From Onthophagus taurus (lineage: Eukaryota; Arthropoda; Insecta; Coleoptera; Scarabaeidae), in the NCBI RefSeq assembly GCF_036711975.1, contig NC_091972.1:6701001-6765000 (forward strand): a stretch of DNA of 64,000 bases, given 5' to 3'. Below the pieces are notes generated by a model. It saw only the letters and a program-made list of their open reading frames with translations, was not told where the DNA came from and did not search any database. Each line of letters begins with the position of its first letter. Positions within the stretch are counted from its first letter, which is position 1. A program made the translations under genes and the position numbers. Below are positions 1-64,000 of the stretch, one piece after another.

Positions 1-344
1 CGGGGATCCCACCCCGACGCTTTTCCTGATTACTTCGTCACGGAACCATCGGCATCGTTACGACACCGAAACTGATGTTATTAACGCCACCGTTCGGCCC
101 TTTAGGGTCGTCTTTAGTCTTCTTTTTTATTTTTCTACTGCACCAGGACTTTTTTACACTCATTTTAACTGTCGTAGTAGAACATTACACAAATTAACAT
201 GACAATAAAAGTTGTTAGGGAACCAAAAAGTACTTTTTTTCATACTAGTGTTAAAAGTAAGACTAGGAAATAGTTATTTAAACAATTTCAAAACGTTTTT
301 CATAATTTTAAATTATTTTTAATTAAATCTAGACAACAGATTTC
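1..344. other. Unassigned start of window
   Basis: No open frame or repeat that I recognise. The first 110 bases are GC-richer than the AT-rich rest. Confidence 0.3.
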
Positions 345-530
345 TGCACATTTACCCTTTACTGGGTAACTCTTCTTCTTCCAACACTATAGTCTTCTGT
401 GGCCGTTGGCTTGCATCACAACACCTTTCTAGATGCTTCAGCCATGTTATTCTCTGTGCTTTTATGTGTCGCGCTATGTCTGGTCGAATTCGTGGTTCCT
501 TCTTTTTCTCTACGTTCAATTAGCATCTTT
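345..530 (-). pseudogene. LINE C-terminal scrap (RTE/craniofacial-type), antisense
   Basis: Read on the minus strand, one frame gives a stretch containing IARHIKAQRITWLKHLERC. This resembles the conserved tail after the reverse transcriptase of RTE-like LINEs, where an 'I..R+L.W.GHV.RM' pattern precedes a basic segment. Only this tail survives, with no reverse transcriptase core beside it. The assignment rests on pattern recognition alone, so the family is uncertain. Confidence 0.45.
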
Positions 531-1781
531 TATCGGTCATATGTTCACTGACCTTAAATGTTCGTTCTTTAATAGCCAAATTTAATGATTTTCTTAATTT
601 AATAAATAATATTCAAGCTGATATAATTACATTATCTGAAACTTGGCTAACCGAAGATGTTAATTCTGAGGAGTTAAAAATAAATAATTTTAATTTGTTT
701 CGCCAAGATCGTCATTCTCGAGGTGGAGGAGTAGCAGTTTATATTAAAAAACAAGTTAATGCTTCATTAATTGGTACGAATGTTGCAATTGACCATAATA
801 AACTAGTTTATGCCATAGGGGCAGTCTACCGGGCACCTAGAGTAGGAGTAATAGAATATTTGAATATTTTGGAGAGCACAGTCATCGAAATTTTGCCAGT
901 AGTCTCCAAAATGATTATATTGGGTGATTTAAATATCAATTGTCTTCAATTAGAAACTCGTGCATCGCGTAATTTAGTGGATTTATGGAGGCTTTCAGTC
1001 TTCCCCAAGTAATCTCCACCCCCACAAGAGTTACATCGTCATCATTAACATTGCTTGATATTATTATGGTATCTGACCCTGAATCAGTAATCGATACAGG
1101 TGTTGTATCTTCAGATGGGCTATCGGATTATGAAGTAATATTCTGTACAGGGTGTCCCAATTTCGATATCCGCATAGGCTATCTCCGAAACTAAAAGAGA
1201 TAGAAAAAAAGTAGCTTACATGTCATGATCTCGTTTTTCGAGAAAATGCTAATGCCGAAAACTCCGAACAGCTATCGTCTTTTGTTTTCGCCCTATCGGC
1301 AAAAACTGAAAATTTTGCGAATACGACATTCAAATATCTCACTTATTATTAAAGATGGAGTATTATAAATAAAACATTATATGGGCTACTTTTTACGAAG
1401 AATTCAGTGGCGTAGGTAGAATTTTTTTCCCAGCTTTTATTTTCGAGATTTTAGACGTAACTTTATTTTTTTAAATGGAAACCATAGTTGGCTATGACTT
1501 AAAATAATTTGTTATTTTCTTCTGATAACAAATATATATAGTTTGTAGGGTATATTTCTTATGGTTATTGAATAATTAACAAAAATTCATTTTGTTCTGT
1601 CTAAAACTAATGTATGTATTTAAAAGTTAATGTTGCTATGGTGATAACCACACATACTATGATGGAACATAATGTATCAAATAATTGCCAAAGTTTGTAT
1701 TTAAAAATTCGATATCAACTCTGGCATTATGCACCAGCGTGTTAAGTGTCAAAGTATAACAAAACTGAATAAAACTTTACA

Positions 1782-2800
1782 ATGAATTTCGAAAATTATG
1801 AAAAATGTATCATGATGGAATGCGATATGTTATCAGATAAGAATGCGACGTTAGCCGCGGAATTTTATTTCACAAGATATCCAGAAAGAAGACAACCGCA
1901 CGTACGAACCTTCAGCCGGTCAGCAGAAAATTTAATAGATATTTGGTCCTTCCCCAAACCACATACAAAAACATACCAAAATGACCTGCAAGAGAAAGTG
2001 CAACAAGACGTCTGACCCAAAAGACACCGCTCCCGAATATGAAAGAAAAATAACTATAAACCATACAAAGCGGGGCTAACTCATTATTTACGTGCCTGAG
2101 ATGTCAATCGAAGATTAGAATTTTGTAGATGATATTTAAAAATATTAAATAATCTGCTGTTTGTTCAAAATGTAATCTGGACCGATGAAGTCTCTGAGTG
2201 TTCAAAGAAGATTGGGGTTCAATGTATGGTGTGCCCTTTTAGATAATAGAATTTTGGCATATAGTATCTACCATAAAAACTTAAACTCAGGGAAATACCT
2301 CAATATATTAAGGCAGCACATTGAGCCTTTGGACGACAATTTGCCACTAAATATGTCTCAAATGATATATTTTCAATATGACGGAGCACCAGCACATAAT
2401 GCCAGAGTTGTTAGTGAATTTTTAAATACTACTACAAACTCAAGGACAGTAGAATCTAACAGGACTGCTACATCTATTGTTGTGACAGCCTACCCGCAAA
2501 CTACGTCACACCATTTTCCACGCCTAGCTGTTGTTATGGTCTATGCGTTTGCTGTGTGTTTTTAGAGGTTATATCCTAGACGTATTCATATTAGTTTTGA
2601 AGTTTTATGTTTTTAGACGTATTAATGTCTATCATATAACTTCTAAAAACATAGACAGTTATCAGGCGTGGCAAATAGTGTGACGTAGAGTGCGGGCAAC
2701 CAACCCGTAGTCGACTACAAAAATACACTGGATGTAGCAGTCCTGTTAGATTCTACTGTCCTTGCTACAAACTTTGGCAATAATTGGAAACAATGCATTC
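1782..2800 (+). pseudogene. Broken mariner-like transposase (element 1)
   Basis: The N-terminal frame (1782-2015) carries a helix-turn-helix-like segment with AAEFYFTRYPERRQPHVRTF, resembling the DUF4817 type of insect transposases. After stops and frameshifts, RRLEFCR and VIWTDE near 2105-2190 mark the first catalytic Asp. The frame at 2185-2565 gives FNVWCALLDNRIL and YFQYDGAPAHNARVVSEFLN, the second catalytic Asp region. The frame is cut at 2440 by an insertion and resumes at 2774 with FGNNWK. It then runs directly into the right inverted arm, so the third catalytic residue is missing. It cannot encode an active enzyme. Confidence 0.85.
2441..2764. mobile_element. 324-bp inverted-repeat element (MITE) with 9-bp target duplication
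   Basis: The ends are CAAGGACAGTAGAATCTAAC and its reverse complement, and the inverted similarity continues inward for over 100 bp with gaps. The flanking 9-mer CTACAAACT is present at 2432-2440 and again at 2765-2773. Deleting the element plus one copy restores the transposase reading FLNTTTNFGNNW. A 9-bp duplication favours a Mutator-like transposase source; an 8-bp hAT-type event with a chance extra match is the alternative. There is no coding capacity. Confidence 0.85.
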
Positions 2801-3639
2801 CCTCATGGTATGGTTATCACCATAACAACATTAAGTTTTAAATACATACAATAGTTTTAGAAAGAACAAACAAAATTGATACATTATATTCCATCATAGT
2901 ATGTATGGTTATCACCATAGCAACATTAACTTTTAAATACATACATTAGATTTAGATGGAACAAAATGAATTTTTGTTAATTATTCAATAACTATAAGAA
3001 ATATACCCCACAAACTATATATATTTGTTATCAGAAGAAAATAACAAATTATTTTAAGTCATAGCCAACTATGGTTTCCATTTAAAAAAATAAAGTTACG
3101 TCTAAAATCTCGAAAATAAAAGATGGGAAAAAAATTCTACCTACGCCACTGAATTCTTCGTAAAAAGTTGCCCATATAATGTTTTATTTATAATACAATA
3201 TATCTTTGATAATAAGTGAAATATTCGTGATTGTCGTTTTTGCAAAATTTTCAGTTTTTGCCGATAGGGCGAAAACAAAAGACGATAGCTGTTCGGAGTT
3301 TTCGGCATTAGCATTTTCTCGAAAAACGAGATCATGATATGTAAGCTACTTTTTTTCTATCTCTTTTAGTTTCGGAGATAGCCTATGCGGACATCGAAAT
3401 TGGGACACCCTGTACACTAAACATTGATGTGACCATTAAGAGTCTATAATTAAGCACCTTCAGGAGCTACAAAAATTTTGATTATCAATCATTTTGCAAT
3501 AATCTTTACGCGATTCCTTTTTTTTGAGATTTTTGACATACCTAACGTCAATGAGAAGGTGTCATTTTTGACAAATAGTATTTTACAAGTAATACAGTGA
3601 CATGCTGTGATGATCACGAAAAAGCTTGTTTTCATCTTC

Positions 3640-3900
3640 TGTCGGCATGGTCTATGCGTCGCATCTCTATATTATTGTTGGTCTTATTAATAGTGCGAAC
3701 TTATCATTAGGTGTTTGTATGCACTTATTGCCACTAAACATTCTAATCTCGATTTCATCAGTGACATTATTTGTTTTTTTTTTGCTCTGGATTCCTAATG
3801 TATGAAGCTTTGTATTCGGTCGAATGAATAATTTAATGTGTTGAGGTACTCTGGATCTTCTTCGTGCTCTTATGGACTCCATATATTTTGTTTTGGGTGC
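3640..3900 (-). pseudogene. LINE reverse-transcriptase C-terminal scrap, antisense
   Basis: The minus-strand frame (3667-3882) contains VTDEIEIRMFSGNKC followed by ALLIRPTII. This fits the '..EI..RI..GN+C' then 'LIRP.+.YG.E.W' pattern downstream of the RTE-type reverse transcriptase, with the stretch between compressed. The surrounding frame is short and broken. The family assignment is tentative. Confidence 0.4.
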
Positions 3901-6185
3901 ATTTTGTTAGTTATGAGTCCTACTTTTGAGGTTTCTTTTGGGAGTTGAGCAAATTTTGTCCTTAATTCTCCCTTAGTAAACTATGTCATCTGCATCATCG
4001 TACCATTCATTTAGTGTCTCCTATTCTTCTACTATTCTATCTTTTTGTTTTTCGTGTTGTAAAATTGCAAAAAAGTCCTCTACTGTTTAATTCTAAATTC
4101 TTTTCGTTTTCCATGTTCCTGTATTCATTTATTTGTTGCTTTCTAAATTTATTTTATTTGTTGTAGAAATCCTGTGAGTCAATTTTACCTGCACCAGGAA
4201 GTAGTCTGAGTCACAGTTGGCATCTCGGTATGTTTCAACATCGTTTGTAGAAGAAGCTCATCACTTAGATATTAAGACGTGGTCGAATTGGCTGCACTCA
4301 TCCATACTTGGGATTATCGATGCTCCAATACCATCAGGGTGCATCTTGAGCTGTTCCTTAGACCATTCTGTATCCAGAACGGAGCTCCCCTGTCAATGTG
4401 GAGGTTTCATTTTGTGTTGAGTCAGGTGATTATTTTCTGGATTTTTTGAGAACATATAACGATACATCTCTATTTTCAACTGAATTTTAATAGCGTGAAG
4501 CTATATAAATCTTCGATAAATTTTATTGTAATTATAATTATCCAATAAATTTCTTGTACTTATAGACAAATTACAAAAACTAGTTTTGGCTTTAAGTTAC
4601 GCAAAGTCGTAACTTTGATCGGAGAGTTGCCCTAAAAGTCGTAAAGAAAGGTTAACTGTGTGTCGTCCCGGTGTCAAAATATTGACGGGGGCCGGGTGGT
4701 TCGTTAGCCGGCTTATAAATCTCGTTGAAGATAGGAACCCGCGGCGGGACGGGTTGATCGCAAATCTGGCTAATTCCGAGACTTGCACATTGATTTGCGA
4801 CCGTTCCCGTCGGTTCGAAAAACCGAAACGCAGTAGTAGGCCGCGCGATGTCGGCAAAAGATTAATCCGGAGGCCCCGGATCCCACAACAGTGCGTGTTT
4901 CGATCCCATTTCTGTCCACTAATTGCGATTTCGCTTATTTAAATTTTTTGAAGCAATAAACTTTATTCGCGTTTTTTTGTCGTTAAATTGAAAAAAATCC
5001 AAAAATAAATAAACCGATTCAAATCGATTACAAAAATTGGATTTTTTTTTTGGTTTGCGAGGGATTTTGAAGAACCAATCGGAGATTTTTTTTTGGTATA
5101 AAACGCATATGCGTGTCGTCTCTAATTAATGCTCCCTTTTTAATATTCATCGAGAGCGAAAACACGGGAAGCCCAGCTACTGTTAATTTATGACGAAAAA
5201 CTGAGGCATTAATTAAATATACATCTTGGCTACCCGATCCCCGCCTTTTTCTCCTTTCCAATTGCTACATTTCACGCAGCTTTCCGCGTTAAATCATTCT
5301 TAACCCCTTTTCATAATATCAACTTTACATAAAAAACACAAACGAAAAAAGAAACACCATAAGAAAATGTTGTTTTTTTGGATGTTTTGACGTGTACACC
5401 AAAATATTTGGTTTATTAATTGTTTATTGATACCTGTTAGATGATAAAGTTTGTGAAATTTGAGAGAGTAAAAGTTGCGACATCTGTTGCACGTGATGTG
5501 AAGCTCGTGCGACGGTGCTGCGCCGCGGCGTAAACGTCGCGCGCCTATGAGTTACGGCCGTTAAAAGTTTTACAGTGTGTGCCGTTTTACGAGCGCATAC
5601 TTTTCGCCCCGCGCGCGCACGAGTTACGACCGCGCGACGAGGTTTTATCGCGATACAGGCGGTTTTTCGGTTCCGTACCCGATGCGGAGATGATAAAACC
5701 GTAATTTGTGGGTTTGCACAGTTTACTGCCGTGCCAATGGAACAGACTCAAATTACACTATATGATCATCAGATACATTTTGTACCCAAAAAAAGAAAAA
5801 AGAATCTTAATTCCAAATACCTAAATCGTTACAGTAAATTATTCAAGATGTTTTTGTAGGTTATAGCTGGCAAGATTTATTATGTCAAACTTGCTCTTTT
5901 AGACACTATGAAGTAAAAAAAAATCAAAATTTGCAAAACTCGCTGAAGTGTTGAGACATCGATGCTTTTGATCATCGATGACTCATAGATTAGGGTATCA
6001 CAAAGCCTGTATGTCTTCTCCAAACTACTACTCTAGGAGTTTAAACATTTTATCGATCCGATAGGGTTGTGCACTGTGCTCATGTAGCACATCTTGTCAA
6101 AATCTTAGTCACTTTGGATAACAGGGATGAGAATCTAAAAACAGGTACTAGTGGGGGATACATTGGACAATTTTTGTTCTTGTTA
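3900..6185. other. Non-coding interval with two GC-rich blocks
   Basis: No gene recognised. Two compositional islands stand out: about 4640-4900 (many CG dinucleotides) and about 5490-5710 (strongly CpG-rich, with clusters such as GCGCCGCGGCG and CGCGCGCGC). Short open frames exist on both strands of these blocks but match nothing and probably reflect base composition. They could be regulatory sequence or a 5' exon or promoter of an unseen transcript. Confidence 0.4.
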
Positions 6186-6189
6186 TTAT

Positions 6190-7205
6190 ACAGTGTGATT
6201 TATTAGCTCACCATCAAACTTTGATATACATATGTCAAATGTCAGTTTTTTGCAAGGTTTAATTATTACATACAAGAAGAAACTCAAAATGTATGCTTAT
6301 AGCACTGAAGAGTATGCTGATATAATTTTCAGCATACTCTTCATTCATTTTCAGCATAATCAGTACGAGAATATCAAGAAAGATTTCCAAGCGTCATTTG
6401 CCATATTATTCAGTTTTTGACGATTCTTTCAGAAAACTTCGGTAATCCTGCTCCAGCAAAAGCTATTCGACCGCATATAGTTAATGTAGAGGACGAAGAA
6501 GCTGTAATTAATGCTGTCATTAGATAATCCTTCCATTAGCACTCGAAGAATAGCACACAATATACATGTAAGTCAAAATTTTTCATGGCGCATATTGAAC
6601 CGCGAAGTCCTTCATCGTAAACAGAATGTTCAAGCTCTACAGCCAGGAGATAATCAGCAACGGTTAGCATTTTGTGAATGGTTATTGCAGCAACATGCCC
6701 AAAATAATGACTTCATTTCAAATGTTCTCTGGACAGATGAATCATGTTTTATACGAGATGGTATAAATAATTACCATAATGAATACATCTGGGCATTACA
6801 AAATCCGCATGCGATTAGATCAAGGAAATTTCAACAACGTTTCAGCATCAACGTTTGGGGTGGAATATTTAACAACAATTTACTACGTTTGCATGTACTT
6901 GATGGACGTTTGAACGCTGTAAATTACAGATTTTTTTTGAACAATACACTTTTTGATTAACTTGAAGATATACCTCGTAATGTAATTCAAAATATGTGGT
7001 ACCAGCACGATGGTGCCCCACCTCATCGCGGAAGAGTAGTTGTCGAGTGGTTAAACCAATATTTTCCAAACAAGTGGATTGGTAATAATGGTCCATTTGC
7101 TTGGCCACCTAGATCCCCCGACCTTAATCCGTTGGATTTCTACTTATGGGGTCATATGAAACAAATTGTGTATCAAGTGGAAAATAACACACGAGAACTG
7201 TAAGC
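6190..7205 (+). pseudogene. Broken mariner-like transposase (element 2)
   Basis: The catalytic region is nearly complete. The frame at 6511-6957 gives ISTRRIAHNIHVSQ (helix-turn-helix), VLWTDESCF (first Asp) and FSINVWGGIF. A stop at 6958 then interrupts, and the frame continues at 6994-7203 with WYQHDGAPPHRGRVVVEWLN (second Asp) and WPPRSPDLNPLDFYLW (third acidic residue, about 36 residues on). Upstream, VFDDSFRKLR and GNPAPAKAIRPHIVNVEDEE are readable in different frames between 6380 and 6510. Frameshifts and stops make it inactive. I could not find matching terminal repeats, though a TACAGTGTG at 6189 may be one end. Confidence 0.85.
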
Positions 7206-7362
7206 GAACGTTTAAGTGTACTTTGAATATTATATTACCATTATTGTTGGATTTAGATAGGATTTTCCGAGAGCTTGATTTTGCTATTTATAGGATAAAG
7301 CATGCCTTTTCAAAAACTTAATTTCGTATCCATTACTTAACTTTTCAGTTACTTGAGCAATA

Positions 7363-9575
7363 CAGGGTGTCCCGTTAAGCGTACGGAGCGGCTGTATCTC
7401 TAGAACGGTAAGGCCAAGAGGTTTGGGAAAAAAATCCTTATAAGCAAAGTGACCAAGAGAAATAGCTGGAAATTATTTTGAAGTTCGTAATTCGACCGCT
7501 AGGGGGCGTAACTGCCATTGAGAAACATAAAGTTGCCGCTATCTCAGAAACTTAGACGATGAGCTATAACTTTGACAACATCATTTAATAGCTTGGATAA
7601 TACCGCATCGCTTTTGTTTTGCGATATTTCTCATATCTGTCATAATAAGGGAGGGGAAGGCCAATGCGTTTTCATATGTTTACATTTTAATATCTCCTAC
7701 ACCATTCAACCGATTTGAATGTTTTCGGTGTTGTTTGAAAGAGCATTTTATGCTCTTTTTAAAGATATTTTCAGTAAGACCGTCTGCTTTAACACAAATG
7801 AGCTAGAGGACGTTATCTGCAGCGATTACATATTTTTGTGATTTTTTAAGAAAAGTTAAATGGAACGATACTATTTACTTCACAGACCCTTAGTTACCTT
7901 AAAATTTGCTAAATTTTAGTGAAAACCGCATCTCGATATCGCCACCCGTTCTCGAGTTATAGAAGAAAATGTTAAAAACTCGAGTGCCATCAATCGGATC
8001 CAGTTACCTCATCGAGAAAAACAAATCACATTACCATGGTAACTGTAAACATGTCATTTACTAACGCAGAAGCGTATGATAGAGCGTATGATGATTTATT
8101 TTCAATGTTTCGAATACGATGCAACTGCATGGCAAAAATGTGCAATGCAATTACGACAAAGAAAGACATTTTTCTCTAGAAGTGTTTTTAAGATTGACTT
8201 AGCGATTACGGAAAACTGGCAACGTGTAGCCCATTCAGACATCTCTATGAATTCGTAAATCATATTGGTGCGCAATGTGATCCCACATAATCTGGGAACT
8301 CCGAAAACAATTGTCCACAAGAGTTCTCAAGAGAATAATATCTCCACCACGTTGTTTTACATCAGGCCTTAACAGATACCGATTATGATAACAGACTGAA
8401 CTATTACCATTGACTGTTAAATATGATTTGGGCAAATCCAAACCTTTTATCACAAATGCTATGGATGCATGAGGCATCTGTCCACAAGCTGATGTAAACT
8501 TGCATAATATGCATTCTTGGTTTGAGCAAAACCCACATTGCTTTCACCCCTTTATCTATTGGGTAGACTAAACGACCTGACTTTTCAAGAAAAGCCAATA
8601 ACCAGGGAAAATATGACAAAACACTAAATATCAGTAAAAACGTGTCCAGGGAAGAGACTTAGCAGCGCTTTTTTTCGTCGAAACTAGATTAAATAAATGC
8701 ATCGAGGTTTATGTAAGACATTTCGAACATTAGTGAGCTATTTTAGCCAAAAATTTAAGTTATTCTAAGTGTTTCGGTTTATTTTGTTTTATTATCATTG
8801 TTGATGTTTCATTGATCCGTTGGCTTTTCAACACGCCTCAAAAGTAGTTTTGAAGCAGTTCTAAGCTTGGATAAAGTGTGAAGGAAGGTTATAGATAATA
8901 AAATTTTGTTATCTCTTATTTCTTTCCTAAGGTAACTTGATCCGATTAAGATATACGAATTTTTAACATTTTCTTTTATAATTCTAGAATGAATGGAGAT
9001 ATCGAGATGCGGTTTTCACTAATATTTAGCAAATATTATGGTGATTAACGGTCTGTGAAGTAAATAGTACCGTTCCATTTAACTTTTTTTCAAAAATCAC
9101 AAACATATGTAACCGCTGCAGATAACGCCCTCTAGCTTATTTGTTTTAAACCAAGAGGTCTTACTGAAAATATCTTTTAAAAGAGCACGAAATGCTCTTT
9201 CAAACAAGACCAAAAATATTCAAATCGGTTGAATGGTCCAGGAGATATTAAAATGTAAACATATGAAAACGCATTGGCCTCCCCCTCCCTTATTATGACA
9301 GATATGAAAAATATTGCAAAACAAAAGTGATGCGGTATTATCCAAGCTACTAAATGATGTTGTCAAAGTTTTAGCTCATCGTCTAACTTTCTGAGATAGC
9401 GGGAATTTTATGTTTCTCTATGGCAGTTACGCCCCCTAGCGGTCGAATTACGAACTTCAAAATAATTTCCAGCTATTTCTCTTGGTCACTTTGCTTATAA
9501 AGATTTTTTTCCCAAACCTCTAGGCCTTACCGTTGTTGAGATACAGCCGCTCCGTACGCTTAACGGGACACCCTG
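7363..9575 (+). mobile_element. Mariner-like element 3, about 610-bp inverted repeats, TA target site
   Basis: The ends CAGGGTGTCCCGTTAAGCGT and its reverse complement are flanked by TA at 7361-7362 and 9576-9577. The arms are roughly 7363-7980 and 8965-9575, diverged but alignable throughout. The interior holds a collapsed transposase. It is inserted in the pogo-like remnant, whose frame is readable on both sides. The end sequence and layout resemble element 1, but the arms are not the same subfamily. Confidence 0.92.
8050..8735 (+). pseudogene. Collapsed mariner-like transposase (element 3)
   Basis: Pieces of one transposase appear in order on the plus strand: MSFTNAEAYD and SRSVFKIDLAITE (DNA-binding region, 8050-8205), YDNRLNYY and LLNMIWANPNLLSQMLWM (8377-8465, where the first catalytic Asp is lost), VNLHNMHSWFEQNPH (8490-8535), then a jump to the C-terminus NKCIEVYVRHFEH ending at a stop near 8732. 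The second and third catalytic regions are deleted. Minus-strand open frames here are shadows. Confidence 0.75.
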
Positions 9576-10880
9576 TATATTGCCTCATTGAACCGAAAAC
9601 TTTGGCAATGATAAAATTACCCACGTCAATTTCTCTAGCGTCCTCAGATTCATGTGAAAAATTTAAATCGTCATCAGAAGATAGTTCTAAATTTCCATTC
9701 TTTACACTGCTCATCAGACGATTTGTCATCCAAAACATTCCCCGTTGCTTTATCTTTTTCAAAAATCTTTCTTCCTTGGCACCTCATCATCAACAATTCG
9801 CCTCTTCGACTTTTGGTTTTAATGTCTTACGCACCTTCTTGTCTTTCCTACTAGCTATTTCATCTTTTTCGTGCGTGTCAGTGGCGATAATACTTTTCCT
9901 TTCTTGGGGTCCACGTTTTGTGGTTTTTCTTTCACCTGCTTTGGGAAATAATCTTGAGGGGAGACAAATGGTGTAGCTTGAGATGTTGAACTGCTTGTAC
10001 TTGTTTTGTTCGTCCGTTTTTCCAACAGGCAAAGGTCTATCCGTTAAATAAGACGACAAACAGTCTTCCTCTGTAAAAGCTGGTCTATCAAAAGGCGAAA
10101 TAAGCCTAAAAATTTTCTAATACTTTAATAAAATTGTCACTGGTCATCCAGTCTGATTTATGTATCAGTCCAATATCGCCGGTCGTATCAGGAACACCTT
10201 CCATAATTCTTTTTTGGTAGAGATGGTAGAGTTATGCCATTGGTACCTATTATTCCCACTTATTCTTACTTCACCATGTTCTCTTGAGGTTACTTGTCCT
10301 ATTTGATGCTGATCTTTTTTGTCGATTATTTTCTGAACCTTCTGAACCGTGGTGATAACGGTGTGAAAAAGACACACTCTATGACATAAAGTTTGTTTTT
10401 TAAAACTAGAAATAAATTCCTCTAATTAAAAAAAAAATTTTTCACATTTTCTGAATTGAAGCTAGTCAACCTATCTTGTAACCTCGGAAGTTCTAATGGA
10501 TAATGACGAGTTTCTCTTCATAAACCCTGAAAAGCAATCTTCACCCGCCATTTCATTTATAGCCCATGTCTCGGGCATTTTCATAGAATTCTTTTGAACA
10601 TATTCAATTGCTACTCCTCTTACGGCTTTTGGTGTTAAACCATGAGACATGTTATTACATTGCAACAAGTATTCCACAAGTTTAGCTTAGTATTCTTTTT
10701 GCCAAGTTTAGAAATTCATGAAAACCGCTAAAAACTATGGATATTGCCAAATCAAAGGAAACTTAAAAAATTCTGAGGACCTTTATAAATTCCAAGTTAT
10801 TCCAAGTTATATTATATTATTACTTTTTCAAGGTTATTGTTAATAATAATGAAATATGTCAAAATTTGTCAAAATAAAAT

Positions 10881-12788
10881 ATGTTGAAATCTTTCGTTCT
10901 TCATCACCGCCTATACATAAAACTCCTTAATGGGTTATTTTCAAAACAACAAGAGTGGGATAGTTCTGATAACAAGAAGGTTGAACCTAAACCGATCAAT
11001 CAACAGCAATCCACCTACAGACCGTATAGTAACCATATTAATCGCACAGATTCAATTCATATATCGAATGAGAACAATATGGACGCAACAACATGCATTG
11101 TTACTGCACAAGGTGATGAAAATGCTCCTGGATCTATCAGTGGATTAGATAGATTGAAAAACCCCATCACAAATAAGGGCCAAGCTTTTACTATTGAAGA
11201 AAGGCAAGCTTTAGGTATCCATGGATTACTTCCACCGGCTGTAAAAAATATTGAAGACCAATTAACGCAAGTTGATGCACTTTTAAAACGTTTAGAAAAA
11301 CCTCTTGATAAATTTTTATGCATTATGAATTTATATGATTTAAATAGAAATTTATTCTTTAAATATTTTCGTAAAAACATAATGAGTGTGATGCCAATAA
11401 TTTATACTCCAACTATTGGTGAAGCCTGTTTAAATTACAGTTTGATTTTCGATCGTCCCCGTAACCTTTATATTACTATTTATGATAAAGGGAACGTTTT
11501 CAATGTGTTAAAAAATTGGCCTGAAAGAATTATAAAATTCATCGTAGTCACTGACGGTGAAAGAATTTTAGGTTTGGGTGATTTAGGAGCTAACGGAACT
11601 CCAATTCCTATTGGAAAATTAGCTTTATACACAGGAATAGCCTCAGTAAAACCTCACCAATGTTTACCAATCACCATAGATGTCGGTACGAATAACAAAG
11701 CATTGTTAGCAGATCCTCTTTATATTGGACTTAAACAAGAAAGAGTTCGAGGAAAAGATTATGATGATTTAATAGATGAATTTATGGAAGCTGTTGTTCA
11801 TAGATTCGGCGTGAACACTTTGATTCAATTTGAAGATTTTGGAAACAGTAATGCATTTAGATTGTTAAATAAATATCGAAATCAATATTGTTGCTTTAAC
11901 GATGATATTCAAGGAACTGCAAGTGTTACTCTTGCTGGGATTTTGACTGCATTGAGAGTTTTAAAGAAAAAACTTACGGAATTAACCGTTGTCTTCTTTG
12001 GAGCTGGTGAAGCTAATATAGGTATCGGAGAATTATTAACCATGGCAATGATTGAAGAAGGTATTCCAGAAAATGAAGCAAGAAAGCGATTATGGTTTAT
12101 AGATAGCAAAGGTTTAATAGTGAAGGATCGACCAGAAGGAGGAATTACTGAACATAAAAAACCTTTTGCCCATGATGCACCACCACTTAAAAATTTAATT
12201 GATGTGATTAAAACATATAAACCAGATGTTTTAATCGGAGCTGCTTCAATTCCTGGAATATTTACAAAAGAAGTTTTACAAACAATGGCTGCGCAAAAAG
12301 AAATTCCAGTAATTTTTGCTTTAAGTAATCCCACTTCAAAGACTGAATGTACAGCTGAAGAAGCTTATACTCATACAGATGGTCGGTGTTTGTTTGCATC
12401 TGGATCACCGTTCCCTCCTGTTACGTATAATGGAAAAACATACATTTCTGGTCAAGCAAATAACTCGTACATTTTCCCATCAATTGCAATGACTGCGTCA
12501 TTAACTGGTGTCCGTCATATAACCGATTCACTGTTTTTAAAAACAGCATCGATTTTATCTAAAGCTGTAAAGGATGAAGATCTTGAAAAAGGATGTTTAT
12601 TCCCGCCAATTAGGGAATTAACTCAATTATCAGAACATGTAGTGACAAAACTTGTGGAATTTGCATACGAGGAAGGAATGGCTACAGTATGTCCAGAACC
12701 AAAAGATAAAAGAGCTTATTTGCAATCTCAAGCGTACCAAACGGATTATGTTCCAGCAATTCTACCTTCTTACCCACTTCATTGTTAG
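10881..12788 (+). CDS. Men: NADP-dependent malic enzyme (single exon)
   Basis: A 635-residue uninterrupted frame. Malic enzyme decarboxylates L-malate oxidatively to pyruvate, making NADPH for lipid synthesis. Visible motifs are LGIHGLLPP (111-119), catalytic-Tyr YTPT (175-178), GERILGLGDLGANG (226-239), catalytic-Lys GKLALYTG (245-252), metal-binding FEDF (317-320), FNDDIQGTA (339-347), the nucleotide-binding GAGEA (375-379), ALSNPTSKTECTAEEAY (480-496) and ASGSPF (506-511). The usual GQGNN loop reads GQANN (524-528), and LGCNG reads LGANG. The first ~66 residues are not conserved; M67 is an alternative start. A possible mitochondrial leader cannot be excluded. No intron interrupts the frame, which is unusual for a gene of this family and may indicate a retrocopy. 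Cofactor preference is inferred from family membership. Confidence 0.95.
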   Translation: MLKSFVLHHRLYIKLLNGLFSKQQEWDSSDNKKVEPKPINQQQSTYRPYSNHINRTDSIHISNENNMDATTCIVTAQGDENAPGSISGLDRLKNPITNKGQAFTIEERQALGIHGLLPPAVKNIEDQLTQVDALLKRLEKPLDKFLCIMNLYDLNRNLFFKYFRKNIMSVMPIIYTPTIGEACLNYSLIFDRPRNLYITIYDKGNVFNVLKNWPERIIKFIVVTDGERILGLGDLGANGTPIPIGKLALYTGIASVKPHQCLPITIDVGTNNKALLADPLYIGLKQERVRGKDYDDLIDEFMEAVVHRFGVNTLIQFEDFGNSNAFRLLNKYRNQYCCFNDDIQGTASVTLAGILTALRVLKKKLTELTVVFFGAGEANIGIGELLTMAMIEEGIPENEARKRLWFIDSKGLIVKDRPEGGITEHKKPFAHDAPPLKNLIDVIKTYKPDVLIGAASIPGIFTKEVLQTMAAQKEIPVIFALSNPTSKTECTAEEAYTHTDGRCLFASGSPFPPVTYNGKTYISGQANNSYIFPSIAMTASLTGVRHITDSLFLKTASILSKAVKDEDLEKGCLFPPIRELTQLSEHVVTKLVEFAYEEGMATVCPEPKDKRAYLQSQAYQTDYVPAILPSYPLHC

Positions 12789-12953
12789 ATGCAAAATAAT
12801 AGGGAGACCAAAAAATCTACATATAGGTAAATTTTATTTTTTAGATAATTTTATTTGATGGCTACTCTTAATTATTTACTATTGTGTGTAATGTGTAGAA
12901 GTTATTTTATTTATTATGTATAAAAGGGATGTAAATGTATATTGTAAGTGTGG

Positions 12954-12959
12954 AATAAA
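12954..12959 (+). terminator. Poly(A) signal of malic enzyme
   Basis: AATAAA lies about 165 bases after the malic enzyme stop codon, in an AT-rich 3' region. No long genomic A-tract follows. Confidence 0.6.
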
Positions 12960-12964
12960 AAGAA

Positions 12965-15065
12965 AATATATTAAAAGGATATAAATGTTGAGAGGTTAAT
13001 TTTAAATATTAATTTGGAATTTTGTGTTGTAATGCTACAATTTTATTGGTCTTTAGTGCCTCCTGAACCTTAGTCATTCCACAACATTCACAATAAAATG
13101 TTTATAAAAAAAATTATTGTGGATAATGTGGAATATGTAGTGGGATGTCAGAACAATGTTTATACATGTTAGGATTAATATAGTGAGATGTTGTAGGTGA
13201 TGTTGAGAATGTAAGTGATGATATTTGAGGATATCAAGGACGATATACAGAAGGATGATGATAAAGGCTAGCGACAATAACAGATTTCAGAAATGATGTT
13301 AAGTTATAACGATGATATTGATAGATGGCCAGGAAGGATGGAGACCTGAATAGTATTAAGACATATCAAAGACGTTAAACATTAGTAGGAACATAATGAG
13401 TATTCTGACAGTCTGGGAGATGTCAGTAATGGTAAGAACGGTAGTTATATGATAATTCTGAAGAGCTTATTAGACACTTCTAGAATTAATAGTAAAAGAA
13501 AATATGTGCTATGCATATCGAAATGGTTTTAATACGTAAATGGACATAGAGTCTTTCGGAATCGTTTAGTTGTCAGTTATCCAAGAATACCAAGGAAGTT
13601 AGTATTTTGGTGTTTTATTCCAAGTCAGTACAACCTTCGGTTTGATGACTGTATCACATCATACACGAGAAGTTTCCATCCGTTATCTTCAAAGTGGTGG
13701 TCAATACTTCTTTGGCTATGTCTACTTTGGTCCCTTTCCATAGATCAACAACATGGTTTAGGCAGATTGATAGCGGCTTTTTATTGCAGTAGATTATACT
13801 ACATCTCAGTTGTTGTCACCAAATTTATTTCGATTCTTCAGGTTGATTGCGAACAGTCATCATTGGAATATATATTATGTATATGAGAAAAACGATATTG
13901 TCTTCACGACGACGTTTTTGGATTGTCGAGGTTGCGATTCTGTTAGATTGATCACACAGCGATGTATTAGTTACGCCAAACGTAGCGTAGAAGCTAACCA
14001 ACAAGTTATGGGCAACATCTCCTTTCAAGAGTGACGTTATCTAGATGAATATTCCTCTCATTCCGTGGTTGACTACGCTGGGTTATGTCAGCTTAAACTT
14101 TCAAGGGTGATGTAATGTGGATGAACATTTTGCAAATATTATTAATCAATCAGTGCAATATAAAAATGGTTACATTTCGTTTTGAGCAAAACCACTTATC
14201 CCAACTGTATCTATACTTGTTGTATTAAATATCATATAGAGTTAATATGGTAAAGAAACGTATTACAAGCTTCATAAAATAAAATCGTCCTTTCATCGAA
14301 ATCTCTTAACCTAAACCATAAAATCTGTTTTCATGGAGATGTGCATTCTCTTAATATTATATTTAAGGGAGTGTTATCTCCCCTTCTTTTTCATGGCAAT
14401 ATATTTAAGAAATTTGTTTCTTATCAAAGCCTAAATCAATGAATTAGTTATGATTGCTCTTTTATATTTGACATCATGTTTATTTTAGTGAGCAATAAAT
14501 TACTATTAACTAGTGCAGTTTTTATGTATAATTAATACATAAAATACTCGATAATGTAATTGGATTGTCGCTTATACCAATTGAGGAAGTAGCCTTAAAA
14601 TTTTTCAAAAAAACATGTTAATTAAAATCTCTGCATAATATAAGAAAGAAGATCTAACTTAAAAAGTCTTAATAACAGTTGTATGAAGCGTTATACTGGA
14701 AGTTGTGAAAGGTCTTGATGATAGAAAGACTTTCTACACTTATTGTAAGTATACTCAAGTTGGGTTTTTTGATTTCTGTGAGGCTAATAAAAAAGAAATT
14801 TTTTTGTCTCTAATAAACATATGCTTACAAGGCAAAAAATTCCCTTGATATCTAATGATGTACTCATGTTTATATTTAGAAATTACGAAGTTTTAGGTGA
14901 GAGATCACGTCATCTTTTAACTATAAAAAAATTTTGAATTCATAACAGTAAAATATAATCAATTTCTTAAAAAGCCGTTAATAATAATATTAAGTAACGA
15001 CCAGAAATAATTCGATCTAGTTATTTATATATAGTTATTGAAATTTTTCAATAAATTTTTCACCT
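12965..15065. other. Non-coding interval
   Basis: AT-rich DNA without a supportable gene or repeat. The longest frame (13810-14034, 74 residues) has no recognisable domain. Confidence 0.4.
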
Positions 15066-15069
15066 TTAA

Positions 15070-16450
15070 AATATGGTATCGTTAATTCTTGACACGCTTT
15101 TAGTAATTGGCGCTCGTAATCCAACACTTGCCCGACTTACGGCTCGACAAGCGGCTTAGGATTTCATATCCGGAGATTATAATTAGAGGCGTATCGCTTC
15201 CAGGAGGAGGGTTTTTGGGGGCGTCGTTGCTTTGGGGATGACGACGCCGGGCGTCAGTTCCCGGGGGACATCGCCAGACGCGCGCCATGAGAAACGGTCC
15301 TAATTATCATTTCTCCGACGATTCCATCAACGTCAATCTTATCCGGTTACATTCGAGGGGGAAAACTTTACTTCCCCGATAACAACAGCAATTATTATTC
15401 GAACCTAACTTCTCAACAATCTTTTTTACTAATGATCATCGTTTTACAATTTTTGTTTTATCTTTTCTGGTTTTAATGTCTTCGTATCTATTTGTTTTGA
15501 ATTTTTGTTGGGATATGTTTTTTTTTTGGAAGAGTCATACAATTAAATTAAACATCGAGAGCGGGTTTTCGAAGCCGCACGTCGTTATAACAAACGAGCA
15601 GAGTCTTTATCGGTTATCGCCGAGGCTCCCAACAGGAGTTCTTTGGTTTCTTTTTTCTTTCTTCGCCGCATGCCAAGAGGGTCCCGGCGCGAACAATTCC
15701 AATTATTATTGGACCGAGACCGGACCCCCGATATCTAACCGCATCTCGAACCACGGCAATAAATATGAAATATCAATTATGAATATCTAAAGAGGGCAAC
15801 GTGCATCCGCCCTTCACTCAGCGTCCAACAGCTGTTCGACAATTTTCAAAACGATATTCAAATAAAATGATTTACCATTTCAATAATTTTTCCTATTAAT
15901 TAACCTGGATAAAATAACGAGTACTCTCATCTATCAAAATAAACTCAGAATAGTTTAACACTCGGTAAATATTTTTCATCGCGTTTCGCTAACGAGTCGC
16001 TGGTTAATTTTTGCGTTGAATGCTGAAATATGAGCCTCGTCAAATTCGATAGGCGGCGCCACCACGTGGTAATTAATATTAATTAAAATTTAATTCCAAA
16101 GGTTTTGCTTCTACCAGCACCGGGAGCCGGGAAGCTTTTTCACCCCCAACCTACCCGTTTCAAGTCTAAAAACGAAATTCTCCGTTGTTGCGGGGGAACG
16201 GAAATATTGTATTTCTCCTGGGCCACCCTGTCGTTTCTCACTCTGCTCCTGTGTTATGTAGTATGTAGAGACGTCAGACAATGACGTGACGGACCCTTGT
16301 CATGTCCATTGACAACCGGAAAGAATTCTGTACGCGCGGACCCCTTACCGCGTTCCCGACCCCAAGAACAACGCACTCGAATTAGGGTCGTTTTGTTATT
16401 CAACTGTTATTCCGGACAATAATCGACCCTTTCTAAGACGACTTTGTAAC
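15070..16450. other. GC-rich non-coding blocks
   Basis: Blocks at about 15090-15300, 15560-15740 and 16020-16420 are clearly GC-richer than their AT-rich flanks, with scattered CpG. The third includes GACGTCAGACAATGACGTGACG near 16270, carrying CRE-like TGACGT motifs. No coding frame is convincing. They may be conserved regulatory DNA (inference). Confidence 0.35.
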
Positions 16451-16454
16451 GATT

Positions 16455-16990
16455 ATAAATACAAAATAGAAATGTTGAAAATCATTAAATGAAGTATATT
16501 TAAAATAATAAAAACTTAAAAGTCTTCATCTACCTGTTGATATTTATGACATGACTCCGAAAGGAAACGAAGTAGAATGGTTGGTTCTATAAATCCAGAT
16601 AAAACAATTCATGCTCCCCTTAATGCTGTTTATACGCATACAACGAACCTCTATTCAAAAATATTCTGTATCTACCCAACCTTGTATGTATGTAACTTAC
16701 ATATTATTCATTATGCAGTATTATTGCTAAATTGGTTTATATTAAATATTTATATGACTATGAAATGTTGATGATATTAAATTCTGACTTAAAAGCAGGA
16801 TACAATTCCTGCGTTTAGAATGTATATTTAGATAAACTCTGTTTGGAAGAAAGTTTCGGTAGTGTTCTTTTGCTATTACTTCTTTGTTGATTCCACAATA
16901 TGTATTCATCTTAGCTGTTGTGAGGATTCCTTTCGTGGTAGCATTTTCTGCTCTTCTCTCTATCGCGTATCTTCTAACAGATCTTATATA
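16455..16990. other. Non-coding interval
   Basis: AT-rich; only short frames without recognisable content. Confidence 0.35.
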
Positions 16991-16993
16991 TAC

Positions 16994-17131
16994 ACTGTGT
17001 TAACTAATTATCGTATCCAACGTCATCATTACAAGTATGCAACCAATATCACAATATTCGTATTACAATACCAATACTATTGCAAGTATGCAACCAATAT
17101 CACAATATGCGTATTGCAATACTAATACTAT
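16994..17131 (+). repeat. Left copy of a short inverted-terminus element
   Basis: Starts ACTGTGTTAACTAATTATCG and shares the internal AAGTATGCAACCAATATCAC with the complete copy at 18482-18610. That internal part is duplicated here in tandem (17034 and 17091). Its right terminus is missing, and a 409-bp element starts immediately after. Confidence 0.65.
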
Positions 17132-17133
17132 TA

Positions 17134-17542
17134 TACTCTGTTTTTAAACCAGGAGGAGTATTTTAAATTTGTCACCAGATTGACCTTGCACGTGATTGGT
17201 TGAATGCGAGGAAGGTTCACACACAGGCAATTTTGAATTTTGATTTTGAATTTGAAGGTTAGGTAATTGATAATTCGACAGTTTCGTGTCATTATTGTAT
17301 ATTTTGTGTTCTTAAACCCTTTTTTATTATATTTTGAAATAAATACACTCATAACTTCAATGTTAATTTGTATGTATAGTGTTGACGATAACAAACGAAA
17401 ATAAATACAATAATAAGTAAATAAATAAATAATAATTATTAATTTAAATTTACCGCCAAAATATCTAGTGATATTTTCTGGTGATTTTTCCCAGTGTAAA
17501 TCTGACTTTCACGTTTACTCCTCCTGGTTTAAAAACAGAGTA
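17134..17542. mobile_element. 409-bp inverted-repeat element, copy 1
   Basis: The terminal inverted repeats are about 28 bp and begin TACTCTGTTTTTAAACCAGG. The flanks are TA on both sides (17132-17133, 17543-17544). There is no coding capacity. It is nearly identical to the copy at 18073-18477, so the family moved or duplicated recently. TA flanks suggest mobilisation by a Tc1/mariner-type transposase, but the ends do not match the CAGGG elements of this window. Confidence 0.85.
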
Positions 17543-17544
17543 TA

Positions 17545-17640
17545 GTTCTAGTGCAAGTGTTAGTTCTAGTTTTAATTGTTATTCAGCGCTAAGTTGTATA
17601 TTTTTAAGTTTCGGGTTTAGCCCTGTGTCTTCAGACGCTG
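17545..17640 (+). repeat. Fragment of the hairpin repeat family
   Basis: Contains GTTAGTTCTAGTTTTAATTG followed by TTATTCAGCGCTAA and a shortened GGGTTTAGCC. This matches the flank of the hairpin-bearing repeats near 26.1 and 60.0 kb. Only one arm remains. Confidence 0.6.
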
Positions 17641-18070
17641 AATGTTAGGTAAGGTTAGTTTTGTTTACAAACATTAATTATACCATGAAGTATTCTTTGG
17701 CAATTAGTAATGGCAATTATAGCGTGAAGGTTTCTTTTGTAATGTCAATTATAGCGTGAAGGAATGTTCGGTAAGGTTAGTTTTATTTACAAACATTAAT
17801 TATACCATGAAGTATTCTTTAGCAATTTGTAATGGTAATTATAGCGTGTAGTTTTCTTTTGTAATGTCAATTATAGCGTGAAGGAATGTGAGGTAAGGTT
17901 AGTTTTGTTTACAAATATTAATTATACCATGAAGTTTTCTTTGGCAATTAGTAATGGCAATTATAGCGTGAAGTTTTCTTTTGTAATGTCAATTATAGCG
18001 TGAAGGAATGTTAGGTAAGGTTAGTTTTGTTTACAAACATTAATTATACCTTGAAGTTTTCTTTGGCAAT
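17641..18070 (+). repeat. 122-bp tandem repeat, 3.5 units
   Basis: Units begin at 17641, 17763, 17885 and 18007, each starting AATGT followed by GGTAAGGTTAGTTTT. Each unit contains the sub-motif CAATTATAGCGTGAAG or a variant twice. The fourth unit is cut where the second 405-bp element begins. Confidence 0.9.
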
Positions 18071-18072
18071 TA

Positions 18073-18477
18073 TATTCTGTTTTTAAACCAGGAGGAGTAT
18101 TTTAAATTTGTCACCAGATTCACCTTGCACGTGATTGGTTGAATGCGAGGAAGGTTCACACACAGGCAATTTTGAATTTTGATTTTGAATTTGAAGGTTA
18201 GGTAATTGATAATTCGACAGTTTCGTGTCATTATTGTATATTTTGTGTTCCTAAACCCTTCTTTATTATATTTTGAAATAAATACACTTCAATGTTAATT
18301 TGTATGTTTAGTATTGACGATAACAAACGAAAATAAATACAATAATAAGTAAATAAATAAATAATAATAATTATTAATTTAAATTTACCGCCAAAATATC
18401 TAGTGATATTTTCTGGTGATTTTTCCTAGTGTAAATCTGACTTTCGCGTTTACTCCTCCTGGTTTAAAAACAGAGTA
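18073..18477. mobile_element. 405-bp inverted-repeat element, copy 2
   Basis: Same family and orientation as 17134-17542, with a few substitutions and small deletions. The left terminus has one mismatch (TATTCTG). TA flanks lie at 18071-18072 and 18478-18479. It truncates the 122-bp tandem array. Confidence 0.85.
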
Positions 18478-18481
18478 TAAT

Positions 18482-18610
18482 AGTGTGTTAATTAATTATC
18501 GTAGCCGACGTCATCTTGCAAGTATGCAACCAATATCACAGTATTGGTATATATAAGCGATTTGCGTATTGCAATACCGACGACGAATACTGATTATTAA
18601 TTAACACACT
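18482..18610. mobile_element. 129-bp MITE with AGTGTGTTAATTAAT ends
   Basis: The start AGTGTGTTAATTAAT and end ATTAATTAACACACT are exact inverted repeats. The internal sequence matches the partial copy at 16994-17131. Both may be the termini of one larger composite element spanning 16994-18610. Confidence 0.75.
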
Positions 18611-18613
18611 GCA

Positions 18614-19231
18614 CAGGGTGGGCCAAATTTGGCACTTTTAAAGGGAAACTCCTCTTTCTATAAGAGATAGAGGAAAAATTGATATCAGTGTCTCAGGCTC
18701 GATTTTTATAAAAAACTTAATGGCGAAAACCGCATATCGATATCTCTTATGGTTTCAGAGATACAGGGCATTTTTCAAAAAAGTATACTATGTACTTATA
18801 AATATAATCTCGTTTTTCTTTTATTTCCAAAGCCTACTTTTTCAAAATATGCGCATTTAAGTTTTAAAGTTGTATATTTCAAAGAAGACTTGAACGAGGT
18901 ATCAAGTGTGCTATATTTTTGGAGAGGAAATTTTATGCTCTCATCGAATTTGCAGAAATATATAGGGGGTTTCATTTAAAAAAAAATCATTTTTATGTCA
19001 ATAACCACTAAAATATTGCTTTGAGGGAGAGCTAACTTATTCCATCGAATTCTACATAAAAAGTTGCTTTGGAAATCTTTTCACAGAAAGGAAGATTTAT
19101 CAATAAGAAAAAAGTTAGTTTTTTGAAAAACGCCCTGTATTTCTGAAACCATAAGAGATATCGATATGCGGTTTTCGCCATTAAGTTTTTTATGAGTTGC
19201 CCTTTAAAAGTGCAAAATTTGGCTCACCCTG
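18614..19231. mobile_element. 618-bp mariner-type MITE with long inverted arms
   Basis: The ends CAGGGTGGGCCAAATTTGGC and CCAAATTTTGCACTTTTAAA (reverse complement of the right end) pair, and the arms share CGCATATCGATATCTCTTATG and GATACAGGGC. The left arm carries a roughly 58-bp extra stretch. The right flank begins TA, but the left flank is CA, so the target duplication is imperfect. There is no transposase. Confidence 0.8.
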
Positions 19232-19399
19232 TATTTGTTTTGTCATATTATGTTCCACAGGTTACCCCTTTTACTTGGAGGTTCCTGCTACTAGTAATAT
19301 TTACACAATTTAATTTTATTGCTGCCAATTTGCAACAGCGTGGTCCCTTACTATTCTTAGTGTTCTTGCTTTTGACACTGAGATGTTTGTGTTAAATTT

Positions 19400-19500
19400 T
19401 GTTGCTGTTTTTTCGAAGTGAGCAGCATCCCCTGAGTATTATCTTCATCCGCCAACAACAGAACATCATGGTTCGCATAGCAAACTATTTTTAATTTTGT
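19400..19500 (-). pseudogene. LINE reverse-transcriptase YADD-box scrap
   Basis: Minus-strand reading CYANHDVLLLADEDNTQGML resembles the '+YADDTVLLAD' catalytic box with the Asp pair mutated. Only about 100 bases are recognisable. Confidence 0.35.
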
Positions 19501-19699
19501 GTTCAAAAATGTATTTGTTTAAAATCGTCCAAAATTTTTGACTAAAACCTCGTATTTTTAAATTTAAATTTTCATTAAAAATATATATTATTGATTAAGT
19601 CTTTTGTTTGATTGATAAACCATAATTAATTTCTATATGGAATTTATGTTAAATTCCCACTTCGATACAATATAATCGTCGCCACACATCACGAAAACC

Positions 19700-21200
19700 C
19701 TTTTTCTTCTTCTCATTGTCGTTTTTCGCTATCCCGCGTCATATTTCTCCTCGGGCGCTCGTTCTTGCGTATCTATACGGCATAAATCCTTCAACGGGGT
19801 CGGGTTCGACGCCGCAGGATTCCGAAGAGAAGAGTTTTCCTAGAAACGAATCGTCGAAGAGAGAGACTCCCTCCGGGGTCCGGATGGAAGAATGTCGCCC
19901 GCGAAATTAAAACGGCCGGTATAAATTCCGCACTGATGCAGCTGAACGCGCTGCGATAAAAAATCGCGCACCGCGATTATTCGCATTAACGAAGGATTCT
20001 TCTCCTCTTCTTCACTCGTTTCGAGTATCAGAATTTTTTTCTTTTTTTTTTTGGTTGATTTGAATAAAACGTTAACGCGCGTATCGCGTAAGTGAGAAAC
20101 TGTGTACGATTGCAGGTGCGAGCGGAAGCTGAGGGAAAAAAAATTCTACTGGGAAGAACTTAAAACGAATCTGAATGGTTGTTTTAAAATATTTCATTTT
20201 CTTAATTACTGTTAATTTAATTTGAATCGTACGATTAAAAAAATATGATTTATTTATAAAAAGTTATTTTAAATACTTTCTGATGGAAGTAAATGTGCGT
20301 AGAGGGTCGACGGGATATCTTAAAACTTACAACCCATGTCATGGAACGTCGCTAACTACCACACGATTATTGCCAGTGAATCGGAAATTTTACGATCGAC
20401 TCCTCTCCACGTGTCCCCCTTGGTTTTATTCCTTTTTTTTCCTTGCATTTATGCCAACCGAGGGCGTCGAGTACGAAGAAGTGTCGTATTACACATACAA
20501 GAATTTACCCTACCAATACTCGTAAATATAAATTACCTTCTTTATTTTGTACGATTAAAATAATTCTTTCTTTTTCAAAAATGGGAAGTGATTTCTAAAA
20601 ATTTTTATACATTTTTTTTTACTTTTATTTATAAGGAATTCTATGGATGATCCCCGGAGTTGCAATAGCTAGGAAACGTCGCACCCGGAATCCCGGTCTG
20701 ATATGTGGGGCGCCCCGAGGATCTGGCCGGATATTTACAGCTAGGCATCGCCACATATTACACCGAGGCTCCACCGCCTTCTACCACCAGGGGCTCCACG
20801 ACTCCTTCGGAACGTCGGCTTATTCCCTTCACCGTCGCAACGATCGACATGGGACATATAACGGTGTCCCCATAACGCATCTTCCTAATATCGTTCGCCC
20901 TCTGGTGGGGCGCAAACATTATCCTCTTTCTTACCTTGAACCATCAAAAACCGTCTTACACAATATACATTAAAAAGATTATTTGTGAAGAGGTGTAGGG
21001 AGAAATTTTGTTGTTATTCTCTTTTGGAACATCTTAGAAAAAATACTAATATTCCGTGATATACTGATTCTGATATATTTTCATATGTGTTAATACCCTA
21101 GTAAAGTAAAGTTATGTTGGTGGTTTTCTTTGTTAACACAAAATTATCTTATTGATTTTTTTGACATATTTACACTTTTTTTTGTTTTTACCAGTGATTT
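19700..21200. other. Non-coding interval with GC-rich blocks
   Basis: GC-richer blocks lie at about 19700-20120 and 20645-20950 in AT-rich flanks. Open frames inside them show no recognisable domain and overlap on several frames, as expected from composition. No gene is called. Confidence 0.35.
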
Positions 21201-21209
21201 TTGTAATAA

Positions 21210-21600
21210 AACACGCTTAGTACATGGGTGTGTCACTTATTTATGTCCCTAAGGTCTTCTAACATTATTGCTTGTTGTCATAAACGAACGACTTAACGTA
21301 ACTCCATAAAAAGAAATCTAACGGCATTAAATCGCAAGAGCGAGGTGGACCATTTCTCGAGATTACAAGATTACCGAACTTCCTGTTCAATAGATCAATT
21401 GTTGGGACAGATGTGTGGCATCACCTTTTTGGAACCACATATCGCTGATGTCAAATCCAATTCTGGCCAAAAGTAGTGTTCCAACATTGCACGATAACGA
21501 ACTCGATCATTTTATGGCTGAAAAAATGTACTGTCACTTTCTGTGGTTGTAATGGAGTCTCTTGAAGCATATTTGGGTTTGTTGCTGTCTAATTATTTGT
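21210..21600 (-). pseudogene. Tc1/mariner-type transposase C-terminal fragment
   Basis: Read on the minus strand from 21600: NPNMLQETPLQPQKVTV, then after a deletion VRYRAMLEHYFWPELD-like residues in mixed frames, TIDLLNRKFGNLVISRNGPP, and CDLMPLDFFLWSYVKSFVYD. This is the DDE-domain end of a Tc1/mariner transposase, with the third acidic residue region preserved (DLMPLD). Several frameshifts are needed, so it is long dead. It belongs to a different lineage from elements 1-3. Confidence 0.75.
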
Positions 21601-22104
21601 GAACAACACACTGACTAATGTGCGCAGTGTTCCCTATTCAATAGATGTGTTCAAAATGTTGGGCTTAATTAAATACATCCCCTTTTACTTATATACAGAT
21701 TGGAACAAAAATCTGGATAAGACTAATATTAGGCAATATTATCATATTTATCGTTTTTCTGGTATTATGAAACACCTTGGATTTTTAAATATAACAATAC
21801 CTTGCATATACATAATTTCATTATTGAAATCTACCCTTCAATATACGGTCAATCATATGTAATACTTGATGTACTCAGAAAATTATCAAATTATGTGTCA
21901 AAATAGTTATTTGAATGCCATGACAGGTTTTGTAGCCAAAACACTATTTAATGGAAATTAATCCATATTATAACATGTGATTTAAGTAGTGATGGAACGG
22001 ATAGTGATTTTGCGAAAAGCCGGATACCGGCATTTCTGATGTGATACTCTATATTGTCACATTATTGCGATATTTGAATAAAAATGAAATTAATAAGAAG
22101 GCTG

Positions 22105-23935
22105 ATAAGATATGTCAACTTATTTGGATCCAAGATACAAAATGAACTTTTTTGATGCTGATTTAACTAACGAAGCAACTCTAAAAAAAGGATACTTTAA
22201 TTAATAATTGGTGATGTTTCTACAAGGATCCTTCAAGAAATCAATTTTATAGCGAATTTTGAAAGTTATCGATGAAAATTGCAACATTAAAAATTTTATC
22301 AAAACTTCAAATATTATTTTCTCAAAAACTAAAAGTTATTTTTCAAAACGTATTAGTTCATTGGAAAGAGGACTCTTTTATTAACATTTTGGTAAATTTT
22401 CATGCTCATACTCCAAGAAATCGATTTTATACGAATTATTAAAATTTAATCGGCGAAAATTGCAAAATTCGAGAAAATTGTCGATTATTTCAAAAATTTA
22501 TTTCTCAAGAACTAAAAGTGATTTTTCAAAACGGCTTGTTGCATTAAAAAGAGAATACTTTAATTAATAATTGGTGATATTTCCACAAGGATCCTTCAAG
22601 AAATTAATTTTATAGCGATTTTTGAAAGTTATCGGATGAAAATTGCAACATTAAAAATTTTATCAAAACTTCAAATATTGTTTTCTCAAAAACTAACAGT
22701 TATTTTTCAAAACGTGTTGGTTCATTGGAAAGAGGACACTTTTATTAACATTTTGGGAAATTTTCATACTCATGTTCCAAGAAATCGATTTTATACGAAT
22801 TATTAAAATTGAATCGGCGAAAATTGCAAAATTCCAAAAAATTGTCGATTATTTCAAAAATTTATTTCTCAAGAACTAAAAGTGATTTTTCAAAACGGCT
22901 TGTTGCATTAAAAAGAGAATACTTTAATTAATAATTGGTGATATTTCCACAAGGATCCTTCAAGAAATTAATTTTATAGCGACTTTTGAAAGTTATCGGA
23001 TGAAAATTGCAACATTAAAAATTTTATCAAAACTTCAAATATTGTTTTCTCAAAAACTAACAGTTATTTTTCAAAACGTGTTGGTTCATTGGAAAGAGGA
23101 CACTTTTATTAACATTTCGGGAAATTTTCATACTCCTGTTCCAAGAAATCGATTTTATACGAATTATTAAAATTTAATCGGCGAAAATTGCAAAATTCGA
23201 AAAAATTGTCGATTATTTCAAAAATTTATTTCTCAAGAACTAAAAGTGATTTTTCAAAACGGCTTGTTGCATTAAAAAGAGAATACTTTAATTAATAATT
23301 GGTGATATTTCCACAAGGATGCTTCAAGAAATTAATTTTATAGCGATTTTTGAAAGTTATCGGATGAAAATTGCAACATTCAAAATTTTATCAAAACTTC
23401 AAATATTGTTTTCTCAAAAACTAACAGTTATTTTTCAAAACGTGTTGGTTCATTGGAAAGAGGACACTTTTATTAACATTTTGAGAAATTTTCATACTCA
23501 TGTTCCAAGAAACCGATTTTATACGAATTATTAAAATTTTATCGGCGAAAATTTCAAAATTCGAAAAATTGTCGATTATTTCAAAAATGTATTTCTCAAG
23601 AACTAAAAGTGATTTTCCAAAGCGACTTTTTGCATTAAAAAGAGGATACTTTAATTAATAATCGAAAGTGATTCTGTTAGTAATGAATGTGATGATGAAT
23701 TACAAGCGAAGACAAGAAAACTAGACGAACTTGTAACAAGAGATTCTATATATCGTATTGGGATTGTTACAATGAGGTTGCTAATGACAAACCTGATATA
23801 AATAAAGTTGTATTCAATGAAAAAAGTCCTATTGGGGTTGAACTTGATTATTATCTGCAGTGTCCAACACCTAAAAGAGATACTAATATTCCTGTTAATG
23901 GTGGAGTACTAAGTAATAGGTTTTTGATATCCGGC
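22105..23935 (+). pseudogene. hAT transposase remnant, split by satellite array
   Basis: A frame at 22110-22190 reads STYLDPRYKMNFFDADLTNE, the 'LDPRYK..FF' motif of hAT/ZBED transposases. The continuation appears only after the satellite array: IESDSVSNECDDELQ (from 23660), then after a frameshift ELDYYLQCPTPKRDTNIP (about 23838-23890), the usual hAT dimerisation-region pattern. Stops and shifts make it inactive. A possible 5' end, TAGTGATGGAACGGATAG, lies near 21990. Confidence 0.75.
22191..23660 (+). repeat. Dimeric satellite array, 364-bp unit x 4
   Basis: The phrase TACTTTAATTAATAAT recurs with its first T at 22193, 22556, 22920, 23284 and 23647, giving periods of 363-364 bp. Each unit is two diverged halves of about 182 bp. 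Both contain an 'AAGAAAT..ATTTTATA', a 'GAAAATTGCAA', a 'TTCTCAA.AACTAA.AGT' and a 'TTTTTCAAAACG' step. Units are highly similar except the first half of unit 1. There is no protein. The array lies between two parts of one hAT remnant. Confidence 0.92.
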
Positions 23936-23964
23936 CAAAGCCGGATATCGTCGGAGAAAGTTTC

Positions 23965-24172
23965 TAGTAGATGTTATCAGAAGTTTTTCAAAAACGAAAA
24001 AGTATTTTTTTTGTTTTTCGGCCATATTTTAAAAACTAAAACGACTAGATCCAAAAAGTTAGTTGAAAAATGATGAGCTCTAAGATACACAACTTTGCCC
24101 CCATTTAACCATTTCTGTATCTTATGGTTTCTGAGAACCCAATGGTGGGGGTCGAATTTGAATTACCCTGTA
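23965..24172. repeat. Solo mariner-type terminus
   Basis: Ends GAATTTGAATTACCCTGTATA and contains TGTATCTTATGGTTTCTGAGA, the phrasing of mariner-type inverted arms elsewhere in the window. No partner arm was found nearby. Confidence 0.45.
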
Positions 24173-24179
24173 TATATGA

Positions 24180-25990
24180 GTTAACAAGCTTTTACTTAAA
24201 CTAAAAATTTACTTATGCTGAATAATGAAATAGAAGTGAAATCAAAGAAAATTTAAAAAACAAGTTTTATGGAGATATTTTTTTTGGTAGGATTGGTAAG
24301 GTTAATAACACATTTAACAACTATTAGTATCTGCAAAGTGATCCCTCAGGACTGTTTGGCGGATATCCGGGCAATAATTACGGCGGCGCGAAATAAATCC
24401 CAAATCCATTAATGCGTTCGTGTCGAAGCGGATGCGAAACAAATAGGCGGGTACCATCTCCCCGTTTCCGGGGTTAATATTTCCCAATCAGCGCTAATTT
24501 TAAATAACACGGAGTTTTCGCACGGTCGCCAACGGTTTAATGGGAAATAATGAGCGGACTAATTAGCGAGCTTGTTCACCGTCGACGCGGATCACAGCCC
24601 GATTTAATATTTTACTCGAACGATCGTTACTCAAAACACGTTTTTGCATTAACTAAAAACTAGATTTTCCATTATAAATTAACTTAACTAACAATAAGAT
24701 GTGAAAGAAATCATTTTTGAGTAGTATTAAAAAACGATTTTTTACATAAAGAATTTAATGTGTAGAAGTAATACATTAAGGAAGAAACCGTAAAAATAAG
24801 GATGGAAAAGGGGGTCGGAAAATGGCACATCTCGTAAAATCAAGTCACCTCAGTTATGGGGTGTAATTCTCGTTTCCAACGAGTTTCCCGGGATCACCCC
24901 CGGCGCCGTTACCGCCGCTTACCGTCGGAGCGTAACGGCGTCCCGTGCTCCACAGGTCTCCAATTTTTGCAAGCTCCACACAGCCCATCCGAAATTCATC
25001 CACTTTGTATGTATAGTATGTGAAATTGGGGCTCCAAAGCGAGACGATCTACAGATTGGGGCGCACACGTCGAATGGATTGAGATAGCCCCATACCCATT
25101 ACAACTATCGTTAAGATTGATCAGATTTTCCATTCTACGATGTCTTTGTGTTCTTCTTATCTTTATAACTTTGTTAAGATAAAAAAAAATTAACTTTTCT
25201 TTTTAATTTCTTTTTGATTTTAGAGCTTTATTTTTTAGTTAGCTGTACGTAAGCATCGTTTTGGTTTTTATTCCGATATCGAGGAATGCGATGTAGGGGA
25301 TGACATAAATCCGAAGGGCATTCATTCTTCCATTATGTTCGCGGATGATATAGTGTCGGAGCGCACTTTACGGGCACAACTGGACGGTCCCTTTTTTTTT
25401 GCTGTTCTCTCCTCCTTTTACGTTTCCTCTTCTCGTTCCTTTATCGTCTTATTACTATTAGGGAGCGGTCGTAAATCTACCGATTGGGCAGCAGCAGACG
25501 GTTCCGTTCGATCTCTCGTGGGATCACGCTGTGGACTCTTAAGGATTTTTCAAAAACCAGAGGATTCACATCGAGGGGGTTAGTTATTGCATTTTAGTTT
25601 AATGAACTATGAAATTTCGTTTTGAATTTTATAAAAAATTATTCTAATCGCTTGTTGTCTAAACTTTAAGTTTTGTGTAACGTGAATTAAAGCCGTATTT
25701 TACTTCGATACGTCGTTAGGGTAATCTAAAATTGGTACTTCGCCCCCCCGGGCAAACGTTTGTTCGCGCAAGATAACTCTTAGGGTTACGTTTAGTTTAC
25801 CCTCGGTGCATGTGCGAGCACGAAGCGTAGGGGGGTAAATCAACCCCAAAGGGGTGTTAATCCTCATGCGAGCGTGATGTATCGCCGCACGTCTTTCTCC
25901 GTACCGCTTGTAATCGCTTGCTAATTATTTATCAAACATTCACACGCCAAACAAGAAGATGGAATAAATCAATAAACCACCACCAAAACA
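24180..25990. other. Non-coding interval with GC-rich blocks
   Basis: GC-richer stretches lie at about 24350-24620, 24830-25120, 25320-25580 and 25740-25910, with AT-rich spacers. No frame with recognisable protein content. Confidence 0.35.
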
Positions 25991-26040
25991 TATGTTTATA
26001 CCGGGAATATCACATAACTCGCAATATATAAATGCTGTAA

Positions 26041-26483
26041 CCAATGTTTCTGGTGCTAGGTCTAGTATTAGTTATGGTTTTCGTTCAATAAAAATATACC
26101 ACAATCTAACGCTGAATAACAATTAAAACTAACACTAGACTTAGAACTAGAAACATTCGGATTTAGCCGCACGTCTCTCAAGACGGCTAAACCCGAATGA
26201 TTCTAGTTCTTGGTCTTGTGTTAGTTCTGGTGATAGTGTAAAACTAGAACTAACACTAGACTTAGAACTAGAAACATTCGGATTTAGCCGCACGTCTCTC
26301 AAGACGGCTAAACCCGAATGATTCTAGTTCTAGGTCTAGTGTTAGTTCTAGTTTTAGTTCAATAAAAATATGTAACATAATGATATCTTATGTTAACTAG
26401 TCCTACCACTGTCACTAGAACTAACATTACACTTAAAACTAAAAATATTCAGACACGCTACATTTTATATGGGACAAAGTTAA
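26041..26483 (-). repeat. Hairpin-bearing repeat, copy A (two hairpins)
   Basis: Built from alternating AACTAACACTAGACTTAGAA-like arms and near-perfect hairpins at 26154-26199 and 26275-26320. Each hairpin pairs CATTCGG.TTTAGCC with GGCTAAACCCGAATG around an inner GTCT/AGAC stem. The two hairpin units are tandem with a 121-bp period. The same family, in the opposite orientation, lies at 59697-60135. There is no coding capacity. Confidence 0.88.
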
Positions 26484-26489
26484 GGGGAA

Positions 26490-28260
26490 ATATATTTTTG
26501 TATATTGGATTTTAAGTGAAAGTTACTGCAAATGAAACCTTTGAAAGAAATTATTACTTTATACTCAAAAAAAATGTCATGAATATATGATTTCTAATTA
26601 AAATTTAGGCGTTATACTAACTTATTCAAGATTTGTTGGAAAGACAAGTAGCTTTTGAAATTATACTATAGGATTAATAAAATAATGATAAAATTTATTA
26701 TAATTTAAAAAATTATTTTAATTCTATAGGTGTAGTTAGTTTTTTTTGTGTTTTTAGATGTATCATTGCTATGAGGGAGGATAACCAGGGGTGTTCGTTC
26801 CTCTGGCAGAGAGGGTGGCAGCAGGAACGCGCAGAGGCAGCCGCTCGTCCCCGCAATATCCGCATTCCTGGAGCTGGAATCCGCTGCTGACAGTGGCCCG
26901 ATATTGCGCGCCTCGTCTGATAACGACTGCTCGAGGAATGTCGTTAGCCTTTTCCCAAAAATAACGTTTAGACAGTGTTATTTATGGTTGTCACAGAAGT
27001 CGACTTCGGCGTCCCGATATTAAATCCCTCAACCCTCGCAGCATCCCAACTCATCCACCACCAGCACTTCGAAACCCCCAAAAACATTACTTGTATTGTT
27101 TACCTTCGCCTTACACATCCATTAAAACAATTAAATAATTGTATTGAAAAAGAGAACATTCCGAAACATAATGAAATATTTTTAGAATGACAAAGCTTGC
27201 ATATTTACTTTTAGCTTATTATGGATTTTTTGAAAAAGGAATAGAAATTACACGTTTATTGCGTTTATAACAAACCTGCTTAAAGCGACGAAGTTTATGC
27301 AATTATCCGAGTTTATCGGTCAATTACTTTCACCATTTGCATCGTCTTCTTTGCTATCGATACCATTAAATCCTAATATAGACATAGTATCGGCAAGTTT
27401 TCGATTAATATAATCCAACCATGTCCTGAAGCAAGTAGAAATGTTCATGAATGTTAAAACCGAAAAATTTGATTCACCTAAGGGAAAGAAAGGGAATTAG
27501 AAACTCTTGGATTGTGCTTTCTTATTTAAAAAGTACTTTCCCTATATGTACAATATTTACGAATATTCAATTCATATAAAACAATAACAATTTATTTATT
27601 GCGGCTAAATACACCAAATAAAAGTAATAATAATTAGTCGAAGTTGATGTTGTTGTCCATTTTTTAACCAATTTTTTCTTTAATTTAGAGGTAACAAAGG
27701 TTTTTTGTGAGTTTTGCACATTTACTGGTTAGTAAGCCAGTAATGTCTGTTCTAGCAGACATCTTCAGAATAGCTACAAAAGTTGAATTTTTGATAATTT
27801 AAACATGTTACATTTTAGAATTAAAGTAAATTAAATGTAAATAAAATGATACTTGTAGAGTAACGTACAAGTTGAAAATAAAATTTTTTTTGAACAGCAG
27901 AAACTATTATATTGTTAAACTAATGGCGAAATTCTAAAGTAAGTTTTGGAATCTTTTTAGTGTTACGAAATTTATTGTATACCTTACACCTATGTCCTTC
28001 ATTGGTGGATTAACAATATGAACTCCAGTTATTACAGATTGACTTGCCTCTATATTCACCTAAGATGGTTCAAAACAACAAGCTTTGAAATTTGCTTCAA
28101 TCTGATCAAGATTCTGCAAGATTTTCTCCAAATCTTCTTCAGTTTTCACACTTCGCGTGGAATTCCTTTTTTTTATGTATTATGCATAGCACAATTGTAT
28201 AACACCTAGTAAATACATAGTAATTAATTATTTATTTTTAACACCAAATTAAACTTGATA
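26490..28260. other. Non-coding interval
   Basis: A GC-richer block at about 26780-27080 includes a CT-rich to GC-rich stretch. The rest is AT-rich and holds no recognisable gene. The last 250 bases may be a rearranged flank of the antisense LINE that follows. Confidence 0.35.
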
Positions 28261-28264
28261 ATGT

Positions 28265-29215
28265 GCAACATCCAGAAATACGGCGGTGCAGACTTTATTT
28301 TCTTCCATTGCTATTTGGATAGCATTCGTTATTCTATGCACTTGATCTATTGTTGCATGTTTATTCCGAAACGCAAATTGATGTGGTGGTATTAGAGCTT
28401 TTTCTTCTAAGACAGGTTTTAGTCTGTTTAATAGTAATTTTTCAAGCAGTTTTGATAGTAAGGGTAATAGTGAGGTTGGCCTGTATGATGTAACATCTGG
28501 GGGGTTTACCAGGTTTTGGTATCATTATTATTTCATCAACTTTTCATATGCTTGGGAAGTATTTCTGTTTAAAAGCAGCATTAATTATGTGTAATAGTTT
28601 TGTAATCGCCCGTTTTGGTAGATGTTTCAATGTTTTTCCATTAATTAGGTCATAACCTACTGATTTCTTCATATTTAGTTTTGTATGTCATAATACAGTT
28701 CTTTCATTCTTACACATGGTATATTACTCTGCTGATCACTTTGAATTACGCTAGGGACACTATTTAGCATAGTTGTTGGACTGTCTGATGTAAAAGTTTC
28801 TTTTAGATGTTCAGCAAACAAATTAACTTTTCTTGATTACTCTTAGCCCAATTTCCATTATTATTTCGAATTGGAGGTGTATGTGTTTTTGGAACTTTAA
28901 GCTTTCTTGTTGCCTTCCACAGAGAATAATCAGTACTGGCATCGTCAGTAAGGTCTTTTAAGCAATTTTGAATAGTATTATCTTTGTGGCTATCTGTTAA
29001 TGCTCTTAATTCGGCTGTTATTTTATTTAATTTAGTTTTATCACTAGGAATTCTATTGGTTTGCCATTTCTTTCTTGCTCTAATGAATTTAGGATAAATA
29101 TAGAGGTTATTAATATTAGGTTTTGGTGTTGAGGCCGTTTTGTATGTCTTTTAAGAACTTTTTTACTTCATTGTTTCGCGTGGCATGATCAATTAGACAT
29201 TGATTTTCAAAAAGC
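28265..29215 (-). pseudogene. Jockey-type LINE: linker and N-terminal reverse transcriptase, antisense
   Basis: The minus strand reads through the endonuclease-RT linker (YPKFIRARKKWQTNRIPS, DASTDYSLWKATRKLK), then FAEHLKETFTSDSP-like residues, SYRPTSLLPLLSKLLEKLLL and HQFAFRNKHATIDQVHRITN, ending in motif A, VFLDVA, at about 28275. The catalytic motif-A Asp is there, but the following AFDKVWH and everything beyond are missing. At least three frameshifts or stops occur. It is a 5' and 3' truncated, dead copy. Confidence 0.9.
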
Positions 29216-29389
29216 TATTGTAGACGTTGAAAATATTGTTGCTTACTACTTAGAGAAATTATGTCAAAATTAAAAAAAATCAATTTGGAGATCTTTTCGA
29301 AAGATGCACTTTCAGTTCTGTATTCTTTAACTTTTGAAGTTAGCAACAAATAAGGTAATAAACAGTAATCAGAGATTATCTTCAATATA

Positions 29390-31480
29390 AACAACATTCT
29401 CCACGTTGCTAAATCGATCTTTTATAAACGCAAAATTTCTGTTGACATATGTTTCAATTATTATTCTTCATAACTAAATTACATACAATATCTTAAAGCT
29501 TACAAATGTTGTTAATATATGCATACGTACATAATGATTCATTATTTTGTTGTCGGCGAATATAAATGGCAAAATTAATAAAGTGACTACAAGAATATCA
29601 ATGAAATTTTTCAGAAACAAATTCTTGGAATTTTCAGTCGAAAATTTCCGAAAGAATTTTTATTTATTTTTTAGTTCTTTTTCCTCAAAGAATTTTTTTC
29701 TTGTTAATCTTGGGTATATGAACGGGGTATATTACGTTATCGGATTTCAAGCTCTCACACGAGCGACTCGGGCGAGTACCGCTCCACCACCTACCGTGGT
29801 TCGGTCTCGAAACCGGCGCGAAATAACTCCAGGGATCAACGTAATGCCCGACTCGGCCATAAATTAAAGTATCGCGTCATCCTATTGTGTTACTTAATCC
29901 GATCTCTTGCCCGGGTCCCGCTTACGACGACGACGCCGCTGCAGTACTTCACTCTTTGAGCCCGTTGTCCTCTTCCTTTTTTTTTCTTTCTTTTTTTTAT
30001 TTTTCTTTTTCTCCCATCTCACGCTTGGTCATCCATTACAACCCAACCTAAGCTCGTTTCCCGTTCTTAAAACTCCAACGAAGCAAGAATAAAAAATAGA
30101 AAAAAGATTTAATCACCGTTTCAAATTCAAAACATTTTTTTTCTTAATGAACTTTAAAAGTGTAGTATTAGTAACACGACCGAAAACTGCAAAGTAAGCC
30201 GATTTTCGACTTTTCCCTTTGCGCGCGAAGCTTTATAACCGAAGGGAAGGGCGATAAGTGAAATAAATTTAAAAGTTTTCCGAGGGCGCTACTATACAGG
30301 GGCGACTTGAGAGCCGCGATAACGGATTTAATGAACCCTATCGTCTTCGTCGTGTGAATGGGACCTATACCTTGGACACAAAGCCCTTACATAATTTATG
30401 GTCGACCCATGTGATTGTTGCATGCCACCAAAACCCAAACACTCCCTAAAGTGGAAATTACAACTAAAATTAATGAAAAGTTAAAAAAAGAATCTTTTAT
30501 TTTAATTTAATCTTGTGAAAGCGAATCTGATTCTAAAAATACCACTTTATTCCATCAATCTATTGTGATAGGTGATTAATTACTTGTTTTTTTTTTCTAA
30601 ACTTAAATGTCGCTTAACATATGACACATGCAGAAAATACTTACATTAGAGAAAACGAAAACGATGATGATAATTTCAAATTTGCTTTTAATCGTTATTG
30701 TCGTTGAAAGCGTAACTTTTATAAACTCGCGGAAATAGAAAGCTGGAAATTACACGTTATAGATATATAGATGGGCATTATCTGTTGGCACCAATTTTTC
30801 TCTTTGTATCCATTCTGTGTTAATGACACTGCCGAAAATTGGTTTATAGGCAATAGATCCGGTGATTATTTCGGCATAATGTGGACTATTTAAAATGAGC
30901 AACACGGGGGCGTAAATTATCGCCTCGGATAAGCCGCAATTAAGATATTATTTAGTGGAGAATGCGGCGCTAATAAACATATGGTGTTGTTTATTTCCAA
31001 CCGGACGGTGACTCGCGTAATGGATCGTAAATAATCTCGAAGCGGTTTTCACTGTCCAACAACCATTTGACTCATCATCAATGAAAATAATTGTCATGTT
31101 AAAATATATAAGACAAAAAAAGTAAACTAGAAAAATATAGAAAATCAAACCTTGTTTTGTTCAAAACTGGCACGTTAAATTAAGGTAATAAAAGGTATCA
31201 TGTTAGATAATTAGAGGTTATATTGAAAACGAAGGAAATTATATCCCAAACAATAATTGAGATATCATGATAATTGGACAGCGTTATACATCACTTGACT
31301 AAGCGACATTTTATCGTTTTTAGAGATTTTCATGCTGTCTGGTAGGTAAAGGTATCTCAGAAAGAATTCCGAAAGCCCTAAAATACTATTTGTTTTAAAG
31401 AATAAAGCTAAGCGCCAATCACGTTATACGATTTTTAGTCTGATTTGTATCCTACGTCTAAGAACCGACTTAGATACGAG
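29390..31480. other. Non-coding interval with GC-rich block
   Basis: About 29740-30350 is GC-richer with CpG and a pyrimidine tract near 29980. The rest is AT-rich. No gene recognised. Confidence 0.35.
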
Positions 31481-31484
31481 ATTA

Positions 31485-32296
31485 ACTAACACTAGAACTA
31501 GATCAATGTCAACTTTAATTTTATTATTATATTCGTAATCTTCATAAAATAACCTTTAAAGTGAAAACAAAAGTCCAAACTTGATGCATTTATCTCAAAA
31601 AACTAAAAAGTTCGAACTTTCTACTTTTAATTTTGACATATTTGTCAACTTCATAAAAAATCCTTTAAAATGAGTCCAAACTCGACATATTTAACTTTAA
31701 TATTAATGGAAATACAATCACTTCCGGTTTGAAACGTCAACGTCAATTTTGACATATTTGTCATCTTCATTAAAAAACCTTTAAAATGAGTCCAAAGATG
31801 ACGCACTTATCTCAAAAAACAAAAAAGTTAGAATAAAAAACATTAAACCCAAAGTTAGCAACAATGAAGATAGCAATTTAATTTTTAAATATTAATACCA
31901 ACCTTGATTTTTGATTTTTTTTATTATACTTCCGTTCTTGTGAAAAAATTTTGACACATTTTATAAAAATTAAGAATATGTTAAAATGACATTGACATTT
32001 CAAACCGGAAGTTGACCATAACTTTATTAGTATTGAAAATAAATATGTCGTGTTTGTACTCATTTTAAAGGATTTTTCACGACGATTACAAATATGTCAA
32101 AACTGACGTTGACATTCTTAACCGGAAGTTGACCATAACTTTATTAATATTGAAGGTAAATATGTCGTGTTTGTACTCATTTTAAAGGATTTTTAATGAA
32201 GATTACAAATATGTCAAAATTGAGGTTGACGTTTTAAACCTGAAGTTAGTTATCATATAATAGAAGTTTTATAACTGAAGTTAATCTAGTGTTAGT
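31485..32296. repeat. Large foldback repeat (about 810 bp) with tandem sub-units
   Basis: The left end CTAACACTAGAACTAGATC and right end ATCTAGTGTTAGTCAC are inverted. The arms share TTTTGACATATTTGT, CCTTTAAAATGAGT and CTTCCGGTTT in opposite orientation on the two sides. On the right arm a 118-bp sub-unit repeats (ATGTCGTGTTTGTACTCATT at 32044 and 32162). There is no coding capacity. The ends recall the CTAGTGTTAGTTCTAG arms of the hairpin repeat family. Confidence 0.75.
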
Positions 32297-32299
32297 CAC

Positions 32300-34280
32300 T
32301 TTTCCGCACTTTCTTTTTATTTTGAACGTGTTTTTGGGTCATTTCATATTGATTAAAAGTTTCTTAATATTTCTTTTTTTAAAAAAGGGCGTTCTTAATT
32401 TCATTTTACAACTTTTCAAACTTTAATTTTGTGAATTAGTAACTTATAATCTGATTTCGACTTTGATATGTGATCTTTTTTGACAAAACTTTGAAATTTG
32501 TTTGTAAAATGGATAAGATGAGAGATGTTAATCTAGTCGTAGAGTCTCTGAAGATGGCCAAAGGCCGAAACTGGTTAGACTTAAATTCTATGTAAAATAA
32601 AAACCAGTTTAAAAGTACAAAATCAAACTCTGGATTATTTTCTTCAAAAATTTTTACACGAATCATCATTTTGTTTCTAGTTTTAGTGATTAAATTTATG
32701 CCACGACTTACAGAAACACCCTGTATGTCCTCTGTGCTTGTGATAGCTGTCATCAGTGTTCTGTGATAAAAATGGACAGGCACCAAACAATTTTCAATAG
32801 TTTGAGCCTGTCTATTCTGAGAAGTCTTTTATTTTTAGAGAGATGAAAACGAAAATGCCGTTTTTCTCAACATTATTCATTTGTCGTTTAGTCAAGCATG
32901 CATAACGCGGTCCAATTACTCTAGTTTTAACATGCCATAAATTTCCATAAACCAAGTTGTTATGATTTTTTATTATGAACATTTTAAATATCGTATTTCA
33001 AATCCTAATTGGGATATCTTGATAAGATAAGTGTTTTAAAAGAAGTTTAATCTAGTTACAGTGTGCCATAAATATTTTCTTAGTTTCTATAACCCTAATT
33101 GTTGCGTTTTTGTAATCACACGAAAGATATCACGATAATAAAAAAAATACGACAAATAATACTCGAGTGGTACAAAAACATTTTTATTCTTAATCTTAGA
33201 AAAGAAAAGTGTTAGTCGTTTATGTGAGAGCACTCAGTTTAGAAATAGTAGCTTTTAAAATGTGACATGTATTTTCTGTTTAACGGGATGGTGCAACAAT
33301 ACCATGAAATGATTTAGACACTTAATTAAAAACAAAGTTATGGTGATTACATTAAAAAATGTATTTAACAAATTTATTCTGTTAACTTGAGCTTCTTTCG
33401 TGGATACTTGGCATTACTTGGCATGGAATCTTTCAGTGAAAATAAATTATTTTAAACTTTGACCAGACTTGATCTCGAACCCAATTCAATCCGAAACCAG
33501 ACTTCAACTCAAACCCAATCCGAATCAGAACCCAACCAGAATCCAACTCGAACCTCAATTAAGTCCAATAAGTTGAATTCATCAAATCAAATCTTTTTTA
33601 TTTTTACATAAATAAATTCTTAATTTTTATAAACCTATATGTTACAATTGTTTTAATCACACTCTATATGTTTGTTACTTATGAAGGCTACATCAAATAT
33701 AAAGAAAATTAAAAATGCTGTATCTTAACGACTCTCAGTCACTTTTTTTTGGTTTGTTGAAAAAAAAATTTATTAATAGAAATTGAGATTTATATAATAA
33801 ATGAAAGTTAAAAATCAATCTTTCTTTCAAACTATCAATTAAATACGCTGTTGATACGTTATAATTGTCATGGTTAAATAAAAAATAACTGTGAAATTTA
33901 GTACGGTTTCTCTAAAAGACCTCAACCCACGGGAAATCCGTTATAGGTATATCGAGATCACGACGAGAAGTAACGTAGATTTTACTTTCTACTGGGAGCA
34001 CCATTTAAAATCCGCTTAAGATTTATGTTCGCGCCGGTAGAGGTGCGTTTACTATAATATTTTCATAGCTAGCGCGAACGTGTTCTTTATCTTTCAGGTC
34101 ACTTTCACCTCGTTGTCTTCATTGTTCAAAAACCAAAAACTAATTTCCTACTTCGTTCATGTGTTAATTAGAAAAGAAAACAAATTAAACGGTTAAATTA
34201 AATCTTTTCAATCTGCTTTCATTATTATAAAAGACACAATCGTTAAATCAATTATATTAAAATTAAATTTTTTCTCTATT
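32300..34280. other. Non-coding interval with repeat scraps
   Basis: Contains GAAGATGGCCAAAGGCCGAA (about 32551), a phrase that recurs in insect LINE 3' ends. It also holds a solo CACCCTGTA mariner-type terminus near 32717-32730 and a degenerate minisatellite of AACCCAA/CCGAA words at 33475-33575. No gene recognised. Confidence 0.35.
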
Positions 34281-34282
34281 TC

Positions 34283-34462
34283 TTAGTCCTTTTTTTCCTT
34301 TTCATCTTTGGCCTTTTGTTTTTGTCTCATTTTTTCGGCATCTCTAAATTTTCTTTGTTCCAATGTGAGACCATCGCTTGTGGAAGATTTCTTTTTGGAA
34401 TTTTCTTGTTGTTTCTTTTGGTTTTTTTGTCGAGCTAAATCTCGTTGGTTACCACGAGTCAT
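34283..34462 (-). CDS. SERF-like small EDRK-rich protein
   Basis: A 59-residue highly charged protein starting [18 protein letters not shown], the signature N-terminus of the SERF/4F5 family. It is followed by a Lys/Ser/Asp linker ([10 protein letters not shown]) and the helical REKMRQKQ-type tail ending DEKEKKD. SERF proteins bind acidic or amyloid-prone partners and promote amyloid conversion; they are soluble and found in nucleus and cytoplasm. The frame stays open eight codons further upstream but has no ATG there, so the MTRGNQ start is chosen. It is a single exon, with no clear AATAAA downstream. Its 3' end faces away from the cuticular cluster, and its promoter lies about 270 bp from the 3' end of the next gene. 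Confidence 0.88.
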
Positions 34463-34642
34463 TATTTTATGTTGATTATTTTGCACATTTATTTTTAGAT
34501 TAGAATTCCTTTGAATTGGATTAAAAATTTTCTGTCATCATAAAAAGTTGTCAACGAAAATATTTAACTAGTAACTGAATTGTGACAGGGTCATATAACA
34601 ACATAATAAATAACTACACGACGTTATTAAAAAAAGAACAAG

Positions 34643-34648
34643 TTTATT
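34643..34648 (-). terminator. Poly(A) signal of cuticular gene A
   Basis: AATAAA on the minus strand, about 85 bases after the stop codon of the gene at 34731-35583. Confidence 0.6.
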
Positions 34649-34730
34649 ATTAAAATTATAAAATAAAATTAGTTAACACAGCAATAACAAGTAAGTAATC
34701 AACAAGAATTAAAAAAAATTAAAAAATAGA

Positions 34731-35583
34731 TTAGTTCCAACCATGTCCTCCTCCGCCATGCGATGATTCTTCTTTGTAGATGTGTTTATAAACTGGAACA
34801 TGTACTGGATAAGGTTTGGCAACATGAACAGGATAATGTTTTTCAATTTCAATCTTGTATGGCTTCTCAATGTAGTGTGGAACAGGTTTTTCTACGGTAA
34901 TTGGCACCTTCTTTTCAATTTCTTGAGGGACCAACTTGTAAATTGGAACTGGAATTGGATGGGGAACGTTAATGTGGACAGGATAAGGTTGTGGAACTGG
35001 GACTTTGATAACTTGAGGTACTGGAACGCCAACTGGGTGAGGAACTGGGACTCCAATTTTTTTGATAACCGTCACTGGAATTGGTTTAGTTACTTCGATG
35101 GTTTTTGTTGGGATGTTGATGTGTTCATCTCCACCTTGGATTCCATGAAATCCTCCAGAATATGAAGAACCTCCAGAAAATCCATGACCACCTCCACCAA
35201 ATCCACCCCCAAAGCCTCCTCCAAACCCATGACCACCTTGATCACCTCCTCCTAATCCATGAAAATCGCCTCCTCCTCCTCCTCCTCCTAATCCGTGAAA
35301 ATCACCTCCTCCACTTGAAGAACCTCCATACCCTCCTTGGGAACTATGTCCAATATCACCACCTCCACCACTAGATCCACCAGATGATCCACTGGGACCG
35401 TAACCTCCATAGCTTCCATGACTCTGACTTTGATCACCTCCCCCATAACCTCCTCCACTGGCTGAAAAACCAGCGTATGATGTGCAGATTAAAGCGAGAA
35501 TGATCGCAGATCTCTGGAAAATAAAACAAAAAATGAAACGATTTTTAGAATGTATATTTTTTATCATAACTTACAAAAATCAT
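34731..35583 (-). CDS. Secreted Gly-rich, Val/Pro/His-rich structural protein (paralog A)
   Basis: Two exons: 35575-35583 (three codons, M-I-F) and 34731-35513. They are joined across a 61-bp phase-0 intron with GTAAGT donor and TTTCCAG acceptor. The 263-residue product has a signal peptide (MIFRSAIILALICTSYAG). A Gly/Ser spacer (about 20-130) carries blocks such as GGGGDFHGLGGG. A C-terminal domain (about 134-250) has alternating Val-Pro pairs: KKIGVPVPHPVGVPVPQV, PQPYPVHINVPHP, IYKLVPQEIEKKVP, YIEKPYKIEIEKHYPVHV. A Gly/His tail follows. The pattern is that of insect cuticular or extracellular matrix proteins and may belong to the Vajk-type group, which I cannot confirm. A role in cuticle is inferred from composition and gene structure. 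Confidence 0.88.
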
Positions 35584-35695
35584 GATGAAGTTAAAAAAAT
35601 TTCTTCTTCCAAACTCTACAAAGAAAACCTTACTTAAATAGTAAGTCACAAGCGAAGAAGCTTGAGTACACTAAGAAATGTAAAAGCAACGTGAG

Positions 35696-35703
35696 TATAT
35701 ATA
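35696..35703 (-). promoter_or_regulatory. TATA box of cuticular gene A
   Basis: TATATATA on the minus strand, 113 bases upstream of the ATG. The sister genes B, C and D have TATAAAAG closer to their starts. Confidence 0.6.
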
Positions 35704-35719
35704 CCCGTATTTTGATGAT

Positions 35720-37030
35720 AGGTGGGGTCACAAGGCACGTCAGGTGAAAGGATTCTCTTCGCGGACGAGATGGTTCGAAAATTAAGGAAAGGAACTCATC
35801 TCGGAAATAACTTTGCGGTTAGGTTGGAAATAAGAGAGTTATTATTATTTCATGGCTCCCAGCTCCACGGTCAATGCTAACGGCCATATGGCTTGCGTAA
35901 GATTTTCAATGGCAATTTATTCATTTCCATTAAATAATACCAAAGGAAATAAATTCTTCGACAGATGTTTGAAGATTTCCATTAATTTCATTAAAATACC
36001 TTTTACAAAATAAAACGTACGTTGAAACATGTACAAACACGGTTAGTTTAGTAAAAGAATAACCAAGATTAATTGTTACAACACAATATCGTACCTATTT
36101 ATATTCATTTCAAAAGATTTTGTATGAAACTAAAGCTTTTCTAATTTATTTCAAAAATTACCAATTTTAGCGTTAATTAAAAAGCTGCTTTATAACACAT
36201 GAAAGACAAACAAGGCAAGTTTTTATCAAGTGAAAATCTCTCTGAGGAATTTTAATCATTCTAAAACGTTTTTCCCAGCGCGTTTAACATCTGACAAGAG
36301 CACCATTGCGGTTGGGACACAACTACGTTCGAACGATAAGGGTCAGAAGAGGAGGTTCTCGCGTTGCGTGCCGACTACAATATACAATTTTTAATTAAGG
36401 TATCACGTTTAATTTAATTAACAGTTATGACCGGGGCCCGTCCGTTTAATCAACTCGACGATCTGACGTTGTTAGTTTTCTTTTTTTTTTTTCGTTTTTC
36501 TATTTCTCTTTTTTCACCTGAGATCATCATCCTCATCATATTTTTCGCTGTTATCAAAGTTCGATTACTAATTATATGGAAGATCTATAAATCATTAAAA
36601 ATGGAATATATCAATTTTGGGTTTTACATAAAATTAGTACATAATTAAAAATTTACAAAAAAACACTGACAATGAGAGAATCTCGCAAAGTCAGAAACCA
36701 AACTCGAACCAGAACTCAACCCAACCTAACTCGAAACTAGACTATAACCCAATCCGAACCCAACCCAACCCGAAACCAGACTTCAACCCGAACTCAAAAC
36801 CAACCATTTCAATCTCACTTCTTTGCATTTGAGAAACAGACAGCTGGGATCTGTCTCAGCATTGCGCATTTTTTTCTATTTCATCGACTTATGCTTCCTT
36901 TCCCTCTCTGCATGTTCCTTAACCATCATAATCGACCTTTATAATCAACCATGGTTATGAATAACTGATGATCAGCGACTGTTTTCATTCGCGTATCTCA
37001 CGACTCTTACTCTTTCCTATGGTATTAAGC
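35720..37030. other. Non-coding interval upstream of gene A
   Basis: Proximal promoter and intergenic DNA. A degenerate AACCCAACCC/CCGAA minisatellite lies at 36690-36810, of the same word type as 33475-33575. Confidence 0.35.
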
Positions 37031-37034
37031 TGAG

Positions 37035-37335
37035 GATTTTCTTGTAGTACTGATTCCATAACGTGCCACACACTACGATCCTTGTGGTACCTTGCAGCTC
37101 ATTGCCTTCTCCTCTTTGTTTTGGAGGAGAATCGTCCTCTGAGGCATAGAGAGCGATATGATTATACAAGGTTGCTCCTCACGCAATCATTAAAGACATG
37201 CAGGAAGGTCCACGGGTCTGCTTCAACGCAGACTCTAACTATTTTATTGGTGACGTTATTTTTCCCGGAAGTCCTTCTGGCTGTCAGCTGGGCAAGGGCG
37301 TCATCTTCTTCTTGGTGAAGGGATCGTCTTGCTCC
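37035..37335 (-). pseudogene. R1-type LINE reverse-transcriptase scrap, antisense
   Basis: The minus strand reads ALAQLTARRTSGKNNVTNKI then VEADPWTFLHVFNDCVR. This fits the 'RRAPGPDG..N..+..A+...P..FL.+FN.CL' stretch before the reverse transcriptase core of R1-like LINEs. It then degrades. No motif A or YADD box is present. Confidence 0.5.
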
Positions 37336-37339
37336 TCTA

Positions 37340-39000
37340 TGCGTAACGGTGGTTGACTTCTTCCGAGACTGTGGGGAAGAGCTTATAATACTGCCTTTGG
37401 ATGGTGTCGAGTGTTCATTCTTTTATTGAGAACCAGATACGCTGTGCTCAAATTCCTGACAAACGTCCTTCCACATCTGTTCCATGAATTTCTTAATTCA
37501 TAATAATAATGGAGTGGTTTCTGCGTTTTCCTTTCCACTTTCTTCGCCCTCTGCAGTCATCTATACTTTCTTATGCATTCTTTCCTAGCCTCGGTAATTT
37601 CTTGGATCCGCAAGTCAAGAGCCACCACTTCGGTTTTCTGAGACTGTCTTTGTTTGCTCTTCATTTAAGCATTAACTACCTAGGGAGGGAGAATTTGATA
37701 AATTTCTTCTACGTTGTACCTTCGCTAGATAGGACGTTATTGCTTTAGTACTTCAAGTTCACTTCCTAGGCCAGTGGCGGATTGGCAAAATCTTCTGAAG
37801 CAAATGTTAGATCTACGAATTTGCGATTGACACAGGGGAGCAGAAAAAAAGTATGTTTCAATTGTAGGATGATGGGCAAATATGCTTGGATTGTAGGATT
37901 TCTTCAAAATATTTTCTTCAAAACATTCAAAAAGTTAACTCTTCAATTTTCACAAGTAATACAAACGCATTAACATCAAAGTAGAATGATTTCCAATTAA
38001 AGCTGAATTGCAGCTGACACAATGAAATTAAATGGAAAGTTATTCCTGCCGGCGTTGTTAACGTAATAGTTACAGAAGGTGGTGTGGACTTCAGAGGGAC
38101 AAATTTAAATACGGATTATGTGAACCCATTTACGACGTGATGCGTGGACGCACCTTTAGTTTCTGCTAAGGCCTGTTTCATTTATTTGTATTAAATTAAT
38201 GTTTAAATTGTTAATTTATTGTAAATTAAAAAATGATTTTTTAATCGAATCTGCAAACTGGGAATAAAGGTTGGCTATATGTCTTCGACCGATAAAGCAA
38301 GAAGAATCGACCAGCAGCGTCGTCGTCGCCGTCGTCGTGCTCCTTTTTCAGTCTTTTTCTTTTCGTTTTCTTTCTTTCGGCGCCGCTCCGATAACGCAAG
38401 GGAGGAATGTTCAATTTAATTCGGCGAGACGTATCTAAATTAATCTTTTCGTTTTAATATCGACGAAGAAGGGAATTTTAATTGGTTATTTGTGTGCTTA
38501 AGCGTACCGGTGTCGAAATCTTAAATTTACAATGTGTGCGTTTCTTAAGTTATCTTTAAAAATTATTAAATTAGGTGAATAAAGAAAAAAAGTAGATTAT
38601 TCTAGAAAGTGAAAATTGAATTTAAGAAAATATTAAAATTAAATATAAATACATTCAGGTATTTTATGGCGTTTAAAACTTTCTTCCGTTACATTCTCAC
38701 ACGAGATCGAACACCGTTCTAATCATTTACGTTCTCATTTCCTGTTCTTTGCTTCGTTAAATCAACTGGAGACTTGCGCCGTTGTAATTATGCATACAGA
38801 TGAGGTAGAAATTGAATCAATATCTGAGATAATTTCATAAATAATTCAAAACGGCTCCGTAAAGAGTGTTTTAACCCTTGACAACCAATTAACTCTTGAT
38901 GTAATCGTGTAACTTTATATTACAAAATCTCTTATTTAATTAAAAAGAGTCTAAAAGAAGATTGAAAAATAAAAAAAAAACGTGATTAAGATTTTATGTC
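37340..39000. other. Non-coding interval
   Basis: AT-rich with a GC-richer block at about 38285-38430 containing a CGTCGTCGCCGTCGTCGTGC simple-repeat run. No gene recognised. Confidence 0.35.
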
Positions 39001-39005
39001 ATATA

Positions 39006-39015
39006 TTTATTTATT
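39006..39015 (-). terminator. Poly(A) signal(s) of cuticular gene B
   Basis: Two overlapping AATAAA hexamers on the minus strand, about 275 bases after the stop. They are the nearest canonical signal found. Confidence 0.45.
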
Positions 39016-39289
39016 TTTTTTTTGATGAGATTTTTTGATATGTACATTTTTTTAACAAAAAATAACAAAATAATTATAACAATCAAGATGAAAAAAATGA
39101 AAGAATGAGGATGATAAGAAATGAATTTCTGCAATTACGTTAAGACAGTTTCTGGAACAATCGACGTAAGTTCATTTTCTGTATAAAATAAACTACTAAA
39201 TTAGATCACAAGAAACTAACAAAAATGATTACGTCCATCATTCCAGTTTTAAACCAATTTAAAAATAAATTGAAAAGCCAACAATTAGA

Positions 39290-40255
39290 TTAATGATGTT
39301 CACCATCACCACCATGATGTTGTTTGTCATTAACATAAACATGTTTGTAAACTGGATAATAAACAGGGTATGGTTTAGCTACATGTACAGGATAATGCAT
39401 TTCAATTTCAACTTTATAAGGTTTTTCAATATAGTGTGGTTCAGGTTTTTCAACAGTCACTGGAATTTTCGTTTCGATTTCTTGGGGAACCAATTTGTAA
39501 ATTGGGATGGCAACTGGGTGGGGAACATTAACATGAACTGGATAAGGTTGGGGAACTGGAACTTTAATAACTTGAGGCACTGGAATATGAACGGGATGTG
39601 GTTGAGGAACTCCTATCTTTTTAATTATTTCCACTGGAACAGGTTTTGTGTATTCGACAGTTTGTGTTGGAACATTAACATGTTCTTCTCCACCATCACG
39701 TGGTTGATATTGTTCTTGATTATCATCTCCTGAATCTCCTAATCCAGTGAAACCTCCTCCATAACTTCCATCATCTCCACCTAAGTCATGAATTCCACCT
39801 CCTAAATCATGATCTCCACCTCCTAAGTCATGAGATCCACCTCCTACGTCATGGGATCCACCTCCCAAATCATGGGATCCACCTCCGTAGTCAGATCCAC
39901 CTCCTAAATCATGGGAGCCACCTCCTAAGTCATGAGATCCACCTCCTAAATCGTGACCTCCACCTCCTAAGTTATGTGATCCATAATCTTGTCCTTGATC
40001 ACCAATTCCACCACCACCTCCATACTCTCCACTATCATTTTGGTTGCCTTCATCGTGTTGAATAGAGTTTTCATCACCTCCACCATCGTTTCCATGGTCG
40101 TCACCTCCATATCCTGCCCCACTAGGTATGTAACCTGCTTGAGATTTCCAGGAAAAGGTCAGCAACAAACCAAGAAGAACAATCTGCAAAAGAAATTATT
40201 TTTTTTTTTAATTATGTTAAAACAGCGTTTTAAATGTTCTTACGAGATATTTCAT
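39290..40255 (-). CDS. Secreted Gly-rich, Val/Pro/His-rich structural protein (paralog B)
   Basis: Exon 1 is 40244-40255 (M-K-Y-L). A 60-bp phase-0 intron follows (GTAAGA donor, TTTTGCAG acceptor). Exon 2 is 39290-40183. The product is 301 residues with a signal peptide (MKYLIVLLGLLLTFSWKSQAG). The acidic Gly-rich spacer (about 25-165) is dominated by a tandem heptad GGGSHDL and variants (GGGDHDL, GGGIHDL, GGGSHDV), roughly ten copies. The C-terminal domain (about 172-288) aligns without gaps with the other three paralogs, including PVPQVIKVPVPQPYPVH, IYKLVPQEIE and HYIEKPYK. The tail is HHGGDGEHH. The His- and Asp-bearing repeats could bind metal or cross-link (inference). It is the longest family member here. 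Confidence 0.9.
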
Positions 40256-40323
40256 GGTTTCTAACGTGATTAGGTGAAGGTAAGCAAAGAGCGAACTGAC
40301 GCCAATTCGAACGGATGTAGTCA

Positions 40324-40331
40324 CTTTTATA
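40324..40331 (-). promoter_or_regulatory. TATA box of cuticular gene B
   Basis: TATAAAAG on the minus strand, about 70 bases upstream of the ATG. Confidence 0.7.
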
Positions 40332-40339
40332 GCATGGGG

Positions 40340-43300
40340 TGGGGCTGATCTGTTTGCTCGCTGCTCCCGTTACCCCTTTCTCTATAAGCTTCCGCAAAAA
40401 ATAATAGGATTAAAAAAAAGTTTCTGGTTAATCAATCAGAACGAATTCATGATATCTATTTTCATGGTATTTCCTTACCCGTTCTGAACACGATGTAAAA
40501 TGGTGATTATAAAACTTATTACATTCCAGCCCTAATTGATTCATTAAAAACTTTAATGTTTAAAGTGATTGTTATCGATCAATTTTAAAGTTACAAGTAA
40601 TTTAAAGAAAATTCATCAAATATTTTGGTATTAATGATTTACGTTGCAATTTTTTTATGGATATAGAAAGAATACCCTACTTTCATTGTTGTTATAAAGA
40701 GAACATAATACTTCTCTTAAACAATTTTAGCTCCACATTCTGAAAAGAGAGAGAATGGTAAAAGGAACATACAATTGCGGATTACGTCTCTCCACTCATA
40801 AGATCTTTGTAAGAAGTTTACTTCCGAGACGGGAACGTGCGGTCAGCGGACGCAGAGAAAGTAAAAGTCTTCTGGCTCTGGCTACGGTTTACAGTTCGAC
40901 ACACTTCGTTTACCGTCCAAGTTCAAGATTATAACTGCGCGTTGCTCGCCGAACATAATTATACACATACAATGGAAGTTTGAAGCATTACATTTTCTTT
41001 CTTTGCGGGGGAACGGAATTGTTTCGGTCGATGTACTTTTTGATTTTCGATAAGAACGTTTTAAAATTAGATGGAACCTGATTTGATAATTCTCTTTGTG
41101 AAAGATTAAAAAAATTACATTTGTTATTTTACGCTTTCAAAAGAATGAATTAAAAGAAAAAAAATTATAAAAGTGCTGAGTAATTATTTTTAAAACAATA
41201 AAATTTGTTTTCTTTCTCATTTAATTTTAGTAGACATAAATTATTTCAAAAAAGTTGTTATATAAAAGAAAGTTCGTTAAGCTTTTTTTGTTTCATTGGA
41301 TTTTGAATACGATTTTATTTCCTTCCGGTATAAATTAAATTATTTAAAAATTGATTTTTTAGAAAAGTTTAATGTTTTCTAGAGAAACCTTATATTAGAT
41401 TTCTTTTATACTAAAACTGGTAAATATATTGAAACCAATAGATTATTGATGATTTTTTAGAAAGCGAACACGACCATAAAAGGATCATTTAACAATAGAA
41501 AAAAATTCCTATTAAATCCAACAACACTGTTATTGAAATATAATAACTTTTGGTTCACTTATATAAGGAAAAGAAGTTTTTTGGACTTCAAAAGACACCG
41601 TGCATAAATGTGATATTAAATTCCATTAAATCATGTCACTGATGTATATGAATTGACTTTACTTTGAATTAATGGTTCCTCTGATCTATGCAGTTTAGAT
41701 GACGGACAAATTCAATTTAAAATTGTCCTGATTAAACCGGATATTACGTGGTGTCACTGCCATGAATCAATTGGGATGTGTTCATTATAAAAATTATAAC
41801 AAAATATAAATATCAATTTTCAATCAAACCGAAACTCATATGTACTTTTATAATTTTGAAAAAGTGTTAGATATTAAATTTCAGCGGGTTGCATAATTGT
41901 AATAAGTGAAATCAAAATTTTATTTAATATGTAGATGGCTTATCACACCAGTTGTAATGATAGGTAGCTCAACGAGTTAAAATGGTCTTTTCTCACACTT
42001 GATTAATCATACTTAATGACCAACCCAACCCAAAAATAAAATAGTAAATCTGTATAAGTTTTTAAGCTAAATAGGTCAACCTGACATGACACTTAACACA
42101 TGGAAGTGACAATTATTCCGTTTAATTCTATAAATATTTATTATAGAGACATAGCGTAAGATATTATAGTGATATGAGGGGATATAAAGTAAAGTAAAAG
42201 TGGTATAAAGTGATTCATGATAAAATGAAGTGTAAAAAGAGCTACATTAATAAGATAATGCAATTTGAGATGAGTCATGATAAAATATTTATGGTCTAAT
42301 TATATAGCAGTAAAAAAGATATGGTACTTTATAACCTCACACCTCTGCTTGTAATAACACACGATGTATTTGATATGTAATATGTTTTGGCTAACTCAAA
42401 AATCCTTTCATTTCTACACCAGCAATATATCACATGCTTTTGAGAGTTCAACCATGTAAAAAGACTTCCACATATGATTATGTACCGTTCAACATGATAT
42501 TCCTATACAAACATGTCAAAAACTTTGGTTAGGCCCTAATAGCCATACGTGTATTTAAATATGTTTGAATAATATAGTGTTAAATACATCTTCTAACCAA
42601 ATTTATTAACTTTAACAATCTTAATCAATTGCGATTAAAAAATCGTAAACGTGTTAGATTAAATTTAACACCTTTTTAACTATCATTAATTTAATTTAAA
42701 AAAAAAACAATTTTCTTTCTTCGCGTTTATTTTACGATGTTTGTCTTCTTATTACCACTTTATGGCATGAAGGTGATTAAATCTATACAATAGACAATTT
42801 ATATAGTGGTAAAGAAGAAAATAATTTCATTGACTCGGGTTCTTTAGTGTTTAATCTGTAGATTTATTAGTTGTAGTTTAGAACTAATGTAAGTTAAAAG
42901 AAAAAAAAATTAAATTAGATTCGCGTTGGCTTTCTATACCATCTGGAAACTTTCACTAAATCGATTTCATATTAAACTTGTAAAATTAACAAAAATCTAA
43001 AATTAACTTATTTTATTGATTTATTTATTTATTTGCGTTTCATCAAAAATAACATTTCAATGTAATTTTATATATAATTTTTTATAAAATTTGATTTTTG
43101 ATAATTTTTGCTCAATAATAATTGTTTTCTGATTTTTGAAATTTGTCTTCTTTAAATTTCTATTTATGGTTCACTCAACCCGACTCTCTTTCACCTCATT
43201 TTTTTTTTTTTTCAAATGATAATACCCTTTCTACTCATACTTTCAAAACGATCCGCTTTCCAAGCAACTTCTTAAACCTTTTAAACTTGTTAAACCCAAA

Positions 43301-43360
43301 AAAAGGGGAAAAATGAAAAGAAAACGAAAAAATTTGAATGCCATCGATTTTTAATTAAAA
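40340..43360. other. Intergenic DNA between cuticular genes B and C
   Basis: AT-rich, about 3 kb, with no recognisable coding frame or transposon protein. A modestly GC-richer promoter-distal block lies at 40800-40960. Confidence 0.4.
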
Positions 43361-43367
43361 AAACTCA

Positions 43368-43373
43368 TTTATT
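43368..43373 (-). terminator. Poly(A) signal of cuticular gene C
   Basis: AATAAA on the minus strand, about 115 bases past the stop. Confidence 0.55.
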
Positions 43374-43487
43374 TTTATCAAAACTTATCATTAATCAACA
43401 ATAAAACAAAAAAAAAACAAAACAAACAACAATCATCAACAATCTTTTTTTCAAACTATGACTAGTTTAGGTTCCTAAAAAATTCCT

Positions 43488-44099
43488 TTACCATTTCGAT
43501 GGTACTTTATGAATGTGTTTGTAAACAGGAACATGAACTGGATATGGTTTCGAAATATATACAGGATGGTGCTTTTCAATTTCAATTTTGACTTCTTTTT
43601 CAACTGGATACGGTACTGGTTTTTCAACTGTAATTGGTACTCTTTTCTCAATTTCTTGTGGAACCAACTTGTAAATGGTTACTGGGATTGGTTGTGGCAC
43701 GTTTACATGAACTGGGTAGGGTTGTGGAACTGGGATTTTGATAACTTGTGGAACTTGAACGCCAACTGGATGTGGAACAGGAACCTCAATTTTCTTGATG
43801 ACTGGAACGTGAATGTGATGAGGTTGTTCGACTGTTTTGACGGGGATGTGGATGTGTTCGTCCTGAAGGTGTTCACCACCTCCTAAACCATTCAATCCGT
43901 GATCACCCCCATGATCGTCGCCCCCGAAATCTTCCCCGGAAGAACTACCATGCCAACCATGGTCACCATCTTCACCAAGCTCGGCAAATGTTGGTCCAAA
44001 AACCACCAAAGCAAGGATTAAGAAGGATTTCTAAACAAAAATTAAAAAATTCTTAGCGAAAGTAGACTTTTTTTTGTTTTAACTTACGGCAATGTGCAT
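43488..44099 (-). CDS. Secreted Val/Pro/His-rich structural protein (paralog C)
   Basis: Exon 1 is 44088-44099 (M-H-I-A). A 57-bp phase-0 intron (GTAAGT donor, GTTTAG acceptor) is followed by exon 2 at 43488-44030. The intact product is 184 residues: signal peptide MHIAKSFLILALVVFGPTFA, a short acidic Gly/His spacer (about 22-60, with GGDDHGGDHG), and the conserved domain (about 63-180). It diverges from its sisters in places. HYIEKPYK becomes YPVEKEVK, HYPVHV becomes HHPVYI, and KKIGVP becomes KKIEVP. It lacks the Gly/His tail and ends KVPSKW. Reading from the first in-frame internal Met instead would lose the signal peptide. Confidence 0.88.
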
Positions 44100-44177
44100 G
44101 GTAAATGATTTTCTCAAGTGAACTGTTTGAGAACGAGAGAAGTGAGCTACTGATGCCTTCCAGACCGCGCCTAAAGT

Positions 44178-44185
44178 CTTTTATA
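44178..44185 (-). promoter_or_regulatory. TATA box of cuticular gene C
   Basis: TATAAAAG on the minus strand, about 80 bases upstream of the ATG. Confidence 0.7.
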
Positions 44186-44189
44186 CCAT

Positions 44190-44664
44190 GATAGAAGGGG
44201 AATGTTACGGTTTACTATTACTTGTCTTGTAGACGATTTGGATACGGAGCACAATTAGCGGCTTAAGTTAAGCGTGTTATTAAGAAGGAAAAAATTGGAT
44301 TTGCTGGCGGACGGTCGGTGACCTTGAGAAGAAATTTCTAGTTGCAAAAAAAAAGGAATTGTCGAACGAATTTATAAACTAAATGAAAACATTTTTATAC
44401 TCCGAAAAATGTTCTCATTTTTATGCACTGATTGATACTTGTTAGATTTTCGCTAAAATTTTATAGTGGATTATATTTTCTGACTTGGAAAATTGGCAAA
44501 ATTATTTTTAAATGAGTAAAAGTAGTTATTAAATAAGCATTAAAGAGATATCGGTCTGATTTACGAGGATTGGTTTAATCAGGAAGTTGGAAATTGGTGA
44601 ATGTAACAAACTAAGATTAATATTCATATTGAAAGAAAAAAATTTCTAGTTTTTAATAGTAGAA
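44190..44664. other. Upstream region of gene C
   Basis: Non-coding promoter-proximal DNA leading into the satellite array. Nothing else recognised. Confidence 0.35.
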
Positions 44665-46010
44665 TACAAGATCTGTTCTTAAAATTTAGAACAACCAAAC
44701 ATTTCAAGTTGGGTTTAAAGAATCATTACAACGATGATTATGGAAAGTAAAAAATAATTTATGGCACATTAAATCTTCGTCAAATTTGCTTTAAAATGTT
44801 CATTATTTTATGATGATATCTCCACTCGTTCTTAAGATACGATTTTTTTAAATTTATACTTCAATCTATAACAATCAAGCATTCAGAGTTGGATTTAAAA
44901 AATCATAACAGCGATGGTTATGGAAAGTAAGAAAATATTTATGGAGCATTAAATCTTCATTAAATTTGCTTTAAACTGCATTTTATTTTACAATGATATC
45001 CCAATTGGTTTTTGAGATACGTAAAGATTAGTTACCCTTCCATTTATATGTAAGGTTATGTAAGGTTGGAATCAAAACATCATAACTCTGGGATTTGAAG
45101 TTTTGAAGAAATGATCTTCAAAATGTGAAATACTAAATAAATGTACTTTAAATTGCTTTTTATTCTATGAAGATATCTCATTTAGTTTTTGAGATACGTT
45201 TTTTTTAATATCTGTTCTTAAAATTTAGGACAATCAAACATTCCAAGTTGGGTTTAAAGAATCATAACAACGATGTTTATGGAAAGTAAAAAATTATTTA
45301 TAGCACATTAAATCTGCATCAAATTTGCTTTAAAATGTTCATTATTTTATGACGATATCTCCACTCGTTCTTGAAATACGATCTTTTTAATTTTATACTT
45401 CAATCTATAATGATCAAGCATTCAGAGTTGGATTTAAAAAATCATAACAGCGATGGTTATGGAAAGTAAGAAAATATTTATGGTGCATTAAATCTTCATT
45501 AAATTTGCTTTAAACTGCTTTTTATTTTACAACGATATCTCAATTAGTGTTTGAGATACGTAAAGGTTAGTTACCTTAGCATCTATATTTAAGGTTATGC
45601 TAGGTTGCAATCAAAAAATCATAACTCCGAAATTTTTAATTTCGAAGAAACAATCTTTAAAACATTAAATACGAAATAAATTTACTTTAAATTGCACTTT
45701 ACTTCATAAAGATATCTCATTTAGTTTTTGAGATACGATTTTTTTAATATCTGTTATTAAAATTTGAAATAATCAAGCATGCCAAGTTGGGTTTAAAAAA
45801 TCATAACAACGATGTTTATGGAATGTAAAAAATTATTTATAGCACATTAAATCTTCGTCAAATTTGCTTCAAAATGTTCATTATTTCATGATGATATCTC
45901 CAGTGGTTCTTGAGATAAGACATTTTTAAATTTATACTTCAATCTATAACAATCAAACATTCAGAGTTGGATTTAAAAAATGATAACAGCGATGGTTATG
46001 GAATATTTAT
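44665..46010 (+). repeat. 539-bp higher-order satellite (three ~180-bp monomers), about 2.5 units
   Basis: The phrase ATCTGTT.TTAAAATTT recurs at 44671, 45210 and 45749, an exact 539-bp period. Each unit is three diverged monomers of about 180 bp, each carrying a 'GGTT..AAA.AATCATAAC' step, a 'TAAAT...TTTGCTTTAAA' step and 'GATATCTC....GTT.TTGAGATACG'. The array stops in the middle of a monomer near 46008. It lies between divergently transcribed genes C and D. Confidence 0.92.
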
Positions 46011-46895
46011 GTACCAACCAAAAATTTCAATACCAATCTAACATTGAAATTCCATTCAACTTCATCTTCTTAGTTGTTATAATTTAATTCTGATTTAAAA
46101 TTCAATCAACTCCAGCCAAATGTAAAATAAAAAACCTTCTCCATTAGAAGTAATTAAATTCTAAAATTCCGTTATTATCTAAATTACCATAGAAAATCGT
46201 TGGCGTTTCGTTGAATTGCAAGGCTCGTTACATTATTCGCCGTTTTTGAATCTATTAAAGAAACCTGAATAAAATATTTGTCCCCATTGAATAATCATGG
46301 TGGCGATTTGAGCATCGTTCGATTAACGAAACGAACGAAAATTAAAAAGAAAAGTATACCTGGAAGCCGTCCGAATCGCATTAAGGCCGTAAATTAGTCA
46401 TAAGGTTTACATTCGCGCATTTCCCAGGCGCTCACGCTAGCACATATGCATAATGCATGGACGCTGTAATGTTTAATTTGTGCCCTTAATGTATGTTTAT
46501 TGTTGTAAATTATTTTTGCTATTCGTTTATGCCGTTTAGTCACGAAATGGCCATTTTATGTTCGATCTTTAAAATTTTGTTTATTCAAATTTATTTTTTA
46601 AGAGGTATGGTTTAGTTTTTAAAGTAGATGATATTCTTTTATGAATTAAGAAAGTTAATTTATTGACGAATTTTTTTTCTTCTTTCAAAACGGAATTGTA
46701 AACAACTTTTTAAATTGACACGGAAACATTTTCACTCACATTCTTATTTTTAAGATAATTTTTTGCTTTTTTAAGTTCTTTTCGATATCGCTGACAACTG
46801 GTGCGCGACAAAAGCCGTCTCCTCCTATCACATTCCAAGGTGAATTTTTACATGAAAGCTAACGAAAGATTTTAATCGCGAAGCAGCTACTCCTT
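46011..46895. other. Upstream region of gene D
   Basis: Non-coding. A mild GC-rich stretch lies at 46350-46460. No gene recognised. Confidence 0.35.
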
Positions 46896-46901
46896 TCTCC
46901 C

Positions 46902-46909
46902 TATAAAAG
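46902..46909 (+). promoter_or_regulatory. TATA box of cuticular gene D
   Basis: TATAAAAG, 65 bases before the ATG. A plausible initiator CCAGTC lies near 46932, about 30 bases downstream. Confidence 0.75.
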
Positions 46910-46973
46910 CACCTCGAAGATCAGATGAATGCCAGTCTAAGTCGATCTTTCACTCTACTTACACACAATCACC

Positions 46974-47547
46974 ATGCAGACATCAGTAAGTCATCAAATG
47001 AATATTATAATTTAATATGTTAAATATTATTATTGTTTTTTAGTTTGTTGCGGTTATCCTGTCGGTTTCCTGTGCTTTAGCACGTGCAGGATTCGCTGGA
47101 AGCTACGGTGACGATCACTCAACTTATTTCGGGGCAGAATACGGTGGAGAAGAACATGTTTACACCCCAACAAAAACTGTCGAATATACCAAACCAGTTC
47201 CAGTGCACGTTGTTAAGAAAATTGGAGTTCCCGTACCACACCCTGTAAATCTTCCAGTTCCTCAAGTTGTTAAGGTTCCAGTTCCACAACCTTATCCAGT
47301 TCACATTCATGTTCCCCAACCGGTTGCTATCCCAATTTACAAATTGGTGCCACAAGAAATTGAAAAGAAAATTCCAATCACTGTTGAAAAACCGGAACCA
47401 CATTACATTGAGAAACCTTATAAAATTGAAATCGAAAAGCATTACCCAGTACATGTCAACAAACCATATCCAGTTCATGTTCCAGTTTATAAGCATGTCT
47501 ACCAACATGAATCTCACCATCATAGTCACGATGATGGTCATCATTAA
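46974..47547 (+). CDS. Secreted Val/Pro/His-rich structural protein (paralog D)
   Basis: Exon 1 is 46974-46985 (M-Q-T-S). A 58-bp phase-0 intron (GTAAGT donor, TTTTTTAG acceptor) is followed by exon 2 at 47044-47547. The product is 171 residues: signal peptide MQTSFVAVILSVSCALARAG, only about 20 spacer residues with no Gly-rich block, then the conserved domain (about 42-158) and a His-rich tail (HESHHHSHDDGHH). The domain is very close to paralogs A and B. It is the only plus-strand member, transcribed away from gene C across the satellite. It shows that the C-terminal domain, not the Gly-rich part, defines the family. Confidence 0.9.
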
Positions 47548-47710
47548 GAAATTAGACTGATTTTTTTAATTGCGTGCTACTTTTTGTCAGGATTTATTTA
47601 TTTTCCTACTTAATTGTTGAAAGTTTTTGTTGTTGTTGAAATGTTCTTGTTTTTTGTTACATAATTAATTTTTGTTGTTATTTCTTATTGTTTTTGTTAT
47701 AAAAAATGTT

Positions 47711-47716
47711 AATAAA
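47711..47716 (+). terminator. Poly(A) signal of cuticular gene D
   Basis: AATAAA about 165 bases after the stop codon. Confidence 0.65.
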
Positions 47717-47719
47717 AAA

Positions 47720-48215
47720 TCCATAAAAATATCTATTTTGTTTTTAATAATAATTCTATAAATGCTTATTAATTGTCCTCAAACATGATCGATCTCTTAA
47801 AGTGTCAATACGATCTTTAATAATATTAGTAATCGGTATAATCTGATATGTTTTTAATGAACATTTTCCTTTTGGACAAATACACTTTAAAAATCATTTT
47901 TAATCGATTTTAATTTATTGTAATTTAATCATCGATTTGTACCCACGTAATAAGCATTTACGTTCCTGATACAAGAAAACCCAAAGAGATGAGGTAATAG
48001 TGTCACCAATAGAAATGTACATCCAATTAGAATTCTGGATGTCAGGGTGATGACATCAGCAAATGTTGCAACCTAATAATGGAAATAAAAGTAGAAAAGA
48101 CGAACAAGGTCAATGTTGAATCGCACATGGGTCCATCCACAGGGATCTTATAGTAACAGAGCTTTCCTTTATAGCCGGGGAACTCGTAGGAAAAAGTTAC
48201 TTAGAACAGAGAATC
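47720..48215. other. Non-coding interval
   Basis: AT-rich; from about 47990 it becomes less AT-rich, probably the degraded body of the LINE that follows. Confidence 0.35.
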
Positions 48216-48219
48216 CTCA

Positions 48220-48430
48220 AAGATGAAGATTCTAAGGTCATTAACAGAATACATCTTGTGGGACATAAAAAAAATACGGATATCAGAGAGATATGCGATA
48301 TCCAGGACATTGTGAGATGGGCTCACAAGAAAAGACGGGAACAGAGAGACAACGATAAACGCATAGAAGCCTTAAGACTGTCAAGGATAGTCAAAGATAA
48401 ACTTCGAAGGGCAAACAGACTGATCTAAAA
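48220..48430 (+). pseudogene. LINE C-terminal scrap (RTE/craniofacial-type)
   Basis: One plus-strand frame reads INRIHLVGHKKNTDIREICD, then IVRWAHKKRREQRDNDKRIE and ALRLSRIVKDKLRRANRLI before a stop. This matches the 'iR..l.i..I...V++RR..W.+H+.RM...R+.K' tail after the reverse transcriptase of RTE-type LINEs. No reverse transcriptase core is readable upstream. Confidence 0.6.
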
Positions 48431-48539
48431 AGCACCTATATGACGGTATGAAAGCTGGAGTTCAACTTACCAGCATAGATTAAGAATAATTGGAAAATAA
48501 GACAGATGTCATAAAGTAAGAAGGGAATCACATATCAGC

Positions 48540-51500
48540 AGAGGATGCTTGCAACTGTGAGAGTTTACAAAGTTAAGGCCGAGTTTTGCGACTGAGGCAA
48601 TACAATTTCGAATATGATAAGTCTTGGGTACATCTCAGCCTTAACGCGTGTCTTCAATAAGTTAATAATTATCTATTACAGTCGAGGCACCGCAATTTTG
48701 AAATTAAAACCTTAATCTGCGTCACCTAAAGATCTAGACGTGGGAGCTCCTGCTTTTGTTATATATTGGAAGCTTAGGTTACTTGCAGCTGCGATGCATT
48801 CCAATCTTAAGCAAACAACTATTTCCAGCTGAGGAATTAATCTCGCAGATGATAAATTCCGGATCGATATGTTAATGCCATAGCTGTCCCAATAGCTAAC
48901 GGATAAAATCCTCCTCGATCCTGCTCTGCACATTGTCAGGGGCCATGGAACCTACAAAGAGGTTAGACACCCAGTCCAACCACTTCACTTTCCAAACCTG
49001 AGTTAAAATCAATGATTATGTACCAAAAAGCAAGTTGCAGATATCGACAAGAAAGCATGTCGCTTAGGTATAGCAGAAAGCTGCTTCAAATGCACAACTT
49101 TTACTATTTTGATCCACACATTTTCTTTGATCTGAATTTTATGAGCAATATGCTTACTGATATGGAATATCCATCACCTTTTAGAAACACTACACCACCT
49201 GCTTTCTCTTTTCCAGGAACATCTCTCTCAACTAATACAACAAATGTTCTATTTACTGCTAAAGTTGGTAGTTCTTCAAATTCGATTCTATTTAGAGTTT
49301 GAAAGAAGATATTTTTTTGGATCTCCTTTGCTAAAATGATTTTGTCATTAATTAAAAAGAAAAATTGAATAAGAAGTTGTGGAGGCAGTTAAAATTTGAA
49401 AAACAGCAGAATTTGTCAATTTTCCTACAATTTTTTAAAATCATAATGAAGGCTTTAACCTTTAATGTGTTAATTTTGATTTCTGTTCAAATGTAATCGT
49501 TTGATTGCTGTTATTTTGTCCTTGAAAATGAAGGTGAGATTATTAAGAGATAGTTACCAAACCGCAACTAATTTCGCTTACTAACCAATAACTAACTCGT
49601 TATATCGAGTATCTTATCTATTTTTCATAATTAATAGACGACAGTTTAACATCCTAAGGTTATAATTTATTTATTGTGGGACAGATAAAGAAATAGTTTT
49701 TGACGTGATTATCAAATTCGTTTTGTATAAGTGTCATATTAGTTTATATTAGTCACAACTTTCTTTGGACTTCGCCTTCTAATAAATAAATGACGTGAGT
49801 TTCAACACGATCTACTTCGGGGTGTGTTGCCATGACGTTTGCAAAATTGTGTTCTTGCGTAACGATTAAGTTCTTGTAATAAATTGTTTGGATTGCTTTT
49901 GTTAGTTATCTTGGCTTTTAGCTATTACTTGTCAAAAACTGCAAACCAGACAGGAAATTGTGAAATTTTCAAAGTCAAAACATTATTAACGATGTGCAAT
50001 TTCAAAAATGTACTCTTATCTTTGTTGATGAAAGATTTTTGGTGCTAAATTGGAGAAATTGAATCTCAATACGATATTAACAATCTTTATTGTTATAACA
50101 TACTTTATTTTTTTGCAAAAAAAGTTGATCTTTCCCTATTGGAATTTTAAGGTGTGATCAATTTCTAGAGAAATCTATTAGGGACGAACTGAGTACAAAA
50201 AGATGTAGAAAAAGAAAAATTCAATCCGAAGTTTGCTTTCATCATGTTAACTTTTACTTTCTATTAAATTAACGGGGTCCTTTCACTGCGGTTCTGATAC
50301 AGATTTCGCACTTCCTGATTAGGGTTCTCGTTCACATACTTTAAATAAAACATGAATTGGATGAGATTTTTACTCATCCCATGAATGAATCTGATCGACT
50401 ACCAGTAAAGAAGGTCATCCTTGTAAGGATTCATTCAACACGTTAGAAGAATCGTTTTAAAATACCAGAAGATGACCGTCAACGTAAACTCAACCGCCAA
50501 CGTAAACTTAATCGCCAACGTTTGGAAGCTTCTAGAGCAACACCTTTCACTCCTTCTCTTGTGTATAATTGGGATTGTTGTTACTTTCTTTGCCTCGACC
50601 GATTTCTAATTTAATGACTTAAAGTGGTTCGTGAGCGAAATCAAACAATGGTAAGAGTTCTTTTTCGTTATTTTCATTCATAACGTGATGTTATCTGAAA
50701 ATAACTTTTTGTAAAACTAAACTAAACAAATAAGATTTGTCAAAAGAGATTCAACCACATGGAGAGTTTCTTCTTGCGAGCCACAGAGCAATTATCTCAG
50801 ATGGGAGCCGATTGGATGGAACGACGAAGGCAAAGTCGAAGGCGAAGGAGAAGAAGAGAAGATCTTCTTGAGGCGGCCAAAAACGACGAGAAAAAAACGA
50901 AAAACTCTCGTTGGAAAAAAGGTCCATGAGCGAGGGAAAAATATCGAGAGAGAGGCCGTTCTGGGAACCATTCGTGGCGGTGGCAGGCGCGCCAACCCTC
51001 CGGCTATGACGGTTCTTCTTCGCCGCGGCCGTAAAGGAGTAGATGGCCATCTCGGACGCGCGGCCATGAAATCACGGGCCCCGCTCGATTTGTTCGCCGC
51101 CGCAAGACGAACGGGCAATAAAAGACGTTGGAATTAAACGGGTATGGTAATCGGAGATAGGTGCTTGTGGCTCTTGCATCGTTAGAGAGACGACCCTAAA
51201 GAGATCTTCTCTTCTCATTCTTGTATCGCGCCTTATTAGCCCCATCTTGTTGTCCTTGTTTCTTTAGATCACTTATCTCTTAAGAAGAAACTATAAGAAA
51301 AAATAAATTTTAAATACCCATTGGAATGTTGTCAAACAATATATTAAAAATCCATAAAGTAGCTAGTTTTGTTAACATCGAATTTGAAGTTTCTAATAAG
51401 TATATCTATATTACTTGTATTATAGGTTTAACAATAAACTTCAAACTTGTTCAATCAATATTTCTTCTTATTTTTCAATGTACATTAACTTTTTGTCGAT

Positions 51501-53510
51501 TTTAATTATTAATATAGTTCGTATACAAGTAAGTATTCTGAGTAATATCATTCATTGTTAAAAATTTTAATGGAATTGCGTTCTATGAAGAGTTCATTTT
51601 GAAATCGAACGAGAAACGGATCAACGGATAATAAAAGGAAGGAATCGTATGAAAAGAAGGTGGAAATTAGCAAATATATTTAGTTAACCATGTCGATGGG
51701 GTTTTCGTTTTCGATGCGGAGAGTCCTATTGTCCCCATTGGATCCGGGCCGCCGGGAGCACAAACGAATTAATCTATTTTCTATTAAGCGACGACGTGAC
51801 GAGAGAACCGAAACGGCTCGTCATCTGTCCATTTAGCGCAGTCACGCCGTTTCGAAAAGCAAGCAAACGCCCCGCGCCATCGTCCCGGTTCATTATGGAC
51901 ACTATATGAGACCCCATTCAAACCACGGCACGATATAGAAAACGGGAACGACGACGAGGTTCCCACAGTGACACAGGATTGATTCCATTCAAATCATTTT
52001 CTTCGATTTTTTATTCTTTTCAATCCGGATGACCGATGGGAATCGCTACTCAAATGTAATCAGTTCATAATTGACCCTCTTTATCCAATAAGAAATCTCA
52101 CAACATTTCTTAATTCGTACAAATTGGATTGATTTTTTACAGAGAACTGATAACCTCGTAATTTTTCAAAGTCACTAGTCTTTTTGTGGTTACGGTTAAT
52201 ACCTCGTTGAAAATTAATGCTGCGGTTATCAACACGTATTATCTTTAAACGGAGTAACGTGAAGGAAACGATGATTTTCCGAGGTGGAATCGTGGAAAAA
52301 TTATAATTGGCAATCATGCGATTCGTTGAGCGTTAATAAATAAAAACCTTAACGAGCGCCAACGTATACAATTTTTTATTAATTCCTTTCCCAACCACAT
52401 AAAAATTAACATTTTAATAAGTGTTAAAAGACACATGCAAATTTTTTTAATTAAACTTATTTTATTAAAGTTTAACTCACAAAACTTTCAGATTGACTTT
52501 GAGCGTTTAAGATCAAGATCATGACCGAGAAAGAAATGAAGATGCTGTCGCTTTCATTAACTGCTCCCAATGACGTGTTATAGTACACATACAAGAAGTA
52601 ACAGAAGAGAGGAAGCTGTTCGTTGGCCCGAATCTGGGTACTCTTTGATGAGACGCCGCGAGCATCTCCTCTCTTTCACCAGCAGAAGCAGTAAGCAAGC
52701 ACGGTGAAGGTCGACGTTATACCTCTCTATTACGGCCTTCATGACGTTGAATGAAAAAGGTGATTCCTTCGTTAAGGAGGTCTCCCAGTAGTAGTGGCCA
52801 CTTCGCACGTAAAATCTTGCCGGAGGCCACCACAGAAACTGATAAATCAAAAGTAATTTATGGGTAATTAAAGTAGACGGGGGTTTCAATTTTATTTTTA
52901 GTAAGAAAATTTGTTTCAAAAAAATCCTTCGATGGAATCATTAAGAAAAGATTATTACAATAAAAACACAAAAATGTAAAGATATGTTTTTTTCAGAAAA
53001 TTTATTACCGAATAAATAATATATTATACATAATAAATTGGAATTAATTAACTTATCGCATTTTTACAAGAAATTAATCAACGGTGGATTAGAGGTATGT
53101 TATCTAAGCTAGTGGTTTTTTTGTGCTTGATTTCTAAGTATCCACGCATTTTAACTTCAAAAATTAAAACGTTAGTGACAGAGCAAGTTAGATAACCAGA
53201 TTATTCATATTTTATGATTTAGTTTGATTTGAAACTAGATTTGAATCCTTAGCAAAACTATTTTGAAACAAATTTAGTTAATATTTGATGCCTTGAAAAT
53301 CATTTCCTTATTATCACCTCAAAATTGGTGATTTTTTACATTCATCACTTTGTGATTCGTCTCCGGTCCAATTCTACTCTGCGACTTACACAAGTATATA
53401 ATTTTGCATATTTGTGCAATGTAGAAAATACAAAGCTCAATGAAGTTCTCACATTAACTCTTGAAATGTTGAATAATACAGTTTGTTAAAGTTAATTAAA
53501 TGTCATCCAT
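48540..53510. other. Long non-coding interval
   Basis: About 5 kb without a supportable gene. Noted inside: an unassigned 96-residue frame (49012-49302); a 45-codon frame at 50471-50608 with a hydrophobic segment; an 18-bp-type repeat CGCCAACGTAAACT near 50478-50520; a purine-rich then GC-rich stretch at 50760-51130; and GC-richer blocks at 51690-51970 and 52600-52820. None carries a recognisable domain. Confidence 0.35.
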
Positions 53511-53515
53511 ACCAT

Positions 53516-53521
53516 TTTATT
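53516..53521 (-). terminator. Poly(A) signal of PDIA6-like gene
   Basis: AATAAA on the minus strand, about 32 bases after the stop codon. Confidence 0.6.
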
Positions 53522-53552
53522 CAAAACAACAACTTAAAAATTACATTTTATT

Positions 53553-54836
53553 TTATAACTCATCTTTACCTTCTTCACTTTCAAAATTATTATTAACATC
53601 AACATCAAAATCTTCTTCAATAACCGATAATTCACCATCTTCGCCATTCCACCCGATAATTTCTTTAACTTTAGGGATTCCATTTTCCAAAGAAAAGGTA
53701 CTAACCACCTTCCCAGCTGATAATTCTCTTAAGAATTCTTTAATACCATTCGTTGAAAATGATCCTTTCATTAAAATATATTTCATTTTACTTTTATTCA
53801 ACGCGACGAGAGTGGGGTATCCAAAACCGCCAACTCCCAAAGTTTCTTCAAGTTCTAATTGGCTTCCGGCTTCCAACCAAATCCAACCCCAATTATTCCG
53901 TCGAAAAGTGTTACCCATTATTTTTAAAATTGCTATATAATCGTTTCTACAAGATGATTGACAATCTAAAATGTGAGGTAAAACGCTTATAACACATAAC
54001 ATTTTCTCTGTGCATTCTTCAAGAATTGATTCCTGTGTTAATTCTTTGATTTCCGGTGGTGGTTGTTGATCTTGTAATAAGTTTAATGCAAATGTAACAA
54101 TTTCGTCTACTTTTCGAGGTCCTTGATAAATTTCAGGAAATTTATTTGTTTTATCGCCAAGTGGAAATATTTTAATTGTAGGATAACCGCTTATGGAATA
54201 TTCGTGAGATTTCATTGTATTAACAGTGCAATCTAAAGCACCTAATTTCACTTTTCCTTTCAATAACTTTGCTGCTTTTTCCCATTCTGGTTGTAAATTT
54301 TTACAATGACCACACCAAGGTGCGTAAAATTCCACTAACCATAAATCATTCGATTTTAGAACGTGCGAATCAAAATTATTATCAGTTAATTCGATAACAT
54401 CGGATATTTTTTGCTTTCCTTCTATTCTTTCTATACGTTTTTCAACATTTTTTGCAAGTACTCTTAAAGCTTCTTGGACGAATCCTTGAAGAGTTCTTGC
54501 TCCTGTGTAAGTAATTGGTTTCTTTTTCAATCCGAAAATAGTTATTGTTGGAAAATCACGGATATCATATTTTTGACCAAAATCTGTATGTTTCTCCACA
54601 TCTAAAGCACCTACTTTAATTATTCCACGGAGTGATTTCGCCACTTTTTTCCACGTCTCAACTAGATCTTTACAATGGTTACACCATGGAGCGTAAAATT
54701 CAATCAACCAAATTCCATTATCATCAAGAACTAATTTGTCGAAATTTGATGGCGATAAGATTATCACATCTTCAGGGAAATTATAAAGAGAATTGACTGA
54801 GGAAATAAAAAATAGAGGAAATATTATTGAATACAT
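53553..54836 (-). CDS. CaBP1: Protein disulfide isomerase, P5/PDIA6 type (single exon)
   Basis: A 427-residue ER-luminal oxidoreductase that forms and shuffles disulfides in secretory proteins. The start is the ATG at 54836; the frame is open ten codons further but begins with TTG there. It has a signal peptide (MYSIIFPLFFISSVNS). Thioredoxin domain 1 has EFYAPWCNHCK (Cys 52 and 55) and cis-Pro DFPT. Thioredoxin domain 2 has EFYAPWCGHCK (Cys 175 and 178) and cis-Pro GYPT. A redox-inactive C-terminal domain has WGWIWLEAGSQ and GFGYPTLVALN, then an acidic tail and KDEL at 424-427. The two active a-type domains plus one b-type domain and this length identify P5/PDIA6. The first active site reads CNHC, not the usual CGHC, which should shift its redox behaviour. 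No introns are seen. Confidence 0.95.
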   Translation of the reverse strand: MYSIIFPLFFISSVNSLYNFPEDVIILSPSNFDKLVLDDNGIWLIEFYAPWCNHCKDLVETWKKVAKSLRGIIKVGALDVEKHTDFGQKYDIRDFPTITIFGLKKKPITYTGARTLQGFVQEALRVLAKNVEKRIERIEGKQKISDVIELTDNNFDSHVLKSNDLWLVEFYAPWCGHCKNLQPEWEKAAKLLKGKVKLGALDCTVNTMKSHEYSISGYPTIKIFPLGDKTNKFPEIYQGPRKVDEIVTFALNLLQDQQPPPEIKELTQESILEECTEKMLCVISVLPHILDCQSSCRNDYIAILKIMGNTFRRNNWGWIWLEAGSQLELEETLGVGGFGYPTLVALNKSKMKYILMKGSFSTNGIKEFLRELSAGKVVSTFSLENGIPKVKEIIGWNGEDGELSVIEEDFDVDVNNNFESEEGKDEL

Positions 54837-54839
54837 CGA

Positions 54840-56185
54840 CTTTTTTGATGACTTGTTGATACTCAAAATAAATTGTCACTATGGTTTCTTATTAGAATGG
54901 ATGATTTTTGATTTAAACCTAAACTAGTTATGTATTCGTTTCAAGAAATACAAACGCTTTCGCCCCCTCCTGAATATCATTTAACGAATTTATCTTATCC
55001 GCAATCTAATTTTAATTAATCGTAACCGTCCGTAGCCGCATAACTGACTCGGGTACAGATAGTTACAGATCTCGTCTCGCCGATAAAAGCTCGGTAGGGA
55101 ATGCAAACCATCCGTGTTCATCACAAAATACCGCCCCAAACCGCGTCCCGCGCATTCCTCCCCCGGTTTGAATTTATAATTTCGGTCGAAAAGAACGGAA
55201 CCTAAAAGCGATTAGGTCTGCGATAAATGCATTTTTAAACGGGTCGCGATAAGGTCGCATAAATAAAACGCAGGGCACGAATAGAGAGATATTTCGAATT
55301 TGTGGGGGCCCCTTTCGACTTCGGAATTCCAACGCGAGAAGAATGACGCGTGGCATTCAGGTAACTTGTCACGGAGATTCTTCTTCTCGAAAAATAAAGA
55401 AACAAGAGGAGAGAAAAAGGATTTCGAAATTCAAATCTTTCTTTAACTTTTTTTTATTTTAGTTTATTTGAAGCTTTTTTAGTATTAAAAGGATTTTCTA
55501 TTCAATGTAGTATGTGCAAAATGAAGTAATACGGTAGCATTTATGCTACAAATGCCATCTTCGGACCGTTCGAATTGCCTGGTTATGAAAGCTTACTTAC
55601 ATAACATGTTAGAACTGACTCGCTTCGATGATACTTTCTCTACATAGAGAATTACATCATATACCAAGTTCAAGGTGCCTATATTTTCACGACCATTTCA
55701 CTTTTTTACCTCTTCATCTTCAAATGTGTCTTCTTCAAGATAGATAGTTTAGATAGAACAAAGCTGCTGGTTAGATACATGTTATAGACTTCAATTAGAG
55801 GTTATCAGAGATTAGCAGTGCCAAATCTCACAAATTTCATGTGTTTATGTATGCAAGCACTTTTTCATATACTCGACTTCTTCATAAACAACCGGTTGAA
55901 CAATATTTGCAACCTTGAGAAATATAGAAAAGATGTAAAAAAAGAAGAGGAGTTAACAAACAAGAGAAATAAAATGAGAGAATTCATTGGGAATCTAAAA
56001 GGGAATGAGTCACGTTTAAATTCTATTAGGATGCAATTGAACGGAAGGCATTTATGGAACTTTTGATTTTGGCAGTTGATTTGGAAATTAATTTTTCAAA
56101 TCATCTTTCAAGACCTGCAGGCGTGCACTAAAGATACAGTTGCACTAAAGAAATGGAACTAATTTGTTTGGTTCATATGCATAGA
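54840..56185. other. Non-coding interval upstream of PDIA6-like gene
   Basis: A GC-richer, CpG-containing block at about 54960-55340 lies within 500 bp of the gene start and could be its promoter region. The rest is AT-rich. No TATA box was identified. Confidence 0.35.
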
Positions 56186-56189
56186 GACT

Positions 56190-57560
56190 GAGGTGAGTTA
56201 TGTATTCCCCAACATGTTCCAAATTCTTACGAAAATCAAATACTAGAGTTCAGAATTGCTTCATTATACAATTATCCTACATTATTTCATGTTTTATGTT
56301 GTCCATTTTTTATCAATCATTAGGTCTTCTTGTTCTACTTATTCTTGCCCACGTTCTACCCCACGGTGTTGGATCTGGAATCCATCTCCAGTAGGGGTTT
56401 CTTCATACTGGATTCTTGGTCTACCCTGTTTTCTTCTTTCTTCTGGTATTACATTGAACATTTTCTGGTTGGTATACTTTCCACATCCATTCGAACAAGT
56501 TGGTCATACCAAAGCAGCTGTTTCTCTTCTGTCTACTCTACTAAAGCTGTCAAGCTTAGTTCTTTGGTGCTTTTGTTTCGTATTCTGTATATTAGTTATT
56601 GGTTTTTCCTACTATACTATTTTTCGCAGATACTTCTTATTTTTGATTTGTATCTGTCTAAAATTGTCCAAGTTTCAGACTCGTAGATAAGTGTGAGTGT
56701 ATAGATGGATTTGTATAGATATAATTTTGTATTAGTGCTTTTGCTATTCTCTTATATATTTCTTGATCTATTTTGCCATCTTTACTAATCATGATTCCGA
56801 GATAGTCGTATTTTTCTACTAGCTCTGGTCATTGTACATCTATTATTGCATCCGTGCTTCCTCATCCATCTGCCTCGGTGATATGTACGATCTTGCTTTT
56901 GTTCCTGTTTGTTCTTCATTTAGATGTTTTTTATCCTACCAAGACTCTATCTACTTTGTCTATCATTAGTACAATATCGTCTATATATGCTTGGCCTGAC
57001 GTACAGATTGAAATTAGGTTGTGGTATCCCAATTTCGTCGACCTTGTTCGATTTTTGACATCTTTTATTATTGATTTATTATTATTCTCTATTCCAAACT
57101 CATCTGATGTCTTTCCATTGAGTCCAACTGTTCCTATTAATTTTGTGTATATAATTTTGATTACTTTGCCTAGATTTAAACTTGCCCTTAGTTTATTTAA
57201 AGCATTCCACATAGGTTGTCTGGGTATCTGGTCGAAAGCTGCATTCAGATCCAGCAAAGCTAGGTATAAATCCTTAATTCTGTCTACTGTTTTCTCTATT
57301 ATGTCATTAAGTGATCCCGGGTTTTTCGGTTAGCTCGGAAATCGCCATTACACTTCTTCAAGTCTATCTTAATTGTTTTTCTAAAATTTTTGAGTAAAGT
57401 ATTATCTCCGTATTTTTAAGAGTTGGTGGTATGTAATCTTCGCCTGTTGCTTTTCCGTTTCGGGTTTTTTTTAGGGCATCTCGCATCGTTCACGCTCATC
57501 TCCTCTTTTGCCATTTTCTCTTCTCCTTCTTGAAACTCTATTCGATTTTCAGCATCCAGT
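56190..57560 (-). pseudogene. RTE-type LINE reverse transcriptase and C-terminus, antisense
   Basis: The minus strand gives motif A, LDLNAAFDQIPRQPMWNAL (57257-57200), then VIKIIYTKLIGTVGLNGKTS. After a gap comes motif C, QAYIDDIVLMID (YIDD in place of YADD, about 56975), then LYTHTYLRV-like residues and the tail WYDQLVRMDVESIPTRK near 56490. Upstream, basic residues and ARCPKKNPKRKSNRRR precede the core. Numerous stops and frameshifts occur. Plus-strand frames here are shadows. Confidence 0.85.
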
Positions 57561-57619
57561 TCTTCCTTCTCTCATTCTCTAAATCGTTCGTTCGTTACGC
57601 TCCATTTTGCTTCTATTCA

Positions 57620-59690
57620 GCTTCTTGACAACATTCCAGAACTATTTCTGGTTTTCCCTATAACTTTAGCTCTTTTTCTTTCCAAATTGTTCCCTAACTT
57701 GAACTTGCTCAAGCTCAAGTTATTGAAATTATCTTTAATTAATCTTAAACACGCATTTGTTGGGATATGTACACATTTTCCAGTAAATGTACTGACTATA
57801 TTTATTCTCATTATTATCTATGTATAAGTTGATTAATTAGAAAACAGTTTTAGAATTTGCTTAAACTGATTTCACTACATTTTCAAAATTGTTGAAACCA
57901 AAATTGTTCAACAAGCTTAGTTCCACTCTAAAACTCCTTTTGTTTTAGTAACGTCACAGTAAATTTGAAAATCCTCGTCCGGGGGCGGTTGCTTCCCTAA
58001 GAAAATTTCGCACAGGTGAAACCGGCGTTGTACCCACATAGAACCGGAAGTCTCCGTAATTTATCGCAGCGCGTACCGGCGAGTGTAACCGGATTATAGT
58101 AGGAAAACGGGATGTTTATCTTGTTTTTGGATCGTCGCGGCGCGATGTAACAACCCCTCGAGTCTCGCTCCCCGAAAAGTTTTTCTCGGATCCAGTTTTA
58201 ATAAAACACCCCTCTCTCGCGAACCGTATTTTCATTTGCCGTTTTTTTTTTTGTTTTTCTCTTTTTCGTTTTCCGGGCTTCGGCGTCGTTACAACTTCGG
58301 AATCGGTTTAATGAATACGTTAGAACGGGGATGATAAATTGTCCTTTTTTTTTTGGTTGTCCCCTCGAAAAGGGAGGTTTAAAGTATCGATCAGAACAGC
58401 ACATGCGTTCGGCGAAATAAAACGCAAACTCTCGAAATGCGCCATTACTTAAGCATTCAAAGCGACCCCGTTCTCCACCCTTTTCTGCCACGATAATGGC
58501 TTTCGTATGCATACGCGACCCACGGGTGGTCCCCGAAAAGCCAATTTAGATTGTAAGAGATCGTCTGTTTGTTTTCATATGAGGGGGTGTGCAAACCTAA
58601 ACAGCACCACACACACAACCAACCCAAAGGGCATCAACAGAGAAAAGGGGATCGTTGTAATCTCGGATTTTGCATTTATGGGATCTCACCAAATTACACA
58701 CGTAACATTCTTCACTTCATCAAAATAAAAATATGTTAAAAATGAAATTTTTTGACCTACAAATGTGGAAAATTTTGTTAAAAATTAGTTTGCGGAAATG
58801 AAACGGTGTTGCACATCCAACAACACGAATCCCGAAATGACGACATTTACACGGATGTTATACAGTCGCTTCCAAAATAATGTTACCAACAGCATGGTTT
58901 TTAGTGCTTAACGTAGACAGATTTGTGGGGTGCGCGTTGCATCGTGTTTGAAACATAAATGTCCTCGCAGTCGTTCGGACATTTCGGTCGTGGTAATCAT
59001 CAGGAAGCGTTAACGGCGTCGACCGACATCTTTCGCGTAAGAGAGATTTATAATCAACCACAGATATTTGAAACTACCTAAAAACGATAGCTCAATATAG
59101 AGAACAACAACGTTTTCAGATTTCCCTTCTGAATCGTTTTCTTCTTTTTCGTCGTTTTGGATTCCGACAAGCGCGGGCGAGCTTCCGACGTGGTGAAACA
59201 AAAGCGGCGAACGACGACGACGTAGACACTTTTAATTCCGTACGCTGCCGCGATGATTCATTTTGACAGTCGAGAATCTGTCGGCCAACGACGACGTCTT
59301 TTTTCGCCTTGTTGTTTCCGCCGTTTCGCTCTCTGCCATGACGTTACGTTAAATTCTATCCTTTCTCTCTCGCATTTTCACTCTTTCCATCCCGAAAAAT
59401 AAAGGGGCGGCAGACGAATCCGCGTTCGCCTCGCTTGGTTTCGCGATCAACACAAAACGAACGACGGATCCAACCCTTCTTTTGTTTTCCAACCCCCCTA
59501 AACGTATGGACGAACGGAATCCAAAAAACAAAAAAAGATACGAAATCATGAAGAGAAATTTTTTTTGGCTAAAAAAATTTACGTGGGGGGATTTTTTCAA
59601 TGCCTGAAAAAGTTTAAAAAACAAAAATACAGCGAATTTCAGTTAAGATGTAATATACAAAAATATATTTCCATAGAAACCAAGGCGTAC
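57620..59690. other. Non-coding interval with GC-rich blocks
   Basis: CpG-containing, GC-richer stretches lie at about 57975-58200, 58260-58560 and 58920-59480, with AT-rich spacers. The open frames are short, overlapping and unrecognisable. Confidence 0.35.
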
Positions 59691-59696
59691 CTACTT

Positions 59697-60135
59697 ACTT
59701 TGTCCCACATAAAATGCAACATGTCTAAATATTTCTAGTTCTAGGTATAATGTTAGTTCTAGTGGCAGTGGTAGGTAGTGCTAGTTAGCATTAGATATCA
59801 CTGTGTTGCATATTTTTATTGAATTAAAACTAGAACTAACACTAAACCTAGAACTAGAAAGTCTAGTGTTCTAGACCTTCAGTTCTAGTTTTCTACTAAC
59901 AGTATCATTAGAACTAACACAAGACTTAGAACTAGAATCATTCGGGTTTAGCCGTCTTGAGAGACGTGCGGCTAAACCCGAATGTTTCTAGTTCTAAGTC
60001 TAGTGTTAGTTCTAGTATTAACTGTTATTCGGCGTTAGATTATGGTATATTTTTATTGAACGAAAAGTAGAACTAACACCAGACCTAGAATTAGAAACAT
60101 TCGAGTTTAGCCATGCGTCTCCTAAGACGACCCAA
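59697..60135 (+). repeat. Hairpin-bearing repeat, copy B
   Basis: Opposite-orientation copy of the repeat at 26041-26483, alignable along most of its length, including the flanks TTTGTCCCA.ATAAAATG and GGTATATTTTTATTGAACGA. It has one perfect hairpin at 59939-59984 (CATTCGGGTTTAGCC against GGCTAAACCCGAATG) and a decayed one near 60098-60130. The arms consist of CTAGTGTTAGTTCTAG words. Confidence 0.88.
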
Positions 60136-60139
60136 AACT

Positions 60140-62480
60140 TTTTCCAAGCAAAACTTTTCCTTTGTAAAACTAAACAACTATGGTTACTGCATTCATATGT
60201 TGCGAGTTATATGAAATTCCCAGTATATTTATTATGCACACTATCTGTATCAAAAGAAATATAATTATAACTAATATTTCTTTCTGTCAGTACATATTCA
60301 AGTTCATATCAGGTTCTGTGTCTTCGGATTTTGTCCCGGGCATCTGGAGAGAAGGATGCAATCCTCGAGGCTTTAAAAACCAATGATTTAGAGAGCTCGT
60401 TCTACGGCCTAATTAACGAAACATTTGTCTGTATCGGGCGGTAGGTGTCACGAGGTGTCGTCTTTCAAGCTGGAATTCTTGAACGAAGCTGCTGCAGGAA
60501 AAATATATGTTCGTTATCTGACTCCTTTCCTGCTTTAAGTGAGTTATAACTTATATCTTTGGACACATGTTACACTTACTAGATAATATTTTTTTTCTTT
60601 TTTGCAAAATATGTAACAAAAAATTTTTTATTTGGGTGTATAAGGATAAAAAATATTCCTGCTGCAGTAAGAAGGTTTATGTGAAAGAGAGACAAGGAAA
60701 AGTTGGGGAAGAGCGAAAAAGGACGAGATATTTTGGCGCTGCCGGCGTTAGTCCTGAGGGTAACGGGCCGTTTTAATAAAGCGGAGTTAATTAACTGCTC
60801 GGAGGAGAGCTTATTTCGGGACCGAACGTAAATAACGCTTTAAATGCGACTACGCCGGGTATAGGCGGGGCCCCAAACGACGAGATATTACGCACAGGAT
60901 GCAATAATTGCGCTGGCGAAGTGTTGATCCTCGAAATAAGATTTCCAAAACGACCAACCTTTATTTTTACCTTTTCTTCTACCACTTCAAAATGAAATTT
61001 ACGATACATTTTTTTATAAAGTCGATTAATTGAGATCATTATTATTAGTGTGTACAAGTTGAGTACTTTGTTGTGCTACCAACTCTAAAACTTAAAAGTA
61101 TCAAAATGTAGGTAGTGGTGGTAGTTGTAATGGTGTCCGCGCATCACCAACGACACCTATCGGAGGACACGAAGCGGTCGCGGCCTCGCGTTGTTATAAA
61201 TTGCGGATCGTTTACCGTCCGAGATACGGCGCGTCGGTGATTAGTTCGCTTATCGCCGCCACACTTATCCACCACCAGCGTGGTGCTTGTGCTCTCGGCC
61301 AAATATTTACGACCTCCCGGTGAATAAATAAGGTCGAGTCCACGAATTAGCAATCCCCATTTGTCTCTGATGCAGGCAAGGTCCTCACCAATTAAATAAA
61401 ACTTTTTTTTTTGCCATCGCATCACCATTATGCATTAACATTAATCAAAACTATCTTTTCTGACACACCCCAAAAACTACCCTCTCTCGCGTTCATTCCC
61501 AATTGCAATTACTAAAATTGCCGTCGAGCAACAGTTCCCGAAACCCCCAAAAACACCACCCCCCAAACTCCGCGCGGGGTTGGGTTTCGAAACAATACCA
61601 GAAGCCCGCGATCGCGTTTGATAAATGAGAGCCGCCGCCGGCGGCGTCTGATGAGGCCCCGGGGGGCCAAGCCGCACCGCCCCCGGGTTCCACGAACGGA
61701 CAGCTTAAGTTCGTAATTAGCCCCATCTGGCGGAGGCGCCGGGTACCGGCCGCCTAATCGACGAGTACCATCCTCACACATGAGACTTCCGTAATGCACT
61801 CCACCTAATTGCTCATCTCTATAAATCCGGGATTACACCCCCCACCCAACTTCTCCCTCTATTCGAAGTCACCCTCTATTTCGATTTTTTCTTAACTCCC
61901 ATGTGGATATATTAACGGGATTTAGTTTTTTTTTTTTGAAAATCAATAATAATAAATGGAATTATACATACAGGGTGTTTTATATAAAAATACATTACAA
62001 TATACAATAAATGACTAGCTTTAACTTTCATGACAAAAAGTTCATATTCAAATTTGTATTTGCAACAAAACATACCAATTACAAATTTTGACAAATTATT
62101 AAAAGAAAACAGAGAAAGCATTCTCAATCTGAATTTGCTAAGAAAACGAACGTTGCACCTATATTTTCCAAAATTTTAAACCCTTTTACCTCAATGCCTT
62201 GTATAGTAAGCTTTAAATCATTTAATAGTTCCCTATTCCATCTATTGAGAAACACACCCCTGTGATATATCGAACATGCCAAAATGATACATAGATACAT
62301 AGATGATATATTGACAGATAAAACCCAATACAAATAATACACTCTAACATATCCCAGAGAAAGGAAATTAAGGAGGAAATAACATAGTTTGTTAGGATTC
62401 TCATGCTCAAGGAGTAGAGCATGAATATCCCAATAATTTAATACAAAACTATCAAATTAGCTTCAGAGAACAACGTGTTA
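60140..62480. other. Non-coding interval with GC-rich block
   Basis: About 60700-60930 and 61130-61800 are GC-rich with CpG; the second has three overlapping open frames on one strand, a composition effect. A solo CAGGGTGTTTTATATAAA mariner-type terminus starts near 61973. No gene recognised. Confidence 0.35.
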
Positions 62481-62489
62481 TCATATAAT

Positions 62490-62680
62490 GAAGTTTTCGA
62501 TCTAACAGTGAGACTAGACAGAATCCTATACTAACATACTAACATTATACCTAATGTATACAGCACATATGCCAAACAGTAATTGTACCACTACAGCTAC
62601 CTATGCAGATAACACCGTCACTTTGACATCACACATAGCTCCACATAGCCTCCTACCAAAATTATTTAAGCCAAGTTAGT
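62490..62680 (+). pseudogene. Jockey-type LINE reverse-transcriptase motif C scrap
   Basis: The plus strand reads LYLMYTAHMPNSNCTTTATY then ADNTVTLTSHIAPHSLL. This fits the 'LY.IYT.DMP.....ATYADDTA.L.SH' stretch around the catalytic YADD box, here YADN. The preceding segment NEVFDLTVRL matches the strand before motif B. Only about 190 bases are convincing. Confidence 0.55.
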
Positions 62681-62689
62681 ATATCAAAA

Positions 62690-64000
62690 TGAGCAGCTTA
62701 TATATTTAAATACAATATACAAGGGAAGACGGGTTAGATTGAGGTCATCTGTAAGAAGGATGTACTAGTATATATTAAGATCATATCTCATACACAAACA
62801 TGGGATTTGTCTTCAAGAGTCCTGGAATGGTTCCAGTCTAAAGTACAATATCAAATGTGAATGCACCATGATATATAAAAAAGAAGTGTTTCCTGAAAAC
62901 TAATTCAAAATACTACTTTAACTTAGTAGACAAAATGGTTGAGTCATTCGAAAAACACCGAATCGTGTAAAATATATTTTAAATTTTTCGATGTGCTTAT
63001 GATACCATATTTTGACCAGTACAGTGAACAACCTTATGATATGCTGGCATCACCAGCCGATGATTATGACTCTTATGACAAAATACGCTGCTTATTTACC
63101 GGCATTTAACTTACCAATAGATGATACTCCAAGAAATGGAATTTCCCTCTTCATCTCTATCCGTTCGTGATATTAAGATAACATGTCTTAGTAATTCTGC
63201 CTTCTGGGTACTCAATCCAATTCGCCAAGAAGTGCCCATTCAGCGTATTGAGGGTCGTACAAATTTGGCCATTAGTTAGCTTAATCATGCTTTCGACATC
63301 TAATAAAACCGTAATAATCTGCTTTCCTTTTATTTGAGCAAGTTTCAATGCCTTAATGAGATTATTAGCTTGATGAAGTTTCCCTTCTACGTTCCTTGAA
63401 TTCAAATTGATTCGTCGCGAGTAATTCTTTCCATAATTTTTGATAACTTGGTTAATAAACTGCTACTACTTGATTTTTGTTTAATTTTTAGTTTTAACAA
63501 CATACTTATTTGACGGTATTTTTGAAAATACCCTATAATTTATACATGGCGTGAAACATTGTAGCTTTTCATTAACATAATAAATCTGATTTATGGACTA
63601 GGATGCCGTGCAGAGTTTTTAACGACTGTCGAAAGGAAAATAAAACATAAATAAAAACCGAAACGGTCAATTTTAATTACCTAACGAATACAAATCGAAG
63701 AGAAATACAAAACATAAAAACTATCATCGTTGACAAAGTAACGAAGTTGGTAACCATAAATTATATTTTCGAATTTCAATTTGGGGATTTTAATTTTCTC
63801 TTAAAACAACCCCGCCTCCGTTTACGGCAACCCCGTTTACGGTTCTGGTGGTTGGAGGTGGTTGTGGCCCCCTTTCCGCATTGTGCTTTTCCCCCTATAC
63901 GTGCTACCGCCATCGTCGGAACATTCTCCAAAACCTTGATTTATATTTGACAGCGCTCGCTACGAAGGGGGTTGAAAGGGGGTCGGCCGGGAAGGGGTTT
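62690..64000. other. Non-coding interval at end of window
   Basis: Includes an 82-residue minus-strand frame (63157-63405) with no domain I recognise, possibly another retroelement scrap. A GC-rich stretch lies at 63810-64000 with the tandem words CCGTTTACGG. No gene is called. Confidence 0.35.

Follow-up and report, generated by a model that had tools for sequence, protein, structure and literature searches.

INTRODUCTION

The CPLCP family of structural cuticular proteins was reportedly named in 2009 by Cornman and Willis. One study (PMC7497268) defines its members by a high proline content, carried mostly as PV and PY pairs, and by abundant P, V, K and Y; three conserved sequence motifs are mentioned for them in an excerpt of another study (PMC8062583), and the other papers cited here by PMC number are likewise drawn on in excerpt. 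One table lists four members in Tribolium, five in Drosophila and 28 in Anopheles gambiae, with none in three of its thirteen species (PMC13073896). CPLCPs are reported across insect genomes generally (PMC6417726), although the same source, in the part drawn on, records no CPLCP transcripts in the abdominal integument of two other bees. A review restricts the family to Diptera and Lepidoptera (PMC12426002), which conflicts with that table. The Vajk genes of flies belong here too: Vajk4 is described as a gene of the CPLCP family (PMC10335707), and Vajk-4, as the ortholog of CPLCP3, contributes to formation of the cuticle barrier (PMC8667434). CPLCPs rank near the top of the proteins in developing Bombyx scales, three of them being abundant there (PMC8062583), and in Anopheles the CPLCPs recovered were confined to the final insoluble pellet (PMC5395146). 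Expression is mostly pupal in Microplitis, with exceptions (PMC7497268), and CPLCP/Vajk genes have been tied to a cluster of campaniform cells, probably socket cells (PMC10335707).

In this report, we describe four genes, A to D, that most likely form an ordinary cluster of this described cuticle family, and we show that their common C-terminal domain keeps a strict two-residue phase over almost its entire length. A sequence-only reading had put the locus forward as a candidate for an under-described protein system, had suggested a defined fold or assembly unit, and had named the Vajk proteins as a lead. Its gene structures, its length-constrained Val/Pro domain and the Vajk lead stood; its novelty did not, and its defined fold found no support in a structure prediction that was itself inconclusive.

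THE FOUR-GENE CLUSTER

The window is the whole stretch of DNA analysed, 64,000 nucleotides long. The four-gene cluster lies where the sequence-only reading had placed it, as judged from gene models read from the sequence. A, B and C are consecutive on the reverse strand, and D, on the forward strand, is directed away from C. The genes, in window coordinates, are as follows.

34731..35583, reverse strand: gene A, 263 aa; exon 1 35575-35583 (3 codons), intron 35514-35574 (61 bp), exon 2 34731-35513
39290..40255, reverse strand: gene B, 301 aa; exon 1 40244-40255 (4 codons), intron 40184-40243 (60 bp), exon 2 39290-40183
43488..44099, reverse strand: gene C, 184 aa; exon 1 44088-44099 (4 codons), intron 44031-44087 (57 bp), exon 2 43488-44030
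46974..47547, forward strand: gene D, 171 aa; exon 1 46974-46985 (4 codons), intron 46986-47043 (58 bp), exon 2 47044-47547

All four introns are GT-AG and in phase 0, and each is followed by one long second exon; the first exons of three or four codons and the intron lengths of 57-61 bp agree with what had been reported from the sequence. A short first exon within the signal peptide is common among cuticle genes. In all six models considered here (A-D and two paralogs, E and F, described below) the N-terminus is hydrophobic, as judged by eye, and cysteine is absent beyond residue 20. The flanks around the domain are rich in glycine and histidine. Searches for tRNA genes (bacterial settings) and for Rfam families found no match within the window.

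PV and PY pairs, by which CPLCPs are defined, occur at 4.7-8.4 per 100 aa in A-D, and at 0.93 or less in the remaining 45 of the 49 stop-to-stop frames of at least 100 aa in the window. Judged by composition and by this density, as the papers describe them, A-D are most likely CPLCP (Vajk)-type cuticular proteins, and they are likely to be secreted, cuticle-type proteins. The Vajk lead was thus a good one, the sequence character being that of CPLCPs, with which Vajk proteins are equated in the excerpts drawn on. By the same token the locus is not an under-described system: it fits a family that has reportedly carried its name since 2009 and is listed with four members in Tribolium. The sequence-only reading had itself named an already described domain as its refuter; the sequence character fits CPLCP, and much of the novelty therefore falls.

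PARALOGS AND PROMOTERS

The window's own assembly (290.8 Mb, 33 contigs) was searched in six frames with the D domain as query; at E <= 0.001 this gave at least six matches: A-D and two on contig C11, at 29.57-29.58 Mb, here called E and F, with identities of 51 and 50%. Both repeat the gene structure of A-D: the first exon has four codons, and the phase-0 intron measures 63 bp in E and 62 bp in F. They align with A-D in the same register and free of gaps over the C-terminal 110 residues of the domain, and their spacers are short. By this search the family would number at least six in this genome, four in the cluster and two elsewhere.

The putative promoters are also alike. The sites in the window are:

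35670..35703, reverse strand: TATATA and initiator-like TTAGT of A, 29 bp apart
40295..40331, reverse strand: TATA box and TCAGT initiator-like site of B, 32 bp apart
44149..44185, reverse strand: TATA box and TCAGT initiator-like site of C, 32 bp apart
46902..46936, forward strand: TATA box and CCAGT initiator-like site of D, 30 bp apart

With E and F included, a TATA box stands 29-32 bp upstream of an initiator-like site in six of six promoters. The F promoter has an additional TATA farther upstream.

THE C-TERMINAL DOMAIN

The domain occupies these positions:

34776..35129, reverse strand: 118-aa Val/Pro domain of A
39335..39688, reverse strand: 118-aa Val/Pro domain of B
43509..43862, reverse strand: 118-aa Val/Pro domain of C, with a 24-bp DNA repeat inside
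47149..47502, forward strand: 118-aa Val/Pro domain of D

The ungapped domain of about 117 residues first reported proves to be 118 residues long in all four proteins, with no internal gap and with pairwise identities of 61.9-83.1% in the six pairs. In composition it is 19.5-21.2% P, 19.5-21.2% V, 9.3-11.9% K and 5.1-9.3% Y (A-D). Across all six paralogs 31 of the 118 columns are identical. In seven pairs, of the 15 possible among the six paralogs, identity is 43-82% at register zero; when the same pairs are shifted it falls to 1-9% at odd shifts and stands at 26-38% at shifts of +/-8. Register-zero identity exceeds chance. Between A-D, dN/dS of the domain is 0.07-0.15 (dS 0.73-2.14; six of six pairs), and the domain is therefore under purifying selection.

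These properties bear on a rival explanation, close to that of the sequence-only reading, in which a compact, defined fold of the domain serves as a cross-linking or chitin-binding head, while the length of the Gly-rich spacer tunes the mechanics of the whole. Gap-free conservation over 118 residues, the 31 invariant positions and strong purifying selection would all be expected of such a head. We nevertheless consider it quite unlikely, in view, among other things, of the alternation described next, which runs through almost the entire domain, unlike the pattern of an ordinary globular core.

TWO-RESIDUE ALTERNATION AND EIGHT-RESIDUE PERIOD

When the residues of each domain are divided by parity, 37-41 of the 59 positions of one parity hold V, I, L, Y or F and at most one holds Pro; the opposite parity has 22-28 Pro and 6-10 residues of the V/I/L/Y/F group (six domains). 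Val and Ile mark the first parity, and the second carries polar or charged residues beside its prolines. The resulting asymmetry, 27-35, exceeds in six of six domains the maximum of 19-23 reached over 5000 shuffles per domain. Taken by 16-residue blocks, the alternation shows no reversal between positions 17 and 112 in any of the six; it is mixed in the first block (1-16), and reversed there in C. The length-constrained, Val/Pro-alternating domain of the sequence-only reading is in this respect upheld.

A longer period is superimposed. Over positions 9-118 of A-F the domain approximates a degenerate octapeptide, with K (44%), P (40%), V (56%), P (57%), V (56%), P (39%), V (35%; I 26%) and P (40%; E 29%) in successive places. 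Self-identity at lag 8, measured against shuffles that keep parity, has z = 4.6, 3.4, 3.6, 5.0, 2.9 and 1.1 in A to F, and among 16 even lags it is lag 8 that gives the highest z in five of the six domains. F is a weak case for the period, with z 1.1 at lag 8 and 2.8 at lag 16. Lag 18 (z 2.9 for C, 2.1 for D) likewise speaks against a pure octapeptide array. The best internal matches of 24 residues, searched for in A, D and F, have spacings of 50 residues in both A and D and of 66 in F (score 76 in A and D against maxima of 55 and 62 in 200 shuffles; 72 against 67 in F); these spacings are even and keep parity, and are not multiples of 8. Such spacings do not agree with a pure octapeptide register.

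Of the two patterns, then, the two-residue phase is well established and the octapeptide less so. The fixed length of the domain may reflect this phase and not necessarily a globular fold. Both alternation and period may already stand in the founding description of CPLCPs.

SPACERS AND DNA REPEATS

Between residue 21 and the start of the domain, the stretch that we count as spacer, the four proteins differ greatly in length:

35130..35462, reverse strand: Gly-rich spacer of A, 111 aa, 52% Gly
39689..40135, reverse strand: Gly-rich spacer of B, 149 aa, 39% Gly, holding a 21-bp tandem array
43863..43982, reverse strand: Gly-rich spacer of C, 40 aa, 35% Gly
47092..47148, forward strand: short spacer of D, 19 aa, 26% Gly

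These counts match the earlier estimates of about 115, 150, 40 and 20 residues. The B spacer holds a DNA tandem array (21-bp unit, 9.9 copies, 39780-39983, TRF score 240), and its length is therefore free to drift by slippage, which argues against spacer length as a tuned quantity; a tuning of mechanics by the spacer is a possible but unsupported role. The domains have weak DNA repeats only (TRF score 64 or less), such as the 24-bp repeat of 2.4 copies in C (43594-43651, score 63-64), and low slippage may therefore help to hold domain length. A length fixed solely through DNA that does not slip is a possible rival account.

STRUCTURE PREDICTION AND DATABASE SEARCHES

AlphaFold2 was run on mature D with an alignment of the four window sequences. 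The best of five models has a pLDDT of 41.7 and a pTM of 0.12, and DSSP assigns nothing in it. A defined fold, as claimed in the sequence-only reading, is thus unsupported, and the scores tell against the compact head; with an alignment of only four rows, however, they are weak evidence, and we regard the run as inconclusive. The run likewise gives no support to strands in a monomer, which, with the same shallow alignment, counts against an extended-strand model also.

None of the six proteins (A-F) has a Pfam match above cut-off, and the exon-2 proteins of A-D have none at E up to 1. NCBIfam has no matching model for the domains; the sub-threshold matches of the domains in Pfam and NCBIfam are A2M_recep (E 0.84 and 2.1) and SslE (E 0.28). 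A profile search of the PDB at E up to 10 gave a single match, 5w82_C (E 0.025, 48 residues), which we rejected as compositional, and phmmer with D as query gave no PDB match at E up to 1. By sequence, then, we see no convincing relative among solved structures.

The idea of a chitin-binding head can be weighed here. In the excerpts drawn on, Vajk3 is called a chitin-binding protein (PMC9405971) and Vajk2 is credited with chitin-binding potential (PMC13207783). Against this, the Pfam searches found no chitin-binding domain; the R&R domain of the CPR proteins, in particular, went unmatched at E up to 10 when six domain or exon-2 sequences were used as queries.

THE QUESTION OF NIMROD LINKAGE AND OF A POSSIBLE ROLE OUTSIDE THE CUTICLE

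In the fly, the Nimrod gene cluster contains Vajk-1 to -3, and Vajk-4 is located outside it. A 2017 paper by Cinege is said to count cuticular genes, in its title, as part of that cluster. In the present genome the two EMI-domain matches are on contigs C10 (E 2.5e-10) and C2 (E 0.018), neither of them on C7 or C11, with the proviso that EMI may miss Nimrod genes. Seven open frames, picked by eye in the 60 kb around E and F, were searched against Pfam; they include two P450s, a carboxylesterase, an M24 peptidase, a zinc-finger protein and a deaminase, as well as a 7tm match just under cut-off. The C2H2 zinc-finger gene in this neighbourhood also has a zf-AD match under cut-off.

The Nimrod linkage of the Drosophila relatives lends some colour to another explanation, that A-D are secreted Val/Pro proteins of eggshell, silk, gut lining or an immune-linked matrix and not of body cuticle, and the composition and hydrophobic N-terminal stretch leave the tissue undefined. 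We judge this very unlikely: both EMI matches are on other contigs than C7 and C11, and the literature, so far as the excerpts go, links the family to cuticle (PMC10335707, PMC8062583, PMC5395146, PMC7497268).

A PROPOSED MECHANISM

We hold with good confidence that A-D are a cluster of CPLCP (Vajk)-type structural cuticular genes whose products share a phase-locked domain. On this account, epidermal cells would secrete proteins of the A-D type during deposition of the cuticle. The domain would stay extended, Val and Ile forming a hydrophobic face and Pro, Lys, Glu and His the other. Because proline is confined to one parity, one strand edge would be without NH donors and the other would keep them. 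Strands could pair by a single edge and also by way of their hydrophobic faces, giving rise to articulin-like filaments or sheets, rather than into a globular fold, and His, Lys and Tyr could permit covalent locking into insoluble cuticle. An insertion or deletion of odd length would swap the faces, and others that are not whole units would shift the register; this would account for the fixed length of the domain. The Gly-rich spacer would be a permissive, flexible lead.

In practical terms, six genes of this genome can now be annotated as probable structural cuticle genes. The family is reported from insects at large and supplies three abundant proteins of Bombyx scales, yet these domains are without a Pfam model above cut-off or a convincing solved structure. 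The two-residue phase offers an explanation of the fixed length that can be tested, and a simple rule for the design of an assembly unit.

COMPARISON WITH KNOWN SYSTEMS

According to PMC8062583, it was Cornman and Willis who pointed out the likeness of CPLCPs to the articulins of protists. Articulins and alveolins have a Val/Pro-rich, low-complexity medial domain with VPV triplets and repeats, and form filaments, and these are the traits that A-D share or may share with them. More than three VPV triplets is the threshold used for that group (PMC6212826); the domains of A to F have 4, 2, 3, 4, 3 and 4, so that three of six exceed it. The survey of protist epiplastins from which the threshold comes also mentions, in the excerpt, proteins of insects, one to a genome, that carry many VPV modules and are annotated as titin-like (PMC6212826). 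The articulin repeat has a period of 12 residues (PMC4303705), and no such period is seen in the present domains, where z at lag 12 is -0.7 to 0.4 in six of six; the period here is 8. Articulins are, moreover, intracellular proteins of the membrane skeleton, although plateins nevertheless bear signal peptides, according to the excerpts drawn on. We do not claim articulin membership for A-D; they may work in an articulin-like way. A bolder version would make the domain a molecular ruler, an array of fixed length with some 13 degenerate octapeptides, in which the strict phase brings nearly all prolines to one edge. The one-edged beta ribbon so formed would pair into insoluble filaments of set length and be an animal counterpart of the articulins, reached independently and with a unit of 8 and not 12 residues. 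We think this improbable.

With the CPLCPs, the family to which A-D most likely belong, we find no difference in kind. A-D share with them a high proline content borne by PV and PY pairs, low complexity, a composition in which P, V, K and Y are prominent, and probable secretion, and their histidine, 6.8-10.5% of the precursor, stands beside the 6-8% of the Bombyx scale CPLCPs (PMC8062583).

Divergence within the cluster

Pairwise dS over the 118-residue Val/Pro domain is lowest for B and D, at 0.73, and ranges from 1.1 to 2.1 in the remaining five of the six pairs among A–D. Because the B–D value lies below the other five, the sequences hint either at a more recent duplication of this pair or at gene conversion between them, across opposite strands.

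Genomic surroundings

A diverged, satellite-like tandem array (44683–46003; unit about 180 bp, 7.3 copies, 68% matches) lies within the cluster, between C and D. A second array (22182–23662) consists of 4.1 copies of a 364-bp unit with 96% matches, alternatively scored as 8.1 copies of 181 bp; it yields repeated open frames of 80 aa, which are probably not genes. Other open frames in the window, the first of which directly adjoins A on its downstream side, and three fragments that are probably of retroelements, are as follows:

34286–34534 (-), SERF-like small EDRK-rich factor open frame (PF04419, E 1e-12)
10878–12788 (+), malic enzyme open frame
53553–54875 (-), disulfide isomerase-like protein (two thioredoxin matches, KDEL end)
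524–1009 (+), probable retroelement fragment (endonuclease/exonuclease-family match)
28252–28521 (-), probable retroelement fragment (reverse transcriptase match)
56934–57329 (-), probable retroelement fragment (reverse transcriptase match, under Pfam's cut-off)

The paralogs E and F, on contig C11, are flanked by two open frames for cytochromes P450, which are close to each other in length and are located in the surrounding sequence pieces L009 and L011:

L009:4237–5643 (-), cytochrome P450 open frame, 469 aa
L011:1157–2479 (-), cytochrome P450 open frame, 441 aa
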